From an uncultured Geobacter sp. (GTDB lineage Bacteria > Desulfobacterota > Desulfuromonadia > Geobacterales > CAIOGM01): DNA of 64,000 bases. Positions 1-64,000 of the stretch are shown here, one piece after another; within the stretch, counting starts at the first letter, position 1, and every line of letters begins with the position of its first letter. The translations under genes and the position numbers were made by a program. Location: the NCBI GenBank assembly GCA_903902855.1, contig CAIUWK010000053.1, positions 1-64,000 on the forward strand, in the 5' to 3' direction. The notes beneath the pieces are model-generated. The model made no database searches. It saw nothing but the letters and a program-made list of their open reading frames with translations, and was not told where the DNA came from.

Positions 1-3000
1 ACCGGTTATGGCGCCGGTTGCGCCATCAAGAATCAGTCCGCTGGGAAGGAATCCCTGCGTGAGCCGCCAGGAATAGGGGGGCAGACCGCCGCCACCGGTG
101 AGGATAAACGCGTAGGGAATTCCAACCGCGCCAAAATCTATGGCGCCGGTGAGCACGGCAAGGGTGTCGGAGATGTGCCAGACAAATTCTTTCTGAACTG
201 TAACGCCGTTGCTGTCTGCTACCATGACGGTGAAGCGGTAGTCACCCGCATCCATTGGAGTCCCGCTGAGAATACCCAGAGCAGTGACAATGATACCCCT
301 AGGAAGTCCCGTAGAGGCTGACCAGGTATAAGGTGACGGCCCGCCATTAGCCGCCAGGACGATCGGGTTGATCCCTACGTTCTTCCTGGCGACGGGCAGG
401 TTGGCGCTGGTGGTGATAGTGAGTTTGTTATCTATGATGATCTTCAGACTCTGTGCCACGCCTTGCGGTGCCGGATAGCCGCTGTCGGCAACGGTTACGT
501 TTAGCGTGGTGGTGCCTACCGTAATCGGCGTTCCTGAGATGACACCGGAGACCGGATCAAAAGTGAGTCCCGCCGGGAGTTGACCGGTAATGCTGTAGGT
601 GAAGGGTGCCAGCCCCCCATTCAGCAGGATTGTTTCTTGATAGGGCGTATTCAGCAGGCCGTTCGGCAGGGTGGTTGTCGTGACAGACAGCGGTGGAGTT
701 ACATTCAGGATATAGTCCTGGTAGGAGATCCGTCCATCGGCGTCGGTAACCATGATTACCAACGACTGCCGCGTGGAGACGGTGGGTGTCCCGCTCAGGA
801 CGCCGCTCGCTGGGTCAAGAGAGAGGTTTGGTGGCAATGTTCCGGAGGAGACACTCCATTTGTATGGCCCAAAGCCGCCCATGGCCGTCAAGAGTTGCTT
901 ATACGTCGCATTGACGATCCCGTCGGCCAGGCGAGTGGTGGTCAGCAGCAGAGCCGTCATGATCCGGATGGAGTACTGCATACTCCCAATCCGCCCTTCG
1001 GCGTCGGTGACCTGAACGGTAAAGGTATAGGTTCCGATCGTCGTCGGCGTTCCCGTCAGAGTTCCGTTGGCGGCGAGGGTTATCCCTCCGGGCAGCACCC
1101 CGTCGGTCATGGCATAGGTGTACGGCAGAGCCCCGCCGCTGACAGCCAGTGCCTTCGCCAAATATGCTCCTACCGTGGACCGTCCCAGGTCCATCGAAGA
1201 GGTAAAGGTCAGAGGATCCGTCACGGTCAGGGTATATTGGCGTTCCACCGACGTCGAGGTATTATCAGTCAGCCGGACTGTGAAGGTAGCCGCGCCTGCG
1301 ACTGACGGCGTCCCCGAGATGACCCCGCTGGCCGGGTCAAGGATGAGTGTCGTCGGCAGTGATCCGGAAACTATTTCTAATCTATACGGATAGACTCCTC
1401 CGGCATACGAAAGGGACTGGCTGTACGGGACACCCATGCTGGCCGGTGCCAGGGTGGGTGTCGTCATGTTCAGCGGTACCTGCTGAGGATTAACAACGAA
1501 CAGAACAAACTGCTTTGTGACGGACGCCGCCGGGTTCCCGCCGTCAGTCACCGTCACGGCGAAGCTGCTGCTGTACCCGGCCTGCAGGCTCGTAATGCCG
1601 GTTATCAGCCCCGTATTACCGTTAAGCATCAACCCCTGTGGAAGGGTACCATCCGTCACCAGGTACTGATACGGGAGAGTACCTCCCGTCACGGTGATCG
1701 TATCACTATAGTCGATAGTCCGGTTGGCCTGTTTCAGAGAAGAAATCGTGATGTCCAGCTTGGCGTATACCGGCAGGTTATACGCCTTGAGCACTTTCTG
1801 CGGCGGATTGCCGGAGTCGGTAACTTCGAGTTCGAAGCCATAGATCCCCGCCATGGTCGGCTTTCCGGCGAGGGTCACGGTGGTTGTTGTCGAGATGAAA
1901 TCGAGACCCGGAGGTATTGCACCAACCAACCTCCAAGCATAAGGCGGCGTTCCCAGTCCTGCCTGCACTAGGGACGAATAGGCTTCATTCACCCGACCAT
2001 CGGGCAGATCCGATGGGATGAACAGGGTATCATCGATCGTGATCGTGAAATTCTGCTCCGCTACCTGTGCCGGGGTGTCGCTGTCGCTCACCTCCACGGT
2101 GACGCGATAGCTCTGCCGGGCGGTCGGGGTACCGGTAATGTTCCCGGTCGTCCCGTCCAGGGTCAGACCATCGGGCAGGGTCCCGCTCTTAAGCCGCCAC
2201 GTGTAAAAAGAGTAACCACCCTGGGCCGCCAGGGTCATGGCATAGGGAACCCGTACCCCGCCACGTGGCAGGGGGTCGGTGGAGGTTATGGACAGGGTCT
2301 CCGCCACATGGAGCAGAAACTGTTTCTGAGCCGTGGCGTCGCTGTTGTCTTTCACCTGAACCGTGAAGATAAAATCACCCTGGTTGGCCGGGGTGCCGGA
2401 GAGTTCCCCTGTGGCGGGATCAAGAATGACACCCGACGGCAGGGCGCCGCTGACCAGGGACCACGTATAGGGTGAAGTTCCACCCTTCGCCACCAGGACG
2501 GCAGGATTCATCATCTCGCTCTTCCTGACTACGGGAAGTATCGAGGAGGTGGTAACGGTGAGCGAGGTAACGATACGAAGGCTCAAGCTCTGTGTGACGC
2601 TGTTCGGTGTTGGGAAAAAGCTATCCAGAACCGTCACGTCAAAATTCTTCAGCCCGGTAGTCGTCGGTATGCCCGATATGACACCGGTAACGGGATCAAG
2701 CAAAACCCCATTCGGCAGCAACCCGACGTGACTGATACTGAATGGCGGCTTGCCGCCTTGCAGAGTGATCGACTCCGAATAAGCGTCATTTACGTGACCG
2801 TTCGGCAGAGTGGTCGTCGACACGGTGAGTCGATCATAGACGGAAAAAGTGTATATCTGGTAGTTAACCCTTCCCGCAGTATCAGCAACCGCCACGACGA
2901 CCGTAGTACGGGTTGAAGATGTCGGGGTGCCGGAAATAATCCCGGTGGCACTGTCCGTAATCGACAAACCGGCAGGAACTGTTCCGGAGAAGAGACTCCA

Positions 3001-4752
3001 AGTATAGGGGGCAACTCCACCGGTAGCTGTCAATGTCTGGGAATAGGCAGTGCCGGTTTGACCGTCGGCTACTTGACCGGTGATTTGCACCAGGGGATCA
3101 TCAATGACAAGGGTAAACTGCTTCGAGGCACTGCGACCGGCAGCATCGACAACTGACACCGTAAATGCAGACGATCCTGTAACGGAAGGAGTGCCGGTGA
3201 TATTCCCTGACGCTGAAAGTGACAAGCCGGTTGGCAATGCCCCACCGGTGAGGGTAAAGGTATAGGGTTGGACGCCTCCGGTAACAGCGATTCCTTGTGT
3301 AAAGACGGCAGTGCGGGTTCCCCTGGGCAGAAGGTCTGCGGAGGTCACGGCAAGACGGTCGGTCACCTGTATGGTGAATTCGCTCTCCGCCGAACGAGCA
3401 ATGGCATCAGCAACTGTCATTACAAAGGTAAAAGAACCCTTGGCCATTGGCGTCCCCGTAATCGCCCGGTTTTGTGAATCGAATCCGAGACCTGGTGGAA
3501 GACTGGTCCCCGGGGCAAGAGCAAAGGTAAAGGGCCAGGTGCCACCGTCAATGGTTATAAACTGGCTGAATTTAACGCCAACTTCAGCATGAAGGAGTTG
3601 CGAGGGGGTCGTGATGTTAAGGGGACCGGACAGAGTAAGGCCGACATTCTCGACCACGTGAGCGGCAGGGTTGAGCGTCACGTTGCGGGTCAAGGCTCCA
3701 AATCCGGTTTTGGAGAAGGTGACTGCATAATTCTGGGGAACAAGAGGTGGCGTAAAGAGGTAGGCGCCTTGGGTATCGGTCGTGGCCAGTGTTCCATCGG
3801 CAAGGGACACTGTTACCCCGACAAGCGGGTTGCCATCGGAAAGATTGGTGACGGTACCCTTGATGGTGGTGTACGCCGTACCGTGCAGAGCGGCGGTTGA
3901 GGTTGTGCTGTTCCGGAAAACGGTCAGGGCCGCATCTTTCACACCGGCCATGCTCGGCGTGAAAGTTGTCTGAACCGTGCACCATTTACCTGATTCGAGA
4001 GTCGGGGTAAGACTCGCACAGGGGTGACTGCCGCCCGGGGTAACGCTGAACTCGGTAGCGTTCGTCCCCACGATCTCCATGGAGGTAACGGTCATGATTG
4101 TGTTGTCATAGTTGCGGAGGGTAAATTCCCGCACAGGAGAAGGACCACCCACCAACAGTTTACCGAAATCGGTAGTCCCCTTGGGTGATACGACCAGTCC
4201 CCAAAAGCCGTCCCGTACCGGCCAGACGTAATAGCTCAAATCCTTGAGCTTATACACGACGAAACTGGAGTAAAAGTCCGTCATCCAGGCATATGAGGTA
4301 TTGCCGGCGTAGCTGCTGGAAGACCAGTAAAGATCACTGTGAACGTCATTGAATGGATGACCGGAGGGAAGAGTCGGAATGGAACGGGAGAGATCAATCA
4401 GGCTTTCCATCTCTGCCAGTTGAGGCAACCGCCAATTACCGGCAGAAGAACCATCCGTCAGACCACATACGCCATTGGCAAGGGAGTTGGCTTTCCCCAG
4501 AGAGGCACTCCAGGGCTGAGGCCCGAAACAGTTGGCGTTTTTAGTCCAGATCAGACCGGTAAGAAGATCATAGACCGTGCCGTTGCCGTTATCGACAAAA
4601 CGAGGCGCAGGCCACGCCAAACCTTTTTTCAGAGCACCATCGTCGTTTAATCCATACACGGCCGTCTGTCCGCTTTGCGGCAGCGACACGGCATTGACTG
4701 GTGACAGTGGCATCAGCATCAGGAACAAGAAGAGAAAATAAGATGATCTCAT
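1..4752 (-). CDS. Giant secreted DUF1566/ASH/Ig-like repeat protein, C-terminus beyond window
   Basis: The frame is open from an ATG at 4752 to position 1, giving at least 1584 residues, and continues off the left edge. I checked the frame at five separate places. A GGGAGG ribosome site precedes the ATG. The protein starts with a signal peptide (MRSSYFLFLFLMLMPLSPVNA region), followed by a DUF1566 (Lcl C-terminal-like) domain to about residue 190 with WRLP and YWSSS signatures. Next come an ASH-like segment (about 200-280), a carboxypeptidase-regulatory-like beta domain (about 285-370), and roughly a dozen putative Ig (He_PIG) repeats of about 95 residues, recognisable by LPxGL, GxISGTP and FTVxVTD. 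The family is typical of secreted or surface proteins of Geobacter relatives. The head is paralogous to the next gene upstream. Ligand and anchoring are unknown because the C-terminus is missing. Confidence 0.88.
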   Translation of the reverse strand, partial: MRSSYFLFLFLMLMPLSPVNAVSLPQSGQTAVYGLNDDGALKKGLAWPAPRFVDNGNGTVYDLLTGLIWTKNANCFGPQPWSASLGKANSLANGVCGLTDGSSAGNWRLPQLAEMESLIDLSRSIPTLPSGHPFNDVHSDLYWSSSSYAGNTSYAWMTDFYSSFVVYKLKDLSYYVWPVRDGFWGLVVSPKGTTDFGKLLVGGPSPVREFTLRNYDNTIMTVTSMEIVGTNATEFSVTPGGSHPCASLTPTLESGKWCTVQTTFTPSMAGVKDAALTVFRNSTTSTAALHGTAYTTIKGTVTNLSDGNPLVGVTVSLADGTLATTDTQGAYLFTPPLVPQNYAVTFSKTGFGALTRNVTLNPAAHVVENVGLTLSGPLNITTPSQLLHAEVGVKFSQFITIDGGTWPFTFALAPGTSLPPGLGFDSQNRAITGTPMAKGSFTFVMTVADAIARSAESEFTIQVTDRLAVTSADLLPRGTRTAVFTQGIAVTGGVQPYTFTLTGGALPTGLSLSASGNITGTPSVTGSSAFTVSVVDAAGRSASKQFTLVIDDPLVQITGQVADGQTGTAYSQTLTATGGVAPYTWSLFSGTVPAGLSITDSATGIISGTPTSSTRTTVVVAVADTAGRVNYQIYTFSVYDRLTVSTTTLPNGHVNDAYSESITLQGGKPPFSISHVGLLPNGVLLDPVTGVISGIPTTTGLKNFDVTVLDSFFPTPNSVTQSLSLRIVTSLTVTTSSILPVVRKSEMMNPAVLVAKGGTSPYTWSLVSGALPSGVILDPATGELSGTPANQGDFIFTVQVKDNSDATAQKQFLLHVAETLSITSTDPLPRGGVRVPYAMTLAAQGGYSFYTWRLKSGTLPDGLTLDGTTGNITGTPTARQSYRVTVEVSDSDTPAQVAEQNFTITIDDTLFIPSDLPDGRVNEAYSSLVQAGLGTPPYAWRLVGAIPPGLDFISTTTTVTLAGKPTMAGIYGFELEVTDSGNPPQKVLKAYNLPVYAKLDITISSLKQANRTIDYSDTITVTGGTLPYQYLVTDGTLPQGLMLNGNTGLITGITSLQAGYSSSFAVTVTDGGNPAASVTKQFVLFVVNPQQVPLNMTTPTLAPASMGVPYSQSLSYAGGVYPYRLEIVSGSLPTTLILDPASGVISGTPSVAGAATFTVRLTDNTSTSVERQYTLTVTDPLTFTSSMDLGRSTVGAYLAKALAVSGGALPYTYAMTDGVLPGGITLAANGTLTGTPTTIGTYTFTVQVTDAEGRIGSMQYSIRIMTALLLTTTRLADGIVNATYKQLLTAMGGFGPYKWSVSSGTLPPNLSLDPASGVLSGTPTVSTRQSLVIMVTDADGRISYQDYILNVTPPLSVTTTTLPNGLLNTPYQETILLNGGLAPFTYSITGQLPAGLTFDPVSGVISGTPITVGTTTLNVTVADSGYPAPQGVAQSLKIIIDNKLTITTSANLPVARKNVGINPIVLAANGGPSPYTWSASTGLPRGIIVTALGILSGTPMDAGDYRFTVMVADSNGVTVQKEFVWHISDTLAVLTGAIDFGAVGIPYAFILTGGGGLPPYSWRLTQGFLPSGLILDGATGAITG

Positions 4753-4853
4753 GATTGCGTTCCTCCCTTGAATACATCTCACCAGTGCGCACGGCACTCA
4801 TGATCAATAATTACCCGCTATTACGAAGAAATACGTAGAGGATCATGCAATCT

Positions 4854-5420
4854 CTAGTTCCCACCCCGTACAGGAATCACGTACCCCTTATTGAGTTTGC
4901 TATCGCTGCTCACATAACCGTTAAGCAGGTTCACTCTCCAGGCATAGGTATTATTATTTGCCACGGTACTTGAGGACCAGTAAGGATAGTCGGAGGGAGG
5001 TTTCGTGAAACCGACAGAGGTGAGCCAAGCGGCATTATCTTTCTGTTGCAGGTCAATGAGACTTTTCAGTTCCTTCCTGTTGGGGAGTCGCCAGGTACCG
5101 GCATTTGAACCATCAGACAGAGAACAGGAACCGCTTGCTAAAGACGTTGCGTCGGTCAAGGCCGCCGACCACGTCTGCAGGCCGAAACAGCTGGCGGCCG
5201 TGGGCCAGATGAGGCCGGTCAGGTTGTCGGTCAACGTGCCGTTACTGTTATCGGTAAAGCGAGGAGTCGGCCAAGCGACCCCTTTTTGCAGGGCGCCGTC
5301 ATCGCCAACGGCATAACTCGAGGTCTGTCCGGTCCGGGGAATCAGCGGCATCTCGGCCCAGGCGGAGAGAGAGAGAAGAAACCCTGTCAGCAGTACGATC
5401 AATACCATTTGAAAATTCAC
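4854..5420 (-). CDS. Short secreted DUF1566 (Lcl C-terminal-like) protein
   Basis: This 188-residue protein has a signal peptide ending near SLSAWA and one DUF1566 domain. Signatures include DNGNGT-type FTDNSNGTLTD, LTGLIWP, WRLPNRKEL and YPYWSSST. A strong GGAGGTG site precedes the ATG. It is a clear paralogue of the first 190 residues of the giant neighbouring protein, sharing the SGQT, DDGAL, GLIW, CFGxQxWSA and LIDL stretches, but it ends after the domain. DUF1566 domains are common in secreted deltaproteobacterial proteins, and their biochemical role is unknown. It lies between the giant gene and a small lipoprotein on the same strand and may be co-transcribed. No function can be assigned. 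Confidence 0.85.
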   Translation of the reverse strand: MNFQMVLIVLLTGFLLSLSAWAEMPLIPRTGQTSSYAVGDDGALQKGVAWPTPRFTDNSNGTLTDNLTGLIWPTAASCFGLQTWSAALTDATSLASGSCSLSDGSNAGTWRLPNRKELKSLIDLQQKDNAAWLTSVGFTKPPSDYPYWSSSTVANNNTYAWRVNLLNGYVSSDSKLNKGYVIPVRGGN

Positions 5421-5533
5421 GGTACACCTCCAGATGTTGAGTGACGACTCTTGAACGGAGAGAAAACCAGGTACAACGAAGGGCGACTCTAATAAGTCGC
5501 CCTTTGCCTATGCTCATATATCCGGCGTTACAT

Positions 5534-5887
5534 TCACTTCCCTTGGGGGGGAGCAGGTGCGGTCGAGGCTGCAGGTTGCAGTGACTTGAATTTATTCTGC
5601 GTTTCCAGTGTCAGATTCTGTTTGGTTTCCACTGCGACCAGACTTCCGGACAGGACGTATTTGCCGGTTTTGTCGGTATAAAACACCACCGGCTGTTTGT
5701 CCACCAGGGCAACCACCTCACTCAATCCGGAGATATCTTTCAGCAGAGTAACCTGAACCACCTCAAAATTTACCGGCATGATCTTCTTGATGGAGGCGGT
5801 TACCGCTTCCTTGGTCGGAGCCGACGAACCACATGCAGCAAGAGATACTGATAACCCCACAATAATCAATTTTCTGGTAAGCGACAT
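5534..5887 (-). CDS. Lipoprotein consisting of a DsbC_N-like domain
   Basis: This is a 117-residue lipoprotein with a typical signal peptide and lipobox (LAAC, Cys20). The mature part resembles the N-terminal dimerisation domain of the periplasmic disulfide isomerase DsbC: IKKIMPVNFEVVQV, ISGLSEVV, QPVVFYTDKTGKYVLSG. The thioredoxin domain with the CxxC active site is absent, and the protein ends in a Pro/Ala-rich tail. The start has a good AAAGGAG site. DsbC_N alone cannot catalyse disulfide exchange, so a binding or structural role is more likely. It sits directly downstream of the 2980-residue lipoprotein gene and may share its transcript. The domain match is by eye. Confidence 0.82.
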   Translation of the reverse strand: MSLTRKLIIVGLSVSLAACGSSAPTKEAVTASIKKIMPVNFEVVQVTLLKDISGLSEVVALVDKQPVVFYTDKTGKYVLSGSLVAVETKQNLTLETQNKFKSLQPAASTAPAPPQGK

Positions 5888-5972
5888 ACCTGCTCCTTTA
5901 CGTTAGTTTTTCCATTATAGCATTATTTAACATAGAGGAAAATAAGTAAGCTCCCCTCCCCGATTAAAACAG

Positions 5973-8900
5973 TTACCTGCCGCCGGAAAACATCGTTGGC
6001 AAGACTCTTTTTCTTCCTTTCAGCACGCAGATGATAACCAAGAGTACTCCCATCAGGGCAAGGAGAGGAAACTCGATGCCGTAAATCAATGGGGTCAAGA
6101 GGAGGCGGGTCATGAACCGTAACCCTTCATGCTCGCGGATAACGTCAGCGACTTGGGGGCTGCCGGCGTAATAGAATTTGACGAATGCTGCTCCCATTGT
6201 CGACTTCATGAGTATGTTGTCCCGGAAATTCCTGAGCACATTAACATGCGGATCAAGGTAACTGCCATAGGCAGCCGTGGCAATGAAACAACCGCCACCG
6301 CCTCCGCCACCGCTTGAGGAGGGTGCGGCGTTATTGGCGATGGTAGTCGTAGCCACAACCGGGTCGACGATAACTCCCTGAGTTTTGTCGCTGTCAAGAG
6401 GTCCATCATCTTCAATGTTGTAACGGATTGTTTTACCATCACCAAGAATTGTATAATCAGTGCCTTTAGCCAATTTAATCCACACCCCGTTCACTATCTT
6501 ATAGATGACCGAATTATCGGTAAGTTGAGCCGTAAAGGTAACATCGAGAATCACCGTAGCCTTAGGGCCGGACGACGGTAAGCCGTCGATCTTCAAATTC
6601 ATCGCTTGATCGACCTGTTGACTGGTAGGTGCAGAACTAGAACTGGCGGCCGAGGCCGTACCATCGTTATAGAGAACCAAACTACCGCCACCGCTGATCA
6701 GCTTTACAGTAGCGGACTCAGTCCTTGCCGTACCGCTGAACTGTAACTGGTAAGTAGCGCCGACGGTATCGGTAAGCGTCATGGTTCCGGTATAATCCTG
6801 TCCCGACAGAGGGGCAAATGTTACGGGTACGGGAAGAGTGATCGACTTTCCCGAACTCAGCGTAAACGGCACGGGAATCTGATTTGCCAAGCTGAACCCG
6901 GAGCCCGCAAGTTGAACTGATATTATTGTTGCCGACGAAGCACCCTTATTGGCGAGGTTGATCTGCTGAGTGACGGCGCTGCCTACCCTGACATACCCGA
7001 AGTTCATCGCGGTAATTACGGACAATGAAGCTTCTACAAATCTGATATCACTGGATGTTGTTGGGTCAGACACATTTATGGAGAGTCCTTTGGAAGCACT
7101 TCTCCCCTCGCCGTCAGTGACGATCACCGTAAAGTTATACTGACCACCCGCGGTCAAGGTTCCCGTTCCGGTGGAGAGCAATCCGGTTGCCGCAGTCGCG
7201 GTCAAACCCGGAGGGAGCGCGCCGTTAACAGACCACGTGTATGGCAGGACGCCACCACTTGCCGCCAAAGTTTCATTGTAAGAAACCCCCTTTACCCCGC
7301 CGGGTAAAGCAGCGGTAACGATGGATATAGGGCTGGCCACAGTCAGATTCAGAATCGCGCTGCTCGTCGCTCCGCAGACATCACTAACGATGACAGTGAA
7401 GCTCTTATTCCCTGCTGCAATCGGTACACCGCTAATGCTCCCGGTGATAGGGTCAAGCGATAATCCGTCTGGGAGGCTATCGCCGGACTTGAGCGACCAA
7501 CTGTACGGCATGGTCCCGCCGCTCTTCGCCAGGGTTAAGTTATACAGAATGCCGCTGGTGCCGTTCGCCAGAGTCGTGGTCGTAATCGTCAACAGTTCGT
7601 TGATGACAATGCTGAACTGCCTGGTTGCCGTAGCAGGGGCCGTTGCGTTGCTGTCCGTCGCCTGTACGGTGAAGGTGTAACTCCCCGCTGTGGTCGGTGT
7701 CCCGGTGAGGAGCCCCCCGGCGCTCAGGGTCATGCCGGTGGGGAGAGATCCGACTGATACGCTCCAACTGTATGAACCGATACCGCCAGTTGCTCCCAGA
7801 GTTACCGCCGTATAGAGTGCGTTTCTGGTCCACGTGCTCGAGATGCTTGTCGTGTTGATCAAGACCGGAGCCACCACCTTGAAGGAGACGACTTTACTGT
7901 CCGTTCTACTTTCGGCGTCCGTAGCCAGAATGATGGCGCTGTAGTCACCCGCAGTATTCGGCGTCCCGCTGATGACGCCGGTATTGGAATTAAGACTTAA
8001 ACCCGTCGGCAGACTTCCCGCCGTCACCAGCCACGTTACGGGAGCTTTTCCGCCTGTGGTCACCAGTGTGAGGCTATAGGCCGCGTTGACGGCCAGCTGT
8101 TGAACAGGCGGTTGGGTGATGGTAATGGGGGAAATAATGGTCAGGCTCAGCCCCTGTTCCACCTTCGCTCCGCTGGCATCGGTGAGGGTCACGGTAAAAG
8201 TCGTGGTTCCCACCGTGGTCGGCATGCCGCCGATGGTCCCGTTAATCGAATCAAGGGTCAGTCCGGCAGGCAGAGTGCTACCGCTCTTCACTGCCCAGGT
8301 AAACGGTGTGGTCCCGCCGCTCTTGGCCAGAGCCTGGCCGTAGAGAATGCCGCTGGTCCCGTTCGCCAGAGTCGTGGTCGTGATCGCCAGCAGTTCATTG
8401 ATGACGATACTGAACTGCCTGGTTGCCATGGCCGGCGCTAACGTATTGCTGTCCGTCGCCTGCACGGTGAAGGTGTAACTCCCCGCCGTGGTTGGCGTCC
8501 CGGTGAGAACACCCCCGGCGCTCAGGGTCATCCCGGTGGGCAGGTTCCCGGCGCTTACACTCCAGGTATAGATAGTTGTCCCGCCGTTCGCCTGAAGGGT
8601 AACCGCCGTGTACAGTGCGTTTCTGGTCCACGTACTCGGGATGCTTGTCGTGGTGATCGAGACCGGTGCTGTAACCACCACCGAGATAGTTTTTGATGCA
8701 GTGCGGCCTGAATTATCCGTCACCGTAAAAATTGTATTCCAGGTGCCGGATACGGTGGGATTACCGTTTACCACGCCGGTATCTGCATTTAATGATAAAC
8801 CGGTGGGAAGTGCTGTACTTGACCATTTAGTCGGCAGGGTTGCGCCGGGCGAAAGAAGAGTAAAGTAAACTGCCGAACCGAGCGAATAATCAACTGAGCC

Positions 8901-11900
8901 GGTTGTCACAATTGACGATGGGTTGGATTCTATGGACATCTGCGATGTGATGACAATACTGAAGGTTTTAGTGACTTTCTCAGGAATCGTCCCGGAATCG
9001 GTCAACTCTATAGTAAACGCTGAGCTTCCCACCTTCGTTGGAGTGCCGCTGATCACACCAGTCGACGGATTCAAAGTTAAGCCTGTCGGTAACGTGTCAC
9101 CGGTGGCCAATGCCCATTTATAGGGAGCAACGCCGCCGGTCCCGGTAAGAGTTTCAACAAAACCATCAAGGTTCGCCTGCCACGATTTTAGCTGACTGTT
9201 CGTAATAACTAACGGGTCACGAACCGAAATTGTATAGAGTCTGGAGGAGATAGTCCCTGTAGCGTCAGAAAGCTGAAGGTTGAAGGTATAGGTGCCGGCC
9301 TGAGTCGGAGTCCCGGCAATGGTCCCTCCGGCAGAATTAAGCACAAGCCCGCTGGGTAGGCTCCCATTGGCGATGGACCAGGTATACGGCAATGTTCCAC
9401 CAGAAGCCTTCATTGACACACTGACCGCAGACCCGGTTTTCATGTCTGAAATGGAATCGGTGATTATCGCAGGTGGAGTATTGATCGTGATGCTCGTAGC
9501 CTGAACTTTGATCGTACCAGTGGCATCAATCGCCTGAAGGGTGAAATTGTAGGTACCGGGGGTAGTGGGAATGCCGGAAATGACCCCAGTAAATCTATCA
9601 ATGGTCAATCCATTAGGCAGAGCGCCGCTGCCACTGATTACGGCCCAGTTAAACGGAGGGGTCCCCCCGGAAAGTTGCAATGAAGAATTGTAGAGGATGT
9701 TAGGCAAGCTGCTTGGCAGAATAGTCGAGTTGAAAAGCATCGGCGAATTAACAACAAACCCGGTAATTATCCCGACTACACTCGCACCATTGGCATCGGT
9801 CACCTTTATCCCGAAATTATAGCCGTTGGGATATAATCCAATCGGTGTGCCGGTGACACTCCCTGTAACCGGGTCAAGAACAAGACCCACTGGTGAAGGA
9901 TCAGTCCGTTCGACACCATTAATGTGATAAGGGACGCCCCATTCCCATCGATATGGTGCTTGTCCGCCAAGAACCTGAAGTTTATCGGTATACCCGCCAA
10001 CTCCCTGGGTCCAGTGACTGAGTGTCGAAGTGAGAATTTGGATCTGAGGCACAACCGTAATCCTGAAGGATTTGCTCGCACTTCGTCCGGTAAAGTCTGT
10101 TACGGTAATGATCGTAGTGACGACACCTGGGGTGCCTGGAGTTAAAGAACTGAAATTGGCAGAAATGATCCCGGTTTTATTATCAAGAATCATCAGGTCC
10201 GGCATTGCCGAGCTGGTCCACGTCAGTGGCGCTGTCCCCCCAGTAGCACCAAGGGTAACACTCTTAGGATATCCGGCGGTGAAGCTGGGTATGGAATCAG
10301 TAGCAATTATCATCGGATCGGCAATGATAAGACTCAACTGCTTGGTCACCTTCTCCGGCACCGTTGCCGAATCGGAGAGTTCTATGGTGAAGTTGAAGGT
10401 TCCAGCCAAGGTCGGTTTGCCGCTGATCACGCCGGTTGCAGCATTAAGAACAAGCCCGTCAGGAAGTTTATCGCCGACTTTCAGCGCCCAGACATACGGC
10501 GCTGCCCCGCCGGTTCCAGTGAGGGTCTCCACGTACCCCGCCTGATTCGTTTCCCATGCCTTCAGGACGCCGCTGGTAATAAGCAGCGGATCACGCACGG
10601 CAGCTGTAAAGACCTTGTTGGCCGTGTTGCCGGCGGTGTCGGCAACCTGAATGGTGAAGCTGTAACTGCCCGCCTTGGTCGGGGTACCGGAAACGGTCCC
10701 GCCACCGGCATTCAGAATCACGCCATCCGGCAGAGTTCCGGCCGTCAGAGACCAACTGTACGGCAGGGTGCCGCCGGTCGCCTGCAAGGTGACGCTCACC
10801 GGCACATTCGTCTTCATATCGGAAATCGTACCGGTGTTAATTGCCAAAGCAAGTGTAATGGTCAGCCCCAACGTCTGCGATGAGGTCGCCCCGCTCTTGT
10901 CGGTCACCGTGACCGTGAAGGAGTACGGACCGGCGCTGGACGGCATCCCGCTGATGACACCGGTGAAGGGGTCAAGATTCATGCCGACAGGAAGTGCGCC
11001 ACCGGTCACCGCCCAACTAAAGGGGGCGGTGCCGCCGGTATGTCCCAGAGTCTGGGAATAGAGCAGATTCTGGGTGCCGTTGGGCAGGATGGCGGTCGTC
11101 AACAGCAGCTCCGCATTGACCACGATGGTGAACTGCCTGGTCCCCGCTGCCGGAGTCGTGGCGTTGCTATCCTTGGCCTGAACGGTGAATGTGTAGCTCC
11201 CCGCAAGATTCGGTGTGCCGCCCAGGATACCGGCGGCGGTAAGACTCATGCCGTTAGGAAGAGCTCCCGCAACGACACTCCAGCTATACCCCGGCACACC
11301 GCCACTGGCCGTCAACGTTACGGGAGTATATGCGACAAGTCGGGTCCATTCTGCGGAGATGCTTGTCGTGGTGATACTCACCGCATCCACAACGACGATG
11401 GCAAGGGTCTTTCGGTCGATTCTCCCGGCCGCATCAACCACCTGAACGACGAGCTGATACGTACCGGCCGTGGAGGGGGTCCCGGTAAAGGCGCCGGTAG
11501 AGGTGTTAAATAAAATGCCGGGAGGAAGGCTCCCGCTGAGGATGCTCCAGGTCAGGGGCGCAGTGACGCCATTGGTTACCAAGGTCGCATTGTAGGTAGA
11601 ACCGACGGCGACCGCAGGGAGAGTGGCGGTGGCGATGAGCGATGCGGTTGCCTGACCCTGCAGATTGATGGTCTGATTGCCGTTGGTGGCATCCGTCCCG
11701 ATGACGAAACTTGATGAAAATACCCCTGATGCTGCCGGGTTGAAGGTGACGAAGAGGGTGATACTGGTGTTGGGGAGGAGCTGAATGGGCGCGGTGCCGG
11801 TGTAGAGTATGGAAAACACCGGGTTTCCCGGATTGGTGAAACTGGTGATATTGAGAGGCGCATTGCCGCTGTTCGCCACCGTCAGGGCAACGGTTTTCGA

Positions 11901-14900
11901 GGTCCCGGAAGCGATCGCTCCGTAATCAACCTGCGCCGGCGTTACAGTTACCTGCCCTCCCGCCCCGATACCCTTGAGAGCCACGCTCCCCGAACCGCCA
12001 TTACTGACGATGGAGAGGGTTCCGGTGAAGGTTGCGATGCTGTCCGGGGTAAAACGAACCGTCACGGTGGAGGTCGCTCCCGCAGCTACGGAGACCGGAG
12101 TCGCCGGTGAGACCACCGAAAACGATGCGCCGTTCACGGTCAGGGCGTTGACCGTCAGGGTGTCGTTCCCTGTATTGCCGATGGTAAAAGTCAGGTCCTT
12201 GCTCGTCCCCCCTTTGACCACGCCAAAATCCACAGTTGCCGTGGAGACACTGAGAATCGGCGCAATCCCCTTACCCGACAACTGTACGGTTTTGTTGATG
12301 GTGGGATTATCCGTAATCAGGTTTATCTGGCCGGTAAAATCACCGGATTGAGTGGGTGTGAAGCGCACCGTCATGGAAACGGATTTCCCAGGGGCAATAA
12401 CCGTGGGAAGCGCCGGTTGATTAACTATGCTGAAAGGAGCGGCGATACCAGTGATATTTGTCAGGGATATCGTGGCAGTACCGTTATTGGTGATAATAAG
12501 GAACTGGTCCTGAGCGCTCTGACCGACCTTGGCGCTGCCGAAATTCATGTTCAGGGTGTTGACATCCAATGTGGGAGTGACTCCCTGTCCGCTCAGCGCC
12601 ACTGTCTTATTCTGAGCATCGGATGAAATCACAAAAGAGGCATTTGAGCTCCCCACGACAGTGGGCTTGTAGGTTACGGTAAAGGTCAGCTCGGCATTGG
12701 GAGGAAGTTGCGCCGACCCGGTGGGAGTTACCGTGAAAGGGGCGCCGGGGTCCGACAGACCGGAGATGGATAATGTAGTATCTCCCGTGTTTTTAACCTT
12801 GAACGACCGTGAATTCGTCTGGCTGACTGTTACCGAGCCGAAATCCAGCAGAGCGGGATTTAACGGCGAATTATCCAGATTGAGCAGGGTCAGGCCGGAT
12901 TGCCCCAGTGAAAAGCGCTGACCGTATATATCTGCACCCGTACCAATGCCGGCGGTGGGATTGGCGTTACGGGCGTCTTTCCAAACAGCCAAAAACTGAT
13001 TGGTCGTGCTGTTATAGCTGATTGCCGGGGAATCCTGAGTCCCCGGCGCATTGGTAATGGCGTAGTTGGAACCCCGGAGCGTCCCCTCCGTGTCCAGATA
13101 CTGGCCATAGATATCGAGATTTTCCGGTGAAGATATACCGTTTCTCCCATCCTTCCATGCGACGAAAAACCGCTGATTCACGCTATCATAGCTGATCGCG
13201 GGAGTGGTCTGGGCTGAGGCTGCCACATTTGCATCAAGAGTTCCGGTTCCGCTGGAATCCTGGTATCCGATGAAGTGATTGATGTTATAGAGGCCGCCAC
13301 CGGAGTAGAGGAGCTGGCCCCAGATCTTCTTGGTGGCGCCGTCGCGCATGTCTTCCCAGGCGGCCAGGAATTTTTTGCCGATGGGATCAAAGGCCAACGC
13401 AGGTTTGTAACTGGGTCCAGCTCCGGAATCCAGTAAATGCGAGGAAATAACCGGCTGTGGGGCCTCCTTGCCGAACAGGGCATAGATGTGAGCCATGCCG
13501 TTATCATGAGGCTTGGTACTGAAGGTAAAGGTGACCGGTTCGAAGATATCACAGATGCCGTTGCCGTTACTATCCGTGCAGCTACAGGTAAGGGTCGTAT
13601 CCTGCTTGACCCCTTCCCAGGCGAAGAGGGACTCGGGTGAGGTGGAGTCCACGGAAAGCATGACATTATTCAGAGTGGTGTAAAATTCGTAGTTATAGGT
13701 TTCGGTCAGAGAGAGAAGGCTGTTGGAGATGAGCCGGTCATTTATGGTTGCGCCATTTCTGAGAATGTCGGCTCCGGTGACTCCAAGAAACGAGGCTTGT
13801 GGATTCAGAGTGGCGCCCTCCAGGGAGATATAGCCCAGAAATGAATTATCGCCGGTGGCATAGGAGGCGTTGGCTCTGCCGAAACAGAGTTCGTTGTTAG
13901 TGGTCAGGAGCGTCCGCGACTCCACCCAGGCCAGCCAGAACCGATCCTGCACCGGATCATAGACAATCTTCGGGAGTTTGCGGGACTGGAGGGTATCGTC
14001 AATCCGTAGAATATCGGGTTTAGGCGACAATGAATAGGTCGTGTAGTTGTATGAGGCCTGGATGGCCGCACTGGCAGCCGGTCCCTTATTGAATTTCACT
14101 AACAGAGCGCCGGTATCGTAGTTGATGGAGCCGACGAGGGTGTTACCGGCACTATTAAAGAGCCCGGCGCCGTTATCGGTAGCGACACTCGCACCGTTAA
14201 CCAGGATACTCACACTATTTCTGACAACCGGTGTTGTGAGAGTTGCGGGATAGTCGGTAACGGTGCCGTCGCCGAAACCGATCAAGCTTAAATTCGCCGT
14301 AGAAGTCGGGGTAATTGAGGGTGTGACGTGTTGCTTGATCGGGTTGAAACCGATGATAACACCATTGGAGGGAAGAGGGGGAACATAGGCGGAACATGAT
14401 CCGCCGATGGGAATAGAACTCTGCGGAATGATGGCGTAGGAGACGTACCCGCCAGCCGCATTCCCCCGGGTATCCTGCCAGACAATGACGATCTTACTGT
14501 CGCTCCCCGTGGGGTCCATGCGGTACGCGGCCTGAGGCGAGGTCTGATTCCCCTGCGCCTGGGAGATGGGAAATGACCCACCACAGACGGTGCCGTCCGG
14601 ATTGACGAACTGGCCGTAGATGTCCGCACCGGTTGTGTTCTGGTCGCGCCAGTCCTCCCATACAACGAAATAAAGGTTCTTATCGGGGAGATAGATGGTA
14701 TGGGGATTCTGCTGGTCTCCCGGCTGGGGAGCAGTGTAGTTCCCCGAGGCGTCCGGTGTCATCCCGCTCACGAGGATCTCGGAACCGGCGAGTTTGGATA
14801 GACTCTTTTTGGAGGCAACATTCTGCGCCGGGTCACCCGAACTTCCCGAACAGGCCACCAGCAAACCAATCATGGTGATTCCGACGACTGCTGACAGAAA

Positions 14901-14915
14901 CCGCTCGATCTTCAT
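5973..14915 (-). CDS. Giant Ig-array lipoprotein with ASH repeats and CFI-box C-terminus
   Basis: The product has 2980 residues. The N-terminus is a lipoprotein signal (LLVAC lipobox). Residues of about 40-680 contain repeated WEDWRD/VVWxDxR...DIYGQ units, suggesting a beta-propeller-like head. About 680-1090 holds four ASH-type beta domains (FGSVTVSQTNSRSFKVKN type). Then follow 17 putative Ig domains of about 95 residues, another ASH-like domain, a choice-of-anchor U-like segment, a Gly-rich linker and a CFIATAAYGS box followed by a hydrophobic helix and basic tail. The last part matches the CFI-box-CTERM class of C-terminal sorting-type regions. The Ig array shows higher-order duplication. 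It is probably an outer-membrane or surface-exposed adhesin or stalk-like protein; the ligand is unknown. The combination of an N-terminal lipobox and a C-terminal sorting-type domain is unusual. Confidence 0.9.
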   Translation of the reverse strand: MKIERFLSAVVGITMIGLLVACSGSSGDPAQNVASKKSLSKLAGSEILVSGMTPDASGNYTAPQPGDQQNPHTIYLPDKNLYFVVWEDWRDQNTTGADIYGQFVNPDGTVCGGSFPISQAQGNQTSPQAAYRMDPTGSDSKIVIVWQDTRGNAAGGYVSYAIIPQSSIPIGGSCSAYVPPLPSNGVIIGFNPIKQHVTPSITPTSTANLSLIGFGDGTVTDYPATLTTPVVRNSVSILVNGASVATDNGAGLFNSAGNTLVGSINYDTGALLVKFNKGPAASAAIQASYNYTTYSLSPKPDILRIDDTLQSRKLPKIVYDPVQDRFWLAWVESRTLLTTNNELCFGRANASYATGDNSFLGYISLEGATLNPQASFLGVTGADILRNGATINDRLISNSLLSLTETYNYEFYTTLNNVMLSVDSTSPESLFAWEGVKQDTTLTCSCTDSNGNGICDIFEPVTFTFSTKPHDNGMAHIYALFGKEAPQPVISSHLLDSGAGPSYKPALAFDPIGKKFLAAWEDMRDGATKKIWGQLLYSGGGLYNINHFIGYQDSSGTGTLDANVAASAQTTPAISYDSVNQRFFVAWKDGRNGISSPENLDIYGQYLDTEGTLRGSNYAITNAPGTQDSPAISYNSTTNQFLAVWKDARNANPTAGIGTGADIYGQRFSLGQSGLTLLNLDNSPLNPALLDFGSVTVSQTNSRSFKVKNTGDTTLSISGLSDPGAPFTVTPTGSAQLPPNAELTFTVTYKPTVVGSSNASFVISSDAQNKTVALSGQGVTPTLDVNTLNMNFGSAKVGQSAQDQFLIITNNGTATISLTNITGIAAPFSIVNQPALPTVIAPGKSVSMTVRFTPTQSGDFTGQINLITDNPTINKTVQLSGKGIAPILSVSTATVDFGVVKGGTSKDLTFTIGNTGNDTLTVNALTVNGASFSVVSPATPVSVAAGATSTVTVRFTPDSIATFTGTLSIVSNGGSGSVALKGIGAGGQVTVTPAQVDYGAIASGTSKTVALTVANSGNAPLNITSFTNPGNPVFSILYTGTAPIQLLPNTSITLFVTFNPAASGVFSSSFVIGTDATNGNQTINLQGQATASLIATATLPAVAVGSTYNATLVTNGVTAPLTWSILSGSLPPGILFNTSTGAFTGTPSTAGTYQLVVQVVDAAGRIDRKTLAIVVVDAVSITTTSISAEWTRLVAYTPVTLTASGGVPGYSWSVVAGALPNGMSLTAAGILGGTPNLAGSYTFTVQAKDSNATTPAAGTRQFTIVVNAELLLTTAILPNGTQNLLYSQTLGHTGGTAPFSWAVTGGALPVGMNLDPFTGVISGMPSSAGPYSFTVTVTDKSGATSSQTLGLTITLALAINTGTISDMKTNVPVSVTLQATGGTLPYSWSLTAGTLPDGVILNAGGGTVSGTPTKAGSYSFTIQVADTAGNTANKVFTAAVRDPLLITSGVLKAWETNQAGYVETLTGTGGAAPYVWALKVGDKLPDGLVLNAATGVISGKPTLAGTFNFTIELSDSATVPEKVTKQLSLIIADPMIIATDSIPSFTAGYPKSVTLGATGGTAPLTWTSSAMPDLMILDNKTGIISANFSSLTPGTPGVVTTIITVTDFTGRSASKSFRITVVPQIQILTSTLSHWTQGVGGYTDKLQVLGGQAPYRWEWGVPYHINGVERTDPSPVGLVLDPVTGSVTGTPIGLYPNGYNFGIKVTDANGASVVGIITGFVVNSPMLFNSTILPSSLPNILYNSSLQLSGGTPPFNWAVISGSGALPNGLTIDRFTGVISGIPTTPGTYNFTLQAIDATGTIKVQATSITINTPPAIITDSISDMKTGSAVSVSMKASGGTLPYTWSIANGSLPSGLVLNSAGGTIAGTPTQAGTYTFNLQLSDATGTISSRLYTISVRDPLVITNSQLKSWQANLDGFVETLTGTGGVAPYKWALATGDTLPTGLTLNPSTGVISGTPTKVGSSAFTIELTDSGTIPEKVTKTFSIVITSQMSIESNPSSIVTTGSVDYSLGSAVYFTLLSPGATLPTKWSSTALPTGLSLNADTGVVNGNPTVSGTWNTIFTVTDNSGRTASKTISVVVTAPVSITTTSIPSTWTRNALYTAVTLQANGGTTIYTWSVSAGNLPTGMTLSAGGVLTGTPTTAGSYTFTVQATDSNTLAPAMATRQFSIVINELLAITTTTLANGTSGILYGQALAKSGGTTPFTWAVKSGSTLPAGLTLDSINGTIGGMPTTVGTTTFTVTLTDASGAKVEQGLSLTIISPITITQPPVQQLAVNAAYSLTLVTTGGKAPVTWLVTAGSLPTGLSLNSNTGVISGTPNTAGDYSAIILATDAESRTDSKVVSFKVVAPVLINTTSISSTWTRNALYTAVTLGATGGIGSYSWSVSVGSLPTGMTLSAGGLLTGTPTTAGSYTFTVQATDSNATAPATATRQFSIVINELLTITTTTLANGTSGILYNLTLAKSGGTMPYSWSLKSGDSLPDGLSLDPITGSISGVPIAAGNKSFTVIVSDVCGATSSAILNLTVASPISIVTAALPGGVKGVSYNETLAASGGVLPYTWSVNGALPPGLTATAATGLLSTGTGTLTAGGQYNFTVIVTDGEGRSASKGLSINVSDPTTSSDIRFVEASLSVITAMNFGYVRVGSAVTQQINLANKGASSATIISVQLAGSGFSLANQIPVPFTLSSGKSITLPVPVTFAPLSGQDYTGTMTLTDTVGATYQLQFSGTARTESATVKLISGGGSLVLYNDGTASAASSSSAPTSQQVDQAMNLKIDGLPSSGPKATVILDVTFTAQLTDNSVIYKIVNGVWIKLAKGTDYTILGDGKTIRYNIEDDGPLDSDKTQGVIVDPVVATTTIANNAAPSSSGGGGGGGCFIATAAYGSYLDPHVNVLRNFRDNILMKSTMGAAFVKFYYAGSPQVADVIREHEGLRFMTRLLLTPLIYGIEFPLLALMGVLLVIICVLKGRKRVLPTMFSGGR

Positions 14916-14981
14916 ATGGTTACCCTCGTGATGACATTCGGAATATGATCAGCCCCCACTAACTGGAGGTAACTTGCTTGA

Positions 14982-15518
14982 TCAGTTCACAAAATCCGCA
15001 AACCGGACGTTGCTCTGGGCTGAGACGTCAAAGGTGTCCCCGGCCTTGTAATATTGGCAATGAAACGTCATGGTCACGTAATAGGAGTAGATGATGGAAC
15101 TGCAGCGCAGCGCCCTCAACGGCAGCGCACCCTTAAAGTCCTGGGGGGCCACCCGCACGGCAATCGTCACCGAGTTCCCCATTTCCACCCGGGTGCCTAC
15201 CAAGGTCATGGGAGCTGGAGAAGGCAGCGGCGGAGAGATGGTGTTGGCCGGCGAGTAGACAATATCCACGGAATTGACCAGAACCGCTTCATTAACGGTA
15301 TTGCTGGTGGAGGGGAAAGGAAACGCGGCAAGGGTGACATTGAGATCATCCGGGAGGACAGTGTAGGTTGAAGTTACTCCACAGGGGGTGCCGACCCATT
15401 TGGCCACATCCGAGTCCAGGTTCGTGACAGTCGCGGTGGCCGTCGCCCCTCCCCCACCGCCGCATGATGCCAGACCTATCCCACAGAGCGCTACAAGAAA
15501 CCTAACCAGTCGTTTCAT
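14982..15518 (-). CDS. Small hypothetical lipoprotein
   Basis: The 178-residue product has a lipoprotein signal with LASC lipobox followed by a Gly-rich linker (CGGGGGATATATVT). The rest is predicted to be beta-rich, with cysteines at the CGVTST, LRCSS and FHCQY positions. A good TAAGGAGG site precedes the ATG. It starts just after pilQ with only about 12 bases between them, so it may be the last gene of the pil transcript. It may assist PilQ or the downstream giant lipoprotein, but I do not recognise the family and cannot assign a function. Confidence 0.75.
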   Translation of the reverse strand: MKRLVRFLVALCGIGLASCGGGGGATATATVTNLDSDVAKWVGTPCGVTSTYTVLPDDLNVTLAAFPFPSTSNTVNEAVLVNSVDIVYSPANTISPPLPSPAPMTLVGTRVEMGNSVTIAVRVAPQDFKGALPLRALRCSSIIYSYYVTMTFHCQYYKAGDTFDVSAQSNVRFADFVN

Positions 15519-15530
15519 GAAAAATCCTCC

Positions 15531-17774
15531 TTAACTCAGTACCCTCGGCGTTATGAAAATTAATAGTTCGGTCTTAAGCTTGCTCTTGGTATGGGATTTG
15601 AACAGCCAGCCGAAAAACGGGATATCCATGAGGAACGGAACTCCGGAATTGTTCTCGGTGTCGTTGTCGATGTAGATGCCGCCGATGACGGTGGTCTCGC
15701 CGTTGCGCACGATGAGTTCGGTGGTCGCTTCCTTCTTGTTGATGGCCGGGGCCGTCCCCCCCGGCGGGACCGCTCCGGGAGAGTTGTTGGACGCCTTGAT
15801 CTTCATCATGACGCTGCCGTCCGGTGTGATATGGGGTGTTACCTCCAGGGAGAGCGCCGCTTCCACGAACTGGGTCACGGCGCCGGTGTTGGCCGTGGTA
15901 TTCTGGTACGGGATCGACTGCCCTTGGGTGATCTTGGCCGCCTTGTTGTTCAGTGTGGCGATCTTGGGGGTTGAAACGATCTTGATCAGATCGGCGGTCA
16001 CCGCAGCGGAAAGGCGCAGATCCAGACTGATGTTGCTAGCCAGAGTGCCGAAGCTGATCCCCGTGGCCATCCCCGGCCCGGAAGTCCCCGAAGTCGGCGG
16101 CGAAGAGACCGCCCCCCCGAATCCGGAGTTGAGGCTGTTGACTCCCAGGATTGAGGCCGACGCATCACGATAATGAATGCCCCACTGAATCCCCAGGTCA
16201 TGGGTAAAACTGTCGGAGGCCTCCACGATGCGCGCCTCGATGAGCACCTGCTTTTCCGGTATGTCGATGCTCTCCAGAAACTTCTGCATCCGGATCACCG
16301 CCGGCTCGATATCCGTCACGATGACCTTGTTGGTCCGTTCGTCCTGGGTGATGGAGCTATCGGAACGACCGCTCCCCAGGGTCCTGAACTGGGTGACCAG
16401 ATCGGAGGACTGGGCAAAGTTGACATCAAAGACCCGGGTCTTCAGCTCCATCATCTTTTCCCGGCTCTTTTTCGCGTCCAGGGCCTCCTCGTCGGAACTC
16501 TTGAATTTATTCTGAGGTTTAACCAGGACGATGTTCCCTTCGGCCCTCATGGCCAACCCCTTGGATTCCAGGATCATGTCCAGGGCCTGATCCCAGGGGA
16601 CGTTCACCAGCTTGATGGTGATAACGCCGGTGACGTCGTCCCCCAGAAGCATGTTGAGATTGCTCACCTCGGCGATAAGCTGGAAGATCTTCCGGATATC
16701 CGCATCCACAAATTCCAGTGTTACCTTCCGCCCGGTGTAGAGCTTTTTTGTGCCGGGGGGAGCCGCCACCGAATCCTGCAATTTTTTAATGGTTGTCTCG
16801 GAGGAGGGAGGAGTAACAGGTTGAGGTTGAGATTTGACCGGAGCTTCCGGCTCCGTCTTCACTGCAAGCTTTGGATGGGTGATATCCAGGAGTATGGTGC
16901 CGCTCTCCTGGCGCAAGGACCAGGTTGCAGGCTGATTCAGCTTCACCAGCACCCGAGTCTCCGGTACCCCTTTCACCGATAGCTGATAGGGAGTCACCGA
17001 CCGGACCACGCTGGGAAAGGCTCTGGTATCCAGAGGTCGACGAATGTTCCGGGGGAGAAGGCACTTTTTCACAAAGAATGACAACCCTTCGGAATTTTTG
17101 AACGGTTGTGTCGCCAGACAGGAGCCCCCCACCTTCATGGTGATCCGGGAACCGGTATCGACTATGGCAAAGTCCAGAGATTCGACCCGTGAATGGGAAT
17201 CGATCCCCGCCGCTGCAAGCGCAGCAGGAGCCTCTTCCACCGACTTGCCGGTGAAATTCCCCGGAGAAACCGTTTGAAGCCTTACCCCCTGGTTAGTCCT
17301 GATCACTTTTACCAGAGTGAACACACCTGCTCTCCCATGAAAGACGATACGGCTTTTCCCTTCTAATTCAACCAGACGGGCGCTGGTAATACCGAAGCTG
17401 TTGAGGTTGACCTTGTCGGAGCCCACGCCGTTCCGGACACCAGGGAGGTCGATGACCAATCGGTCCGGTTTCGTCATGGGAAAGGCCGTATAGTCGGCAA
17501 CCGGACCATCGGTGACAAGATCAATCCCCTCCGCCGTTTCCACAAGCTTCACGAGAGTGAGCCCCGTCACCACGGCGTGAAGGGGCGAGAGTGGGGGAGG
17601 ATCACTCTTATTCTCCGCCTGCTCCGGAACAGTCTCGGACCTTGCCGGTTGGGTTAGAGACGGTAGCGGCTTGACCTCTTGACCCAAGGCAGGCATGACC
17701 AGCCCCAAGGCCACCAGCCAAAGAATCAAGGTTCCCACCGCAGTTCTAATGATATTTTCAAACAGGGATTTCAT
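15531..17774 (-). CDS. pilQ: Type IV pilus secretin PilQ
   Basis: This is a 747-residue outer-membrane secretin that forms the channel for the type IV pilus fibre. The start chosen is the ATG at 17774, with an AAGGAG site and signal peptide (MKSLFENIIRTAVGTLILW). An upstream in-frame extension lacks a signal and overlaps pilP. N-terminal AMIN domains (about 55-300) precede a secretin/TonB short domain (VTLEFVDADIRKIFQLIAEVS, about 365), an N1 domain, and the C-terminal secretin domain with VPFLMDIPFFGWLFKS and ELLIFITPRVLS at the end. It is the last pil gene of pilMNOPQ and is transcribed with them. Length and layout are normal for the family. Confidence 0.97.
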   Translation of the reverse strand: MKSLFENIIRTAVGTLILWLVALGLVMPALGQEVKPLPSLTQPARSETVPEQAENKSDPPPLSPLHAVVTGLTLVKLVETAEGIDLVTDGPVADYTAFPMTKPDRLVIDLPGVRNGVGSDKVNLNSFGITSARLVELEGKSRIVFHGRAGVFTLVKVIRTNQGVRLQTVSPGNFTGKSVEEAPAALAAAGIDSHSRVESLDFAIVDTGSRITMKVGGSCLATQPFKNSEGLSFFVKKCLLPRNIRRPLDTRAFPSVVRSVTPYQLSVKGVPETRVLVKLNQPATWSLRQESGTILLDITHPKLAVKTEPEAPVKSQPQPVTPPSSETTIKKLQDSVAAPPGTKKLYTGRKVTLEFVDADIRKIFQLIAEVSNLNMLLGDDVTGVITIKLVNVPWDQALDMILESKGLAMRAEGNIVLVKPQNKFKSSDEEALDAKKSREKMMELKTRVFDVNFAQSSDLVTQFRTLGSGRSDSSITQDERTNKVIVTDIEPAVIRMQKFLESIDIPEKQVLIEARIVEASDSFTHDLGIQWGIHYRDASASILGVNSLNSGFGGAVSSPPTSGTSGPGMATGISFGTLASNISLDLRLSAAVTADLIKIVSTPKIATLNNKAAKITQGQSIPYQNTTANTGAVTQFVEAALSLEVTPHITPDGSVMMKIKASNNSPGAVPPGGTAPAINKKEATTELIVRNGETTVIGGIYIDNDTENNSGVPFLMDIPFFGWLFKSHTKSKLKTELLIFITPRVLS

Positions 17775-17784
17775 AGTACACTCC

Positions 17785-18315
17785 TTACTCTTTCCTGGGA
17801 AGGGTAAGTTTAACGCCTCGGTTCCTGATCTTGCCGTTTTCTTCACGATACTGCTCCGCAACCTCAAGAGTGGTCGGCTTGATACTCCGCACCCGACCGT
17901 TGTGTGGTCCGATTAATGACCCTTCCTTTACGACGTAGGATTTCCCGGTGGGATCCAGCACCATGGCTCTGTTTTCCGTCAACCCGGTGATGATCCCCAT
18001 GAGTTTGAACTGATTCACTTCGTACTTCTGAATGGGAATCTGATTTTCCGAGATTGGCGGCAGGGGGAGTTTCGCCCTGGTGGCGGCCACAAAAGAGCGA
18101 AATGGATCTTTTTTGGACGAAAAATCGAACTGCTCCTGGAGAGAGGGGGGGGCTGCCGAACTGATTTTCTTCTGGAGGGGAGATTTGACCCCCTCTGCCG
18201 ACTTGGTGGCGCCGGGACGCGACTCCTTCTCTTTCGTGCCGCAACCGCAAGGGGCCACTGCCAGGAGCGCCGGAAGAGTCAGCGCCAGGAACAGGTTCTT
18301 CTTACTTGGCATCAT
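17785..18315 (-). CDS. pilP: Type IV pilus assembly lipoprotein PilP
   Basis: This 176-residue inner-membrane lipoprotein links the PilN/PilO pair to the secretin PilQ. An N-terminal signal leads to a CGCG lipobox-type sequence. The C-terminal beta-domain contains KDPFRSF and the family-typical YEVNQFKLMGIITG, followed by VKEGSLIG. Two consecutive ATG codons (18315 and 18312) overlap the end of pilO by 14 bases, preceded by an AAGGAAA site, so translation is probably coupled. It lies in the standard pilMNOPQ order. Confidence 0.95.
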   Translation of the reverse strand: MMPSKKNLFLALTLPALLAVAPCGCGTKEKESRPGATKSAEGVKSPLQKKISSAAPPSLQEQFDFSSKKDPFRSFVAATRAKLPLPPISENQIPIQKYEVNQFKLMGIITGLTENRAMVLDPTGKSYVVKEGSLIGPHNGRVRSIKPTTLEVAEQYREENGKIRNRGVKLTLPRKE

Positions 18316-18895
18316 GAGCTATTTCCTTCTTGTCCAGAAACCGGAAGGTAGTTGCCAGACAAGTTACCCGTACCATGGTGCGCCCCCCCGCATCCCGGAT
18401 GTCGGCAAAAGAGACATTGCCGATGTTGACGATGCGAGGAAGTTTCCCCACCGAGATGAAAAAAGTAGCGAGTTCGTAATAGGTTCCGGATACGGAGATA
18501 TCAACCGGCACTGCGGCGTAAAAATCTTTCGGCTCTTCCCCTTTGGGGCGAAAGATCAGGAAATCCAGACCGGCCGCCTTCCCCGCCGAGGTGATACCGG
18601 TGAGCAGAGTCGGGATCTCTTTCTGGTTGGGAAGTTCGGTGAGGGCATTCTGGAGATCCTGCAGCAAAAGGTCATATTCATGTTTCAACCGGGGGAGGTT
18701 ATCGGCGATCTTGCGCTTCTCGCCGACCTCATTTTGCAGGGTAGTCAGTTTATCGGTGAGTTGCGCATATTCAACCTGCCGTGGGGTGAAAAAAAAGAAG
18801 TAATATCCTGCGACTTCCACGATGAGAAGGAGAAACAGGATCAGCAACTTCTGTTTATTCGGCAGCCTGAAGAGTGCTTCCAGTCGCGGCTCCAT
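18302..18895 (-). CDS. pilO: Type IV pilus inner-membrane protein PilO
   Basis: The 197-residue protein has a single N-terminal membrane helix (LLILFLLLIVEVAGYYFFFF), then a coiled coil (about 45-90), then a ferredoxin-like periplasmic domain with the family features LLTGITSAGKAAGLDFLIFRP and VSGTYYELATFF. PilO pairs with PilN to form the alignment subcomplex. The gene follows pilN by 15 bases and overlaps pilP. Confidence 0.95.
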   Translation of the reverse strand: MEPRLEALFRLPNKQKLLILFLLLIVEVAGYYFFFFTPRQVEYAQLTDKLTTLQNEVGEKRKIADNLPRLKHEYDLLLQDLQNALTELPNQKEIPTLLTGITSAGKAAGLDFLIFRPKGEEPKDFYAAVPVDISVSGTYYELATFFISVGKLPRIVNIGNVSFADIRDAGGRTMVRVTCLATTFRFLDKKEIAHDAK

Positions 18896-18910
18896 GTCTC
18901 CCCCGGTTCC

Positions 18911-19489
18911 TTACGTGGGCGGTTGTCCCGGTTTGGGCTCTTCTTTTCGGGGAGCCCCCAGTTTACAGGTGAGGTCGAACCGTTTGACCTTCACGCCGGA
19001 CAGATCCATCTGTTCGGACACCAGCAGCTCAACCTGATGAAATTGGCGGGATGTTTCGAGATTTCGCATGAAATCGGCAATGAGCTCTTCGGTATAGGCG
19101 ATCCCGCCGATACTGAGGGCATCGGCGTTTTCGCTGTATTTGGTCAACCAGACCTTGTCGGGGACGGCATCGCTCAATGCCGCCAACCGTTTCACCGGAC
19201 CGCTCTTCCCTGCCCGGAGCTGTTTGAGAACCTCCAGCTTCTTGCGCACATCTGCCTGCAGTTTCTTGATATTATCAATCTGACCGATTTTGGCCTTGAG
19301 TTGCTGGATCTCGTTTTCAGCCTTGGTAATGGAGAGTTTGGCGGCATTGATCCTGAGCACCAAGTACCACTGAATTCCCCCCATGATGACCACCGTTGTT
19401 GCCAGGAAGAGGAGCAGGATGGTGAACTGCTGCTTGACGGTCTCTTTCTGCCGGGTTTCCCGGACGAGGAGCAGATTGATCTTGATCAT
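18911..19489 (-). CDS. pilN: Type IV pilus inner-membrane protein PilN
   Basis: The 192-residue protein begins with MIKINLLLVRE, the conserved PilN motif (INLLP-like) that docks into cytoplasmic PilM. One membrane helix follows (FTILLLFLATTVVIMGGIQW), then a coiled coil and a periplasmic domain. The start ATG overlaps the pilM stop in an ATGA, indicating translational coupling. It has the normal length and position in the pilMNOPQ operon. Confidence 0.96.
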   Translation of the reverse strand: MIKINLLLVRETRQKETVKQQFTILLLFLATTVVIMGGIQWYLVLRINAAKLSITKAENEIQQLKAKIGQIDNIKKLQADVRKKLEVLKQLRAGKSGPVKRLAALSDAVPDKVWLTKYSENADALSIGGIAYTEELIADFMRNLETSRQFHQVELLVSEQMDLSGVKVKRFDLTCKLGAPRKEEPKPGQPPT

Positions 19490-20538
19490 TTGTCCCCATA
19501 CCTCCTCATGGCCAACCCCATCGCCACGGCAACATGAGGTCCGACATCCTTGAGAAAACCGGGAGGATACATATTATCCGGGCAGACGATCTTTTGAAAG
19601 GGATCAATGAGCTCAACCGGTATGTCCAGGCGCTTCCGGATCGCATCCAAAATAAATGGCGTCTTGGAACAGCCGCCGCTGACGTACAGTCTCGTGATCT
19701 TGTCACTACCGGTATTAGCCCCATAAAAATCCATGGAGCGGTAAAGTTCCATGGCCAGGCTCTCGTTACATGAGAGGATGACCCCGAGCACTGTCTCGTC
19801 AGAGGCGCCCCCTTGGGAGAGCTTCAGTTTCTCCGCTTCGTCCCCCTTCACTGCCAGCTTCTTCCGAATCTCCTGAGTATACTGTTTCCCCCCCCATTGA
19901 ATGTCCCGGGTAAAGAGAGATTCCCCCCCTTTGACGATGTTGAGATTCGTGGTGGCATCGCCGATATTGGCCAAGGCGATGACCTCGTCCGGCGACGGAT
20001 CGTAGTTCGCCTCAAAGGCGTTCTGAACCGCAAAGGCATCCACATCCAAAACGGTGAGCGTTACTCCTACCGTGTCAAACAGGGTGACGTAATCATGAAT
20101 GATATCCTTTTTACTTGCCACCAGGATGACGTTCATCCTTTTGGGGGCGCTCTCGTCGGGACCGAGGATATGGAAGTCGATATTTACGTCGTTGATGTCG
20201 AAGGGGATGTACTGCTCGGCTTCCCAGTTGATCTGCTCTTCCAGCTCTTCGGCGGTCATCTCGGGAAAACTGATTTTTCGGATGATGACCGAGTTGCCTG
20301 CTATGGAGCAGGCGGCCTGTTGAGCCGTGACGTTAACTGTCCTGATCAGACCTCGCACCCCCTCGGCTATGGCGGAGATATCCATGAGAGTGTTGTCCAC
20401 AATAGCCTCGGTGGGGAGATTCGCCATGCCGACCTTGACCAGCTCGTAATGCCCTTTCGTTTCCCTGAGCTGTACCAGTTTGATGGATGTGGAGCCGATA
20501 TCGATTCCCACCAGTTCTTTTTTCCTGAACGAAAACAT
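19486..20538 (-). CDS. pilM: Type IV pilus actin-like ATPase PilM
   Basis: PilM is the cytoplasmic actin-fold protein of the pilus machine that recruits PilN. The 350-residue sequence shows the phosphate 1 loop near the N-terminus (VGIDIGSTSIKLVQL), a VNIDFHILGP segment, and the second phosphate/adenosine region (ANIGDATTNLNIV, LYVSGGCSKTPFI). It is the first gene of pilMNOPQ. The 378-base upstream region is AT-rich and probably carries the operon promoter. A GTGAGG-type ribosome site lies before the ATG. Confidence 0.96.
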   Translation of the reverse strand: MFSFRKKELVGIDIGSTSIKLVQLRETKGHYELVKVGMANLPTEAIVDNTLMDISAIAEGVRGLIRTVNVTAQQAACSIAGNSVIIRKISFPEMTAEELEEQINWEAEQYIPFDINDVNIDFHILGPDESAPKRMNVILVASKKDIIHDYVTLFDTVGVTLTVLDVDAFAVQNAFEANYDPSPDEVIALANIGDATTNLNIVKGGESLFTRDIQWGGKQYTQEIRKKLAVKGDEAEKLKLSQGGASDETVLGVILSCNESLAMELYRSMDFYGANTGSDKITRLYVSGGCSKTPFILDAIRKRLDIPVELIDPFQKIVCPDNMYPPGFLKDVGPHVAVAMGLAMRRYGDK

Positions 20539-20916
20539 GGCGCCTCACCTGATTCGCTCTGCCAGTTGCGACGGCGGAACGCACATGGCGCGTTACCGTC
20601 GGATATTGATATATTTAATTTTTTTATTTATACAGCATTTATTGAAAAATTAAAAGTCATATAATACGGACGGCGTCACCTTTTCCTGGGGATTTAGCCT
20701 TTGAGATCCTGCCACTCTCCCCCTCCAGTAGAGCGGGTAATACGGATAACATGAAATTAATTATGATTCAATGCAATATTAGCCTATTTTTAAAAAAATG
20801 ACGGAGTTCACAGGTAGACGGTTTTCATGAAGATGGAGAATGCATTGTGGCGAAATATGCGGGAGAGAGAGGATAGGTAGTGAGGAATGAGAGTGTCGGA
20901 GCAGGTCTGGGATCGA
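20539..20916. other. Intergenic region upstream of pilM
   Basis: This 378-base stretch separates fimT from pilM. It is markedly AT-rich around 20600-20680 and 20750-20810, unlike the flanking genes, consistent with a promoter for pilMNOPQ. I could not fix a confident -35/-10 pair or a sigma-54 site. No convincing gene or terminator was seen. Confidence 0.5.
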
Positions 20917-21555
20917 CTATCTTACGAAGAGCCATTCGGTTCCGCTCCAGCGGCAGAGGGTAATGATGCCGGCCGGATTGAGGGCAATGGCGAAGGAATC
21001 TGCGTCATTCGTTATAAACAGACCGGCGTTTTGCATAGACTCCGTAAGAAACCCCTTGTCGTCGAACCGCATGCACTTCTGACCATTGAGTAGATCCACG
21101 GGCGGGCAAGGCATGAAGTTCCGGATTACCAGGTCGCTGTCCGAGGTCCCGTCGCTGCAGGCTGCCTTGTTAACAGAGGGTTGCAGCCCGAAGTGAGCCT
21201 TCCCCTTCCCCAGCGACCCGCTGTTCAGCACCGAGAATTCGTTGTTATCTCTGATACCGTTGTGGTTGTCGTCACGCCACTGAACGACCTGATAATTACC
21301 GGTAGTCGCATCCACTGCCACGTAGATCCGCTTCTTGATCAGTTGGGAGGAATAATTGCGCATCTCCACCCCCCCCCGCTTCATGGCCTGGGACTGTGCC
21401 CATTTGAACGTCTCATGGAGCGTGCCGGCGCTCTCCTCCAAGTTGCTCCGGCGGTACCAGGTAAGAAAGGGGGCGCCTGCCATACCGGTGAGGAGAGCGA
21501 TCAGCCCCACAACAACTATTACCTCAATCAGGGTGATGCCGCTCTTGTTTTTCAC
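20917..21555 (-). CDS. Minor pseudopilin, FimT/GspH type
   Basis: This is a type IV minor pilin with a class III leader: KNKSG followed by ITLIEVIVVVGLIALLTGMAG, with the invariant Glu at +5. The C-terminal part is a GspH/FimT beta domain containing several Cys residues (CSDG, FMPCPP, KCMRF, LCRW). I prefer the GTG start at 21555, because GGAGG lies about 5 bases upstream and the GTGA overlaps the pilY1 stop; an ATG at 21567 would add four residues (212 versus 216 aa). It is the last gene of the pilVWXY1-fimT unit, whose products form the priming complex at the pilus tip. Confidence 0.9.
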   Translation of the reverse strand: MKNKSGITLIEVIVVVGLIALLTGMAGAPFLTWYRRSNLEESAGTLHETFKWAQSQAMKRGGVEMRNYSSQLIKKRIYVAVDATTGNYQVVQWRDDNHNGIRDNNEFSVLNSGSLGKGKAHFGLQPSVNKAACSDGTSDSDLVIRNFMPCPPVDLLNGQKCMRFDDKGFLTESMQNAGLFITNDADSFAIALNPAGIITLCRWSGTEWLFVR

Positions 21556-24500
21556 ATTTTCCTCCACCAGAGAATCTTGAAGGGGTTGCTCTGACTGGTT
21601 GTGCTGGTGAAATCCGATTGCGCACCGATCTGGAGTACGGAGGTCTTGGTGTTAGCGGTTATGGTGGGCTTAAGGGTCACGATGTAGGCGTGCTTGTGAT
21701 CAAAGTCGAATCCCCCCACAAACCCACCGGAAAACCACTCTCCCCCTCCCCCCCCCACGACGGCCACATTGGTTATACCTTGAACAGTATCCCGTTTTAC
21801 CCTGAGATCTATGACGATTACCCGTCCGTCACTCTCAAGAGTTGCTACGGTCTGATTGTTGTAATAACTTCGTGCGGTCCCTATATATATCTTCAGATCA
21901 CTGGTAATAGCCGGCTTCGCCCATACTTTTTCATTACCTTTCTTGGTGGTGCCGTCATAGCCGGCCAGCAGCACCGTCTGGTTATTGTCCTTGACCCCGC
22001 CGGTGATCCCAATTTTTATCACCTCTACCCGGTATTTCCGCGCATCGGTGGCACTCCCGTTTGACGCCACATCCGCGCCTCCGGTCGCCAAAACCACATA
22101 ATCCCTGTAGACCGACACCGCCGCTCCGATGGGCTCTTTTGCTCCGGTGGGAGTGGAACTGTCCGAGCCATCGGCGTTAAATTCCTTGACCTGATAGACG
22201 GGATCACTGTCGGTGAGGTTTTTCCCGTCCGCAGTGCGTAGCGCCCAGAGCCTTCCCTGCATATCGCCGAATACCAGATAATCATAGGAACCGTTATTAT
22301 CACGATCCATGAGGGCCGGCACCGCCGGGGTTTCGTTGATCCCCACCGCGTCATCCGTATAGGGGAGCGGATGTGCCCATATCACCTTGCCGGTGTCCAG
22401 GTCAAGGGCGTAGGCGGTGACACCATACACGCAGGTGGGTGCCGTGTCGGTCAGCGTGCAGGTGGCATACTCCTTTGTTACGGTATCGATTTTCGCCACA
22501 TTTTTTTTGTTGATCCAGCTTGAGGTAAGAAAGAGATAATCTTTCAACTGGTTCCCTATCTGCACGGTGCCGATGGCGACCCCCTTTGAATTCCCCATGT
22601 TGCAGTTTTTCAACGTGCCGCTGCAGGCGGTATCACTGCTCTTGTCATAGGAGCTTTCCCAGAGGAGTTGGGGATTATAGGGATCGGTCACATCCAGGGA
22701 GAAGAGTACGGCGCGATTTTCGGAGCGAACCATTGCCGTACCTACCAGACGGGTTTTCCACTCCCACTTGTTGGAAGTCGTATTCAAGATCAGGAAATCC
22801 CCCAGGGCAGGTGAACCGTCCACCGAAACCTTGGGCTCGAAGGATGCCTCATTGGTGGGGTCCGGGTTGAATGGTTGCTTATTCAGATTCGAAAGAAGCG
22901 CCGACGGAATGTAAGCCCAGATCTCCTTGAGGAGATGCAGTTTCTCGGCGGTTTTGCTGTCGTAATCGGGATAGGTTCCGCTCACCGGGTCATAGGTGCC
23001 GGCCCAGAAGGCATGCAGCATGCCGTCATCCCCCCCGGCGAAGAGTACCCGATCACGCCGGTCCTTCCCTGCGGCAAGTGCGGAGTCTGAAACGGCGGCA
23101 GCCGTGGATTCCACAAATTTCGACCTGGTCTTAAGCGCCGGAGTCGAGTTCTCGATGGCCCAGAGACGCATCGTATCCTGGTCTGTGCCCGAGGTATTGG
23201 CGGTGGAAGCCCCCGTGCGCCCCCGTACGGTATTGATGATGACCTTGGCATTATTGTTATTGGTGTCGTTTTCAACGGCTCCCACCCCTATCTGCGTTCT
23301 GAAAGCTGCTTTACTGGTGGCGTCCAGGGCGTCGAAACCGCCCGGATCAAACCGTATGGGATCTATTTTATCGGGGAGGTTGGTGAAGATATAGCGAGGC
23401 GTTGTGAGGTCGGGGGATGACGGATTCGTTGCCCTGAGCGGTGCGGTGGGGAAATTGCCGGTACCGGCAGGGGGCATGGAGTTGGCGGCATCCCACACCG
23501 TCACGGCGTTGGTCTGAGTATCTGTGGGAACCTTGAGCATCTTGAGATGTCCGCGATAGCTTGGGTAGTCATAACTGGCCTTGTAGAGGATGTTGTCCAG
23601 CACCAGCGGCTGGGTTTTGGAAAACTCGCTGGTGGTGGTCTGAAATTTCAGAGCCAGCAGGGTGTTGAGAACATATTTGATGCCGCAGGTATTTGACTTG
23701 GTCCAGTCTATGGTACAGCTGCTCAGGTAGGGACTAATGTAGTAGGAGCAGATCCCCTTCCCCAAAAGATAGCTCCAGGTTGAGGGGGGAATAGTAATCG
23801 TCGGCAAGGGAATGGTTTTGTTCACCGTCATGATGGGGGGCGATGTCTTGGTGTTGGTCGTAAAAAGGACCACATTATTGGTGGTGTTCTTGTAGGTGAC
23901 CGCCTTGGCGGTGGCGGTGCTGCCGGTATAGGCAAGGATAATGGTGGTCAGTTTCACCGATTTATCGATCCCCATGATCGTCAGCATGATATTGGAAAGC
24001 GCCGTGGCGCTGACGGAGACGTTCTGAAAATCCAGGGTCATGTCGGCATTGCTGCTGATACTCCCCCGCTGAGCTGTGATAGTTGTCGTACTGCAGGCCG
24101 GCGTACAGGTATAGTTGAGGGTCAGGCTGGCATCCTCCGGAGGGGTCTTGGAGGGCAAAGTCAACGTCCCGGCCCAGGTGAGCTGCGTGGCGATGGAATA
24201 TGATGGCGGAATGATCGCACCGCTACAGGTCGCCGGCGAGAGCTGATCCGGGGAGCAGACGGCCTGGGAGGTCGTATCATTGTATACGAGGGAGAGCTTG
24301 CCGTTTCCCGGGAAGGTGACCTGAATATCCGTCAGGGTCACATCGGCGCAGGTGGCGCCACGTTTTACAAGTATATTGGTCAGGGTATGGGTTGCCGGGT
24401 CGTAGGATGCCGAACTCATATCCAGGGTGAGGTTCCCCACCGTGTTTACAGCCCCGGAACCTTGACTGTTCACCGAAAGATCGAACCGGGCAGTCACCGA

Positions 24501-26501
24501 TCCGCCGGCTAACGGCAGCTTCACCGAAACTATCTTGCTGAGGGAACTGCTGATATCATTGCCGAAAGTCAGGGTCAGCATGCTCGCCGGTGCCCACAAC
24601 GAACAGCGCACCGGTGCACCGCTACTGCTCTGATTGGGAGCGCAGAGACTCTGCCGCTTATCGATTTCGGTAAGGTCGGTGACATTGGTGAGTTTCACCA
24701 TGCCGCCGTTGCCGTCAAAGGTGACGTAGAAGTCGGTTATCTGCAGATTGGCCGTGGCGGTGGGATCGCTGCTGGTAAACTGCACCCCTGACAGCGTGCT
24801 GGTTCCCGAGTCAAAGGAGGCCAATTCGGCGTTAAGATCCACCTTGCCGCCGGTGGTGCTTCGTGTGCCGCTGCCGGTTCCCAGATTGTACTGCACCTTG
24901 GGGCAACTGCTCCCCTGGGTACAGCCGGTATGCACCAGTTCTATGAAAATTGAGCCGACTGACGGCGGATTCATGTTGAAGGAGAAATCCAGGGTCCGTG
25001 AAGGGGGGTAATCGTAGGTCGTACTGTTGCTGCAACCGATGTATTTGTGCCCCGGCAGATAGGCCACATACCCCTCGCCGGGGATCCCGTTAATTCGTCC
25101 CCCCACAAGGTAGTCGTAGGCATAGTACCCCGCGGCGGCGCCGGCGCCGGGAATATAGCTGTTGTTCAGCTTGGTGGTATCATCATGAATAAAACGGGTG
25201 AATTGGCTCCCCACGTAACGGTCATCCGGGGTGGTGCCGTTGTCGTTGGCCGTCAGGGTGGTGAGATAACTGTACGACTTGGCCAAGCTGGGGCGCAGGT
25301 TGTGCACGTGGCCGCCGGTGGCTTGGTAATTCCAACCGCCGCACTGGACCAGCCAGAACGGGGCCTGCTCGAACTTCAGATAATCGACGGAACATTTCCC
25401 CCCGTCGGAGCAGCCGCCGTTGGTCTCTATCCTGGGGGTCGCCTTATTGGAACCTATGGTAAAGCCTCCGTCACTCCCCACACTGATTCCTCCGGAGGCT
25501 GAGCCTTCGATACTTTCGATGGAGGCGCATTCAAAAAAACCGGAATTCCCCCGCTCAAGATACTTCCGTATGTTGCGGATTGTCAGCTTCTGTTCCTCTA
25601 CGGTGTCTACGGCGGAATCCACGATCCAGTGGGGGGCCCAGAGAAGGGTGAATGGAGCGGCAATATCGGAACGTTCGGCCGAGCAGGTGGAAGGAATAGG
25701 ATCATCCAGGCAGCCGTTCATGATATCCACCGAGCTTACATACTGGAAAACGGTGTTGCGCCAGGAGAAGAGTCCGGCTGCCCGAATATAATCTTCCAGG
25801 ACGTCACTAGCCCCTTCGTTCAACACGGCGACCCGGGGCGGTTTCCCCACCAGGACCTTATCCACATTGCCGGAGAAGGAGATATTCGTCTTGTGAATCT
25901 TGACGGAGGGAAACTTGGCCTTGACGATATTCAGCTCCGCGGTGGTCATGTCGTTCACGTCGATGACAAACGGTCCCCCCCTGTAGGAGATGGAGCCGGC
26001 TGTCCCGGAATCCGCCTTGGTGACATAGTTGCTCATGGGCGCCACTGTTCCGGTTTTCGTACTGTTATAAATGGTAACTATCGGTTTGACATCCGAGATC
26101 AGGGTCAGGTCCGGGTCCTGAGAACTGTTTTTGCCGTTGTCGATAATCCAGTAGGCCTTGATCTGCTTGCAATAGCCGAAAAGCGCCTTCTGCTGAGGTA
26201 CGGAGCCGTCGTTATTGACACAACGGTCCGGCTGGTCACCGACATCCAGCAGAGCGTAGAGCAGACCGAAGAGTTGGAACAGCGACTGGTCATTCTTGTT
26301 GGTATCGCAATAGGCTGCATTGGCAACGGTGTTGCCGGTGTCATTGTTCGGTTGCCAGCAGGAGTCGGCGGCAATGATATAGGAACCGGCGCCGAAGGCA
26401 CGTGTGGTAGCCGGGGCCTCCGTTACAGCCGCCACCAGGAGCGTCACCAGAATAAAGGTAGCCAGGGAGACGGCAGAGGAGAAACTATCCGATGGTTTCA
26501 T
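21552..26501 (-). CDS. pilY1: PilY1-like pilus tip protein
   Basis: The product has 1649 residues, longer than Pseudomonas PilY1. A signal peptide (SLATFILVTLLVAAVTEA) is followed by a long, Cys-rich, lineage-specific N-terminal region (to about 1050). The C-terminal PilY1 beta-propeller (about 1120-1600) contains VLFAGGDDGMLHAF, NLKDYLFLTSSW-like LKDYLFLTSSW, ALDLDTGKVIWAHPL and a calcium-loop-like MDRDNNGSYDYLVFGDMQG. PilY1 sits at the pilus tip and regulates extension, retraction and adhesion. It has a clean AGGAG site and lies between pilX and fimT, consistent with co-assembly of the minor-pilin priming complex. The N-terminal region has no obvious intact von Willebrand A MIDAS motif by eye. 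Confidence 0.93.
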   Translation of the reverse strand: MKPSDSFSSAVSLATFILVTLLVAAVTEAPATTRAFGAGSYIIAADSCWQPNNDTGNTVANAAYCDTNKNDQSLFQLFGLLYALLDVGDQPDRCVNNDGSVPQQKALFGYCKQIKAYWIIDNGKNSSQDPDLTLISDVKPIVTIYNSTKTGTVAPMSNYVTKADSGTAGSISYRGGPFVIDVNDMTTAELNIVKAKFPSVKIHKTNISFSGNVDKVLVGKPPRVAVLNEGASDVLEDYIRAAGLFSWRNTVFQYVSSVDIMNGCLDDPIPSTCSAERSDIAAPFTLLWAPHWIVDSAVDTVEEQKLTIRNIRKYLERGNSGFFECASIESIEGSASGGISVGSDGGFTIGSNKATPRIETNGGCSDGGKCSVDYLKFEQAPFWLVQCGGWNYQATGGHVHNLRPSLAKSYSYLTTLTANDNGTTPDDRYVGSQFTRFIHDDTTKLNNSYIPGAGAAAGYYAYDYLVGGRINGIPGEGYVAYLPGHKYIGCSNSTTYDYPPSRTLDFSFNMNPPSVGSIFIELVHTGCTQGSSCPKVQYNLGTGSGTRSTTGGKVDLNAELASFDSGTSTLSGVQFTSSDPTATANLQITDFYVTFDGNGGMVKLTNVTDLTEIDKRQSLCAPNQSSSGAPVRCSLWAPASMLTLTFGNDISSSLSKIVSVKLPLAGGSVTARFDLSVNSQGSGAVNTVGNLTLDMSSASYDPATHTLTNILVKRGATCADVTLTDIQVTFPGNGKLSLVYNDTTSQAVCSPDQLSPATCSGAIIPPSYSIATQLTWAGTLTLPSKTPPEDASLTLNYTCTPACSTTTITAQRGSISSNADMTLDFQNVSVSATALSNIMLTIMGIDKSVKLTTIILAYTGSTATAKAVTYKNTTNNVVLFTTNTKTSPPIMTVNKTIPLPTITIPPSTWSYLLGKGICSYYISPYLSSCTIDWTKSNTCGIKYVLNTLLALKFQTTTSEFSKTQPLVLDNILYKASYDYPSYRGHLKMLKVPTDTQTNAVTVWDAANSMPPAGTGNFPTAPLRATNPSSPDLTTPRYIFTNLPDKIDPIRFDPGGFDALDATSKAAFRTQIGVGAVENDTNNNNAKVIINTVRGRTGASTANTSGTDQDTMRLWAIENSTPALKTRSKFVESTAAAVSDSALAAGKDRRDRVLFAGGDDGMLHAFWAGTYDPVSGTYPDYDSKTAEKLHLLKEIWAYIPSALLSNLNKQPFNPDPTNEASFEPKVSVDGSPALGDFLILNTTSNKWEWKTRLVGTAMVRSENRAVLFSLDVTDPYNPQLLWESSYDKSSDTACSGTLKNCNMGNSKGVAIGTVQIGNQLKDYLFLTSSWINKKNVAKIDTVTKEYATCTLTDTAPTCVYGVTAYALDLDTGKVIWAHPLPYTDDAVGINETPAVPALMDRDNNGSYDYLVFGDMQGRLWALRTADGKNLTDSDPVYQVKEFNADGSDSSTPTGAKEPIGAAVSVYRDYVVLATGGADVASNGSATDARKYRVEVIKIGITGGVKDNNQTVLLAGYDGTTKKGNEKVWAKPAITSDLKIYIGTARSYYNNQTVATLESDGRVIVIDLRVKRDTVQGITNVAVVGGGGGEWFSGGFVGGFDFDHKHAYIVTLKPTITANTKTSVLQIGAQSDFTSTTSQSNPFKILWWRKM

Positions 26502-26510
26502 GCTCTTCTC

Positions 26511-27137
26511 CTAAAATTCTTTTCGAGGATTGGCGGCGGCAGAGCCGACGGACTCTCCGGTAAAACCTTCCCGTGGTCCCCCCTGACCGAACTGTTTGTA
26601 GTCCGTACCGAGGGGTTTCGTGTAGATCACTCCGGCGTCGATGACCGTCTGGGTCTGATCTCCGGCCCGCTCCGCCACCGCCATGATTTCCACCACCTTG
26701 GGTATATTGGTTGTCTTGGCGTATATCTTGTACGTGTAGGTATCACTGGCACCATGGGCCATGGCACCGGTGAGGTCGAGATTGTAAGTTTCCCCGCCCA
26801 GGGTGAAGGTAGGGAGCGCTCTGGTAAAGACCGAATGAATGCTGCTTGACAGATTAATAAAGCTCTTGTCGTTGATTCCGGGCATACAGCTGCCGGCGCC
26901 CCAGTTGGGGGGGAGACAATCTTTGGACATGAGGATATAGCGGGACTGATTCAGGCCGATCTCGGCGGTGTACAGATTCTGACTCTTGATGACGGTGTCC
27001 CGGGTGCTTCGGGTAAAAAGCCCCACGCGGTAGGAGAGCGCAACCACCACCAGGGTCAGCAGGAGGGTTACCAGCAGGGCGATGACAAAGGCCATCCCCC
27101 TCTCTTTTGATCTGTGCGGATCAGTTGAAGAAGACAA
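26511..27137 (-). CDS. Minor pilin PilX-like
   Basis: The 208-residue product starts at a TTG supported by GAGGTG 7 bases upstream; it overlaps the end of pilW by 17 bases. The N-terminus DPHRSKERG precedes MAFVIALLVTLLLTLVVVAL, a type IV pilin-like leader and helix without the usual +5 Glu, as in PilX/GspK-type minor pilins. The following domain contains a CLPPNWGAGSCMPG cysteine pair. It lies in the conserved pilV-W-X-Y1 order. The PilX name is from position and N-terminus, as the C-terminal domain is poorly conserved. Confidence 0.85.
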   Translation of the reverse strand: MSSSTDPHRSKERGMAFVIALLVTLLLTLVVVALSYRVGLFTRSTRDTVIKSQNLYTAEIGLNQSRYILMSKDCLPPNWGAGSCMPGINDKSFINLSSSIHSVFTRALPTFTLGGETYNLDLTGAMAHGASDTYTYKIYAKTTNIPKVVEIMAVAERAGDQTQTVIDAGVIYTKPLGTDYKQFGQGGPREGFTGESVGSAAANPRKEF

Positions 27138-28194
27138 GGTTCTTCACCTCGATGGTTTTTGTGAGCAGCAGGCGGCGGTAATGGTCGTTGAACGGGCCAC
27201 GGGTGATCTTGTCCGCTGTTCTCCCCAGAATATAGGTCGCCCTGTCGGTGTAGCCGTTATCGATCCTGTCCGAACGCACCAGGAGCCAGACCGTGACGGT
27301 CTTGAGCTGGGTCAACGGCGGCAGGGTCGCCTGGGTTACCAGGACGTTGTTGATGGTATCCAGAAACGTGAATTCGACCTTGAACCCGTCCACGCCGCCG
27401 GCAGAATTGCTGCTATTGGACGATGCGATGAGTTTGACAGGATCCTCGCCGCACGACTTATCCCAAGACGATCTCACGAGATCTCGTTTCACCCCGATGG
27501 TATTCACCGAATACTTGTACTGACGGATGCCGTAGACAGTCGAATTACGAGGGACATTCTGCTCCAGAACCTTCGTAAGGGTCACTGACGTTCCCTGCAG
27601 AGAGTCAACCTGGTAGTAGAGTTGGGGGGCACTACCGGCAATGGTGGCGGCGGAGAGGAGCAGAGAGTCAAAGGTTATGAGGGAACGACCGGCATCACTG
27701 GAAATATCATCATAACAGGAACTCTCCGCGTCGATGTTGAGACTGTTATTCCCGGCCAGAGTATCACCTACCGTGGTCAGGAAGTAATCCGACGGCGCCC
27801 CTCCCCCGTTCAGTAGCTGCTGATTGTTGAAGCAAGCGGCGGATTCATTGATCATTACCGGCTGGGACGTGAGAAACTGCAACGTATCGTAGGGGGTGGA
27901 ACTGGTATGAGTGAGGACGTTGGGAGCCACCGGCGGCACCGTGCTCCCCGTGCAGTAGGGGATACGCGCGTCCGGGCCAAGAAGATAACCGATCATCCGG
28001 ATATCCTCTTCCATGAACGACAAGATTCGCTCCCCCTTTGCCGCAAGTGAGTTGTCCGAACTTGTCAGCGCCACCTGCCTCTGCACCACAGTGAATGTGC
28101 CGAACATCATGGCGCTGATAATGCCGAATATGGCCAGAGTAACGACAAGTTCCAGAAGCGAATAACCGTTATCTCCCTTTGAATAACCTCTCAT
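27121..28194 (-). CDS. Minor pilin PilW-like
   Basis: The ATG at 28194 directly follows the pilV stop and gives a 357-residue protein with a class III prepilin leader: MRGYSKGDNG then YSLLELVVTLAIFGIISAMM, with Glu at +5. A PilW-type domain follows, including GERILSFMEEDIRMIGYLLGP and Cys residues near PYCTGST, AACFNN and SCYDD. The longer frame upstream overlaps pilV and has no leader logic. It is co-transcribed with pilV and pilX and is probably part of the tip priming complex. Confidence 0.9.
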   Translation of the reverse strand: MRGYSKGDNGYSLLELVVTLAIFGIISAMMFGTFTVVQRQVALTSSDNSLAAKGERILSFMEEDIRMIGYLLGPDARIPYCTGSTVPPVAPNVLTHTSSTPYDTLQFLTSQPVMINESAACFNNQQLLNGGGAPSDYFLTTVGDTLAGNNSLNIDAESSCYDDISSDAGRSLITFDSLLLSAATIAGSAPQLYYQVDSLQGTSVTLTKVLEQNVPRNSTVYGIRQYKYSVNTIGVKRDLVRSSWDKSCGEDPVKLIASSNSSNSAGGVDGFKVEFTFLDTINNVLVTQATLPPLTQLKTVTVWLLVRSDRIDNGYTDRATYILGRTADKITRGPFNDHYRRLLLTKTIEVKNLVFFN

Positions 28195-28195
28195 G

Positions 28196-28660
28196 TCAGA
28201 AACTCCACATGGTGCTGAACGAGCGCGATCTGGTCTGCCCCTTCTGCTGATACTGCACAACCGACGTAATGATGACCGGCTTCGGATCGACCGTCACTCC
28301 GGGGACCTGATCTATTCTGAAAGTTCTCCTGAATTTGGCCGCCGGATCCTTGTCCGTAGTCACCTCACCTTTATTTGTCAGATATTCCACCGGGCTCGAG
28401 TAAGAGGTACCCCCCGCCAGGTAGGTATCAACCAGATCCCGCGGTAAGGAGATGAGCTCTTCCACCTTCATGGCCGCGGCATCCTTGGCTTTCACACTGA
28501 TACCGATGGAGCTGTTGATATCCATGGTATTGAGGAGATGGGGGATTATGGCCAGAAGACTGATGCTGACGATTCCCATGGCGACAAGGAGTTCTGCCAG
28601 AGTAAAACCGGCTTGCGGGGTTACTTCTTCGGACCAGTTCTCAGCTCCTCTTGATTTCAT
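28196..28660 (-). CDS. Minor pilin PilV-like
   Basis: The ATG at 28660 yields a 154-residue protein with a leader ending in PQAG and a processed N-terminus FTLAELLVAMGIVSISLLAII with Glu at +5, the type IV prepilin pattern. A GAGGT site lies 8 bases upstream. A TTG start at 28714 would add 18 residues with no benefit. It is the first gene of the pilV-W-X-Y1-fimT unit. Its promoter should lie in the AT-rich 28661-28978 region, but no clear -35/-10 pair was identified. Confidence 0.9.
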   Translation of the reverse strand: MKSRGAENWSEEVTPQAGFTLAELLVAMGIVSISLLAIIPHLLNTMDINSSIGISVKAKDAAAMKVEELISLPRDLVDTYLAGGTSYSSPVEYLTNKGEVTTDKDPAAKFRRTFRIDQVPGVTVDPKPVIITSVVQYQQKGQTRSRSFSTMWSF

Positions 28661-28978
28661 ATCCCGTGACCTCGCACGTGAGTTGATTTTCACAAGAAAT
28701 GCCGATTCAAACAATTGCTCGCTAATGTATCAAATATTATTAGCATTTGCAACTGTTATGCCGATTATATGGGTGATCATGTCGGATACCGGTCACAAAT
28801 CCCGGATACGCCTTATTTATTGAGTCATAACGGAATGTTAACTGCTGCGAGAGTATGCTTTTCAGGGGAGGTTACGCGAGGGGTAGGGAAGAACTGCAGC
28901 TCTAAATTTCCGGTGTACGTAGTTCACTCTGCATTTTTTGCGTGGTATGGGGTCACGAAGAGAAAATCTTACTCCACA

Positions 28979-29935
28979 TCAGACAAGGTTCGGAAGTAAC
29001 GCCTCCCACCAAGCCCAGATAACGACCAGAATCCCCAGCAGCGCCAAGAGGAAGTTGAGCCTGCGGCTTGGCCGACCGTTCCTCTTCACCAGATATTCGG
29101 CACCCAGACCGAGAACTAAGCCGGAGATGAAACCGAAGAGGTGCGCCCCCAGATCGGTCTGCTTCCCCTCTGTCCCCAGAAGAGCCAGCAACGCCAGGGC
29201 TGCGGCGCCGGGAAGCAATAATCTCCGCTTCCTGAAATGCCCAGGGGAGCGGATCATGCTCACCGCCGCCAGTATCCCCACCGTACCGAACAGGGCCGTG
29301 GACGCCCCTATGGAACGGTGGTCCGGCGATTGAACGAGGTTGTTCACCAGATTACCCAGGATGCCTGAACCAAGGATAAGAGTCCAGGCCAGCCCGGAAC
29401 CAAGATCGCGACAGAGGCAGAGAATAAAGACGCTCCCGATGGCCAGATTACTGATCAGGTGCAGCAGATCCGCATGAAGAGTAAGCGCCGTTACCAGACG
29501 CCACCACTGGCCATCACGGATCGCAACGGGATTGGCGTTACCCAAGGTGAACCAGTCCGGGGAGTGCCCTCCCGGAAGAGAGAGATCCAGGCGGGTAATG
29601 TTGTAGAAGGTGGCCAGAAGAAGCAGGACCGAGAGTGTGGCAAGAGTGTTTTCGGTAAAAGGATGGGGCGATGGGAGCGGCGGCGGCCAGTTGCGGTTCT
29701 CCTCTACGAAAAGATGCAGTTCAGTGATGGCGGAGTCCAGATGGCGGGAAGGAACCATGAGTCGCCAGGATGACCCCTGATTCTCAAGGTGGCACGGGAT
29801 GGAGCGGGAATCCAGAACCAGCGCCCAGAGACGGACTCCGCGCTCCGTGAGGGGATCGCCACGTGAGCCGATGACGAGCTCCGCCGTGATGGCGACGGAC
29901 TCCTCCTCCAGGGTTGAATCTTCCCCCGTTAGCAA
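28979..29935 (-). CDS. Rhomboid-family intramembrane serine protease
   Basis: The 318-residue protein has a soluble N-terminal region of about 95 residues and then about seven membrane helices. The rhomboid active-site motif GASTALFG carries the catalytic serine, and a later helix has the catalytic histidine in LGAHLFGFISG. The first loop includes QWWRLVTALTLHADLLHLISN, matching the conserved RLxTxxFxHxxxxHxxxN region. Substrate unknown. The only available start is a TTG at 29935, abutting AGAGGAG with almost no spacing, so the exact start is uncertain. It stands alone between the pilus genes and the lactate locus. Confidence 0.9.
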   Translation of the reverse strand: MLTGEDSTLEEESVAITAELVIGSRGDPLTERGVRLWALVLDSRSIPCHLENQGSSWRLMVPSRHLDSAITELHLFVEENRNWPPPLPSPHPFTENTLATLSVLLLLATFYNITRLDLSLPGGHSPDWFTLGNANPVAIRDGQWWRLVTALTLHADLLHLISNLAIGSVFILCLCRDLGSGLAWTLILGSGILGNLVNNLVQSPDHRSIGASTALFGTVGILAAVSMIRSPGHFRKRRLLLPGAAALALLALLGTEGKQTDLGAHLFGFISGLVLGLGAEYLVKRNGRPSRRLNFLLALLGILVVIWAWWEALLPNLV

Positions 29936-30125
29936 CTCCTCTGTTACGGGACTGAACAGAAGTTCACCATTAGCGAGTCATCTTCACCTGCAACGCCCCT
30001 ATTCATGACATTACCTTCGCATTTATTTTACAGTACCATGAAGATAAGAACCCATCTGTTCATCTTCAACCCCCATTGTGAAAGAATTTCCGACAAGCTA
30101 TCACGAATCCTGTTGAGGGACAACC

Positions 30126-30153
30126 GTCGGGGCACGGCGCGCCGTGCCCCGAC
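30126..30153. repeat. 28-base perfect palindrome downstream of lutB-lutA
   Basis: The sequence is GTCGGGGCACGGCG followed by its exact reverse complement CGCCGTGCCCCGAC. It lies 3 bases beyond the lutB-lutA stop codon. It could form a very stable hairpin or cruciform and may act as a transcription end or mRNA stabiliser; there is no T-run for a standard terminator. Its form is typical of dispersed REP-like palindromes. Confidence 0.85.
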
Positions 30154-30156
30154 ATC

Positions 30157-32313
30157 TTATCTCCTCAACCGGCGCGCCACCAGGGTCGCCGAATGCTCCA
30201 CCCTGATGCTGCTCCCGTCGGTCTCCAGTCCCCCTTCGATCTGCATCTTGCACCCCGGACAGTCCACCGCAACCGTGGTCACGCCGCTTTCCTTGATATT
30301 TTCCTTCTTGTTCTTCAGCACCTCCGCCGATATCTCCGGGAACTTGAAGGAGTAGGAACCGCCGAAGCCGCAGCATTTATCACAGTCGGTCATCTCCCTG
30401 ATCTCCACCCCTGCCAACTCCCTCAATACCCGTCGCGGCTCCTCGTACACCCCGCACCCCCGCCGGAGGTGACAGGCATCATGATAGGTGATCGTTTCGC
30501 GTGCGGCGTGCGGCGTGCCGTTTACCATTCCCGAGCCCCGAGTCCCCGGTCCCCGGTCCCCAGTCCCCAGCCTCTTCGCCGCCAGCTCCGAATAATTGAA
30601 AACCTTCTCCGCCAGTTTGACCGCCTTGGCGTGGTAGACGGGCTCCCCCTCCAGCAGCTTGAGGAAATCATGTTTCAGCGACACCGTGCAGGTGGGACAA
30701 ATCGTCACGATGTAATCGGCACCCTCGGCCAAAAGAACATCGATATTGAGCCGTGCCATGTCCCGCGCCACCTCCATCTCGCCGGAGTAACGAGCAGGAA
30801 TGCCGCAGCAGAGCTGATTTTGCGGGAAACTAACCTGGTACCCCAGCAGCTCCAGTGATTCCTGGGCATCCCGGCAGATCTCCGGAAAAACGAAGTCGGC
30901 AAGACAGCCGGTAAAGAAAAGTACTTTTTCTCGGGACCGGGGATCGGGGAGTGGGGACCGGGAACTGCCTTCTTTCACCAAGTCGCGATAGGGCTTTTCC
31001 GCGATGGGGGGAAGAGATTTGCCGCCCACATCACTGTTGAGAACCAGGGGGAGATGCCTGATCCGCCCCCCCTCCCCCTGAAACGGTTTCTGGGCCAAGT
31101 ATGCGGCCCGAAGAGCGCCATGGAAGAGCTTTCTATTTTTCATGAAGGTTCCGAAGAGAAACTTCTGACCGGTGGGCTTCCTGATCCTGTCCCGCAGATC
31201 CACGATGAGCCCCTCGATGTTGATCTTTGAGGCGCAGACCTCGTTGCACTTGCGGCAGCCGATGCAGAGCTTGAGAATATCCTCCGCTTTGTCAAAGCCA
31301 TGGAGGAAAGGGGTGATGACCAGCCCGATCCCCCCCACATAGATGTGACCGAAGACGTGCCCCCCCACGATCTCATAGATGGGACAGACGTTGGCGCAGG
31401 CTCCGCAGCGGACACAGGTGAGAGCCTCACTGAACAGCGGGTCCAGAGCCAGCTCCATCCGGCCGTTGTCCAGAAGCACGATATGAAGCGCCCTCCCCTC
31501 CCCACCCGTGGGTCCCTTGATGAAAGAGGCGTAGGAGGTGATTTTCTGGCCGGTGGCGTTCTTGGGAAGAATCTCCATGACATCCAGGGCCGCAGCCAGA
31601 TCCGGTACGATTTTTTCCACCCCTATGAGGGCGATGTGGGTCCGTGGGATAGTGGTGACCAACCGGGCGTTCCCCTCGTTGGTCATGATCCCGATGGCGC
31701 CGTTACCGGCGATGGCCACGTTACCGCCGGAGAGCCCCACCTGACCGGTGAGAAAACCGCTCCTCAGCGCCTCCCGCGCTGCCTTGACCAGGGTCGGAAT
31801 ATCCGCCGGCAACTCCTTCCCCGTGGCCTTGGAAAAGAGCTCCGCCACCTCCTCCTTGTTTTTGTGAATAGCGGGAAGGACCATATGGGATGGCCGCTCC
31901 CCGGCGAGTTGTATGATCCACTCACCCAGATCGGTCTCCAGGCATCGAACCCCCTGTTTTTCCAGATAGTGATTCAGTTCGATCTCTTCCGACGTCATGG
32001 CCTTGGATTTGACCAGAAACGTCGCCCCCTGCTCCTGCATGATCCGGTGGATGGTCCGGTTGGCGTCATCTCTGGTGCGGCAGAAATGGACCGTGGCTCC
32101 TGCCTTTTCCGCATTCCGGGTGAATTCCGCCACCAGTTCCGGCAACCGCCTCAATACCCCCCGTTTACTTTCCGAGATTCTGCTCCGGAGTCCTTCAAAA
32201 TCGATCCCCTCCAGCGCCTTGGCCCGGGCCACCGGGTAGGCCGCGGCAAAATTCTTCAGGGCGCGACGCAGATAGCTGTTGTTGATCTTCTCCCGAATCT
32301 CACTTTTTCCCAT
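30157..32313 (-). CDS. Lactate oxidation Fe-S protein, LutB-LutA fusion
   Basis: The 718-residue product joins two usually separate subunits of the LutABC/LldEFG L-lactate dehydrogenase. Residues of about 1-300 form the LUD domain (TFLVKSKAMTSEEIELN, GNGAIGIMTNEGNARL). The 4Fe-4S motifs CVRCGACANVCP and CIGCRKCNEVC lie at about 310-375, as in LutB. Two CCG domains follow (TGCLADFVFPE...CCGIPARYSGE and YHDACHLRRGCG...CCGFGGSYSF), as in LutA. It oxidises lactate to pyruvate in the cytoplasm together with LutC. The start at 32313 has an AAGGAG site. Two GGGGAC-type repeats are inserted in frame in linkers, adding about 16 and 24 residues. It directly follows lutC on the same strand. Confidence 0.93.
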   Translation of the reverse strand: MGKSEIREKINNSYLRRALKNFAAAYPVARAKALEGIDFEGLRSRISESKRGVLRRLPELVAEFTRNAEKAGATVHFCRTRDDANRTIHRIMQEQGATFLVKSKAMTSEEIELNHYLEKQGVRCLETDLGEWIIQLAGERPSHMVLPAIHKNKEEVAELFSKATGKELPADIPTLVKAAREALRSGFLTGQVGLSGGNVAIAGNGAIGIMTNEGNARLVTTIPRTHIALIGVEKIVPDLAAALDVMEILPKNATGQKITSYASFIKGPTGGEGRALHIVLLDNGRMELALDPLFSEALTCVRCGACANVCPIYEIVGGHVFGHIYVGGIGLVITPFLHGFDKAEDILKLCIGCRKCNEVCASKINIEGLIVDLRDRIRKPTGQKFLFGTFMKNRKLFHGALRAAYLAQKPFQGEGGRIRHLPLVLNSDVGGKSLPPIAEKPYRDLVKEGSSRSPLPDPRSREKVLFFTGCLADFVFPEICRDAQESLELLGYQVSFPQNQLCCGIPARYSGEMEVARDMARLNIDVLLAEGADYIVTICPTCTVSLKHDFLKLLEGEPVYHAKAVKLAEKVFNYSELAAKRLGTGDRGPGTRGSGMVNGTPHAARETITYHDACHLRRGCGVYEEPRRVLRELAGVEIREMTDCDKCCGFGGSYSFKFPEISAEVLKNKKENIKESGVTTVAVDCPGCKMQIEGGLETDGSSIRVEHSATLVARRLRR
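30501..30573. repeat. GGGGAC-type repeat inserted in frame in lutB-lutA
   Basis: On the minus strand this reads as tandem variants of GGGGACTGGGGACCGGGGAC followed by a GC-rich GCACGCCGCACGC part. It encodes the linker GTGDRGPGTRGSGMV plus NGTPHAARE between the two CCG domains. The same GGGGAC units recur at gene boundaries at 34965-34995, 36410-36475 and 52590-52715, so this is a dispersed repeat family that has entered a coding region without breaking the frame. Confidence 0.75.
30926..30975. repeat. Second in-frame GGGGAC-type repeat in lutB-lutA
   Basis: The plus strand reads TCGGGACCGGGGATCGGGGA followed by GTGGGGACCGGGA, encoding a Pro/Ser/Arg-rich linker (EGSSRSPLPDPRSREK) just before the first CCG domain. 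It is related to the 30501-30573 repeat but lies in the opposite orientation relative to the gene. Confidence 0.7.
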
Positions 32314-32314
32314 G

Positions 32315-32818
32315 TCACGCTCCTTCCAGAATGAGGATATGCAGTTCCCTGGGGCCATGGACCCCGATGGTCAGCACCCGCTCGATGTCTGCGGTGCGAC
32401 TAGGCCCGGTGGTTAAAGAGAGGTAGGCGTTGGTACCGGCATCCAAGGCCGCTCCCAACAGTGGCGCCGCGCTCCGGAGATCAGGAAGGATGGTGGATTC
32501 CTTAAGGAGCACCAGATGAATGGGGGCCAGAGCCGTGGCGCTGCGCCCCGTGGGGTCACCAAGATCCAACAGGAGAGTGCCGGTCCGGGCGATACCGGCC
32601 TGGGCTGAGCTGAGACAGAACCTTACCTGGGGGTACTCGCAAGGATCTGCCGGGGGGAATGCGTCCCGAAGCGCCGCATACTCATCCGGCAGCTCCGAGA
32701 CTGCCACCTTTTCCTCTTTGATCAGATCCCGCAGGTACCGCAGCGCCTCCGCCATTGCGGAAAACCGTTTTACCGTGCTCCCCACCGCTTCCGCTGCCTC
32801 AGCAAATTGGTAAACCAT
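32315..32818 (-). CDS. lutC: Lactate utilisation protein LutC (LUD domain)
   Basis: The 167-residue LUD-domain protein is the third component of LutABC-type lactate oxidation. Typical motifs are the C-terminal LSLTTGPSRTADIE and GVHGPRELHI. The ATG at 32818 has GAGGTGG at good spacing; an in-frame GTG at 32839 would add seven residues. The stop is immediately before the lutB-lutA start, so the two are co-transcribed. The gene diverges from the lactate permease, with a GntR-type palindrome between them. Confidence 0.9.
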   Translation of the reverse strand: MVYQFAEAAEAVGSTVKRFSAMAEALRYLRDLIKEEKVAVSELPDEYAALRDAFPPADPCEYPQVRFCLSSAQAGIARTGTLLLDLGDPTGRSATALAPIHLVLLKESTILPDLRSAAPLLGAALDAGTNAYLSLTTGPSRTADIERVLTIGVHGPRELHILILEGA

Positions 32819-32918
32819 TTTTACCACCTCGTCAAACACTCTCTTTATTTTATTCGTGATGCAGAATACTGAAGGAAAAGCACCGTGTCAAGGGATGTTA
32901 TGGATATAAAAAAAGTTA

Positions 32919-32956
32919 TTGACAGTGACAATCAAATAAAGTAATTGGTATTACCA
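32919..32956 (+). promoter_or_regulatory. Promoter and LldR/PdhR-type operator upstream of lactate permease
   Basis: TTGACA at 32919-32924 is followed 17 bases later by TAATTG (32942-32947), a plausible -35/-10 pair with a weak -10. Overlapping the -10 is TTGGTATTACCA (32945-32956), a palindrome matching the TGGTnnnACCA core bound by GntR-family regulators such as LldR and PdhR. Placement in the divergent lutC/lctP region fits lactate-responsive control of both directions. The regulator gene is not in this window. Confidence 0.6.
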
Positions 32957-33004
32957 GTTAACTTCATAACCTCGTCTCATTCCCTACCACAGGAGGAACC
33001 GAAC

Positions 33005-34957
33005 ATGCCCTGGATTCAGACGTACACGCCGGTAGCCGGATCGCTGGGGATGTCGGCCCTGGTGGCCGCCATCCCTCTCGCCATTATCTTCGTCTGCCTG
33101 GCTCTACTGAAGATGAAAGCCCACAAGGCGGGTCCCCTGGCCGTGGCGTCCGCTTTGGCCATCGCCGTCCTCGTCTGGGGGATGCCGGCCAAACTGGCGG
33201 GACTCGCCTTTGCTCAGGGTGCGGCCTTCGGCCTCTTCCCGGTCTTCTACATCGTCATCACTACTCTCTTTCTCTACAACATCACCGTGAAGGGGGGGCA
33301 GTTCGAGATCATCCGGGCCTCCTTGGCCGGAGTGACCGCCGACCGCCGCCTCCAGGCGCTACTCATCGCCTTCTGCTTCGGTGCCTTCATCGAAGGGGCC
33401 GCCGGCTTCGGCACCCCGGTGGCCATTGCCGGCGCCACCCTGGTGGGTCTCGGTTTCCGCCCCCTCTACGCCGCCGGAGTCTGCCTCATCGCCAATACCG
33501 CGCCGGTGGCCTTCGGCGCCATCGGGATTCCGGTGGTGGCCCTGGCCGGGGTCATGGGATATGGTGACGACGGGATGATGAAGCTTTCTACCATGGTGGG
33601 ACGGCAGCTCCCCTTCATCTCCTCGGTCATCCCCTTCTACGTCATCATGATCATGGTGGGATGGAAGAAGACCATGGAGGTTCTCCCCGCCATCATCGTC
33701 TGCGGGGTCACCTTTGCCCTCTGCCAGTGGGCCACAGCCAGCTACCTGGGTCCTTATCTCCCCGACATCATCTCCTCCCTGGCCGCCATGGCCGCCCTGG
33801 TGCTGCTGCTGCAAGTCTGGCATCCCAAGGAGATCTTTATCTTCGACCATGAAGAGCCAAGCAGCGGCAAGGAGCAGCACCCTTACACCCCGGGCCAGGT
33901 CTTTCGTGCCTGGGCTCCCTACCTGGCCCTGACGGTCATGGTCCTCCTCTGGGGAATTCCCTCCATCAAGACGGAGTTGGACAAAGGGACCAAAGAGATC
34001 GAGGTAGTCGGTCTGCATAACGCCGTGGTGAAGAAGGTCTCCAAGCCGGAAGAGGGAATCAAGAAGGGAACCGTCGTTCTTGCCGAGGCGGACAAACTCC
34101 TCCTGGCGCTCCCCGCCACCCAGCCGACCCTGGTAAAGGCCATTGCCCTGGTAAACGACCTGAAATCGCTGGAAGAGAAGTTCCTCCCAATGGAACGGGG
34201 TCTGGCCGGTCAGGGAGCCATCCTGACTGAAGAGCGCTACGCCGGATTCAATGCCATTGCCAAGAAGTCGACGGATCTTCAAAAACTGGTGAAGGATGAT
34301 CTGGAAAAGAACAGCCTCGTCGCCAAGGATACGTTCAAACCGCTGGTCAAGGCACTCACTGACCAGCTTCCGGCCAAGGTCCCCGCAAAATACAAGTTCA
34401 ACTTCTGGTCGGCAGCCGGCACCGCCATCCTCATTGCCGCCTTCCTCTCGGCCCTCATCTGCGGCGTCAGCCTGGGCGATACCTTCCGCCTTCTGGGGAA
34501 AACCCTCTACGACATGCGCTACCCGTCCATCACCGTGGCCTCGGTCCTGGGGCTGGCCTATGTCATGAATTTCTCGGGAATGACCAACTGCCTGGGGCTG
34601 ATCTTCACCAAGACCGGCCATATCTTTCCCTTCATCGCTCCGTTCCTGGGGTGGCTGGGGGTCTTCCTCACCGGCTCGGACACCTCCAGCAACGTCCTCT
34701 TCGGCGGACTGCAAAAGGCAACGGCCGAGCAACTGGGGCTCAACCCGATCCTCATGGGAGCTGCCAACACCAGCGGCGGCGTCATGGGGAAGATGATCTC
34801 CCCCCAGTCTTTGGCCGTGGCCACCGCCGCCTGCGGCATGGTGGGGGAAGAAGGAACCCTGTTCCGTTTCACCCTCAAGCATTCTCTCTTCCTGACGGTG
34901 ATCGTCGGTGTTATCGTCTATCTCCAGGCGTATTTTTTGCAATGGATGGTGCCGTAA
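33005..34957 (+). CDS. lctP: L-lactate permease
   Basis: The 650-residue polytopic membrane protein belongs to the LctP/LldP lactate permease family. Conserved stretches include FIEGAAGFGTPVAIAGATLVGLGF and the C-terminal LTGSDTSSNVLFGGLQ and ANTSGGVMGKMISPQSLAVA. The start at 33005 has an AGGAGG site. It is about 100 residues longer than E. coli LldP because of a hydrophilic Lys/Glu-rich insertion at about residues 320-465 between membrane segments. It heads a plus-strand group with the FAD dehydrogenase and GlcF-like genes and supplies lactate to both oxidation systems. Confidence 0.95.
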   Translation: MPWIQTYTPVAGSLGMSALVAAIPLAIIFVCLALLKMKAHKAGPLAVASALAIAVLVWGMPAKLAGLAFAQGAAFGLFPVFYIVITTLFLYNITVKGGQFEIIRASLAGVTADRRLQALLIAFCFGAFIEGAAGFGTPVAIAGATLVGLGFRPLYAAGVCLIANTAPVAFGAIGIPVVALAGVMGYGDDGMMKLSTMVGRQLPFISSVIPFYVIMIMVGWKKTMEVLPAIIVCGVTFALCQWATASYLGPYLPDIISSLAAMAALVLLLQVWHPKEIFIFDHEEPSSGKEQHPYTPGQVFRAWAPYLALTVMVLLWGIPSIKTELDKGTKEIEVVGLHNAVVKKVSKPEEGIKKGTVVLAEADKLLLALPATQPTLVKAIALVNDLKSLEEKFLPMERGLAGQGAILTEERYAGFNAIAKKSTDLQKLVKDDLEKNSLVAKDTFKPLVKALTDQLPAKVPAKYKFNFWSAAGTAILIAAFLSALICGVSLGDTFRLLGKTLYDMRYPSITVASVLGLAYVMNFSGMTNCLGLIFTKTGHIFPFIAPFLGWLGVFLTGSDTSSNVLFGGLQKATAEQLGLNPILMGAANTSGGVMGKMISPQSLAVATAACGMVGEEGTLFRFTLKHSLFLTVIVGVIVYLQAYFLQWMVP

Positions 34958-34964
34958 AGGCGGG

Positions 34965-34995
34965 GGCCGGTAATCCGGGACTGGGGACCGGGGAA
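34965..34995. repeat. GGGGAC-type repeat between lctP and FAD dehydrogenase
   Basis: The sequence CGGGACTGGGGACCGGGG lies in the short gap between the two genes and belongs to the dispersed GGGGAC family also found at 30501, 36410 and 52590. Confidence 0.6.
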
Positions 34996-35030
34996 AAAAC
35001 AGTTCATGCTGAGCAAGAGGGAGTTGAGAT

Positions 35031-36404
35031 ATGGAACCATCATTCATAAAGGAACTGCAGGGGATCGTGGGGGCACGTCATACGCTCACCGACCGGGAAT
35101 CGCTGGCGGTGTACGGCTATGATGCCACGCCGGAACTGGAGAGCGTTCCCGGGATAGTGCTCCTTCCCGGAAGCAGCGAGGAAATGGCCAAAATCATGGC
35201 GCTCTGCTATCAGGCAGGGGTGAACCTTACCCCCCGCGGCTCCGGCACCAACCTCTCGGGAGGCTCCATCGCCACCTCAGGCGGAGTGGTAATGCAGACC
35301 AGCCGCCTCAACCGGATACTCGAGATCGACCAGGAAAACCTCACCGCCACCGTGGAACCGGGGGTCATCACCAGCTCCCTCCACAAGGCGGCGGAAGCTC
35401 TCGGCCTCTTCTATCCCCCCGACCCGGGGAGCATGAACATCTCCACTATGGGGGGAAACGTGGCGGAGAACGCCGGGGGACTCCGGGGGCTGAAGTACGG
35501 AGTCACGGCGGACTATGTCATGGGGCTCAAAACCATCCTCCCCGGCGGTGACCTGCTGAAAAGCGGGGGAAAGGCGGTGAAGGATGTGGCCGGGTACAAC
35601 CTGAGCCAGCTCCTCATCTCGTCGGAAGGGACCCTGGGAGTTTTTTCGGAGATCACGGTAAAGCTGGTCCCCAAGCCCCGCACGAAGAAGACCATGCTGG
35701 TCCATTTCCCGGAACTGGAGCAGGCAGCCCTCACCGTCTCGGCCATCATCGCGGCCCGGATCATCCCCGCCACCCTGGAGTTTCTGGACAAGGTGACCAT
35801 CAGATGCGTGGAAGAGTACGCCCACGTGGGTCTGCCGCTGGACGTGGATGCGGTGCTCCTCATCGAGGTGGACGGTCACCCGGCGGAGGTGGAGGAGGAT
35901 GCCGCGCGGGTGCGGGAAATCTGCGAGAAGCACCGCTGCTCTTTCTTCCAGACCGCGGCCACGGCGGATGAGGCGCTGAAGCTGGCCACGGCCCGGCGGG
36001 TCGCCCTCTCCTCTCTGGCCCGGCTCAAACCCACAACCATCCTGGAGGACGCCACCGTCCCCCGCAGTTGCATCGCCCCCATGCTGAAGTTCATCCAGGA
36101 GACGGCAAAGAAATACAACCTCACCATCGGCACCTTCGGCCACGCGGGGGACGGCAACCTTCACCCCACTTGCCTCACCGACGAGCGTGACCATGACGAG
36201 ATTCGCCGCTGTCACCAAGCCTTCAGTGAGATCTTCGACATGGCCATCCTGATGGGGGGAACCATCACCGGAGAGCATGGTGTGGGTATCGCCAAGAAGC
36301 CGTACCTGCCGCGACTGGTGGGAGAGACCGGCTTAAGAGTCATGCGGGGGATCAAGGGGGCCTTTGATCCCAAGGGGCTACTGAATCCGGGGAAAGTTTT
36401 TTAA
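35031..36404 (+). CDS. FAD-linked D-lactate/glycolate dehydrogenase, GlcD type
   Basis: The 457-residue protein has the VAO/PCMH FAD-binding domain (PRGSGTNLSGGSIA, PPDPGSMNISTMGGNVAENAGG, KYGVTADYVMGL) and the C-terminal FAD-linked oxidase domain (GTFGHAGDGNLHPT, ITGEHGVGIAKKPYL). It oxidises a 2-hydroxyacid, most likely D-lactate given the permease upstream and the Fe-S partner downstream; glycolate cannot be excluded. Length and motif order are normal. It is transcribed with lctP and the GlcF-like gene. Confidence 0.92.
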   Translation: MEPSFIKELQGIVGARHTLTDRESLAVYGYDATPELESVPGIVLLPGSSEEMAKIMALCYQAGVNLTPRGSGTNLSGGSIATSGGVVMQTSRLNRILEIDQENLTATVEPGVITSSLHKAAEALGLFYPPDPGSMNISTMGGNVAENAGGLRGLKYGVTADYVMGLKTILPGGDLLKSGGKAVKDVAGYNLSQLLISSEGTLGVFSEITVKLVPKPRTKKTMLVHFPELEQAALTVSAIIAARIIPATLEFLDKVTIRCVEEYAHVGLPLDVDAVLLIEVDGHPAEVEEDAARVREICEKHRCSFFQTAATADEALKLATARRVALSSLARLKPTTILEDATVPRSCIAPMLKFIQETAKKYNLTIGTFGHAGDGNLHPTCLTDERDHDEIRRCHQAFSEIFDMAILMGGTITGEHGVGIAKKPYLPRLVGETGLRVMRGIKGAFDPKGLLNPGKVF

Positions 36405-36409
36405 CAACA

Positions 36410-36475
36410 GGTACGAGGGACTGGGGACTGGGAACGTCAAAACCAGTCCCCGGTCCCTGGTCCCCAGTCACGGAG
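36410..36475. repeat. GGGGAC-type inverted repeat between GlcD-like and GlcF-like genes
   Basis: GACTGGGGACTGGGAAC is followed after a short loop by AGTCCCCGGTCCCTGGTCCC and CAGTC, so the two arms can pair into a long hairpin. It fills almost all of the gap between the two genes. The arms use the same GGGGAC units as the copies in lutB-lutA and upstream of tsf. Confidence 0.7.
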
Positions 36476-36481
36476 TTATTC

Positions 36482-37762
36482 ATGGAATATGTCGATCTGC
36501 TGAACTGCATGCGCTGCGGGATGTGCCTCCCCCACTGCCCAACTTATAAGGAAACCTTTCTGGAGACCGCCTCCCCCCGGGGTCGGGTGGCTCTGGTGCG
36601 CAAGGTCCAGGACGGGGAGTTGGAGGTGAACGAGCAGCTGCTGGAATATCTCACCCTCTGCCTGGACTGCCAGGCTTGCCTCAGCGCCTGTCCCTGCGGA
36701 GTCAATGCCGGTGAGCTGGTGGCCGAGTTCAAATGCGAGGAAAAGGGGAAAGGGGGGCTCTCCTTCATGGAGGAGCTGGTCCTGCGGAAGCTGGTCCCCC
36801 ATCCGGAACGGTTGGAGCGCGCCATGATCCCCTTGCGGCTCTACCAGAAAACCGGGCTTCAGAAACTGGTCCGCTCCCTGGGCCTCCTCAAGATGTTCCC
36901 GCCGGCCCTGGGTCGAATGGAGGGGCTGCTCCCCCGGCTCCCGGCGAAACCGCTGCGTAAAACCCTCCTGGAGGTAACTCCGGCCAAGGGGGAAGAGAAG
37001 GGAACGGTCGGCTTCTTCCTGGGATGCGTCATGAGCCTCATCTTCAGCGAGGCGAGCCATGCCACGGTGGAGCTCCTCTCTTCCCTGGGGTATCGGGTCA
37101 TCACCCCCAAGGCCCAGAAATGTTGCGGCGCCCCCAACATGCTCGGTTCCGACCTGAAGGGGTTGCAAGAGCTGGCAACCTTCAACGTGGAGCTCTTTAG
37201 CGGCTATGACCTGGAGTTCATCGTCACGGACTGCGGCGGCTGCGGGGCCGAACTGAAGAAATACGGCCATCACCTTCCGGAAAACGGAGCGGCCGGAAGC
37301 TTCAGCAACAAGGTGCGGGATATCTCGGAGGTTCTGGCGCTCCATGCCGACGACCTCAAGGGGAAACTGAAACCGCTCTCCCGCCGGGTCACCTGGCACG
37401 ACTCCTGTCACATCGCCCATGCCCAAGGGATTCGCTGGCAACCCCGAACCCTCCTGAATCTCATCCCGGGACTTGACGTCCGGGAACTGAACGAGGCCGA
37501 CGCCTGCTGCGGCAGCGGGGGGACCTACAACATCGCCCAGCCGGAGATGTCGGATCTGGTCCTGCAGCGAAAGGTGAACAATATCCTCGCCACCGGCGCC
37601 GAATACCTGGTCACCGCCAACCCCGGCTGCCTCCTGCAGTTGAAGAAGGCGCTCTCGGAAACGACACCCAGGGTGAAAGTGCTGCATCTGACGGAACTGC
37701 TCAGCGAGAGTCTCGCCGCCGGACTCCGGCCAGTATCTCTTAGGCTGAAGACTGAAGGTTAA
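36482..37762 (+). CDS. GlcF-like 4Fe-4S/CCG electron-transfer subunit
   Basis: The 426-residue protein has two 4Fe-4S motifs near the N-terminus (CMRCGMCLPHCP and CLDCQACLSACP) and two CCG domains (GCVMSLIFSE...CCGAPNML and WHDSCHIAHAQG...CCGSGGTYNIAQPE). This is the GlcF/heterodisulfide-reductase-like electron acceptor of the FAD dehydrogenase encoded just upstream, passing electrons toward quinone. A GGAG site precedes the ATG. It is separated from its partner by a GGGGAC-type hairpin repeat and followed by a bidirectional terminator. Confidence 0.94.
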   Translation: MEYVDLLNCMRCGMCLPHCPTYKETFLETASPRGRVALVRKVQDGELEVNEQLLEYLTLCLDCQACLSACPCGVNAGELVAEFKCEEKGKGGLSFMEELVLRKLVPHPERLERAMIPLRLYQKTGLQKLVRSLGLLKMFPPALGRMEGLLPRLPAKPLRKTLLEVTPAKGEEKGTVGFFLGCVMSLIFSEASHATVELLSSLGYRVITPKAQKCCGAPNMLGSDLKGLQELATFNVELFSGYDLEFIVTDCGGCGAELKKYGHHLPENGAAGSFSNKVRDISEVLALHADDLKGKLKPLSRRVTWHDSCHIAHAQGIRWQPRTLLNLIPGLDVRELNEADACCGSGGTYNIAQPEMSDLVLQRKVNNILATGAEYLVTANPGCLLQLKKALSETTPRVKVLHLTELLSESLAAGLRPVSLRLKTEG

Positions 37763-37778
37763 ACCTGAAACAAATCAA

Positions 37779-37816
37779 GACACAAAAAAGCCCGCTTATG
37801 CGGGCTTTTTTGTGTC
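37779..37816. terminator. Bidirectional rho-independent terminator
   Basis: A long symmetric hairpin: GACACAAAAAAGCCCGC, TTAT loop, GCGGGCTTTTTTGTGTC. A- and T-runs flank both sides, serving the GlcF-like gene (plus) and the convergent 37853-39067 gene (minus). Confidence 0.92.
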
Positions 37817-37852
37817 TTCCTGATACTCTTCAGCCTATCAACCTGAGTATGA

Positions 37853-39067
37853 TCATTCGTCGCCATCACCCTCGGATTCGCGAGGGCGTCCCCCCCGTGA
37901 CCCGGAAGAGCTCTGCCGCCGGGAGGAACTGTGACTGCGGGAAGAACCATGTGAGCGGGAGGAACTCCGTTGGTGCGACGTGCCGCCGGACCCGGATGAG
38001 TCCTTGGGAGTCGTTGATGTACGGGAACCTCTCCGCTTTCTGTTGGCATTTTTTTTCAGATTTCTGAACCCTGCACCCACAAAATGCCAGGACAGCTTCA
38101 CGAACAGGGCGCAGAGAAGAAAGAGTCCCCCTATCACCCCTAACTTCAGCAGCATTCTGGACAAGGAACCTTGCTCCGGAGGAAGATCATATTTTTTTGA
38201 CTCTTTCGTTTCCCCCTTGCTCTTTTTGGCCCCTTCCACCCCGGCCTGATACTCCCCCGGATGACGCTGCCGGTACCCCTTCTCGGCAAGACCAAGGGCA
38301 ACCTGCTGAGCTTCGGGGGATACCACCAACTCTCCCGCGTAGGTATCCATTCTGGAGTTGTTCGTCACGGAGAGGAGCTGATAGGCGTCATTAATGACCG
38401 CTTCTTCTGCAGAATTGGCGGTAACGGTCCGGTTGCCGAGAATCTTTTCGGAGTCGGTTTTCATGACTTCGATATCTACCTTGGTAAAAACCGACTGCCC
38501 CGGATTTTCCTTGTTGACGATGCCGCCGATGGAGTTCGTGCCGTTACTGCAGACAAACTGTCCCTGCCTGAGGAAGTAATTGACACTGATCCTCCCCACC
38601 TCTTCAATCCGGTCCACCACGAACTTGTCGCTGAAATGCGCCCGCATCTTGTCGGGAAGCACCACCGTCCCCATAACACCGTTGAAGGTCGATCCTGGGA
38701 ACTTGTCCGCCAACTTCTGGGTAAAGTATGATCTCATGCGTGCCGGATCATCGGGAATGGCGGCTGCAGTCTGGGTATAAATGTCTCTCAACGCCTTCTC
38801 GGTATCACGGGCGGTCTGTTCCAGCTTAAGCCAGTACTGGACCGTGAGGGTGTACCCATTGGAAGAGACACCGGAGAGAGCCGGCGCAGCGCTGCCGGCA
38901 GAGGCGGTAACGCCGGAGGCTGTTAAATCCGAGGGAGGGGCCGGGGCGGCAGAGATAACGGAAGCTGTCAGAAGCGCCCCCGCGCAGAGCGCCGGAATGA
39001 ACAGACGACCAGGCAGGCGACCTCTCCTGTTCGGAGTGAGCAGGGGGAGGAGATTCTTTCTATTCAT
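37853..39067 (-). CDS. Hypothetical membrane protein with Ser/Arg-rich tail
   Basis: The 404-residue protein is not recognised. It has an N-terminal signal or membrane segment (LFIPALCAGALLTASVISAA), an extracytoplasmic domain of about 230 residues with no known motif, one membrane helix (LLKLGVIGGLFLLCALFVKL, about 325-345), a basic stop-transfer stretch, and a final 60 residues composed mainly of Ser, Arg, His and Gly (SSSRSHGSSRSHSSSRRQSS). Topology would place the basic tail in the cytoplasm. I chose the ATG at 39067 (GGAGG 10 bases upstream); an upstream ATG at 39097 is possible. It is monocistronic with its own terminator. Confidence 0.75.
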   Translation of the reverse strand: MNRKNLLPLLTPNRRGRLPGRLFIPALCAGALLTASVISAAPAPPSDLTASGVTASAGSAAPALSGVSSNGYTLTVQYWLKLEQTARDTEKALRDIYTQTAAAIPDDPARMRSYFTQKLADKFPGSTFNGVMGTVVLPDKMRAHFSDKFVVDRIEEVGRISVNYFLRQGQFVCSNGTNSIGGIVNKENPGQSVFTKVDIEVMKTDSEKILGNRTVTANSAEEAVINDAYQLLSVTNNSRMDTYAGELVVSPEAQQVALGLAEKGYRQRHPGEYQAGVEGAKKSKGETKESKKYDLPPEQGSLSRMLLKLGVIGGLFLLCALFVKLSWHFVGAGFRNLKKNANRKRRGSRTSTTPKDSSGSGGTSHQRSSSRSHGSSRSHSSSRRQSSSGSRGGRPRESEGDGDE

Positions 39068-39185
39068 ACTGAGGAGTACCTCCACGACATGTTTCATTCG
39101 GCACCGACGACCTCTATTCTTAAGTGTGACTTCATATCACAGCTTGCGGACAGGTACCAGAAAAATATCTTCCGAGATACAGACA

Positions 39186-39225
39186 AAAGAACGGCGCTCG
39201 GGAATTTCCCGAAGCGCCGCTCTTT
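39186..39225 (-). terminator. Terminator downstream of ferredoxin gene
   Basis: The hairpin AAAGAACGGCGCT/AAGCGCCGCTCTTT with a CGGGAATTTCCCG inner part, read on the minus strand, ends in a TTCTTTT run just after the ferredoxin stop. Confidence 0.8.
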
Positions 39226-39252
39226 CTGTTCTTACTGCTTGAGGCGGATTGA

Positions 39253-39423
39253 TTACCCTGCGCAGATTGCGCTTACCGGACAGGTATCCACACAGGCGCC
39301 GCAGTCGATGCAAGTATCGCCGTCAATGGCGCGCTTGTCACCCGCTTCGCTGATTGCGTTCACCGGACAGGAATCATCACACGCACCGCAGTTGATGCAT
39401 TCATCAGAAATCTTGTGAGCCAA
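39253..39423 (-). CDS. 2[4Fe-4S] ferredoxin
   Basis: This 56-residue gene starts at a TTG with an excellent AAGGAGGTG site 6 bases upstream. It encodes MAHKISDECINCGACDDSCP followed by a second CIDCGACVDTCP half, so both CxxCxxCxxxCP clusters of a clostridial-type two-cluster ferredoxin are intact. It is a soluble low-potential electron carrier for reactions such as pyruvate oxidation. It sits alone between the hypothetical membrane protein and ackA and has its own terminator. Confidence 0.95.
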   Translation of the reverse strand: MAHKISDECINCGACDDSCPVNAISEAGDKRAIDGDTCIDCGACVDTCPVSAICAG

Positions 39424-39665
39424 AGTATTCACCTCCTTTTCACTATTTTACTTCCCAATAACCGGCCATCAAATTAGCACACAATCCGGGATATGTCCAG
39501 AAGAAGGTTTTGACGGAAACTCCGCAAAGGGACACAAAAGATGTTGAATTCGGTGCAACTCTATTGTATATGTAAAAAACAGTTTTATTTTTCAGTATCG
39601 CCCAACCCCTCTTTTTACTGAGACAAAATATTCTTCACCCAGCTTGAATTTAAGGGAGGATTTGC

Positions 39666-40931
39666 ATGGATATTCTAGCACTCAACTGCGGCAGCTCGTC
39701 GGTCAAGTATCAACTGTTCGACTGGGATAAAATGGAAGTAATCGCCAAGGGGATGGTGGAACGAGTCATCATTGGTGACTCGTTCATCATCCATGAAGTA
39801 CCCGGCCGAGAAACCCACCGCGAAGAGTCGGAGTGTCCGGACCATCAGGTTGCCATCAACCTGATTATCAAGACCCTTACCAGTGAAGCCCACGGTGTAC
39901 TGAGTGATATCAACAACATATCAGCGGTGGGGCACAGGGTTGTCCATGGCGGCGAGAAGTTCACCTGTTCGGTGCTCATCGACGAACAGGTGCTGGACGC
40001 GGTGAAAGAGGTTCAGCATCTGGCTCCTCTCCACAACCCCCCTAACATCGCCGGTATCGAGGCGGCCCAGGCGCTCCTCCCCCATGTCCCCCATGTGGCG
40101 ATCTTCGACACGGCGTTTCACCAGACCATGCCGGAACATGCCTATCTCTACCCGCTCCCCTACGACTGGTATGAAAACTTCGGAGTCCGGAGATACGGCT
40201 TTCACGGCACCTCCCATCTCTACGTCTCCAAGCGGGCAGCGGTACTCCTGGGGAAGCCGGCCTCGGAGTGTAACATCGTCACCATGCATATCGGCAACGG
40301 TGTATCCCATGCCGCCATCAAAAACGGAATCTCCGTGGATACCAGTATGGGACTCACCCCATTGGAAGGGGCGGTCATGGGAACCCGTTGCGGCGATATC
40401 GATCCGGCCATCCCGGCCTTCATGATGCAGAAGGAAAATCTCTCCGCCAAGGAGATCGACAGTATCCTCAACAAGAAGAGCGGGGTTCTGGGGATAACCG
40501 GACGTTTCACCGACCGGCGGGACGTCATCGAACATGCCGACAAGGGTGATCGGCTCTGCAAATTGGCGCTGGATATCGAGGCATACCGGCTCAAGAAATA
40601 CATCGGCTCCTACATGGCGGCTGTCGGCCGACTGGATGCGGTGGTCTTCACCGCCGGAGTCGGCGAGATGGGGTGGCCCATCCGGGAGCGGGCCATCGAA
40701 GGGTTGGAGCAGCTGGGTATCCACCTGGACAAGGAACGGAACAAAGGGGCCATGACCCGTAAACGGGAAACCCTCATCACCACCGACGACTCCCCGGTGA
40801 AGGTCTACGTCATCCCCACCGACGAGGAGCTTGTCTTTACCGAAGACGTGGTGGCCATCCTCAACGGCACCTACACCGACCATATGCAGTTCGAATACAC
40901 CTTTGCCAGAGCGGATTTCGTCCGAAAGTAG
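39666..40931 (+). CDS. ackA: Acetate kinase
   Basis: The 421-residue enzyme converts acetate and ATP to acetyl phosphate and ADP, reversibly. It shows the ASKHA family signatures: LNCGSSSVKYQLF at the N-terminus, GHRVVHGGEKF, FDTAFHQTMPEHAYLYPLP, RRYGFHGTSH, and the C-terminal VVFTAGVGEMG. A GGGAGGA site precedes the ATG and a terminator follows. No phosphotransacetylase gene is adjacent, so it is probably a single-gene transcript. Confidence 0.97.
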   Translation: MDILALNCGSSSVKYQLFDWDKMEVIAKGMVERVIIGDSFIIHEVPGRETHREESECPDHQVAINLIIKTLTSEAHGVLSDINNISAVGHRVVHGGEKFTCSVLIDEQVLDAVKEVQHLAPLHNPPNIAGIEAAQALLPHVPHVAIFDTAFHQTMPEHAYLYPLPYDWYENFGVRRYGFHGTSHLYVSKRAAVLLGKPASECNIVTMHIGNGVSHAAIKNGISVDTSMGLTPLEGAVMGTRCGDIDPAIPAFMMQKENLSAKEIDSILNKKSGVLGITGRFTDRRDVIEHADKGDRLCKLALDIEAYRLKKYIGSYMAAVGRLDAVVFTAGVGEMGWPIRERAIEGLEQLGIHLDKERNKGAMTRKRETLITTDDSPVKVYVIPTDEELVFTEDVVAILNGTYTDHMQFEYTFARADFVRK

Positions 40932-40956
40932 CGAGGAGAGCCAACAGAAACGAACC

Positions 40957-40990
40957 AAGGCCGGCGGAGAACTCCCGTCGGCCTTTTCTT
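40957..40990 (+). terminator. Terminator downstream of ackA
   Basis: A hairpin of AAGGCCGGCGG and CCCGTCGGCCTT arms ends in TTTTCTTCTT. Confidence 0.85.
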
Positions 40991-41232
40991 CTTGTGGTTC
41001 CTTTCACCATTGATACCCTCGCAAAACATGACGTACACACCGATCCGGTGAAAGGTTGTATCGCTGTAACCACCTTATTTTGTTTGGTTGTAACTATTCA
41101 GCTCAATGCAGATGCGCGGCTATCGTAACCCCTCCTGACCTCCCCTTAACCCAAGGGGAGGAACGCTTCGTTCGTGGTTTTCGGTAAATTGAGACAATAA
41201 ATTTGCCCTGCACGTCTCCGCGTGCTACTGCT
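40991..41232. other. Intergenic region with palindromic repeat
   Basis: Between the ackA terminator and the mscS stop there is no gene. It contains a likely dispersed repeat at 41128-41165, CCCCTCCTGACCTCCCCTTA followed by an arm CAAGGGGAGGAAC that pairs with CTCCCCTT, and a small GCACG/CGTGC inverted repeat at 41209-41225 that could end mscS transcription. Confidence 0.5.
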
Positions 41233-42918
41233 TTATTCAGGTTCACCTTTCACTCGAAAGTGCGGCGGAGTGTAGTCGGCCGGCCGGCTTGCCGGGGGGA
41301 TTGTGGTCGTGTTCCCGTCCCGAAGCTGAGCATAATGGGGAGACATGATCTCCACCCCTGCTCCGTTGAACTTCTCCTGGATATTCTGGTGCAGTTCCGA
41401 ACAGATGGCTTCCATCAGCTCCGGCTGATCGGTGTAGGCGTTGATCTCGTAGGCCACGTAAAAATCGTTGAGTGCCGTCTGCAGGACGAAGGGGGATGGC
41501 TCCGGAAGGAGACGCGTTGTTGACCTGGCCGCGGCAATAAGGAGTTCATGAACGGTGCGCCAAGGGACATCATAGCCGATGGTGACGCCGGTGTTAAGAA
41601 TCAACCCCTGCTCACGGGCCAGCAGGCTGTAATTGATGATGTGCGCTCCCAGGATCAGGGCGTTGGGTATCGTAATCTTCACGTTCTTGACGGTCCTGAT
41701 CCGGGTAACGAGAAGGTTCTTCTCCACGACGAAACCGGCCGTATCGGCAATCTTCACCCGGTCCCCCAGAAGAAAGGGGCGCATGTAGGTCAGGATGACA
41801 CCGGCGACCATGTTGCCGATGGCCGAGGTGGAACCCAGGGAAAAGAGGACGCCGATAAAGAGTGATACCCCCTTGAAGGCTGGGGAGTCGGAACCGGGAA
41901 TATAGGGGAAGGCGACCACTGCGGCAAAGGCGATGACCAGAAACCGGACGATCTTGTAGGTCGGCTCGGCCCAGTCCCGATGAAATTCGGGGAGTTCGAT
42001 GACCCCCTGCTCAACCTCCCGGAAGAGAAACCGGATGAATCTGAGAAGATACGAGGTGACGGCGACGAGCACCGCGATGAAGAAGAGTTTCGGGATATAC
42101 CCGACCAGGGCGTGCCACATGGTGGAGAGGGGGGCGAGGATCAGATCCAGAACCTGAAGCGCGAAGCCGTGGGTCCAGGGGAAGAGGGCGAGGACCGTTT
42201 GCAGATACAGGATGAGAAGAAACCCCACGGCAATCAGCCGCACCCCCTTCACCCCCCCAAAAAACAGCCCCCTCAAGTATTCCGGTCTGATGATATTGTA
42301 CGAAAAGAGCCTGAATCCCAACCCCTTAACCAGCCAGAGATCAGCCAGCAGGACCAGACGGCGGCAGAACCTGAAGAGCCCCCAGAGCAGCAGTACCAAC
42401 AACCCCGTGGCACCGAGGGCATAGAGCCCGCTCCGGATCAGCTTGCGGGGACTATAGGCGTCCCGGCCGGCAATAACGGCGTTGCGTACGGCAACGGAGT
42501 ACTCCCGGGCCAACTCCCGGCGACTCTTCCCCGCAGCTGTGGCGTCCTGTGTCGTGACCGCCATGACCAGGGTATCCCCTGCCAGAATATCCGAGGTAAA
42601 CTCACTCTCCACCACCGTCAAGGAATCGGGATTGAAGGAAGGGTTCAGTGCCAGCCACCCTATCCGCCGGTTGATCATCTCCGCCCGTTTTTGCGGCTCC
42701 ATGGAGAAGGCCCGTTCCCGGAGGGTAAAGAGGGTCGCGCCATTGAACAGCACCGGCGCCGCCTCCGGTTTGCCGTTGTTGCCGGGTACCCCGGCGGAAA
42801 CCGCAGGAGCAGGATTTTCCGGCGGAACGGCTGCCGGGGAGTGAACCGGAACAGTTACGAAAAGCAGGAATAGGGCACCCGGCAGGGAGGGGAAACAGCG
42901 AAACACCGACATTCTCAT
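41233..42918 (-). CDS. MscS-family mechanosensitive ion channel
   Basis: The 561-residue membrane protein has a signal peptide, a periplasmic N-terminal region (about 30-165), then several membrane helices (about 165-370). The MscS core follows, with the pore-lining TM3 and beta domain (GVSLFIGVLFSLGSTSAIGNMVAGVILTYM, PFLLGDRVKIADTAGFV, VTRIRTVKNVKITIPNALIL). It opens on membrane tension to release solutes during osmotic down-shock. It is larger than E. coli MscS, in the YbdG/MscM-like size range. The ATG at 42918 has AAGGAG at 5 bases. Single gene. Confidence 0.92.
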   Translation of the reverse strand: MRMSVFRCFPSLPGALFLLFVTVPVHSPAAVPPENPAPAVSAGVPGNNGKPEAAPVLFNGATLFTLRERAFSMEPQKRAEMINRRIGWLALNPSFNPDSLTVVESEFTSDILAGDTLVMAVTTQDATAAGKSRRELAREYSVAVRNAVIAGRDAYSPRKLIRSGLYALGATGLLVLLLWGLFRFCRRLVLLADLWLVKGLGFRLFSYNIIRPEYLRGLFFGGVKGVRLIAVGFLLILYLQTVLALFPWTHGFALQVLDLILAPLSTMWHALVGYIPKLFFIAVLVAVTSYLLRFIRFLFREVEQGVIELPEFHRDWAEPTYKIVRFLVIAFAAVVAFPYIPGSDSPAFKGVSLFIGVLFSLGSTSAIGNMVAGVILTYMRPFLLGDRVKIADTAGFVVEKNLLVTRIRTVKNVKITIPNALILGAHIINYSLLAREQGLILNTGVTIGYDVPWRTVHELLIAAARSTTRLLPEPSPFVLQTALNDFYVAYEINAYTDQPELMEAICSELHQNIQEKFNGAGVEIMSPHYAQLRDGNTTTIPPASRPADYTPPHFRVKGEPE

Positions 42919-43306
42919 CAACGCTCCTTATTCAATTGATAATTGACAATTCACAGGTGACTGCCGTCGATTGTCCTTTATCCTTTGTCCTTTATCCACT
43001 GTCAATTGTCAATTGTCCATTGCTTGTCAATTTTGCCTCGCCATTCTACCCGCTCTTGCTTTCATCCGCAACAGGGAGCTGCACAGATTTTAGCGTCTTT
43101 TCCCTATCTTATTTACTCTAGCTGTAATCGCTTTAAACAATAGTGAAATTAACCAATTAGCAAAATAAAAAGTTGTCTTATCACCGGCAATATGCCAGTA
43201 TATGCAGCCTTTCATGGAACTTTTCAACCTCTGCAATCCGGATATTCATCGTTCATCATAGTTCGTTCACCCATCACGGTTACACCACTACAGAGGAGGA
43301 TACGCA
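42919..43306. other. Divergent mscS/ppdK intergenic region with simple repeats
   Basis: This 388-base region carries no convincing gene. It contains AATTGACAATT and TGTCAATTGTCAATTG repeats (around 42930-42955 and 42995-43035) in inverted arrangement and a TCCTTTATCCTTTGTCCTTT tract, both of simple dispersed-repeat character. The part from 43080 to 43300 is AT-rich and probably holds the ppdK promoter. An AGGAGG site lies before the ppdK start. Confidence 0.55.
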
Positions 43307-45985
43307 ATGGCAGTCAAGTATGTCTACTTCTTCGGCGACGGCAAGGCAGAGGGGAAGGCGGAGATGAAGAATCTTCTCGGCGGCAAGGGGGCCAACCTGG
43401 CAGAGATGACCAGTATCGCTCTTCCGGTGCCGGCGGGCTTTACCCTCACCACCGAGGTCTGTACTGAGTACTACAGGAACAACCAGGCCTATCCCGTCGG
43501 GCTCAAGGAAGAGGTGGCTGCCAACCTGAAGATGGTTGAGGAGCTCATGGGAAAAAAATTCGGAGACCCGCAGAACCCCCTCCTCGTCTCGGTCCGCTCC
43601 GGCGCCCGCGCCTCCATGCCGGGGATGATGGACACCATCCTCAACCTGGGGCTCAATGACATCACTGTTCAGGGGATCATCGCCCAGAGCGGCGACGAGC
43701 GTTTCGCCTATGACGCCTACCGCCGCTTTGTCCAGATGTACTCCGACGTGGTCATGGGGATGGACAAGCATGAACTGGAGCACCTTCTGGAACGGCGCAA
43801 GGAGCAAAAAGGGGTCCAACTGGACACCGACCTCACCGCCGCCGACTGGAAAGAGCTGGTGACCGAGTTCAAGGAGGCTGTCAACGAAGCCCTGGGGGTG
43901 GCGTTCCCGGAAGAGCCCCATGAGCAGCTCTGGGGGGCCATCGGCGCGGTCTTCGGCTCCTGGATGAACCAGCGGGCCATCACCTACCGAAGGCTCAACA
44001 ATATCCCGGCCCAGTGGGGGACCGCCGTGAATGTCCAGTCCATGGTCTTCGGCAACATGGGGAACGACTGCGCCACCGGCGTCGCCTTCACCCGTGACCC
44101 TTCCACCGGTGAAGACTACTTTTACGGCGAATACCTGGTCAATGCCCAGGGGGAAGATGTGGTGGCCGGTATCCGGACCCCCCAGCCCATCAACAAGGCC
44201 AAACAGAAGCCGGGGGATCTCCCGGCCATGGAAGATGTCCTCCCCGACTGTTACACCCAGCTGGCTACCATCCGCACCGTGCTGGAAAATCATTACCAGG
44301 ACATGCAGGACATCGAGTTCACCATCGAGAAGGGTAAGCTCTATATGCTGCAGACCCGCAGCGGGAAGCGAACCGCCAAGGCTGCCATCAAGATCGCCGT
44401 GGACATGGTGAAAGAAGGGCTCATCGACGAGAGGACCGCCGTGCAAAGGGTAGCCCCCTCCCAACTGGACCAGATCCTTCACCCCTCCCTGGACCCCAAA
44501 GCCAAGAAGACGGTCATCGCCAAGGGGCTTCCCGCCTCCCCCGGCGCGGCCTCCGGCGAGGTGGTCTTCACCGCCGACGAGGCGGAGATCGCCGCTGCCA
44601 AGGGGCGCAAGGTGATCCTGGTCCGGGTGGAGACCAGTCCCGAGGATATCCACGGCATGCACGCCGCACAGGGGATTCTCACGGCCCGGGGAGGGATGAC
44701 CTCCCATGCCGCCGTGGTGGCCCGGGGGATGGGAAAATGTTGCGTGGCCGGCTGCGGCGATATTCAGGTGGATTACAAGAGCGAGCAGTTCGTTGCCAGA
44801 AACGGTGTGGTGGTGAAGCTGGGGGATATCATCACCCTGGACGGCACCAGCGGCGAGGTGATGCTGGGTGAGGTTCCCACGGTCTCGGCCCAGCTCAGCG
44901 GCGACTTCGCCACTCTCATGACCTTTGTAGACAAGTTCCGCCGTCTCAAGGTCCGGACCAACGCCGACACCCCCCATGACGCCAAGGTGGCGCGGGAGTT
45001 CGGGGCTGAAGGGATCGGCCTCTGTCGCACCGAGCATATGTTCTTCGAGGCGGATCGCATCGCCGCCGTGCGGGAGATGATCCTTTCAGAAGATCTGGAG
45101 GGACGCCTGAAGGCACTGGCCAAGATCCTCCCCATGCAGAAAGGGGATTTTTTGGGAATCTTCCGCGAGATGAAGGGGCTTCCGGTCACCATTCGGCTCC
45201 TGGACCCGCCGCTGCACGAATTCCTCCCCCAGGAGCAGAAGGATATCGAGGCTCTGGCCGAGACCATGAAGGTCTCGGAGCGGCAGATCCGGCAGAAGAT
45301 CGACTTCCTGCACGAATTCAACCCCATGCTGGGGCACCGGGGATGCCGTCTGGGGATCACGTTTCCCGAAATCTACGACATGCAGGTGCAGGCCATCATG
45401 GAGGCTGCCTGCGAGCTGGTGAAGGACGAAGGGTACTCCATTGTCCCCGAGATCATGATCCCGCTGGTGGCCACCGTGAAGGAACTGGCGCTTCTCAAGG
45501 CCAACGCCGTGAAGGTCTGCGATGAAATCATCGCCCGCTACGGCGTCAAGGTGGAGTACCTCATCGGCACCATGATCGAGCTTCCCCGTGCCGCGCTCAC
45601 CGCCGACAAGATCGCCGAGGAGGCGGAGTTCTTCTCCTTCGGCACCAACGACCTGACCCAGACGACCTTCGGCCTCTCCCGGGACGACGCCGGCAAGTTC
45701 CTCCCCTTCTATGTGGACAACGGGATTCTCCCCGAAGACCCCTTCGTCTCCATCGACAAGGAGGGGGTCGGCCTCCTGGTGAAGCTGGGGTGCGAGAAAG
45801 GGCGGACCGCCCGGCCGAGCATCAAGCTGGGGATCTGCGGCGAGCATGGTGGAGATCCGGCCTCGGTGATCTTCTGCCACCAGGTGGGGCTGGACTACGT
45901 CTCATGCTCACCCTTCCGGGTACCCATCGCCCGCCTGGCCGCGGCCCACGCCGCCCTGGGGGAAAGCATCGATATGACAAAATAG
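43307..45985 (+). CDS. ppdK: Pyruvate, phosphate dikinase
   Basis: The 892-residue cytoplasmic enzyme interconverts pyruvate, ATP and phosphate with phosphoenolpyruvate, AMP and pyrophosphate. The N-terminal ATP-grasp domain ([25 protein letters not shown] region, [19 protein letters not shown]) is followed by the swivelling phosphohistidine domain ([21 protein letters not shown], catalytic His) and the C-terminal TIM-barrel ([33 protein letters not shown] with the catalytic Cys). Length is normal. In a lactate/acetate-using anaerobe it would feed pyruvate into gluconeogenesis. Confidence 0.98.
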
Positions 45986-45995
45986 ATTTAATTGA

Positions 45996-46024
45996 TTGAC
46001 ATTGTCGGAACAACCCTGTAGGGT
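45996..46024 (+). promoter_or_regulatory. Putative promoter of the cold-shock gene
   Basis: TTGACA (45996-46001), a 17-base spacer and TAGGGT (46019-46024) stand 60 bases before the csp start. The leader contains an AGGAGA ribosome site. Confidence 0.6.
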
Positions 46025-46085
46025 ATCCTCATTCCGCGGATGATCCCGGATAACCACACAAAGAAGTATCAGGAGAAAGAGTCAC

Positions 46086-46286
46086 ATGGCAAACGGAACA
46101 GTAAAATGGTTTAATGACAGTAAGGGGTTTGGTTTTCTTGAGCAGGAGAATGGCGACGACGTATTCTGCCACTTCTCCGCAATCGCAGGCGACGGTTTCA
46201 AATCCCTTGCTGAAGGCGATAGAGTTACGTTTGATGTAGTTAAGGGTCCGAAAGGGCTTCAAGCCGCGAATGTAACCAGAATTTAA
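46086..46286 (+). CDS. Cold-shock protein, CspA family
   Basis: The 66-residue OB-fold nucleic-acid-binding protein has the RNP motifs KGFGFLEQ and VFCHFSAI, with [17 protein letters not shown] at the N-terminus. It acts as an RNA chaperone. It lies alone with a -35/-10 promoter upstream and two hairpins downstream, the second a standard terminator. Confidence 0.96.
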
Positions 46287-46338
46287 TCACCAGCTTCTGG
46301 TGATTACTAAAAGCCCCGGAGAAATCCGGGGCTTTTTT
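46285..46338 (+). terminator. Paired hairpins terminating the cold-shock gene
   Basis: AATCACCAG-CTT-CTGGTGATT (46285-46305) overlaps the stop codon. The strong AAAAGCCCCGGA/TCCGGGGCTTTTTT hairpin (46309-46338) follows and is the terminator proper. Confidence 0.88.
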
Positions 46339-46465
46339 GCGTCCGGAAGAATCCTGTTTACAGCTTATTAAAATTGTAGTAATGTGTGCGCCGTCACACT
46401 TTTACTGCAAACCCTTCCCGTCATCACCTCTGAAAACATCACCAGGTAGTACTATTGTGGAGAAT

Positions 46466-47575
46466 ATGATGAGCAGTTGCGCAGTACAGTCAAGAATTCT
46501 TATCGTGGATGATGACCCTGCCAACATCAGGATCCTCAATGAAATGCTGGCGGAAAAGCATGAGGTCTTCGCCACGACGGAAGGTCACCGGGCCCTCACC
46601 ATGGCGGAGCAGCTTCGCCCTGACCTGATCCTGCTTGATGTCATCATGCCCGAGATGGCGGGTGAAGAGGTCTGCCGGAAACTCAAGGAGAACAGCGCCA
46701 CCAGTGATATCCCGGTGATTTTTCTCACCAGCTGCACTGACCCTGAACGTGTCCTGAGCGGCTTCAACCTGGGTGCGGTGGACTACGTCACCAAACCGTT
46801 CTGGCCGCCGGAACTGCTGGCCCGGGTCGTCACCCACATCCAGCTCCGCCAGGCCCGGCAGGAAATCGCCCGAAAGAATGCCGAACTCCAGGAGCAGCAG
46901 GGTCTGTTTCTGCATATGATCCCCCACGATCTGCGCACCACTCTGGCCATTATCCGGGGGTACGCCGAACGGATACTCCGGCAAAAGCAGGAGCAGCAGG
47001 ACGGATGCGGATCATGCGCCGAGCAGGTCAGGGAAATTCTGAAGGGGTGCGACCGTCAAAAGGCTCTCATCACCGACCTCATCGATGTGGCACGCCTCAG
47101 AGCACAACAGTACCCTTTACACAAAATTCCCATAACCGTCGGCTACCTGGTTACCGCGGTCATGCAGCATGCGGGGAGCATCCTCGACCCCCTTCGGTTC
47201 AGGGTAGAGGTATCCGATGATCTCCCCGAGGTACTCGTCGACGAACGGTGCATGGATCGGGTTCTCCTCAATCTCCTGACCAATGCTCAGAAATACTCCC
47301 CTCCGGAGAGTCTCATCGTCATCCGGGCCTGGCAAGATCGAGGCTCGATCATCGTTGCGGTCTGCGACCAGGGAGCGGAGATCGCCCCGGAGAACCTGGA
47401 CAAGATCTTTGTCCCCTACTATCGAGCCTATCAGGAAGGGACCACCGAAGGGGAAGGGCTGGGGCTCTATATCGCCAAGCTGCTGGTAGAGGCCCACAAT
47501 GGTCATATCTGGGTGTCACGGGAAGAGGGACGGGAAAACCGGTTCTGCTTCACCCTTCCCTTGACGGGACAGTGA
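46466..47575 (+). CDS. Response regulator-histidine kinase
   Basis: The 369-residue protein has an N-terminal receiver domain (ILIVDDDPANIRILNEML, phosphoacceptor Asp in LILLDVIMPEM at about residue 55, Lys in DYVTKPFWP). A linker helix leads to a HisKA-like segment (HMIPHDLRTTLAIIRGYAER, about 150) and a HATPase domain (DRVLLNLLTNAQKYSPPES, EGLGLYIAKLLVEAHNGHIW). No membrane segment is present, so it is cytoplasmic. Two adjacent ATG codons fit; the one at 46469 has better spacing from GGAG. The hybrid kinase starts 32 bases downstream, so they probably act in one phosphorelay. Confidence 0.92.
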   Translation: MMSSCAVQSRILIVDDDPANIRILNEMLAEKHEVFATTEGHRALTMAEQLRPDLILLDVIMPEMAGEEVCRKLKENSATSDIPVIFLTSCTDPERVLSGFNLGAVDYVTKPFWPPELLARVVTHIQLRQARQEIARKNAELQEQQGLFLHMIPHDLRTTLAIIRGYAERILRQKQEQQDGCGSCAEQVREILKGCDRQKALITDLIDVARLRAQQYPLHKIPITVGYLVTAVMQHAGSILDPLRFRVEVSDDLPEVLVDERCMDRVLLNLLTNAQKYSPPESLIVIRAWQDRGSIIVAVCDQGAEIAPENLDKIFVPYYRAYQEGTTEGEGLGLYIAKLLVEAHNGHIWVSREEGRENRFCFTLPLTGQ

Positions 47576-47607
47576 TTCGTGCCGGCTCCCACTCTGAGGA
47601 TTACGAA

Positions 47608-50526
47608 GTGAAGCATACCCCGAAAAAGAGAACGTCAAAGGCAGATCCCCTCGCCACGGCAATAGAGCCGAGCGCTCCCACCGGGGAGCAGCTCGCCGAC
47701 AACAGAGGGAGTAATCAGGAGGAAAGCTCTCTGCTCCACCAACTGCAGCTTCGTCTCAAAGAAGTTGAGGCACAAAACAGGGAACTCCGGGCCGCAGTTA
47801 ACGGAATGCCGCACGAAGAATTCCGCCGGTCCGGTGCCGAACTGGAAGAGCGGGTTACGCTGCGAACGGAGCAACTGCAGAACTCCCGCAACCACCTGCG
47901 GACCATTCTGGACAACCTTCCCATGCTCGTCTGGCTCAAGGACTGTGAAGGTCGCTTCCTGACGGTGAACAGGTTCCTGGCCGAATCGTCACATAAGCCG
48001 CTGGAGTCGATTATCGGTCTCACTGACCTGGATCTCTGGCCCCGCGAACTTGCGGAGGCCTATCGCGCCGATGACCGGGAGGTAATGGCATCACGATCCC
48101 GAAAGCAGAAAGAAGAACGGGTTGTTACGAACAGCGGACCAGAGTGGCATGAGACGTTCAAGGTGCCTCTCCAGGATGCCCAGGGAAACGTAATCGGTAC
48201 CATGGGGATCTCCAGGGAGATCACGGAGCGACGCAGCTTGCAGGAAAAACTGCAACAGAGCCACGCCCTGCTGCAGGAGCTCACCGACCAGGTGCCGGGG
48301 ATCATCTACCAGTACCGGTTCTTCCCTGATGGGCGCTCCTGCTTCCCCTTTGCCAGCCGCAACCTGCAGGAGCTCTACGGCATCGCCCCGGAAGAGATAT
48401 GTGAAGATGCCGCTCCGCTCCTGGCTCTCATCCATCCGGACGATTATGGATGTCTCATCGACTCCATCCGGCTCTCCGCCCAAAGCCTGCAGCCGTGGCA
48501 ACTGGAATTCAGAGCGTTCCTCCCCCTGCAGGGAGAACGGTGGCTGTGTGGCGACGCCAAGCCGCAACGTCTGACTGACGGCAGCACCCTGTGGCACGGG
48601 TATATCAGTGACATCACTCAGCGCAAACAGGCAGAGGAAGAGTTGCACCGGGCCCTGAACGCCGCTCAATCGGCCAACCGCAGCAAGAGCGAGTTCCTGG
48701 CCAACATGAGCCATGAAATTCGCACCCCCATGAACGCCATCGTCGGCATGGGACACCTCCTCTCCCAGACCCGGCTCACCCCCCAACAACGGGAGTATCT
48801 GCAAAAAATAGATTCATCAAGCCACCTCCTGCTGGAGATCATCGACAGCATCCTTGACCTCTCCAGTATCGATGCCGGGAACCTGAAGCTGGAACAGGCG
48901 GAGTTTTCCCTAAGCGAGACTCTTAACCTGGTCAAGCGGCTGATAACGGTACGCTGCATGGAAAAGGGGCTTGAACTCCGGATGATAGTGGAACCGGAGT
49001 TGCCGGACCCAGTAGTGGGTGACACCCAACGTCTGCAACAGGTTTTGCTCATCCTTCTGGGGAATGCCGTCAAATTCACCCGACAGGGAGAAATCGGCGT
49101 CGCCGTGTCGTCTGAAAAGTTCTGCCCGGGGGACCGGATGCTCCTGCTCCGGATTACGGTGAGCGACACCGGCATCGGCCTTCCCCCTGAACAGATCCCC
49201 CAACTCTTTTCCCCCTTCACTCAGGGGGATAGCTCCTTCACCCGCCCCTATGGGGGGACCGGGCTGGGGTTGAGTCTCTGCAAGCGGATCGTACAGCTGA
49301 TGGGGGGGGAAATATCGGCTGAAGGAATACCGGGTGTGGGAAGCGCCTTTACCTTTACCGCAGAGTTGGGAATTGCTCATGATTTCCAGAAAGAGCCGCT
49401 CCGTCCCGTCCAGGAACCCCATGCCGTTGAGAAGCTCCGGCGCAGTGGTGCAATCACTGCCGAGGAGTTGCGACTCCTCCGGGGGAAGCGGGTGCTGGTG
49501 GTGGAGGATCAGCCGCTGAATCAGGAACTCATGCGGGAAATTCTGGAAAGAGCAGGGATGCAGGTGAGCTGTGCCGACAACGGTCAGGAGGCCGTCTTCG
49601 CGGTGACGGAGCAGGGTAAGACCTTCGACATCATCCTCATGGACCTGCAGATGCCGGTCATGGACGGCTATAAGGCGACCCGACGAATCAGGGAACAGGA
49701 GAGAACTTTACACCCCCCCATTATCGCGTTGACGGCTCATGCCCTGAAAGAGGAGCAGGAGCTCTGCCGACAGGCCGGAATGAACGGACACCTGGCCAAG
49801 CCGGTGAATGTGGAAGAGCTCTTTCACTCCCTGTTTCATTGGCTTTTCACCACCCAACTGACCGGTGAGCCCCCTCCACCCTCCTCTCCCTGCCTGAAAC
49901 TCCCCGACCATCTCCCCGGCCTCAATCTGGCCGAAGGTCTCTCCCGTCTCCGGTGCAATGTGGAACTCTACCGTCGGCTCATCATCGGCTTCTGTCGGGA
50001 CCGGCGGAACGTGGCCAGTGAGATCAGAGAAGCCTTGACGGCCGGAGATCTGAAACGAAGTCACGCCCTGGTCCATGCCCTTACCGGGGTGGCGGGGAAT
50101 CTGGCGATAACCGGGGTATATGACGTGGCACGGGATCTGGGAGCACTCTGCAGCCGGGGCGACTCCGAAGGCGCCCTGGAACTGCTCCCGACTCTGGAGA
50201 TGAAGCTGGCCGAGATCATCTCCTCTGCGGCGCTCCTGGAAGAGCAGAGTTTACCGGTTGACGCTTCCGTGGTTTCCCGTAAGTGTGATGCCGGGGGGGC
50301 GACGGCACTGCTGCATGAGCTCGGTATACTTGCAGCAGATCACAATCTCAAATCACTCAAAACGGTCGCCCTCCTCCAGGAACTGCTGACCGGAAGTGAG
50401 TATGCACCGGCAGCGGCATCCATTGAGGAGCGGTTGGAGCGGCTGGATTTTGACGCCGCGGCCGTCAAGATCAAAGAGCTGAAACTGCTGGTTATCAAGG
50501 ACGAACCGGTCTCCCTGCCGAACTGA
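47608..50526 (+). CDS. Hybrid sensor kinase (PAS-PAS-HisKA-HATPase-REC-Hpt)
   Basis: A GTG at 47608 with GAGG upstream gives 972 residues; the longer frame overlapping the preceding kinase is not meaningful. After a coiled coil (about 35-90), PAS domains lie at about 90-210 and 225-345. HisKA has FLANMSHEIRTPMNAIVG at about 365, followed by a HATPase domain (LLILLGNAVKFTRQGE, GGTGLGLSLCKRI). A receiver domain follows at about 630-745 (RVLVVEDQPLNQELMREIL, Asp in IILMDLQMPVMDG). The C-terminal Hpt domain has a phosphoacceptor His in HALTGVAGNL rather than the common HxLKG. No membrane helix is seen, so the ligand is probably cytoplasmic. It is an orphan-type phosphorelay with the upstream protein as likely partner. 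Confidence 0.93.
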   Translation: MKHTPKKRTSKADPLATAIEPSAPTGEQLADNRGSNQEESSLLHQLQLRLKEVEAQNRELRAAVNGMPHEEFRRSGAELEERVTLRTEQLQNSRNHLRTILDNLPMLVWLKDCEGRFLTVNRFLAESSHKPLESIIGLTDLDLWPRELAEAYRADDREVMASRSRKQKEERVVTNSGPEWHETFKVPLQDAQGNVIGTMGISREITERRSLQEKLQQSHALLQELTDQVPGIIYQYRFFPDGRSCFPFASRNLQELYGIAPEEICEDAAPLLALIHPDDYGCLIDSIRLSAQSLQPWQLEFRAFLPLQGERWLCGDAKPQRLTDGSTLWHGYISDITQRKQAEEELHRALNAAQSANRSKSEFLANMSHEIRTPMNAIVGMGHLLSQTRLTPQQREYLQKIDSSSHLLLEIIDSILDLSSIDAGNLKLEQAEFSLSETLNLVKRLITVRCMEKGLELRMIVEPELPDPVVGDTQRLQQVLLILLGNAVKFTRQGEIGVAVSSEKFCPGDRMLLLRITVSDTGIGLPPEQIPQLFSPFTQGDSSFTRPYGGTGLGLSLCKRIVQLMGGEISAEGIPGVGSAFTFTAELGIAHDFQKEPLRPVQEPHAVEKLRRSGAITAEELRLLRGKRVLVVEDQPLNQELMREILERAGMQVSCADNGQEAVFAVTEQGKTFDIILMDLQMPVMDGYKATRRIREQERTLHPPIIALTAHALKEEQELCRQAGMNGHLAKPVNVEELFHSLFHWLFTTQLTGEPPPPSSPCLKLPDHLPGLNLAEGLSRLRCNVELYRRLIIGFCRDRRNVASEIREALTAGDLKRSHALVHALTGVAGNLAITGVYDVARDLGALCSRGDSEGALELLPTLEMKLAEIISSAALLEEQSLPVDASVVSRKCDAGGATALLHELGILAADHNLKSLKTVALLQELLTGSEYAPAAASIEERLERLDFDAAAVKIKELKLLVIKDEPVSLPN

Positions 50527-50527
50527 A

Positions 50528-50554
50528 AAGGGGACAGCTGCCGGCTGTCCCCTT
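50528..50554. terminator. Hairpin between hybrid kinase and frr
   Basis: A perfect hairpin, AAGGGGACAGC, TGCCG loop, GCTGTCCCCTT, lies right after the kinase stop. T-run is short, but placement between convergent genes supports a terminator role. Confidence 0.75.
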
Positions 50555-50581
50555 GTATACTCCCTGCGGCTTTGAAGGAAA

Positions 50582-51882
<1,301 letters not shown>

Positions 51883-51886
51883 CTAT

Positions 51887-51917
51887 AAAAAAAGCCGACC
51901 CGAAAGGCCGGCTTTTC
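51887..51917 (-). terminator. Terminator-like hairpin between tsf and pyrH
   Basis: On the minus strand, AAAAGCCGGCC, TTTCG loop, GGTCGGCTTTTTTT forms a GC hairpin with a T-run. It probably ends part of the rpsB-tsf transcript, lowering expression of pyrH-frr. Confidence 0.85.
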
Positions 51918-51925
51918 CGTTTCCC

Positions 51926-52576
51926 CTAGACGCCGGCTGCTGCGGCTACTTCGGCGGCAAAATCAGACTCTTTTTTGGCAAGCCCTTCTCCAAGAACATA
52001 CTTGGTGAAGCGGCGGATGCTCATGTTTTCACCGATGGTGGCGATAGTCTCGTTGAGATAGGTCTGGATCGTCTTGTCCGGATCCTTCACATAGGACTGC
52101 TCCAGGAGACAGATATCGGCATAGAACTTGTTGACCTGCCCCTCGATGATCTTCTCGATGATGTTCTCCGGCTTGCCGCTCTCCCGTGCCTTGGCGCGGT
52201 AGATCTCTTTTTCCCGCTCCACCAGCTCTGCCGGGACTTCGTCACGGGAGACAGCGGTGGGAGAGGCTGCGGCGATATGCATGGCAACATCCTTGACAAA
52301 CTTCTGGAACTGTTCGTTCTTGGCCACGAAATCGGTCTCGCAGTTTACTTCCAGCAGGACCCCGATCTTGCCGCCGGCATGGATATAAGAACCCACGGCT
52401 CCCTCGCTGGCAACGCGGCCGGCCTTCTTGGAGGCAGCGGCCAGCCCCTTCTTGCGCAGATAGTCAATGGCCTTCTCGTGGTCCCCTTCGGTTTCGGTGA
52501 GGGCCTTTTTGCAATCCATAAGGCCTGCGCCAGTTGCTTTTCTCAGTTCATTTACCTGTGTGGCAGAAATACTCAC
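51926..52576 (-). CDS. tsf: Elongation factor Ts
   Basis: The 216-residue guanine-nucleotide exchange factor for EF-Tu starts with a GTG at 52576 preceded by AAGGAG at 6 bases. Motifs include [19 protein letters not shown] and the [10 protein letters not shown] segment. The 216-residue length matches the shortened EF-Ts of Geobacter rather than the roughly 280-residue E. coli form. A GGGGAC-type repeat separates it from rpsB. Confidence 0.97.
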
Positions 52577-52589
52577 GTTATTCTCCTTG

Positions 52590-52715
52590 TTAACGGGGAC
52601 CGGGGACCGGGAACCGGTAGAATCTACCAACCAGTCCCGGCCCACTACCCCCAGTCTTATTTGTTACAGGTCCCCGGTCCTTGACTCCGGCGGTTACACC
52701 GGTCCCCGGTCCCGG
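52590..52715. repeat. GGGGAC-type repeat cluster between rpsB and tsf
   Basis: Three or four units (GGGGACCGGGGACCGGGAACC at 52590-52610 region, CAGTCCCGGCC, AGGTCCCCGGTCC, CCGGTCCCCGGTCCCGGCC) lie in both orientations and can pair into hairpins. They fill nearly the whole 142-base gap of the operon. Confidence 0.75.
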
Positions 52716-52718
52716 CCT

Positions 52719-53489
52719 TTAAACTTCGTAAACCTTCTCGCCTTCGGCAGTTACCTCTCCGGCGGCAACATCGGCCCCTTCGGAGTCGGTCTGGAGCTGC
52801 CGGTCACGGGCGGCAATCCCTTCCAGAACCGCATCGGCGATCTTGCCGGTGAGGAGACGAATGGCCCTGATGGCGTCATCGTTGCCCGGGATCACGTAAT
52901 CGATGAAGTCAGGATCGCAGTTGGTGTCCACAATCCCCACCACCGGGATACCCAGTTTGCGGGCTTCGGTGACGGCGATCTCTTCATTTTTCGGGTCCAC
53001 CACGAAGATCATGCCGGGAACCTTGTTGAGCCCCTTGATCCCGCCCAGGGTTTTTTCCAGCTTCTCCCGATCCTTGCTCAGCTTGAGGATCTCTTTCTTG
53101 GTGTACCCTTCGGTGGAGTCATCGTTAAACATGGTATCCAGCCGCTTGAGCCGGTCGATGCTCTGCTTGACGGTGGAGAAGTTGGTGAGCATTCCTCCCA
53201 GCCAGCGGTGGTTGACAAAGTACATCCCGCAGCGACGCGACTCTTCGGCGATGGCGTCCTGGGCCTGCTTCTTGGTCCCCACGAAAAGGACGGTTTCACC
53301 GGCCTGGGCCGAATCCTTCACGAAATTGTAGGCGTTTTTGAAGAGCCGGACCGTCTTCTGCAGGTCGATGATGTAAATCCCGTTACGTGCGCCGAAGATA
53401 TACGGTTTCATCTTCGGGTTCCAGCGTTTGGTCTGGTGGCCGAAGTGGACCCCTGCCTCCAGCAGTTCCTTCATGGTAATGCTTGCCAT
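52719..53489 (-). CDS. rpsB: 30S ribosomal protein S2
   Basis: The 256-residue protein has the S2 hallmarks [41 protein letters not shown] and [13 protein letters not shown]. It binds the 30S subunit late in assembly and recruits S1. The acidic C-terminal extension is variable. It is first in rpsB-tsf-pyrH-frr, with a promoter at 53606-53635. Confidence 0.98.
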
Positions 53490-53774
53490 GTTCTTTTCCC
53501 CTCTGTGTGTGGTTTTTTCCCTCCGCCTGTCGATCCGACCGGAATCCGGACCATCCGGACACCACCGATCGCTGGGACAGACGTGTGAAATATTGACAGC
53601 AGGCTTCTATACCATACCTGGGGCGAAAAATACAAGATAAATTCAGATCGATTGGCGACCTGCTTCGGTATCAGGCAGGCATTCGGACTAGTTAATCCCC
53701 GGCACAAAGGGAATCAATCCCCGCTGAGATGCCACGTCCTGAACACCCCGTGACTCTCCCCGGAAATCCTCGAC
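53490..53774. other. rpsB leader region
   Basis: The region between the rpsB start and the nifH-like terminator contains the promoter noted separately and about 110 bases of untranslated leader. No gene was seen. The leader could hold S2 autoregulation, but no conserved structure was recognised by eye. Confidence 0.5.
53606..53635 (-). promoter_or_regulatory. Putative rpsB promoter
   Basis: On the minus strand TTGTAT (53630-53635) and TATAGA (53606-53611) are separated by 18 bases, about 115 bases upstream of the rpsB start. Confidence 0.6.
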
Positions 53775-53818
53775 GCAATAAAAAAAGCCTCTGAGAAATC
53801 GGAGGCTTTTTTTATTGC
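53775..53818. terminator. Strong terminator after the nifH-like gene
   Basis: AATAAAAAAAGCCTC pairs with GAGGCTTTTTTTATT around a TGAGAAATCG loop. It closes the nitrogenase-like operon and separates it from rpsB, both on the minus strand. Confidence 0.93.
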
Positions 53819-53866
53819 GAGTGACTCTGCGGGACAAGCTGGAGTACGGTGTATCCCGAAGACGCT

Positions 53867-54742
53867 TCAGATCCCGCCGCCGGCGCTTCTGACCTCGCCG
53901 GTTTCGATGGCCAGAATCTGGTCGGCCCACCCGGCAGCCCATTTCCGTAACGCTTCAACCTGCAACGGCTCCGGGACTTTCGATTCGGTATGAGCCGCGA
54001 TCTTGCCCGCCAGAACCTGATAGATCTTGGCCTGGTCGGAGTCGGGATACGCCTCGATGGTGGTCTTCCCCTGAAGTTCGCTCTGGGCCACGGTGATGGA
54101 GCGGGGGACGTATTCGATCACCTGGGTGTTCGTCTTGTCCACGAAGTCGTCGATGATATGCTTGGCATAGGGGGAATTCACCGAGTTGGCAATAACCCCC
54201 CCCAGGAGTGCCCCGCCGTTGTTGGAGTACTTCTTGATCCCGGTAAAAAGGTTGTTGGCCGCGTAGAGGGCCATGAAATCCGACGAGGTGACGGTGAAGA
54301 CATGCTCGGCGATCCCCTCCCTGATGGGGACGGCAAAACCGCCACAGACCACGTCCCCCAGGACGTCGTAGATCACATAGTCCAGATCGAATTCCTCGAA
54401 GACCCGGAGCTGCTTCAGCAGCTCCACGGCCGTGATGATCCCCCTGCCGGCGCAACCCACCCCCGGCGCCGGCCCCCCTGCTTCAACACAGTAGAGGCCG
54501 TTGAAGCCGGTGTAGACGATCTCGTCGATCTTGACATTCTTCTTCTCCCGGAGTGTGTCCAGGATGGTGGGGATGTACTCCCCCCCCCGCAGGGTAACGG
54601 TGGAGTCGCTCTTGGGGTCACACCCTACCTGCATGACCTTGTAACCGGCCACTGAAAGGGCGGCGCTGATGTTGGATGTGGTGGTGGATTTGCCGATGCC
54701 ACCCTTGCCGTAAATCGCGATCTGTTTCGGTTTCTTGGCCAC
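53867..54742 (-). CDS. NifH-like nitrogenase-type reductase (MarH-like)
   Basis: The 291-residue protein starts at a GTG with AGGAGG 5 bases upstream. It keeps every key feature of a dinitrogenase reductase: P-loop YGKGGIGKST (residues 11-20), Switch-region DPKSDST, 4Fe-4S ligands Cys97 (GVGCAGRG) and Cys133 (DVVCGGFA), and Arg100, the ADP-ribosylation position in NifH. It should be a homodimer that delivers electrons from ATP hydrolysis to the D/K partners encoded at 58-61 kb. It is the last gene of the nifB-acyP-nifH group, followed by a strong terminator. The absence of other nif genes and the sulfur context argue for a Mar-type or other nitrogenase-like system rather than N2 fixation. Confidence 0.92.
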   Translation of the reverse strand: MAKKPKQIAIYGKGGIGKSTTTSNISAALSVAGYKVMQVGCDPKSDSTVTLRGGEYIPTILDTLREKKNVKIDEIVYTGFNGLYCVEAGGPAPGVGCAGRGIITAVELLKQLRVFEEFDLDYVIYDVLGDVVCGGFAVPIREGIAEHVFTVTSSDFMALYAANNLFTGIKKYSNNGGALLGGVIANSVNSPYAKHIIDDFVDKTNTQVIEYVPRSITVAQSELQGKTTIEAYPDSDQAKIYQVLAGKIAAHTESKVPEPLQVEALRKWAAGWADQILAIETGEVRSAGGGI

Positions 54743-54780
54743 AATATCCTCCTGACTGATCTGTAATGTTGATGAATACG

Positions 54781-55053
54781 TTAACAACGGATCTCAAACC
54801 CGCTGAATTCGTTGCGATACTCTCCCGGCTCCGCTAAAAAACCCTCGACTCTTGCCCGTTCCGGACCGATGGCGCACCAGGAGAGGAGTGCCTGTACCGC
54901 GCTCTCCGCTCCTTCAATACAGGCGGAGACACTGCCGTCGGCGAGATTTTTCACCCAGCCGTACACCTGTAACTCCTGTGCGATGCTACGGGTGCTCTTC
55001 CGGAAGGAGACCCCCTGGACCCTCCCTCTGACGATGATGAAATAACGAACCAT
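54781..55053 (-). CDS. acyP: Acylphosphatase
   Basis: The 90-residue protein has the acylphosphatase signatures RGRVQGVSFRKST (anion-binding loop with the catalytic Arg) and GWVKNLADGSV (catalytic Asn). It hydrolyses acyl phosphates; here its place in the pathway is unclear. Its GGAGGTGA site overlaps the nifB stop, so it is translationally linked to nifB, and the nifH-like gene starts 38 bases downstream. The tight placement between nifB and nifH suggests a role in this locus, or it may be a passenger gene. Confidence 0.93.
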   Translation of the reverse strand: MVRYFIIVRGRVQGVSFRKSTRSIAQELQVYGWVKNLADGSVSACIEGAESAVQALLSWCAIGPERARVEGFLAEPGEYRNEFSGFEIRC

Positions 55054-55059
55054 TACTCT

Positions 55060-55932
55060 TCACCTCCCTGCAGGCGTGGCGCAACCGCCAAACGCCGTAC
55101 TCACATCCTGGCCGATGAGGCCGATGGCGTCGGCCCGGCACTGACGGCAGTGCCGGAACTGGCCGATAATCTTTTCATTGGCACTCCGAATACTCTCCAG
55201 CTGTTCCGGGCTTGGAGGGATAACCTGGGAGAACTCCGCTTGCGGGATGAGCGGCATGACGTTCATCACGAAGGCCCCTAGCTCCTTGACCTTCAGGGCA
55301 ATGAGCGGTATCTGGTCGTCATTGACTCCCGGAATCAGGACCGTGTTGACTTTAACCGTCATACCGTACTCCACCGCTCGCCGGACCCCTTCCAGCTGGT
55401 TGGCGATGATGATCTTCCCCGCCTCTGCTCCGCGGTAGGTCGTGCCATGGTAATGAATGAAGGAGTAGATCTTCCCCGCTACTTCAGGATCAACGGCGTT
55501 GATGGTGACCGTCAGGCTCTGAAGGTCGATCTCCTCCAGTTCGTCGATCCGTTCCGGGAGAAGCAGCCCGTTGGTGCTCAGGCACTTGATAAGCTCGGGA
55601 AACTCGGCGCCGATGAGCCGGAAGGTTTCAAAGGTCTCCTCATTGGCCAGAGGGTCACCAGGACCGGCGATCCCCACCACCTTGATGACGGGACCAAGGA
55701 GGTCGCTGGCCATCACCTCCCGAACTTTGTCCAGCGCCTCCAACGGGGTGAAGATTCTGCTGGTCACCCCCGGACGGGATTCGTTGACACAATCATGTTT
55801 TCGGGTGCAGTAGCCGCACTTGATGTTGCAGCGAGGCGCCACTGCCAGATGTATCCTGCCGTTTTTGTGATGGTTGCCGCCGAAGCAGGGGTGCCCCTGA
55901 ATCTCCTTCCGGCCATTGCATGAATCCGACAT
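55060..55932 (-). CDS. nifB: NifB-type radical SAM FeS cofactor synthase
   Basis: The 290-residue protein is a single-domain NifB without the C-terminal NifX-like extension. It starts with HPCF and the radical-SAM CxxxCxxC (PRCNIKCGYC, Cys35/39/42), followed by RKHDCVNESRPGV, GIAGPGDPL, and the C-terminal CRQCRADAIGLIGQD. NifB makes NifB-co (the 8Fe-9S-C precursor), which all nitrogenase-type cofactors need. Its presence implies that the D/K pair here carries a NifB-derived cofactor, as in MarB-dependent methylthio-alkane reductase. A GGGGAG site lies upstream. Leader element B precedes it, and acyP follows with a coupled start. Confidence 0.94.
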   Translation of the reverse strand: MSDSCNGRKEIQGHPCFGGNHHKNGRIHLAVAPRCNIKCGYCTRKHDCVNESRPGVTSRIFTPLEALDKVREVMASDLLGPVIKVVGIAGPGDPLANEETFETFRLIGAEFPELIKCLSTNGLLLPERIDELEEIDLQSLTVTINAVDPEVAGKIYSFIHYHGTTYRGAEAGKIIIANQLEGVRRAVEYGMTVKVNTVLIPGVNDDQIPLIALKVKELGAFVMNVMPLIPQAEFSQVIPPSPEQLESIRSANEKIIGQFRHCRQCRADAIGLIGQDVSTAFGGCATPAGR

Positions 55933-55956
55933 GGTGAGCTCCCCTCTTTAATGCAC

Positions 55957-56009
55957 AAAAGGCCACGGCTCTGCGCCGTGGCCTCCAGTTTATCTGGTCA
56001 GCCTGCATG
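55957..56009 (-). ncRNA. Leader element B upstream of nifB: conserved core plus terminator hairpin
   Basis: On the minus strand the core is CATG, then CTGACCAGA, two variable bases, AACTGGAGGCC (55980-56001), leading directly into a strong hairpin (GGCCACGGC, GCAGA loop, GCCGTGGCC) and TTTT. The nearly identical element A lies upstream of rrf2, although hairpin sequences differ, so structure is conserved but not sequence there. CCAG/CTGG can form a small upstream stem. This arrangement suggests an attenuator or riboswitch ahead of nifB. I could not match it to a known riboswitch family. Confidence 0.7.
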
Positions 56010-56039
56010 ACTCTTTCCCAGGTTATGAGCAGTGAGACG

Positions 56040-56061
56040 CAGGGGGCCCTGACGCCCCCTG
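56040..56061 (-). other. Hairpin downstream of cysK
   Basis: CAGGGGGC, CCTGAC loop, GCCCCCTG lies just after the cysK stop. There is no T-run, so it may be an mRNA-end stabiliser or a weak terminator before leader B. Confidence 0.6.
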
Positions 56062-56067
56062 TTCCGG

Positions 56068-57021
56068 TTAGAACCCTTCGAACAGGGAGGTGGAGAGATA
56101 CCGCTCCGCTCCATCGGGGAGGATCACCACGATGGTCTTGCCGGCAAACTCGTCCAGCCGGGCCAATCGCACCGCTGCGGCCACCGCTGCACCGCTGGAG
56201 ATCCCCACCAGGAGTCCTTCTTCCCGAGCCAGTCGTTTGGCGAATTCAAAGGCCTCGGCGCTCTCCACCAGCTCCACCCGATCGATGAGGGAGAGGTCCA
56301 GTGTCTCCGGAATAAATCCGGCCCCGATCCCCTGAATTTTATGGGGCGCCGGTTTCAACTCCTGGCCGGCCAGCTTCTGAGTGATCACCGGGCTCTCCTT
56401 GGGCTCCACCGCCACGGAGATGATCGGCTTCCCTTTGCTGTTCTTGATGTAGCGTGAAACACCGGTGATGGTCCCGCCGGTCCCTACTCCGGAGACCAGG
56501 ACGTCGATCCCGCCGTCGGTGTCGTCCCAGATTTCGGGGCCGGTGGTTTTCTCATGAATAGCTGGATTAGCAGGGTTCTTGAACTGCTGGGGGAGGTACC
56601 ACCGGTTAGGATCGGAAGCGGCGATCTCCTCAGCCCTGTTCACGGCCCCCTTCATCCCTTCAGCACCGGGAGTCAGGATCAGGGTGGCTCCCAGGGCCGC
56701 CAGCAGCCGGCGGCGCTCGATGCTCATGGTCTCCGGCATGGTGAGGGTCAGCTTGTACCCCCGGGCCGCGGCAACGTAGGCCAGAGCAATCCCGGTGTTG
56801 CCGCTGGTGGGCTCGATGATCTCAACCCCCGGTTTGAGCAGACCCCGCTCTTCGGCGTCCCAGATCAGGCTGGCGCCGATGCGGCATTTCACCGAGTAGG
56901 CGGGGTTGCGCCCCTCGATCTTGGCCAACACGGTGGCCTTGGCCCCCAGTGTGAGATGGTTGAGTTTGATGAGTGGAGTATTGCCGATGGATTGCGAGTT
57001 GTCCTGATAAATCTTGGCCAT
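56068..57021 (-). CDS. cysK: Cysteine synthase (O-acetylserine sulfhydrylase)
   Basis: The 317-residue PLP enzyme makes cysteine from O-acetylserine and sulfide. Motifs include [10 protein letters not shown], the PLP lysine in [21 protein letters not shown] and the phosphate loop [16 protein letters not shown]. The ATG at 57021 with AGGAG is the true start; the longer frame covers repeat DNA. It lies inside the nitrogenase-like locus, directly downstream of an Rrf2 gene, fitting a sulfur-assimilation regulon. In Bacillus, CysK also acts as co-repressor of the Rrf2 protein CymR, which makes this pairing notable. Confidence 0.97.
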
Positions 57022-57358
57022 GGAGTGCTGCTCCTTTCGGTGGTGTATTCGTGTTGCTTCGTGCCCCGGGTTAAATCTAAAGCTGCGATTACACCACAGA
57101 GTCACAGAGTACACAGAGAAATTCTTGGAGATAACATAAAGATCAGGAGCTAAGAGCCCGTAACCGTAAAATATCTTTGAACCGCAAAGACGCAAAGTAC
57201 GCGAAGAAAACAGAGAGAAACGACGGAACCTGGCTTTTTTTGGATTATCTCTAAAAAAAGCTATTTCTTTACGGTTCCTTTGCGTCTTCGCGGTGAAAAT
57301 GTTTTCGAATTTCGTTGTGCCGGTGAGATTTCTTCTATTCCGGCTTGTCCGGCTTGGG
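57022..57358. repeat. cysK upstream region with dispersed repeat family
   Basis: The region contains CACCACAGAGTCACAGAG-like sequence (57093-57120) and ACCGCAAAGACGCAAAG (57180-57207), with an inverted relative CTTTGCGTCTTCGCGGTG (57280-57297). The latter two arms can pair into a long stem of about 115 bases span. These are typical dispersed, non-coding repeats. An AT-rich stretch follows at 57235-57270. No gene. Confidence 0.6.
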
Positions 57359-57811
57359 TTAAATTGAATAATCGATTATCTGTTTCGTGGCATCGCTTCG
57401 CTCAACGACTCCGGAGAGCAGGGCCGAATCGAGTATTTTGGCGATGGCCCGGTGCACATCGGACATGACCTGTCGAATACCGCACAGCTCCATACCGTCA
57501 CACTCGGTGCAGTGGGGGTAGCTCGCATCCCGAAGACAGGCCAGCGGAGCGTAATCCCCTTCCAGGGTTCTGATGATCCGCCCCATGGTCAGCTCCCTGG
57601 CCGGAATTGCCAGAGAGTACCCCCCCCCTTTGCCGATCCTGCTCTGGAGAATACCGCCGTTTTTCAATGCCAGGAGAATCGCCTCCAGGAATTTTTTCGG
57701 AATTCGTGCTTCCCTGGCAAGATCGGAGATGATGACTAACCCCTCCCCCTCCCGTCGTGCCAGCGCTATGAGTGCCTTGAGTCCATAGGTGCTTTTCTTC
57801 GAAAGGATCAT
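57359..57811 (-). CDS. Rrf2-family transcriptional regulator
   Basis: The 150-residue winged-helix protein shows the Rrf2 signature [19 protein letters not shown], then [19 protein letters not shown] and a wing with [12 protein letters not shown]. The C-terminal half has four cysteines ([17 protein letters not shown]; spacing C-x8-C-x2-C-x5-C), compatible with an Fe-S cluster or a redox switch, unlike CymR, which lacks them. Upstream are a TTGACA/TAATCT promoter and leader element A; cysK follows. It probably controls this sulfur/nitrogenase-like locus, with targets unknown. Confidence 0.9.
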
Positions 57812-57863
57812 GAAAAACCCGCCACCGTTGGATTCACCCCAATGACTCAGGGCGTTGATAAAG

Positions 57864-57928
57864 AAAAAAGGCCGAAAAATCTCTTTCGAGATATTCCGGC
57901 CTCCAGTTGCTCTGGTCAGCTCGTCATG
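57864..57928 (-). ncRNA. Leader element A upstream of rrf2: conserved core plus terminator hairpin
   Basis: Transcribed right after the promoter at 57941-57969, it contains CATG, then CTGACCAGA, two variable bases, AACTGGAGGCC (core 57898-57919), followed by a hairpin (GGCCGGAATATCTC, GAAAGAGATTTTTCGGCC) and TTTTTT. It matches element B at 20 of 22 core positions, while hairpin loops differ. The core is only about 15 bases after the predicted +1, so the regulatory RNA is short. No known riboswitch family recognised. Confidence 0.72.
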
Positions 57929-57940
57929 TAACGTTCCGGT

Positions 57941-57969
57941 AGATTACTTCACTCTCTGCAGCTTGTCAA
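57941..57969 (-). promoter_or_regulatory. Promoter for rrf2 and leader A
   Basis: On the minus strand TTGACA (57964-57969) and TAATCT (57941-57946) are separated by exactly 17 bases, a near-consensus sigma-70 promoter. Upstream from 57975 to 58010 is AT-rich and could bind a regulator. Confidence 0.78.
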
Positions 57970-58042
57970 CAAAATAATTCTACATACTCTAGTTTTTAAG
58001 TAGATAAGTACACGACAGCATAAGATGTCGCGCCGGCAGATC

Positions 58043-59386
58043 TTACCTGCCGCCGACGATGCTGCTGATCAGATCTTCGGTGAGACGTAAACCTCCCCGG
58101 AATCCGGTGTACCCCCGGTCGATGATTGCCCGGTTGGCCACGGGAAAGGTGACGGAAAGGTGCCCGGCCCCCAGAGTCTGGGCCAGCTCCCGTTCCAGGG
58201 AACTCCCCACCACAAAGGCCGGAGCAAAGGTGTTCTGGTAGGTGGCACCGTTGCCGGCAGGCCACTTCTTTCGGAGATGATGGATGACCTGACTGGCGTC
58301 GGTCTCGAAAACCAGGTTCGCCCGGTATCCCGACGCCAATGTTGCCAGCCCGTCCGTCAGTCGCTGCCGCTCCTCCTCCCCCAGCGGATCGGTGCAGACG
58401 GTGAGCTCCGGGAGCCATCCCAGATCATCGGCCAGAAACCGGGTAAGAGCCCCGGCATAGTTGGCGTCCCCCACCACCACGGCATACCGTTGCAGGTCCA
58501 GATCATTCCAGCAGTCGGTCAACGGCTCCAGCAGCCGGAAATAGTCACCCTTTTCCCGGGCGATGACCTCGTCCACGCGCTCCGCACTCAAACCGAGCTT
58601 CGTGCCGACGCTCCGGAGGAAAATTTCGCTGGCGGTGGGACCGATGGGGAGGGGGGTACTCAAAAACGGAATGCCATGCCGCTCTTCGGCCAGCAAAGCG
58701 GCACCCAGACCGTAGACCTCGGAGACAACGATATTCAGGGCCGCGCTCCCCCCTTGCCGGATACTGTCCAGAGTGTCCTTGGTGGTAAAAAAGCTGTTCA
58801 CCTCCAGGCCCAGCTGCTCCAGCAGGTGACGCACCCCTTCCAGGTTCCCCCGCCAGAAGGGATCACCATAGGGGGCAATCCCCCAAAGGTTGACCTTCAG
58901 CCGTTCCTTATCCGTTGACGTTGCCACGAAATCCCGGAACAGGGCCTGGAGCACCAGATCGTACCCCCAGTAGGAGTTCCCCCGGAACCCGCCGGTCTCG
59001 GCCCCGATGATGGGGGCTCCCTGGGAACTGAACTCCGCCACCACGCTCTTGATGTCCTCGCCGATTATCTCGGGGACACAGCCGGTGAGCACCACGAAGA
59101 GCTCCCCGGCCATGACCTTCAGGGTGGAGGCGACCTGCTCCCGGAGCCGATCGTCACCGCCGAAGACCACTTCATGCTCCTGAATGTTAGAGCTGGGGGT
59201 GGTGAGCGCCCCGCAGTAACCACCCACCTGAAGGCCGCTCCCCCCGTTCTGGGTCCAGGCAAAATTACCGGCGCAACCGGAGGCGGAATGGAGAATGGGG
59301 ATGGCCTTGGGGATGGCGGTCACCGTGGCTGCGGCTCCACCCAGGGCGCAGAGATATCGGGACCGTTCTATGAAATGCTCACTCAT
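58043..59386 (-). CDS. Nitrogenase-like K subunit (MarK/NifK-like)
   Basis: The 447-residue protein starts with ATG at 59386 in an ATGA overlap with the D-subunit stop. It aligns with nitrogenase beta subunits: three candidate P-cluster cysteines Cys13 (RYLCALGG), Cys38 (SASGCAGNF) and Cys103 (TGCVPEIIGEDI). The 25-residue spacing between the first two equals that of NifK Cys70/Cys95. Later parts show SEVYGLGAALLAEERHGIPFL and a C-terminal NRAIIDRGYTGFRGGLRLTEDL. It would pair with the D subunit as a heterotetramer served by the NifH-like protein. Leader element A and rrf2 follow downstream. Confidence 0.88.
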   Translation of the reverse strand: MSEHFIERSRYLCALGGAAATVTAIPKAIPILHSASGCAGNFAWTQNGGSGLQVGGYCGALTTPSSNIQEHEVVFGGDDRLREQVASTLKVMAGELFVVLTGCVPEIIGEDIKSVVAEFSSQGAPIIGAETGGFRGNSYWGYDLVLQALFRDFVATSTDKERLKVNLWGIAPYGDPFWRGNLEGVRHLLEQLGLEVNSFFTTKDTLDSIRQGGSAALNIVVSEVYGLGAALLAEERHGIPFLSTPLPIGPTASEIFLRSVGTKLGLSAERVDEVIAREKGDYFRLLEPLTDCWNDLDLQRYAVVVGDANYAGALTRFLADDLGWLPELTVCTDPLGEEERQRLTDGLATLASGYRANLVFETDASQVIHHLRKKWPAGNGATYQNTFAPAFVVGSSLERELAQTLGAGHLSVTFPVANRAIIDRGYTGFRGGLRLTEDLISSIVGGR

Positions 59387-60918
59387 ACCGTGGTGCCTCC
59401 TCGGCTGTTGATGTAACTGAAGGGGTGGGACCCGTACCACTCATCGGTATAGGGAAGGGTCAGGTTCTCCGCCAGCCGCCGGTTGTAGGTCGGGTTCTTC
59501 AGCTGCCGGGCCAAGCGCCGAGCCAGGTCATAGGCGCCCCGGTAGCCGATGTAGGCCAGCCCGGTGTTGTAGATGACATGGGTGGCGATCCCCAGCTTGG
59601 CGGCGGTGGCGTTGCCGTTGGCGTGACCGAGAAAGAGATCCGGCTTGATCCGCTTCAGGAGGTTCACCTCCTCGAAGGGCTGGACATTGGCGATATCGAT
59701 GGGATAATCCTCCTGGGCGGTGGCGGCCAGCTTGTCGTACTCCCCCTGGGCGAATTCGTCGTGGTGGAAGGAGCGAATACCCACCACCCGGAACCCCAAC
59801 TCCTCCAGGAGCCGGGCCGTGGCCAGTGCGCGGAATTCGCCGGCGCTGACGAAGACGGTTTTCCCTGTAAAGAGTGGGCGAAACTCCGCCAGGGCCTCCT
59901 GCAACTCCGCTTCTTCCTTACGGATAATCGCTGCCACCTCCTCCTCTGCGCCGAACTGCCGGGCCACATCCCGGAGCCAGAGCCCACTGTTCTCGATACC
60001 GATGGGCATATGCTTCAGCAGGTACGGCACCCCGAACCGCTCTTCCAGGTAGGTGAGGAAATAGTCGTCGTGGGTGGGGCAGGTGCTCACCGACAGAGCC
60101 GCCTGGGTCGCCTTTACCATCCCCTCGGGGTGGGCAAAGACCGGGAAGACGTTGACCTCCAGCCCCAGCGCCGTGAGCAGCCGCGTCAGCTCCAGCTCGT
60201 CAACCCGCCCCATGGAGGAGACATTCATCAGGTTCACCGTCCGGGGGAGCCGCTCCAGCCCCGCATAGGGGACCATTCCGGCGTCCACACCCTCCCCTTC
60301 CTCCGCACCGTCAACCCTGCTCCTCTCCAGGAGGGTCCGGCCAATGGAGTGGTAGACCGCATCATAGGCCGTGGCCCAGATTTTGGTCTTGAACCCCTCG
60401 CAGTGGACCGGCAGCAGTTTCGCCTTTACCCGTGGCTGGAGCTGCTTTACCACGGTGTCGATGTCATCGCCGATGATCCCGGGGACACAGCCGGAGACCA
60501 CGGAGATGCTGAAGGGGTGATACCGCTCGTCCGCCTCGATGATCGCCTGCTCCAGTTTTTCCTCGCCGCCGCTGATGACGTCGGTCTCGTTCAGGGCGGT
60601 GGAGAGCCAGACCCCGTCCTTCACCTTTCCCCACCGGACATTGCCGCCGAAGCGGACATTGGCGTTCTGGGAATGGGTGCAGGTGCCGCAGCCGATGGCG
60701 CTGTGCATGAGGACCACGTTGTCGGGGAGGGTGTTGAGCATGGCCAGGGCCGGCAGAAGCAGGCAGATGGAGCCCTGGGTGAACCCCCGCTCCCCATCAT
60801 CCACGAGGCACGATTTTTTTCCCTTCCCCCCCAGGTCGCAGACACTCCCGCCATGGGCGATGCACGCCTTCAGCCGCTCTTCCCGCCGGGGGGGGGATTT
60901 CAGATCCATGTAACTCAT
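59383..60918 (-). CDS. Nitrogenase-like D subunit with FeMo-co-type Cys/His ligands (MarD-like)
   Basis: The 511-residue protein starts at an ATG (60918) overlapping the upstream stop in ATGA. P-cluster ligands fit Cys52 (GSICLLLPALAM), Cys77 (SAIGCGTC) and Cys144 (SGCVPGIIGDD). Cofactor ligands fit Cys280 (SVSTCPTHDDYF) and His447 (IATHVIYNTG); their 167-residue spacing is exactly that of Azotobacter NifD Cys275/His442. After VHCEGF the segment is about four residues shorter and lacks the NifD Gln191/His195 region needed for N2 reduction. This fits a NifB-cofactor enzyme with a different substrate, as in MarDK. Subunit identification is strong; the reaction is inferred. Confidence 0.9.
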   Translation of the reverse strand: MSYMDLKSPPRREERLKACIAHGGSVCDLGGKGKKSCLVDDGERGFTQGSICLLLPALAMLNTLPDNVVLMHSAIGCGTCTHSQNANVRFGGNVRWGKVKDGVWLSTALNETDVISGGEEKLEQAIIEADERYHPFSISVVSGCVPGIIGDDIDTVVKQLQPRVKAKLLPVHCEGFKTKIWATAYDAVYHSIGRTLLERSRVDGAEEGEGVDAGMVPYAGLERLPRTVNLMNVSSMGRVDELELTRLLTALGLEVNVFPVFAHPEGMVKATQAALSVSTCPTHDDYFLTYLEERFGVPYLLKHMPIGIENSGLWLRDVARQFGAEEEVAAIIRKEEAELQEALAEFRPLFTGKTVFVSAGEFRALATARLLEELGFRVVGIRSFHHDEFAQGEYDKLAATAQEDYPIDIANVQPFEEVNLLKRIKPDLFLGHANGNATAAKLGIATHVIYNTGLAYIGYRGAYDLARRLARQLKNPTYNRRLAENLTLPYTDEWYGSHPFSYINSRGGTTV

Positions 60919-62294
60919 ACAGGCTCTTCTCCGTTGTTCGTAATGGTGTTTCTTATCCGCGCCGGGATTTCCCGGCTGCAGGGAATCAGGGTGGAGCAAT
61001 GACCGCAAGAGCCATACCCCCACCCTTTGAAATGCTCCTTGTTGCCATGCTGTTCGCACCGGCCGGGGATCTTGCCGACATCGGTGACGGCCCCGGTGGG
61101 GCAGCGCCGGATACAGGCGTGACAGCTGGCGTCAAAGGCATAGAGACAGTAACCGTAAATGTCGGTATAGGTTCTGATGGTGGGGAGCAGCTTGAGCGTT
61201 GTGACCACGCTGCAGAGACGTCCCAGGCACCCCTTTTCGCTGATAAAATTCTGGTGCAGACCGAAGGTGCCCAATCCCGCGGCAAAGGCGGCATGCCGCT
61301 CCGACCAGAAGGGGAGCCACCCGTCGGAGTCATACCGGGGATCGATATTCGGAGCGACAGCCGTAGCGCCGTGCTGTTCGGCAAACCGGAGCAATGCACG
61401 GCGCACCACGTTGAGAAACTTGGAGCCGTTCCATTTACCCGACGAGAACTCGATGGCCGAATAGCGCTGCCCCTTCGTATAATTTCTCGTGATTTCCTTG
61501 GTAAAGGGGAGAAAGATACTGATGATCGATTGGGCGCCGGGCAACCATTCATGAGGCAGACGGTGACCGGGGCCGACTACCTCCGGGTCCTGAAACCGTT
61601 CAAACAGCGGGTCACTGGCGGAGGCGATCCCCACCAGCGGGGCGTCCCAGATGGGGAGGTTATCCCCCTCGGGGAGCGCATTGCGAAAATCGGTGACCAC
61701 CAGAGCCGTTACGTACCGCAGGATCTCTCCGGTGGCAACGTCGGGAAGAAAGCCGCTCTCACCGGCAGAGATCGGCGCCGGATCGGGGAGAAAGAAGAGG
61801 GGATTGACCCCCTTGACGCCGCTCCCCCTGCTCTTCCCTTCGGGATTGGGATCTGACGACCCTTTCAGAACCGGCGGGAAGTCGAAGGGTTTGCGAAATC
61901 CGGGCGGAGATCCTTTGGTGAAATCGTAGGCCGTCCAGATAGAGAGCTGTTCATACCGCTCTGTCAGCAACTTCTCGGCAAGCTGTTCCGCGTCCCGACC
62001 CTCCGGCAGACGGGTGGTCCCCTCTTCCGGAAACAGTTCCCCTTCGATGAAATAGTAGACTTCCTGACGAACGGGAGTACCGGCATTCCGGAGAGTGACG
62101 CAGCGGTCCGATGATCGCACGGCCAGCACCTTGCGATTATCCGGCCGATACCCATAAAGATTCACCTGCCGGATATAGTCGCTCAGACATTCCAGGAGTG
62201 ATGGACGGTTCAGGATATGCGCCGAGGGTTCGCCCCACTTGGGGATCTCGTTGACAAAGAGTGACGCGCTGACATCCGCTTCTTGAGTGGACAT
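60915..62294 (-). CDS. QueG/reductase-like 4Fe-4S protein
   Basis: The 459-residue protein has an N-terminal region of unknown fold and a C-terminal half resembling epoxyqueuosine reductase (QueG)-type proteins: SERHAAFAAGLGTFGLHQNFI, then cysteine motifs CLGRLC, SCHACIRRCPTGAV and YGSCGHCSTLIPC, consistent with two 4Fe-4S clusters. QueG and related enzymes use cobalamin, and a B12-dependent reductive step is possible here but not shown. AGGAGG precedes the ATG. Its stop overlaps the D-subunit start in ATGA, so the two are translationally coupled. It could be an electron donor, a maturation factor or a second substrate enzyme. Confidence 0.82.
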   Translation of the reverse strand: MSTQEADVSASLFVNEIPKWGEPSAHILNRPSLLECLSDYIRQVNLYGYRPDNRKVLAVRSSDRCVTLRNAGTPVRQEVYYFIEGELFPEEGTTRLPEGRDAEQLAEKLLTERYEQLSIWTAYDFTKGSPPGFRKPFDFPPVLKGSSDPNPEGKSRGSGVKGVNPLFFLPDPAPISAGESGFLPDVATGEILRYVTALVVTDFRNALPEGDNLPIWDAPLVGIASASDPLFERFQDPEVVGPGHRLPHEWLPGAQSIISIFLPFTKEITRNYTKGQRYSAIEFSSGKWNGSKFLNVVRRALLRFAEQHGATAVAPNIDPRYDSDGWLPFWSERHAAFAAGLGTFGLHQNFISEKGCLGRLCSVVTTLKLLPTIRTYTDIYGYCLYAFDASCHACIRRCPTGAVTDVGKIPGRCEQHGNKEHFKGWGYGSCGHCSTLIPCSREIPARIRNTITNNGEEPV

Positions 62295-62306
62295 GCCGAA
62301 AACCTC

Positions 62307-63083
62307 CTAACGCCTTGCGGTCCAGTGCAGGGCCCGTCGCTGAAACGCGTCGAACAGTGTCATGACGATGATGATAAAGGCCGACATGAAGAGCATCCCG
62401 GCCAGAACTTTCGGGTAATCGGAGAAATCGGCGTAATACTGGATAAAATAGCCCATCCCTGATTTGGCGCCGAACATCTCCGCCACGGTGAGGAGGATAA
62501 AACTGAAGACCAGCGCCATCCCCGCACCGCTGAAGATATGGGGAAGCGCTCCGGGAAAGACCACCTTACACAACAGGCGTCCCCCTTTCAGGCCAAGAGT
62601 CCGCGCATTATCCAGATACCGCTCTTCCAGCAGAACCACCCCATGGATCGTCCCCAACAGGATCGGCCAAAAAGCGCCGGCAAAGATGATGAAGGCGGAG
62701 GAGAGCCAGAAGGTCGGCAGGATCGAGATGGCATAGGGAATCAGCATGGTCGGCGGTATGGGGCTGATCCCGCGAAAGATCGGCATCAGCACCTTCTTGA
62801 GAGTGGGATGATAGCCGACAAAGAGTCCCAGGCTTATTCCCAGAATCAACGCCAGAAGATAGCTGGGGAGGAGCAGGCCGAAGGAATTCAGCAGCCCGTC
62901 CAGAAGCCGGGGAAGCGACTCCCGGAATGCAGGGACAATTCTGACCAGGCCGGGGAAGAGGACCGGTTCCAGCCAGCCGGTGACGTCCGTTGCCAGTTCG
63001 TACGCCGCCACTACCATGGCACCGATCAGAGCCGTTCCCGTATATGCTCCCGCCGATTTCCCGGCTGTTGATCTCGATGACAC
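62307..63083 (-). CDS. ABC transporter permease, SsuC/TauC type
   Basis: The 258-residue membrane protein has about six helices and the binding-protein-dependent permease EAA motif region (NARTLGLKGGRLLCKVVFPGALPHIFSG). A GTG start has AAGGAG upstream. It follows the substrate-binding gene and precedes the QueG-like gene by 12 bases. The ATPase is not visible in the window and probably lies beyond the right edge. Family members carry sulfonates, nitrate or other small organics; the context suggests a sulfur compound. Confidence 0.9.
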   Translation of the reverse strand: MSSRSTAGKSAGAYTGTALIGAMVVAAYELATDVTGWLEPVLFPGLVRIVPAFRESLPRLLDGLLNSFGLLLPSYLLALILGISLGLFVGYHPTLKKVLMPIFRGISPIPPTMLIPYAISILPTFWLSSAFIIFAGAFWPILLGTIHGVVLLEERYLDNARTLGLKGGRLLCKVVFPGALPHIFSGAGMALVFSFILLTVAEMFGAKSGMGYFIQYYADFSDYPKVLAGMLFMSAFIIIVMTLFDAFQRRALHWTARR

Positions 63084-63099
63084 GATTGACTCCTTCTTG

Positions 63100-64000
63100 T
63101 CAGCTGTTCTGTGCTTCGAACGTTTTCATGGCGTCCTGATAGTAACGGTCCTTAGGGTAGCGACGAATCAGTGCGTTCAGAGCATCACGGTAGAGTTCGG
63201 TGTTGATGAAGCGGTTCACGTCAAGATCGGATTTGACATACTCTATCTCTTTCAGTTCATGCCACATCTGTTTGACCCCTTTTTTGTTCGGGTCAACGTT
63301 GACATGCTGATGGGGTTCATGAACAAATTCCCGGGCAAGCTTGTCGTCGATGTTCATGTAGCGGCGGGTAATATCCTGGGCCAGAGAGCCGTCCTTATCC
63401 TTTATCCGCTCCGCCTGGAGGAGCGCACGAAGAAAGGCCCGATAGATTTCCGGATCGCCGCTGACCGCTTTCCCCTTGGCCACGATTCGACAACAGGGAT
63501 GCTGGGGAAAAAAGTCATTGCTCCACCCCACGATGGCCAGACCCGACTCCTTGGCCTGAAGATAAATCGACGAGGCGCCGATCCCCACATCGACCTTGCC
63601 GGATTTGACCGCCTCAAGGACGGCCGGAGGATTTTTGAGTTCGATGATCTTGACATCCTTGTTCGGATCGATGCCGGCCCGTTTCAGGGCGCCGCGCCAG
63701 ACCACATCCGCGGTATAGAGGCGCGGCGTGGCAACCGTTTTCCCCTTGAAATCCTGGATTGACTTGAATTGCCCCGCTTTGGCCTGAAGAGCGATCACCG
63801 GGTGTCCTCCTGCCAGAGCGCCGCCGATGATGGTGAAGTCCGATCCTTTCGTGATAAAGGTCAGTGGCGCGGCAGTACCGAAGGAGATCCCGATATCGAT
63901 TTTTCCGCTGTTCAGGGCATTCAACCCGTCACCGGAACTGCTGAACTGCACGAGTTCAACCTCTATCCCCTCTTTGGCAAAGAGTTTCTGATCCTGGGCA
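63100..64000 (-). CDS. ABC transporter substrate-binding protein, SsuA/NMT1 type (partial)
   Basis: The N-terminus is cut by the window edge; the visible frame (300 codons) reads through position 64000 with AQDQKLFAKEGIEVELV. It belongs to the SsuA/TauA/ThiY family: SSGDGLNALNSGKIDIGISFG, KGKTVATPR, ILxxVKSGKVDVGIGASSIYLQAKES. It would bind the substrate in the periplasm for the adjacent permease. Substrate unknown; a sulfonate-like, thioether or related sulfur compound is suggested by the operon. Confidence 0.88.
   Translation of the reverse strand, partial: AQDQKLFAKEGIEVELVQFSSSGDGLNALNSGKIDIGISFGTAAPLTFITKGSDFTIIGGALAGGHPVIALQAKAGQFKSIQDFKGKTVATPRLYTADVVWRGALKRAGIDPNKDVKIIELKNPPAVLEAVKSGKVDVGIGASSIYLQAKESGLAIVGWSNDFFPQHPCCRIVAKGKAVSGDPEIYRAFLRALLQAERIKDKDGSLAQDITRRYMNIDDKLAREFVHEPHQHVNVDPNKKGVKQMWHELKEIEYVKSDLDVNRFINTELYRDALNALIRRYPKDRYYQDAMKTFEAQNS

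Follow-up and report, generated by a model that had tools for sequence, protein, structure and literature searches.

The locus and the large protein encoded beside pilQ

In the window, meaning the whole stretch of 64,000 nucleotides analyzed here, a minor pilin-pilY1-pilMNOPQ cluster is followed by a gene for a protein of 2980 residues ending in a CFI-box domain (Table 1). Its translation starts with MKIERFLSAVVGITMIGLLVAC, followed by SGSSG, and ends with ...GGGGGGGCFIATAAYGS...KGRKRVLPTMFSGGR. The initial annotation described a Gly-rich linker, a CFI box, a hydrophobic helix and a basic tail at one end of this protein and an LVAC lipobox at the other, and both descriptions held: the four C-terminal elements all lie inside 5973-6330 on the minus strand, where profile NF041770 (CFI_box_CTERM) is matched with 97.1 bits against a cut-off of 40 (residues 2876-2944, positions 1-69 of 69), and Cys22 is found in the translation as part of a typical lipoprotein signal. 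The protein has both a lipobox after a hydrophobic stretch near the N-terminus, as bacterial lipoproteins do, and the tripartite C-terminus (motif, membrane helix and basic tail) of dedicated C-terminal sorting signals. Moreover, an NCBIfam profile search placed five choice-of-anchor D domains in it. Among its neighbors, four genes are named by eye in Table 1, from gene order and sequence, and we take them to be pilM, pilN, pilO and pilP. Just upstream of the prepilin-like genes lies a rhomboid protease gene (28979-29935), and positions 1-4797 hold a second large Ig-type protein (1599 aa), which runs off the window and whose start resembles a 188-aa ORF at 4854-5420.

Table 1. Features of the 2980-residue protein and of the neighboring genes (positions in the window).
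Feature	Position	Strand	Basis or content
Whole ORF, 2980 aa	5973..14915	-	lipoprotein signal, beta-propeller (predicted), Ig array, CFI domain, membrane helix (predicted)
Signal peptide, residues 1-21	14853..14915	-	sequence; lipobox regex
Lipobox LVAC, Cys22, Ser at +2	14850..14861	-	sequence; kept in relatives
Predicted beta-propeller, about residues 41-673	12897..14795	-	AlphaFold2 and VIA-align
Ig array: 5 HYDIN/ASH-like and 17 He_PIG stretches, limits approximate	6600..12880	-	Pfam
Choice-of-anchor U domain, residues 2784-2855	6351..6566	-	NF041766, 35.8 bits, cut-off 32
Gly-rich linker, residues 2869-2875	6291..6311	-	sequence
CFI_box_CTERM domain; box CFIATAAYGS = residues 2876-2885	6084..6290	-	NF041770; AlphaFold2 pLDDT 86, helical
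Helix 4, amphipathic, residues 2930-2948, overlaps end of CFI domain	6072..6128	-	AlphaFold2 model; hydropathy
Helix 5, predicted membrane helix, residues 2950-2968; basic residues from 2966	6012..6068	-	AlphaFold2 model; hydropathy
Small lipoprotein, 178 aa, between pilQ and the CFI gene	14982..15518	-	often kept there
PilQ secretin	15531..17867	-	Secretin PF00263
Presumed pilP, pilO, pilN, pilM	17785..20538	-	named by eye, gene order and sequence
N_methyl/GspH-like, PilY1 (21552-26501), PilX, PilW and N_methyl prepilin-like genes	20917..28714	-	domain matches
Lipoprotein, 117 aa, DsbC_N only, just downstream of the CFI gene	5534..5887	-	domain match

The N-terminal part of the protein was modelled with AlphaFold2 (pLDDT 79, pTM 0.71), and VIA-align returned Z-scores of 23-29 for this model against many propellers, among them 7fh8 (Z 29.4, rmsd 3.1 over 371 residues), YncE 3vgz (Z 27.8, rmsd 3.6 over 317 residues) and the seven-bladed design 7bif (Z 23.6). 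Foldseek alone gave low whole-model TM-scores for the propeller, with 0.28-0.34 in the best row. Judging from these models, the N-terminal part is predicted to be a beta-propeller, probably most like seven-bladed ones, with the blade numbers of 7fh8 and 3vgz being those that we assume for these entries.

Defined by the N-terminal 750 residues, the family to which the protein belongs has a common plan, composed of a lipobox, the predicted beta-propeller, from one to more than 20 Ig domains, the CFI domain and a membrane helix, and the chain between propeller and CFI domain ranges from about 61 to about 2225 residues. Lipobox calls, which were based on a regular expression, identified the motif in 19 of 21 distinct propeller-family relatives (window not counted) versus 4 of 96 other CFI proteins. 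A 20th relative (L089) was judged by eye to have a lipobox, and the 21st (L138, Syntrophorhabdaceae) combines the CFI tail with a leader of the signal-peptidase-I type, so that the lipid and C-terminal anchors are not strictly coupled. The presence of two anchoring signals in one protein, to which the initial annotation had drawn attention, is kept in members across the order and also in L086, a contig from Nitrospirota that encodes a minimal form of the family, with 806 aa. Culturable carriers of such relatives include Geomonas oryzae (L106) and G. edaphica (L097). As for the suggestion that this topology is uncommon, the combination is real, but within this sample of CFI proteins it cannot be called rare, with both signals in 23 of 117 distinct 5'-complete ORFs, and hence lipobox plus CFI domain is a lineage trait rather than a single-gene oddity. 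Furthermore, as the pairing recurs in relatives of the same family, it is not due to chance. Among 13 members of the order, the propeller profile gave a full-length match only in the window's own genome; CFI is absent from seven of the 13, three of which (G004, G007 and G014) show partial matches only, to regions of Ig domains or blades. A different family of the phylum, with one full-length case (L290), has a propeller protein beside pil genes with neither lipobox nor CFI tail, and the gene of L290 is convergent with those pil genes.

The place of the gene in the type IV pilus locus is conserved as well, as for pilus components. Among the distinct CFI ORFs for which 2.5 kb or more of upstream sequence was available (101, window not counted), PilQ is encoded upstream, in the same orientation, for 20 of the 21 propeller-family members and for none of the 80 other CFI proteins (22 of 23 versus 0 of 84 before removal of duplicates). 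The exception is L089, where the small lipoprotein gene adjoins the CFI gene and no pil gene occurs in the 5.5 kb upstream, which counts against a connection to the pilus. Of the 22 distinct members, counting the window, 13 have a small lipoprotein gene recognized by similarity to that of the window; the DsbC_N lipoprotein is encoded just downstream in half of the members with at least 600 bases there (10/20). Synteny with pilQ by itself shows no function, and among the papers listed by a literature search none on this pilus-linked propeller-CFI family was recognized.

The CFI domain and the search for a partner protease

Tails were collected by a contig scan with the pattern CF[IV]ATAA[YW], from which the best 80 of at least 567 relatives were kept; the tail alignment omitted 6 of 85 computed references, and the invariance of the box in it is partly by construction, since the scan pattern contained the box. 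For the 80 aligned tails, AlphaFold2 predicted five helices with a mean pLDDT of 86, the most hydrophobic being helix 5 (mean Kyte-Doolittle value of 1.53 over the 80 tails, and 0.84 for helix 4). The Cys of the scan loci lies 87-124 residues before the stop (95-115 in most cases), and a hydrophobic stretch is present in 84 of 86 tails, followed by a net charge of 0 to +8. Among the best-scoring new domains of the wider phylum, a set that is less biased in this respect, like the variant domains described below, although it comprises high-scoring full-length matches only, the Cys is kept in 27/27 and a membrane-like stretch is found in 19/27. Regarding the fold, the best Foldseek hit for the CFI model had an E-value of 6.2, VIA found nothing at Z>=2 among 9 chains, and no sequence relative of the domain was detected in the PDB (best E 0.096); such failed fold matches do not show a new fold for the CFI domain. 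The CFI domain also has conserved FRD and YY residues. In the literature library searched, neither CFI-box nor CFIATA gave a hit.

The hydrophobic helix with its basic tail might be an ordinary stop-transfer anchor that has no further role, with the CFI domain working as a folded spacer, and the occurrence of CFI domains without a membrane helix agrees with this. Nevertheless, the conserved Cys and the conservation of the domain across compartments suggest more than a spacer, and we hold this explanation to be very improbable.

The initial annotation also considered processing by an unknown sorting enzyme and proposed looking for a protease that co-occurs with CFI-box proteins. Our search gave no support to that idea, as none of the families tested (rhomboid, rhombosortase, CPBP and exosortase) is present in every CFI carrier, none of them exceeds its cut-off in two genomes described below, and 13 of 13 plasmid and phage CFI proteins inspected lack a leader. 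Rhomboid proteases (PF01694) were found in 43/46 CFI genomes versus 92/102 others (p 0.76), at least two copies occurring in 14/46 and 43/102, respectively (p 0.20), CPBP proteases in 21 of 31 CFI relatives versus 2 of 7 without CFI (p 0.09), and exosortase in 23/31 versus 1/7 (p 0.006), where copy numbers were read by eye and the p values are only a guide because the genomes are related. Rhombosortase exceeded its cut-off in none of 38 relatives, with the window's genome reaching 76.5 bits at best against a cut-off of 84. Exosortase is thus correlated with the CFI domain and not required, as it was not found in 8 CFI genomes. Moreover, two genomes, G017 and G020 (100% and 99% complete), encode an exported CFI protein with a membrane tail (L034, L069). 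In G020, no rhomboid (E<=0.01), CPBP, exosortase or rhombosortase match was found; in G017, none of the four families passed its cut-off, the rhomboid match having 17.5 bits and an internal stop, and no CPBP or exosortase was found. These two genomes indicate that none of the four families is necessary for the exported form. The search for a CFI enzyme is thereby narrowed, since four obvious candidates are not needed. Universal enzymes, for instance Lgt, LspA or FtsH, might carry out processing.

Rhomboid proteases deserve separate consideration, as one of them might cut the box between IATA and AYGS and free the protein from the inner membrane. The letters of the rhomboid site in Providencia TatA are IATAAFGS (PMC11364529), and an earlier report places the cut between A8 and A9, i.e., between IATA and AFGS, and gives a substrate rule of a small P1 and hydrophobic P4 and P2' residues, adding that cleavage may also take place beyond the membrane segment (PMC2941825). 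The box sequence IATAAYGS is close to that of TatA and agrees with this rule, with A, I and Y at P1, P4 and P2' and helix 5 downstream, and the window itself has a rhomboid gene. In addition, a post hoc comparison found at least two rhomboid matches in 9 of 10 short-box genomes versus 48 of 138 (p 0.0008), although the genomes are related, the ten were chosen by eye and the rhomboids were also counted by eye. Nevertheless, rhomboids are equally common in genomes without CFI, exported forms occur in G020 and G017 as described above, the former having no rhomboid match, and 13 leaderless proteins examined by eye have I or V at the P4 place in 13/13 and Ala at the P1 place in 11/13. The likeness to the TatA site, striking as it is, is weakened by the fact that leaderless proteins have nearly the same letters, and cleavage of the box by a rhomboid is in our view very unlikely. 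The rhomboid gene of the window was also considered as a positional partner and dropped, as rhomboids were found far from the CFI gene on the same contig in the single-contig genomes G012, G026, G029 and G032.

Short cysteine boxes and CFI domains in other proteins

Choice-of-anchor U domains were found at 25 places in 14 of 148 genomes, and the tails that follow them are varied: 3 are long CFI domains, 9 have a short Cys box and, after it, a stretch that more or less resembles a helix, 5 stop 6-10 residues past the Cys, and 8 have no box or are unreadable. Similarly, MXAN_6640-type domains occur at 22 places in 15/148 genomes (over the family cut-off in only 3/148), and 17 of these 22 tails were inspected: 4 are long CFI domains, 8 end 5-11 residues past the Cys, 3 have a short box with a longer tail, and 2 have none. 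Since CFI domains, short boxes and abrupt ends alternate there, the site is a place of anchor exchange. The 13 proteins with abrupt ends (L246-L248, L254, L188, L308-L311, L320-L322 and L324) stop 5-11 residues past the Cys and have no membrane helix; their box consists of a Gly- or Asp/Ser-rich linker and Cys-Phe-Ile/Leu/Val, and 11 of them have a leader-like N-terminus by eye, one of the other two being cut at the 5' end. In genome G072, a Cys box is present in 7 of 10 choice_anch_U proteins. The family NF041763, named 'CFI-box putative sorting motif' by NCBI, was passed by one of nine tails tested.

These findings bear on the explanation that the CFI box is a C-terminal sorting signal, in which, following the proposal made for MYXO-CTERM, an enzyme would modify the Cys and cut off the tail, while the protein would stay lipid-anchored and free to reach the surface. 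In agreement with this, tails vary after both kinds of domain, most abruptly ending proteins have a leader-like N-terminus (11/13), the copy number per genome is high (15 CFI matches in G112, besides the G072 boxes), the Cys is kept in all of the 27 best-scoring domains and in all 23 variants seen by eye (see below), and NCBI has named the short family accordingly. Nevertheless, the long domain is well conserved in leaderless proteins and no tested protease family is necessary; we therefore regard such a signal as possible, with the chances against it. A bolder proposal, which we consider doubtful, is that the Gly-Cys-Phe-Ile/Leu box would be the core of a new C-terminal attachment tag, whose short form needs neither membrane helix nor long domain and of which the CFI domain would be an elaborated, exchangeable form; the Cys would be modified by an enzyme unrelated to rhombosortase, myxosortase and exosortase, and the pilus-linked protein would then be lipid- or membrane-anchored at both ends. 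The short Gly-Cys-Phe-Ile tails would be the cleanest material for asking whether the box Cys is modified.

The CFI domain is also found outside exported proteins. The window's genome encodes three CFI proteins, the second being a putative metalloprotease of the MXAN_6640 family (579 aa) with a leader, and the third a 325-aa protein that lacks a leader, a Gly linker and a membrane helix. CFI matches were further found in 59 plasmid records and one phage record, and in the 13 of these 60 proteins inspected by eye no N-terminal leader was seen and a clear hydrophobic tail was absent from 12, the exception being L300 from Haladaptatus. The leaderless carriers, which have the domain at or near their C-terminus, include an Mrr-type nuclease from Haloquadratum, a cold-shock protein from Burkholderia, several TPR-type sequences and one protein of a phage; two Paracoccus CAP proteins among the 13 may use type I secretion or another secretion route. 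With leaders judged by eye, the domain is thus not restricted to exported proteins, and its use in leaderless ones points to a function that is intrinsic to the domain or to its Cys. Four small plasmid CFI proteins (L297, L301, L302 and L303) were also seen, with a PD-(D/E)XK nuclease annotated near L297, L302 and L303.

Two genomes from one family of the phylum, G106 and G070, have 20 and 37 CFI matches. Of these 57 matches, 23 were inspected: judged by eye, a leader is present in most of them but not in every one, their tails do not resemble membrane segments, and in 23/23 variant domains a Cys lies just upstream, at a varying distance and with the rest of the box largely lost. The matches of these two genomes (L217-L236) have the appearance of an attachment domain at the C-terminus that has expanded in one lineage. 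As separate observations, L207, L213 and L245 combine a CFI domain and membrane helix with an N-terminus like that of type IV prepilins, the frame of L213 and L245 continuing into a further prepilin-like stretch. In L205 and L209 the CFI domain and membrane helix lie mid-frame, and the same frame goes on to a stretch resembling a signal peptide and then to what by eye is an apparent outer-membrane protein.

Proposed role and comparison with known systems

The reading that we prefer, giving it about an even chance, is that the 2980-residue protein serves the type IV pilus as an accessory lipoprotein, anchored in the envelope by both of its ends, and that the CFI domain is a module of general use at the C-terminus. 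The protein would be exported by Sec and lipidated at Cys22, and, following the Lol rule for Ser at +2 in lipoprotein sorting, its propeller end would be delivered to the outer membrane. The C-terminal helix would stop in the inner membrane with the basic tail inside, and the helical CFI domain would lie on the membrane surface as a general module for membrane attachment or association, uncleaved by any dedicated sorting protease. Next to the PilQ secretin, and with the Ig chain as a spacer, the propeller may serve the pilus as a partner that binds or organizes. A taut tether from inner to outer membrane, considered as the main picture, was rejected, as the large variation in the length of the chain between propeller and CFI domain makes it unlikely; a chain that hangs slack, or one end being let go later, agrees better with this variation. 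The preferred reading is favored by the place after pilQ and the frequency of the lipobox in the family, by the hydrophobic stretch of nearly all tails and the charge that follows it, by the leaderless CFI proteins, by the two genomes in which no tested sorting protease exceeds its cut-off, and by L290, which has neither lipobox nor CFI tail. Against the preferred reading, choice-of-anchor U precedes varied C-terminal signals elsewhere, which favors a sorting role, and exosortase is commoner in CFI relatives than in those without CFI. Overall, the hitherto unexplained CFI-box domain gains a testable setting, namely a conserved protein beside the pilus secretin in Geobacter relatives that has a signal for each of the two membranes.

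Among other C-terminal anchors, the tail resembles GlyGly-CTERM in its Gly-rich stretch before the C-terminal helix and basic residues, but GlyGly-CTERM gave no match at E<=1 in the 2980-aa protein and, unlike in the GlyGly-CTERM/rhombosortase system, no relative has a rhombosortase over the cut-off. It also resembles MYXO-CTERM, for which lipidation and then cleavage are proposed by the authors, with MrtX as the myxosortase, and in which an invariant Cys is likewise followed by a membrane helix and a basic tail (PMC11980579). In the CFI protein, a domain of about 70 aa lies between Cys and helix. MYXO-CTERM (TIGR03901) is not among the six families matched at E<=1 by the 2980-aa protein, and, unlike in the MYXO-CTERM/myxosortase system, CPBP proteases were not found in 10 of 31 CFI relatives. 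From its models, the protein appears similar to PilY1 (PF05567) in being a large exported protein with a predicted beta-propeller encoded in a pilus locus, but its propeller is N-terminal and accompanied by a lipobox and a CFI tail, no PF05567 match was found in it at E<=0.01, and the window has its own PilY1. Also close are the families NF041770 and NF041763: the former is matched far above its cut-off, and short relatives occupy the same site in related proteins. Compared with other CFI_box_CTERM carriers, what distinguishes the protein described here is that the domain is joined to a lipobox and to a pil locus.

Follow-up and report, generated by a model that had tools for sequence, protein, structure and literature searches.

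The window, that is, the whole 64,000-nucleotide stretch of DNA analysed here from an uncultured Geobacter sp., carries on one strand, in this order, genes for an SsuA-type binding protein, a permease, an Fe-S protein, the D and K subunits of a nitrogenase-like enzyme, an Rrf2-family regulator, CysK, a NifB core, an acylphosphatase and NifH (Table 1). Position and strand of the D open frame were verified. Because of the ATGA overlaps on both sides of D, the Fe-S protein, D and K appear to be translationally coupled. The Fe-S protein has no Pfam or PDB match and only a weak QueG-like match in its C-terminal part. It adjoins D in about 15 Geobacterales loci among the best 80 of 258 relatives.

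Table 1. Genes and codons of the D locus (positions in the window).
Feature	Position	Strand	Remarks
SsuA-family substrate-binding protein	63100–64000	-	start beyond window
SsuC/TauC-type ABC permease	62307–63083	-	
Fe-S protein, weak QueG-like C-terminal part	60915–62294	-	ATGA overlap with D
D subunit gene (NflD, GH type)	59383–60918	-	511 aa; intact frame; start codon overlaps stop of upstream gene (ATGA)
Cys52 codon	60763–60765	-	P-cluster ligand position (NifD Cys62, MarD Cys66); invariant, 101/101
Cys77 codon	60688–60690	-	P-cluster ligand position (NifD Cys88, MarD Cys91); invariant, 101/101
Cys144 codon	60487–60489	-	P-cluster ligand position (NifD Cys154, MarD Cys158); invariant, 101/101
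Trp181 codon	60376–60378	-	NifD Gln191/MarD Trp195 position; W, M, S or V in clade
Tyr185 codon	60364–60366	-	NifD His195/MarD Phe199 position; invariant in clade
Cys280 codon	60079–60081	-	cofactor ligand position (NifD Cys275, MarD Cys270); invariant, 101/101
Arg363 codon	59830–59832	-	NifD Arg359 position; Tyr/His/Phe in Mar (RH) clade
His432 codon	59623–59625	-	proposed second cofactor ligand, Loop I (MarD His429); invariant, 101/101
His447 codon	59578–59580	-	ligand proposed in the preliminary description; not conserved; in strand
K subunit (NflK)	58043–59386	-	about 447 aa; ATGA overlap with D; Cys13/38/103 align with MarK Cys32/56/121
Rrf2-family regulator	57359–57811	-	
Cysteine synthase CysK	56068–57024	-	above cut-off
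NifB-like radical SAM core	55060–55932	-	290 aa; no NifX domain
Acylphosphatase	54781–55053	-	
NifH-like reductase component	53867–54742	-	Cys97 and Cys133 kept

The same contig continues upstream (L041) with two more binding proteins, a permease and an ATPase. This part also encodes three UroD/MtaA-type corrinoid methyltransferases with HxC...C motifs, the corrinoid activator RACo and a stand-alone NifX-type cofactor protein (PF02579, 1.8e-21; L041:5026-5367, minus strand, corresponding to G000:C53:69026-69367). A NifX-type domain present as a separate small protein, together with a NifB core that does not contain it, amounts to a split NifB.

The D protein belongs to the nitrogenase component 1 family (PF00148 at 2.4e-80). 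None of the NCBIfam nitrogenase models comes near its cut-off for D; the best one is NifE with 169 bits against 505. In a phmmer search, no solved relative is closer in sequence than MarD from the methylthio-alkane reductase (Mar) of Rhodospirillum rubrum (9FMG/9D9U, 2e-64), which comes far ahead of any NifD and has 30% identity to D. K is nearest to MarK (5e-83). The AlphaFold2 model of the D monomer, computed from 98 sequences, has a pLDDT of 91.8 and a pTM of 0.91 and supersedes a model from 22 sequences (pLDDT 72). The fold comparison ranks MarD first (9FMG_A, TM 0.91, E 5e-39), with NifD behind at a TM of about 0.77. Thus, D is the D subunit of a Group IV nitrogenase-like (Nfl) protein, the catalytic subunit of a nitrogenase-related enzyme. 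Judged by clade, pocket residues and fold, D falls outside both nitrogenase and Mar, but it probably works in a Mar-like manner.

The three P-cluster cysteines of D (Cys52, Cys77 and Cys144) align, as had been stated in the preliminary description, and Cys13, Cys38 and Cys103 of K are retained in every non-gap row of the alignment. Cys280 is paired with NifD Cys275 in the profile-profile alignment. As these ligand positions of D and K and that of His432 (see below) are invariant, the ligand set for a P-cluster and an [Fe8S9C]-type cofactor is complete, and clusters would be expected to occupy it.

The histidine ligand had been placed at His447 on account of its distance from Cys280. The spacing is exactly 167 residues, no other Cys-His pair in D is spaced in this way, and it matches Cys275 and His442 of NifD, whose sequence was compared with its PDB entry. 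However, in the profile-profile alignment with NifD, His447 pairs with Arg439, three residues before the position of His442, and His442 itself falls in a gap beside Tyr450 of D. The phmmer alignment also sets His442 against Tyr450. In the AlphaFold2 model His447 lies inside a strand (residues 445–448). Its column holds a histidine in 61 of 86 relatives with at least 50% identity and in none of the 15 below 50%. Any histidine 167 residues after the Cys280 equivalent was found in only 43 of 110 aligned relatives, a set that includes 8 S-R-H rows and is separate from the one behind the 101/101 counts of Table 1. By composition (14 of 511 residues), the chance of a histidine at any single position of D is about 3%. 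The equal spacing is a product of cancelling indels and not of homology. Since its column varies while all other ligand positions are fixed, His447 is probably not a metal ligand.

MarD binds its [Fe8S9C] cluster through Cys270 and through His429, which lies on Loop I, a different loop from that of NifD His442 (PMC12552129). His432 of D stands exactly opposite MarD His429 when the D clade and the MarD clade are aligned (hhalign, E=4e-101). Gly431 and His432 are invariant in 101 of 101 clade members, and the model places His432 between a strand (428–431) and a helix (433–441). Hence the cysteine keeps its assigned place and the histidine does not: judged from the alignments, the second cofactor ligand should be His432 on a MarD-type Loop I, not His447. 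The earlier histidine assignment thus fails under the refuting condition named in the preliminary description itself, namely different positions of the Cys or His.

The segment after the VHCEGF motif had been described as about four residues shorter than in NifD and as lacking the part with Gln191 and His195. Both MAFFT and hhalign align GFKTKIWATAYDA of D with GFRGVSQSLGHHI of NifD without a gap. The Gln/His pair of N2 reduction is indeed absent from these positions, but by substitution (Gln191 to Trp181, His195 to Tyr185); nothing is deleted. The wider conclusion, a NifB-type site tuned to another substrate, holds in its broad reading, although the specific evidence offered for it, His447 and the lacking segment, was wrong. 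A NifB-made site for a substrate other than N2 is supported by the retention of six P-cluster cysteines and Cys280, by the clustering of the NifB core and the NifX-type protein with D, and by the absence of Gln191 and His195.

Trp181 and Tyr185 match the published MarD positions Trp195 and Phe199 (PMC12552129). Trp181 is replaced by Met, Ser or Val within the clade of D, and therefore substrates may vary. In the hhalign alignment the proposed MarD hallmark Arg428 is opposite a gap, Gly431 being the residue that precedes His432. Ile180 occupies the position of MarD His194. With no counterpart of Arg428 and with changes at several positions of the pocket, D/K may catalyse a different reaction from Mar.

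A maximum-likelihood tree, computed for 34 D proteins without NifD and rooted at its midpoint, divides Group IV sharply into two clades, here named RH and GH after their Loop-I residues. The RH clade (support 100/100) contains MarD and, from Heliophilum, NflD5, NflD1 (Nfa type) and NflD3 (L171, L169 and L170, respectively). The GH clade (100/99) contains D, Heliophilum NflD4, which is 67% identical to D, and NflD2. The Heliophilum names were assigned by matching gene order and strand to PMC9147875; NflD5 is published as Mar. A larger quick tree including NifD and NifE has the same outline with weaker deep support. D carries the marks of the GH clade, namely GH for RH in Loop I, C[PA]THDDY and Arg at the NifD 359 position. 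The pocket of this clade may tentatively be described as a hybrid that combines Mar-type ligation by a Loop-I histidine with the nitrogenase-type Arg363, which replaces the Loop-I arginine of Mar, and an invariant Tyr at the place of nitrogenase His195.

Heliophilum fasciatum NflDK4 and NflDK2 (PMC9147875) share clade, ligand set and GH motif with D. They belong to a different phylum, and the D locus has extra neighbours confined to Geobacterales, such as the Fe-S protein. In a species-level genome collection, 258 relatives of D were recognised. The best 80 of these, which were taken for analysis, come from Geobacterales, Clostridia, Negativicutes, heliobacteria, termite-gut Spirochaetes, Planctomycetes, Acidobacteria and Myxococcota. 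In the host's order, such genes are present in 26 of 117 genomes, some of which have five D paralogues.

The host also has nifDKEN (contig C45) and further Nfl genes, so that its N2 fixation is already covered. Two more Nfl loci were observed: an RH-type D/K pair on C111 (L042), and on C112 (L043) genes for K, for a cysteine or cystathionine synthase with a CBS domain and for a corrinoid protein, together with the first part of a D gene that the contig end cuts off. Another Group IV D clade (L069:3987-5498, L071:7111-8610, L074:8608-10281, L077:9634-11166 and L148:6017-7534) has no Loop-I His (CPFQGS or APFKGG instead) and keeps all P-cluster cysteines and Cys275. It has a Loop II His (IHALRG or IHWLRG) near the position of NifD His442, which possibly represents nitrogenase-like ligation in a non-nitrogenase. 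The D protein of a relative of the host (L075:8094-9512, G088) has one P-cluster Cys and no cofactor Cys and resembles IsrD of isethionate reductase. In an Oryzomonas MAG (L049:10001-12859), D and K lie in one open frame, either a D-K fusion or a sequencing frameshift.

Gene neighbourhoods were counted in the 62 relatives' loci with at least 12 kb of sequence; these are loci of nearest relatives (from the best 80 of 258) and not a random sample. ABC transporter parts are present in 58 of the 62, UroD in 40, RACo and a corrinoid protein in 26 each, and cysK in 25. A phmmer search with the protein of locus L058 places the corrinoid protein next to K in relatives. Kountz and Balskus connected type I mlp gene clusters with genes resembling those of Mar and with the metabolism of methyl-sulfur compounds (PMC10418091). 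Such clusters have several MtaA-like HxC...C proteins, RACo, CysK and nitrogenase-like genes in common with the D locus, where at least two Mlps (three UroD/MtaA-like proteins) and a Ram/RACE protein (RACo) run in one direction. A corrinoid protein inside the cluster is not present; among the stretches of the host genome that were scanned, it was found only on C112. The D locus is therefore nearly a type I mlp gene cluster, and it reads as a pathway for import and dismantling of organosulfur compounds that ends in cysteine.

From the computed fold, ligand positions, clade and gene neighbourhood, D/K is taken, with moderate confidence in the explanation as a whole, to be the catalytic component of a GH-type Group IV nitrogenase-like reductase for reductive C-S cleavage in sulfur assimilation. 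Its probable role is the release of sulfur from small organic molecules, not nitrogen fixation. C-S cleavage agrees best with the precedent of Mar and with the gene context. The explanation as a whole is favoured by the invariant ligands, the match of His432 to MarD His429, the MarD precedent, the fold, the MarK-like K and the NifB, NifH and NifX genes. It is further favoured by the ABC transporters, CysK, UroD methyltransferases and RACo that adjoin D here and in many phyla, and by the occurrence of Mar-like genes in type I mlp clusters. Against it stand the pocket differences from MarD noted above, the location of the host's corrinoid protein on another contig and the absence of corrinoid genes from some relatives' loci within the sequence stretches examined.

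The proposed order of steps would begin with uptake of a small organosulfur compound by the SsuA-type ABC transporters, although SsuA-family binding proteins cannot name a substrate. The NifH-like protein would deliver electrons, at the cost of ATP, to a P-cluster held by Cys52, Cys77 and Cys144 of D with Cys13, Cys38 and Cys103 of K. From there they would pass to an [Fe8S9C] cluster, made by NifB and bound through Cys280 and His432, where the C-S bond would be reductively cleaved. The sulfur would be released as methylthiol or sulfide, methyl groups would be stripped by the corrinoid S-methyltransferases and CysK would convert sulfide to cysteine.

D/K might instead reduce another sulfur compound, for example a sulfonate, and release sulfite as proposed for isethionate reductase (Isr). 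Isr is a precedent for a sulfonate-cleaving Nfl enzyme, likewise of Group IV, with a sulfonate-type transporter nearby and a role in sulfur assimilation (PMC11423573). SsuA/TauA-type transporters adjoin D as well, and sulfite could be used, since the host encodes proteins with a NIR_SIR domain. However, IsrD has a single P-cluster Cys and lacks the other two and the Cys275 counterpart (PMC11423573), whereas all four cysteines are present in D. The D locus encodes a NifB-like B protein, unlike IsrB, which has no relationship to NifB, and the corrinoid S-methyltransferases point to methyl-sulfur. This reading is therefore considered unlikely.

It is distinctly unlikely that D/K is a true Mar acting on the R. 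rubrum substrates (methylthio-ethanol, DMS and ethyl methyl sulfide). Mar is the nearest solved relative by sequence and fold, and sulfur-related genes adjoin D. The six P-cluster cysteines and the positions of MarD Cys270, Loop-I His429, Trp195 and His375 are common to both enzymes, Trp181 and His385 being kept in D. But D lies outside the MarD clade (100/100 against 100/99) at only 30% identity. It lacks counterparts of Loop-I Arg428, His194 (Ile), Phe199 (Tyr) and Cys73/Gln74 (Ala/Met) and has Arg at the NifD Arg359 position. Furthermore, a Mar and GH-type copies occur together in genomes such as that of Heliophilum, and D adjoins CysK rather than a methionine-forming enzyme.

A demethylating or selenium-linked role, in which D/K would either act as a methyl-selenium reductase or work for the corrinoid cycle itself, is very improbable. 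Most type I mlp clusters have been ascribed to the metabolism of methyl-selenium (PMC10418091), and the nearest relatives' loci strongly associate these genes with RACo and corrinoid proteins. Yet Mar-like genes are linked to the non-selenium clusters (PMC10418091), RACo is already there for corrinoid reduction, and CysK and the ABC transporters fit sulfur.

Least probable of all is an N2-fixing enzyme or a NifEN-like maturation scaffold. NifE is the best, though far sub-threshold, NCBIfam match, and for Endomicrobium NfaDK a link to N2 fixation is cited in PMC9147875. But nifDKEN is present on C45, equivalents of Gln191, His195 and His442 are absent, Nfa-type NflD1 groups in the RH clade and not with D, and N2 is not reduced by MarD, whose site is similar (PMC12552129). 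D shares with NifD the fold, the P-cluster cysteines, Cys275 and the Arg359 position, at about 22% identity; NifD Lys426 is opposite Asn434.

For the family, it may tentatively be proposed that the GH clade forms a functional class of its own among enzymes with P-cluster and [Fe8S9C] cofactor, beside nitrogenase, Mar and Nfa. With its hybrid pocket and together with corrinoid S-methyltransferases, it might convert methylated organosulfur compounds to sulfide and cysteine in anaerobes that belong to several phyla. The proposed Mar diagnostic is qualified as well, since the Arg-His pair is not confined to Mar but common to Mar, Nfa-type NflD1 and NflD3, and the Loop-I His also occurs without the Arg. 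Nitrogenases and Mar are the only catalytic NifDK-like proteins for which such large cofactors have been demonstrated (PMC12552129). A clade that is widespread, keeps every cluster ligand, has its pocket rearranged and stands in a sulfur and corrinoid context would allow a clean test of how the reaction is set by the protein scaffold and not by the cofactor. The GH clade may also explain how sulfate-poor anaerobes recover sulfur.
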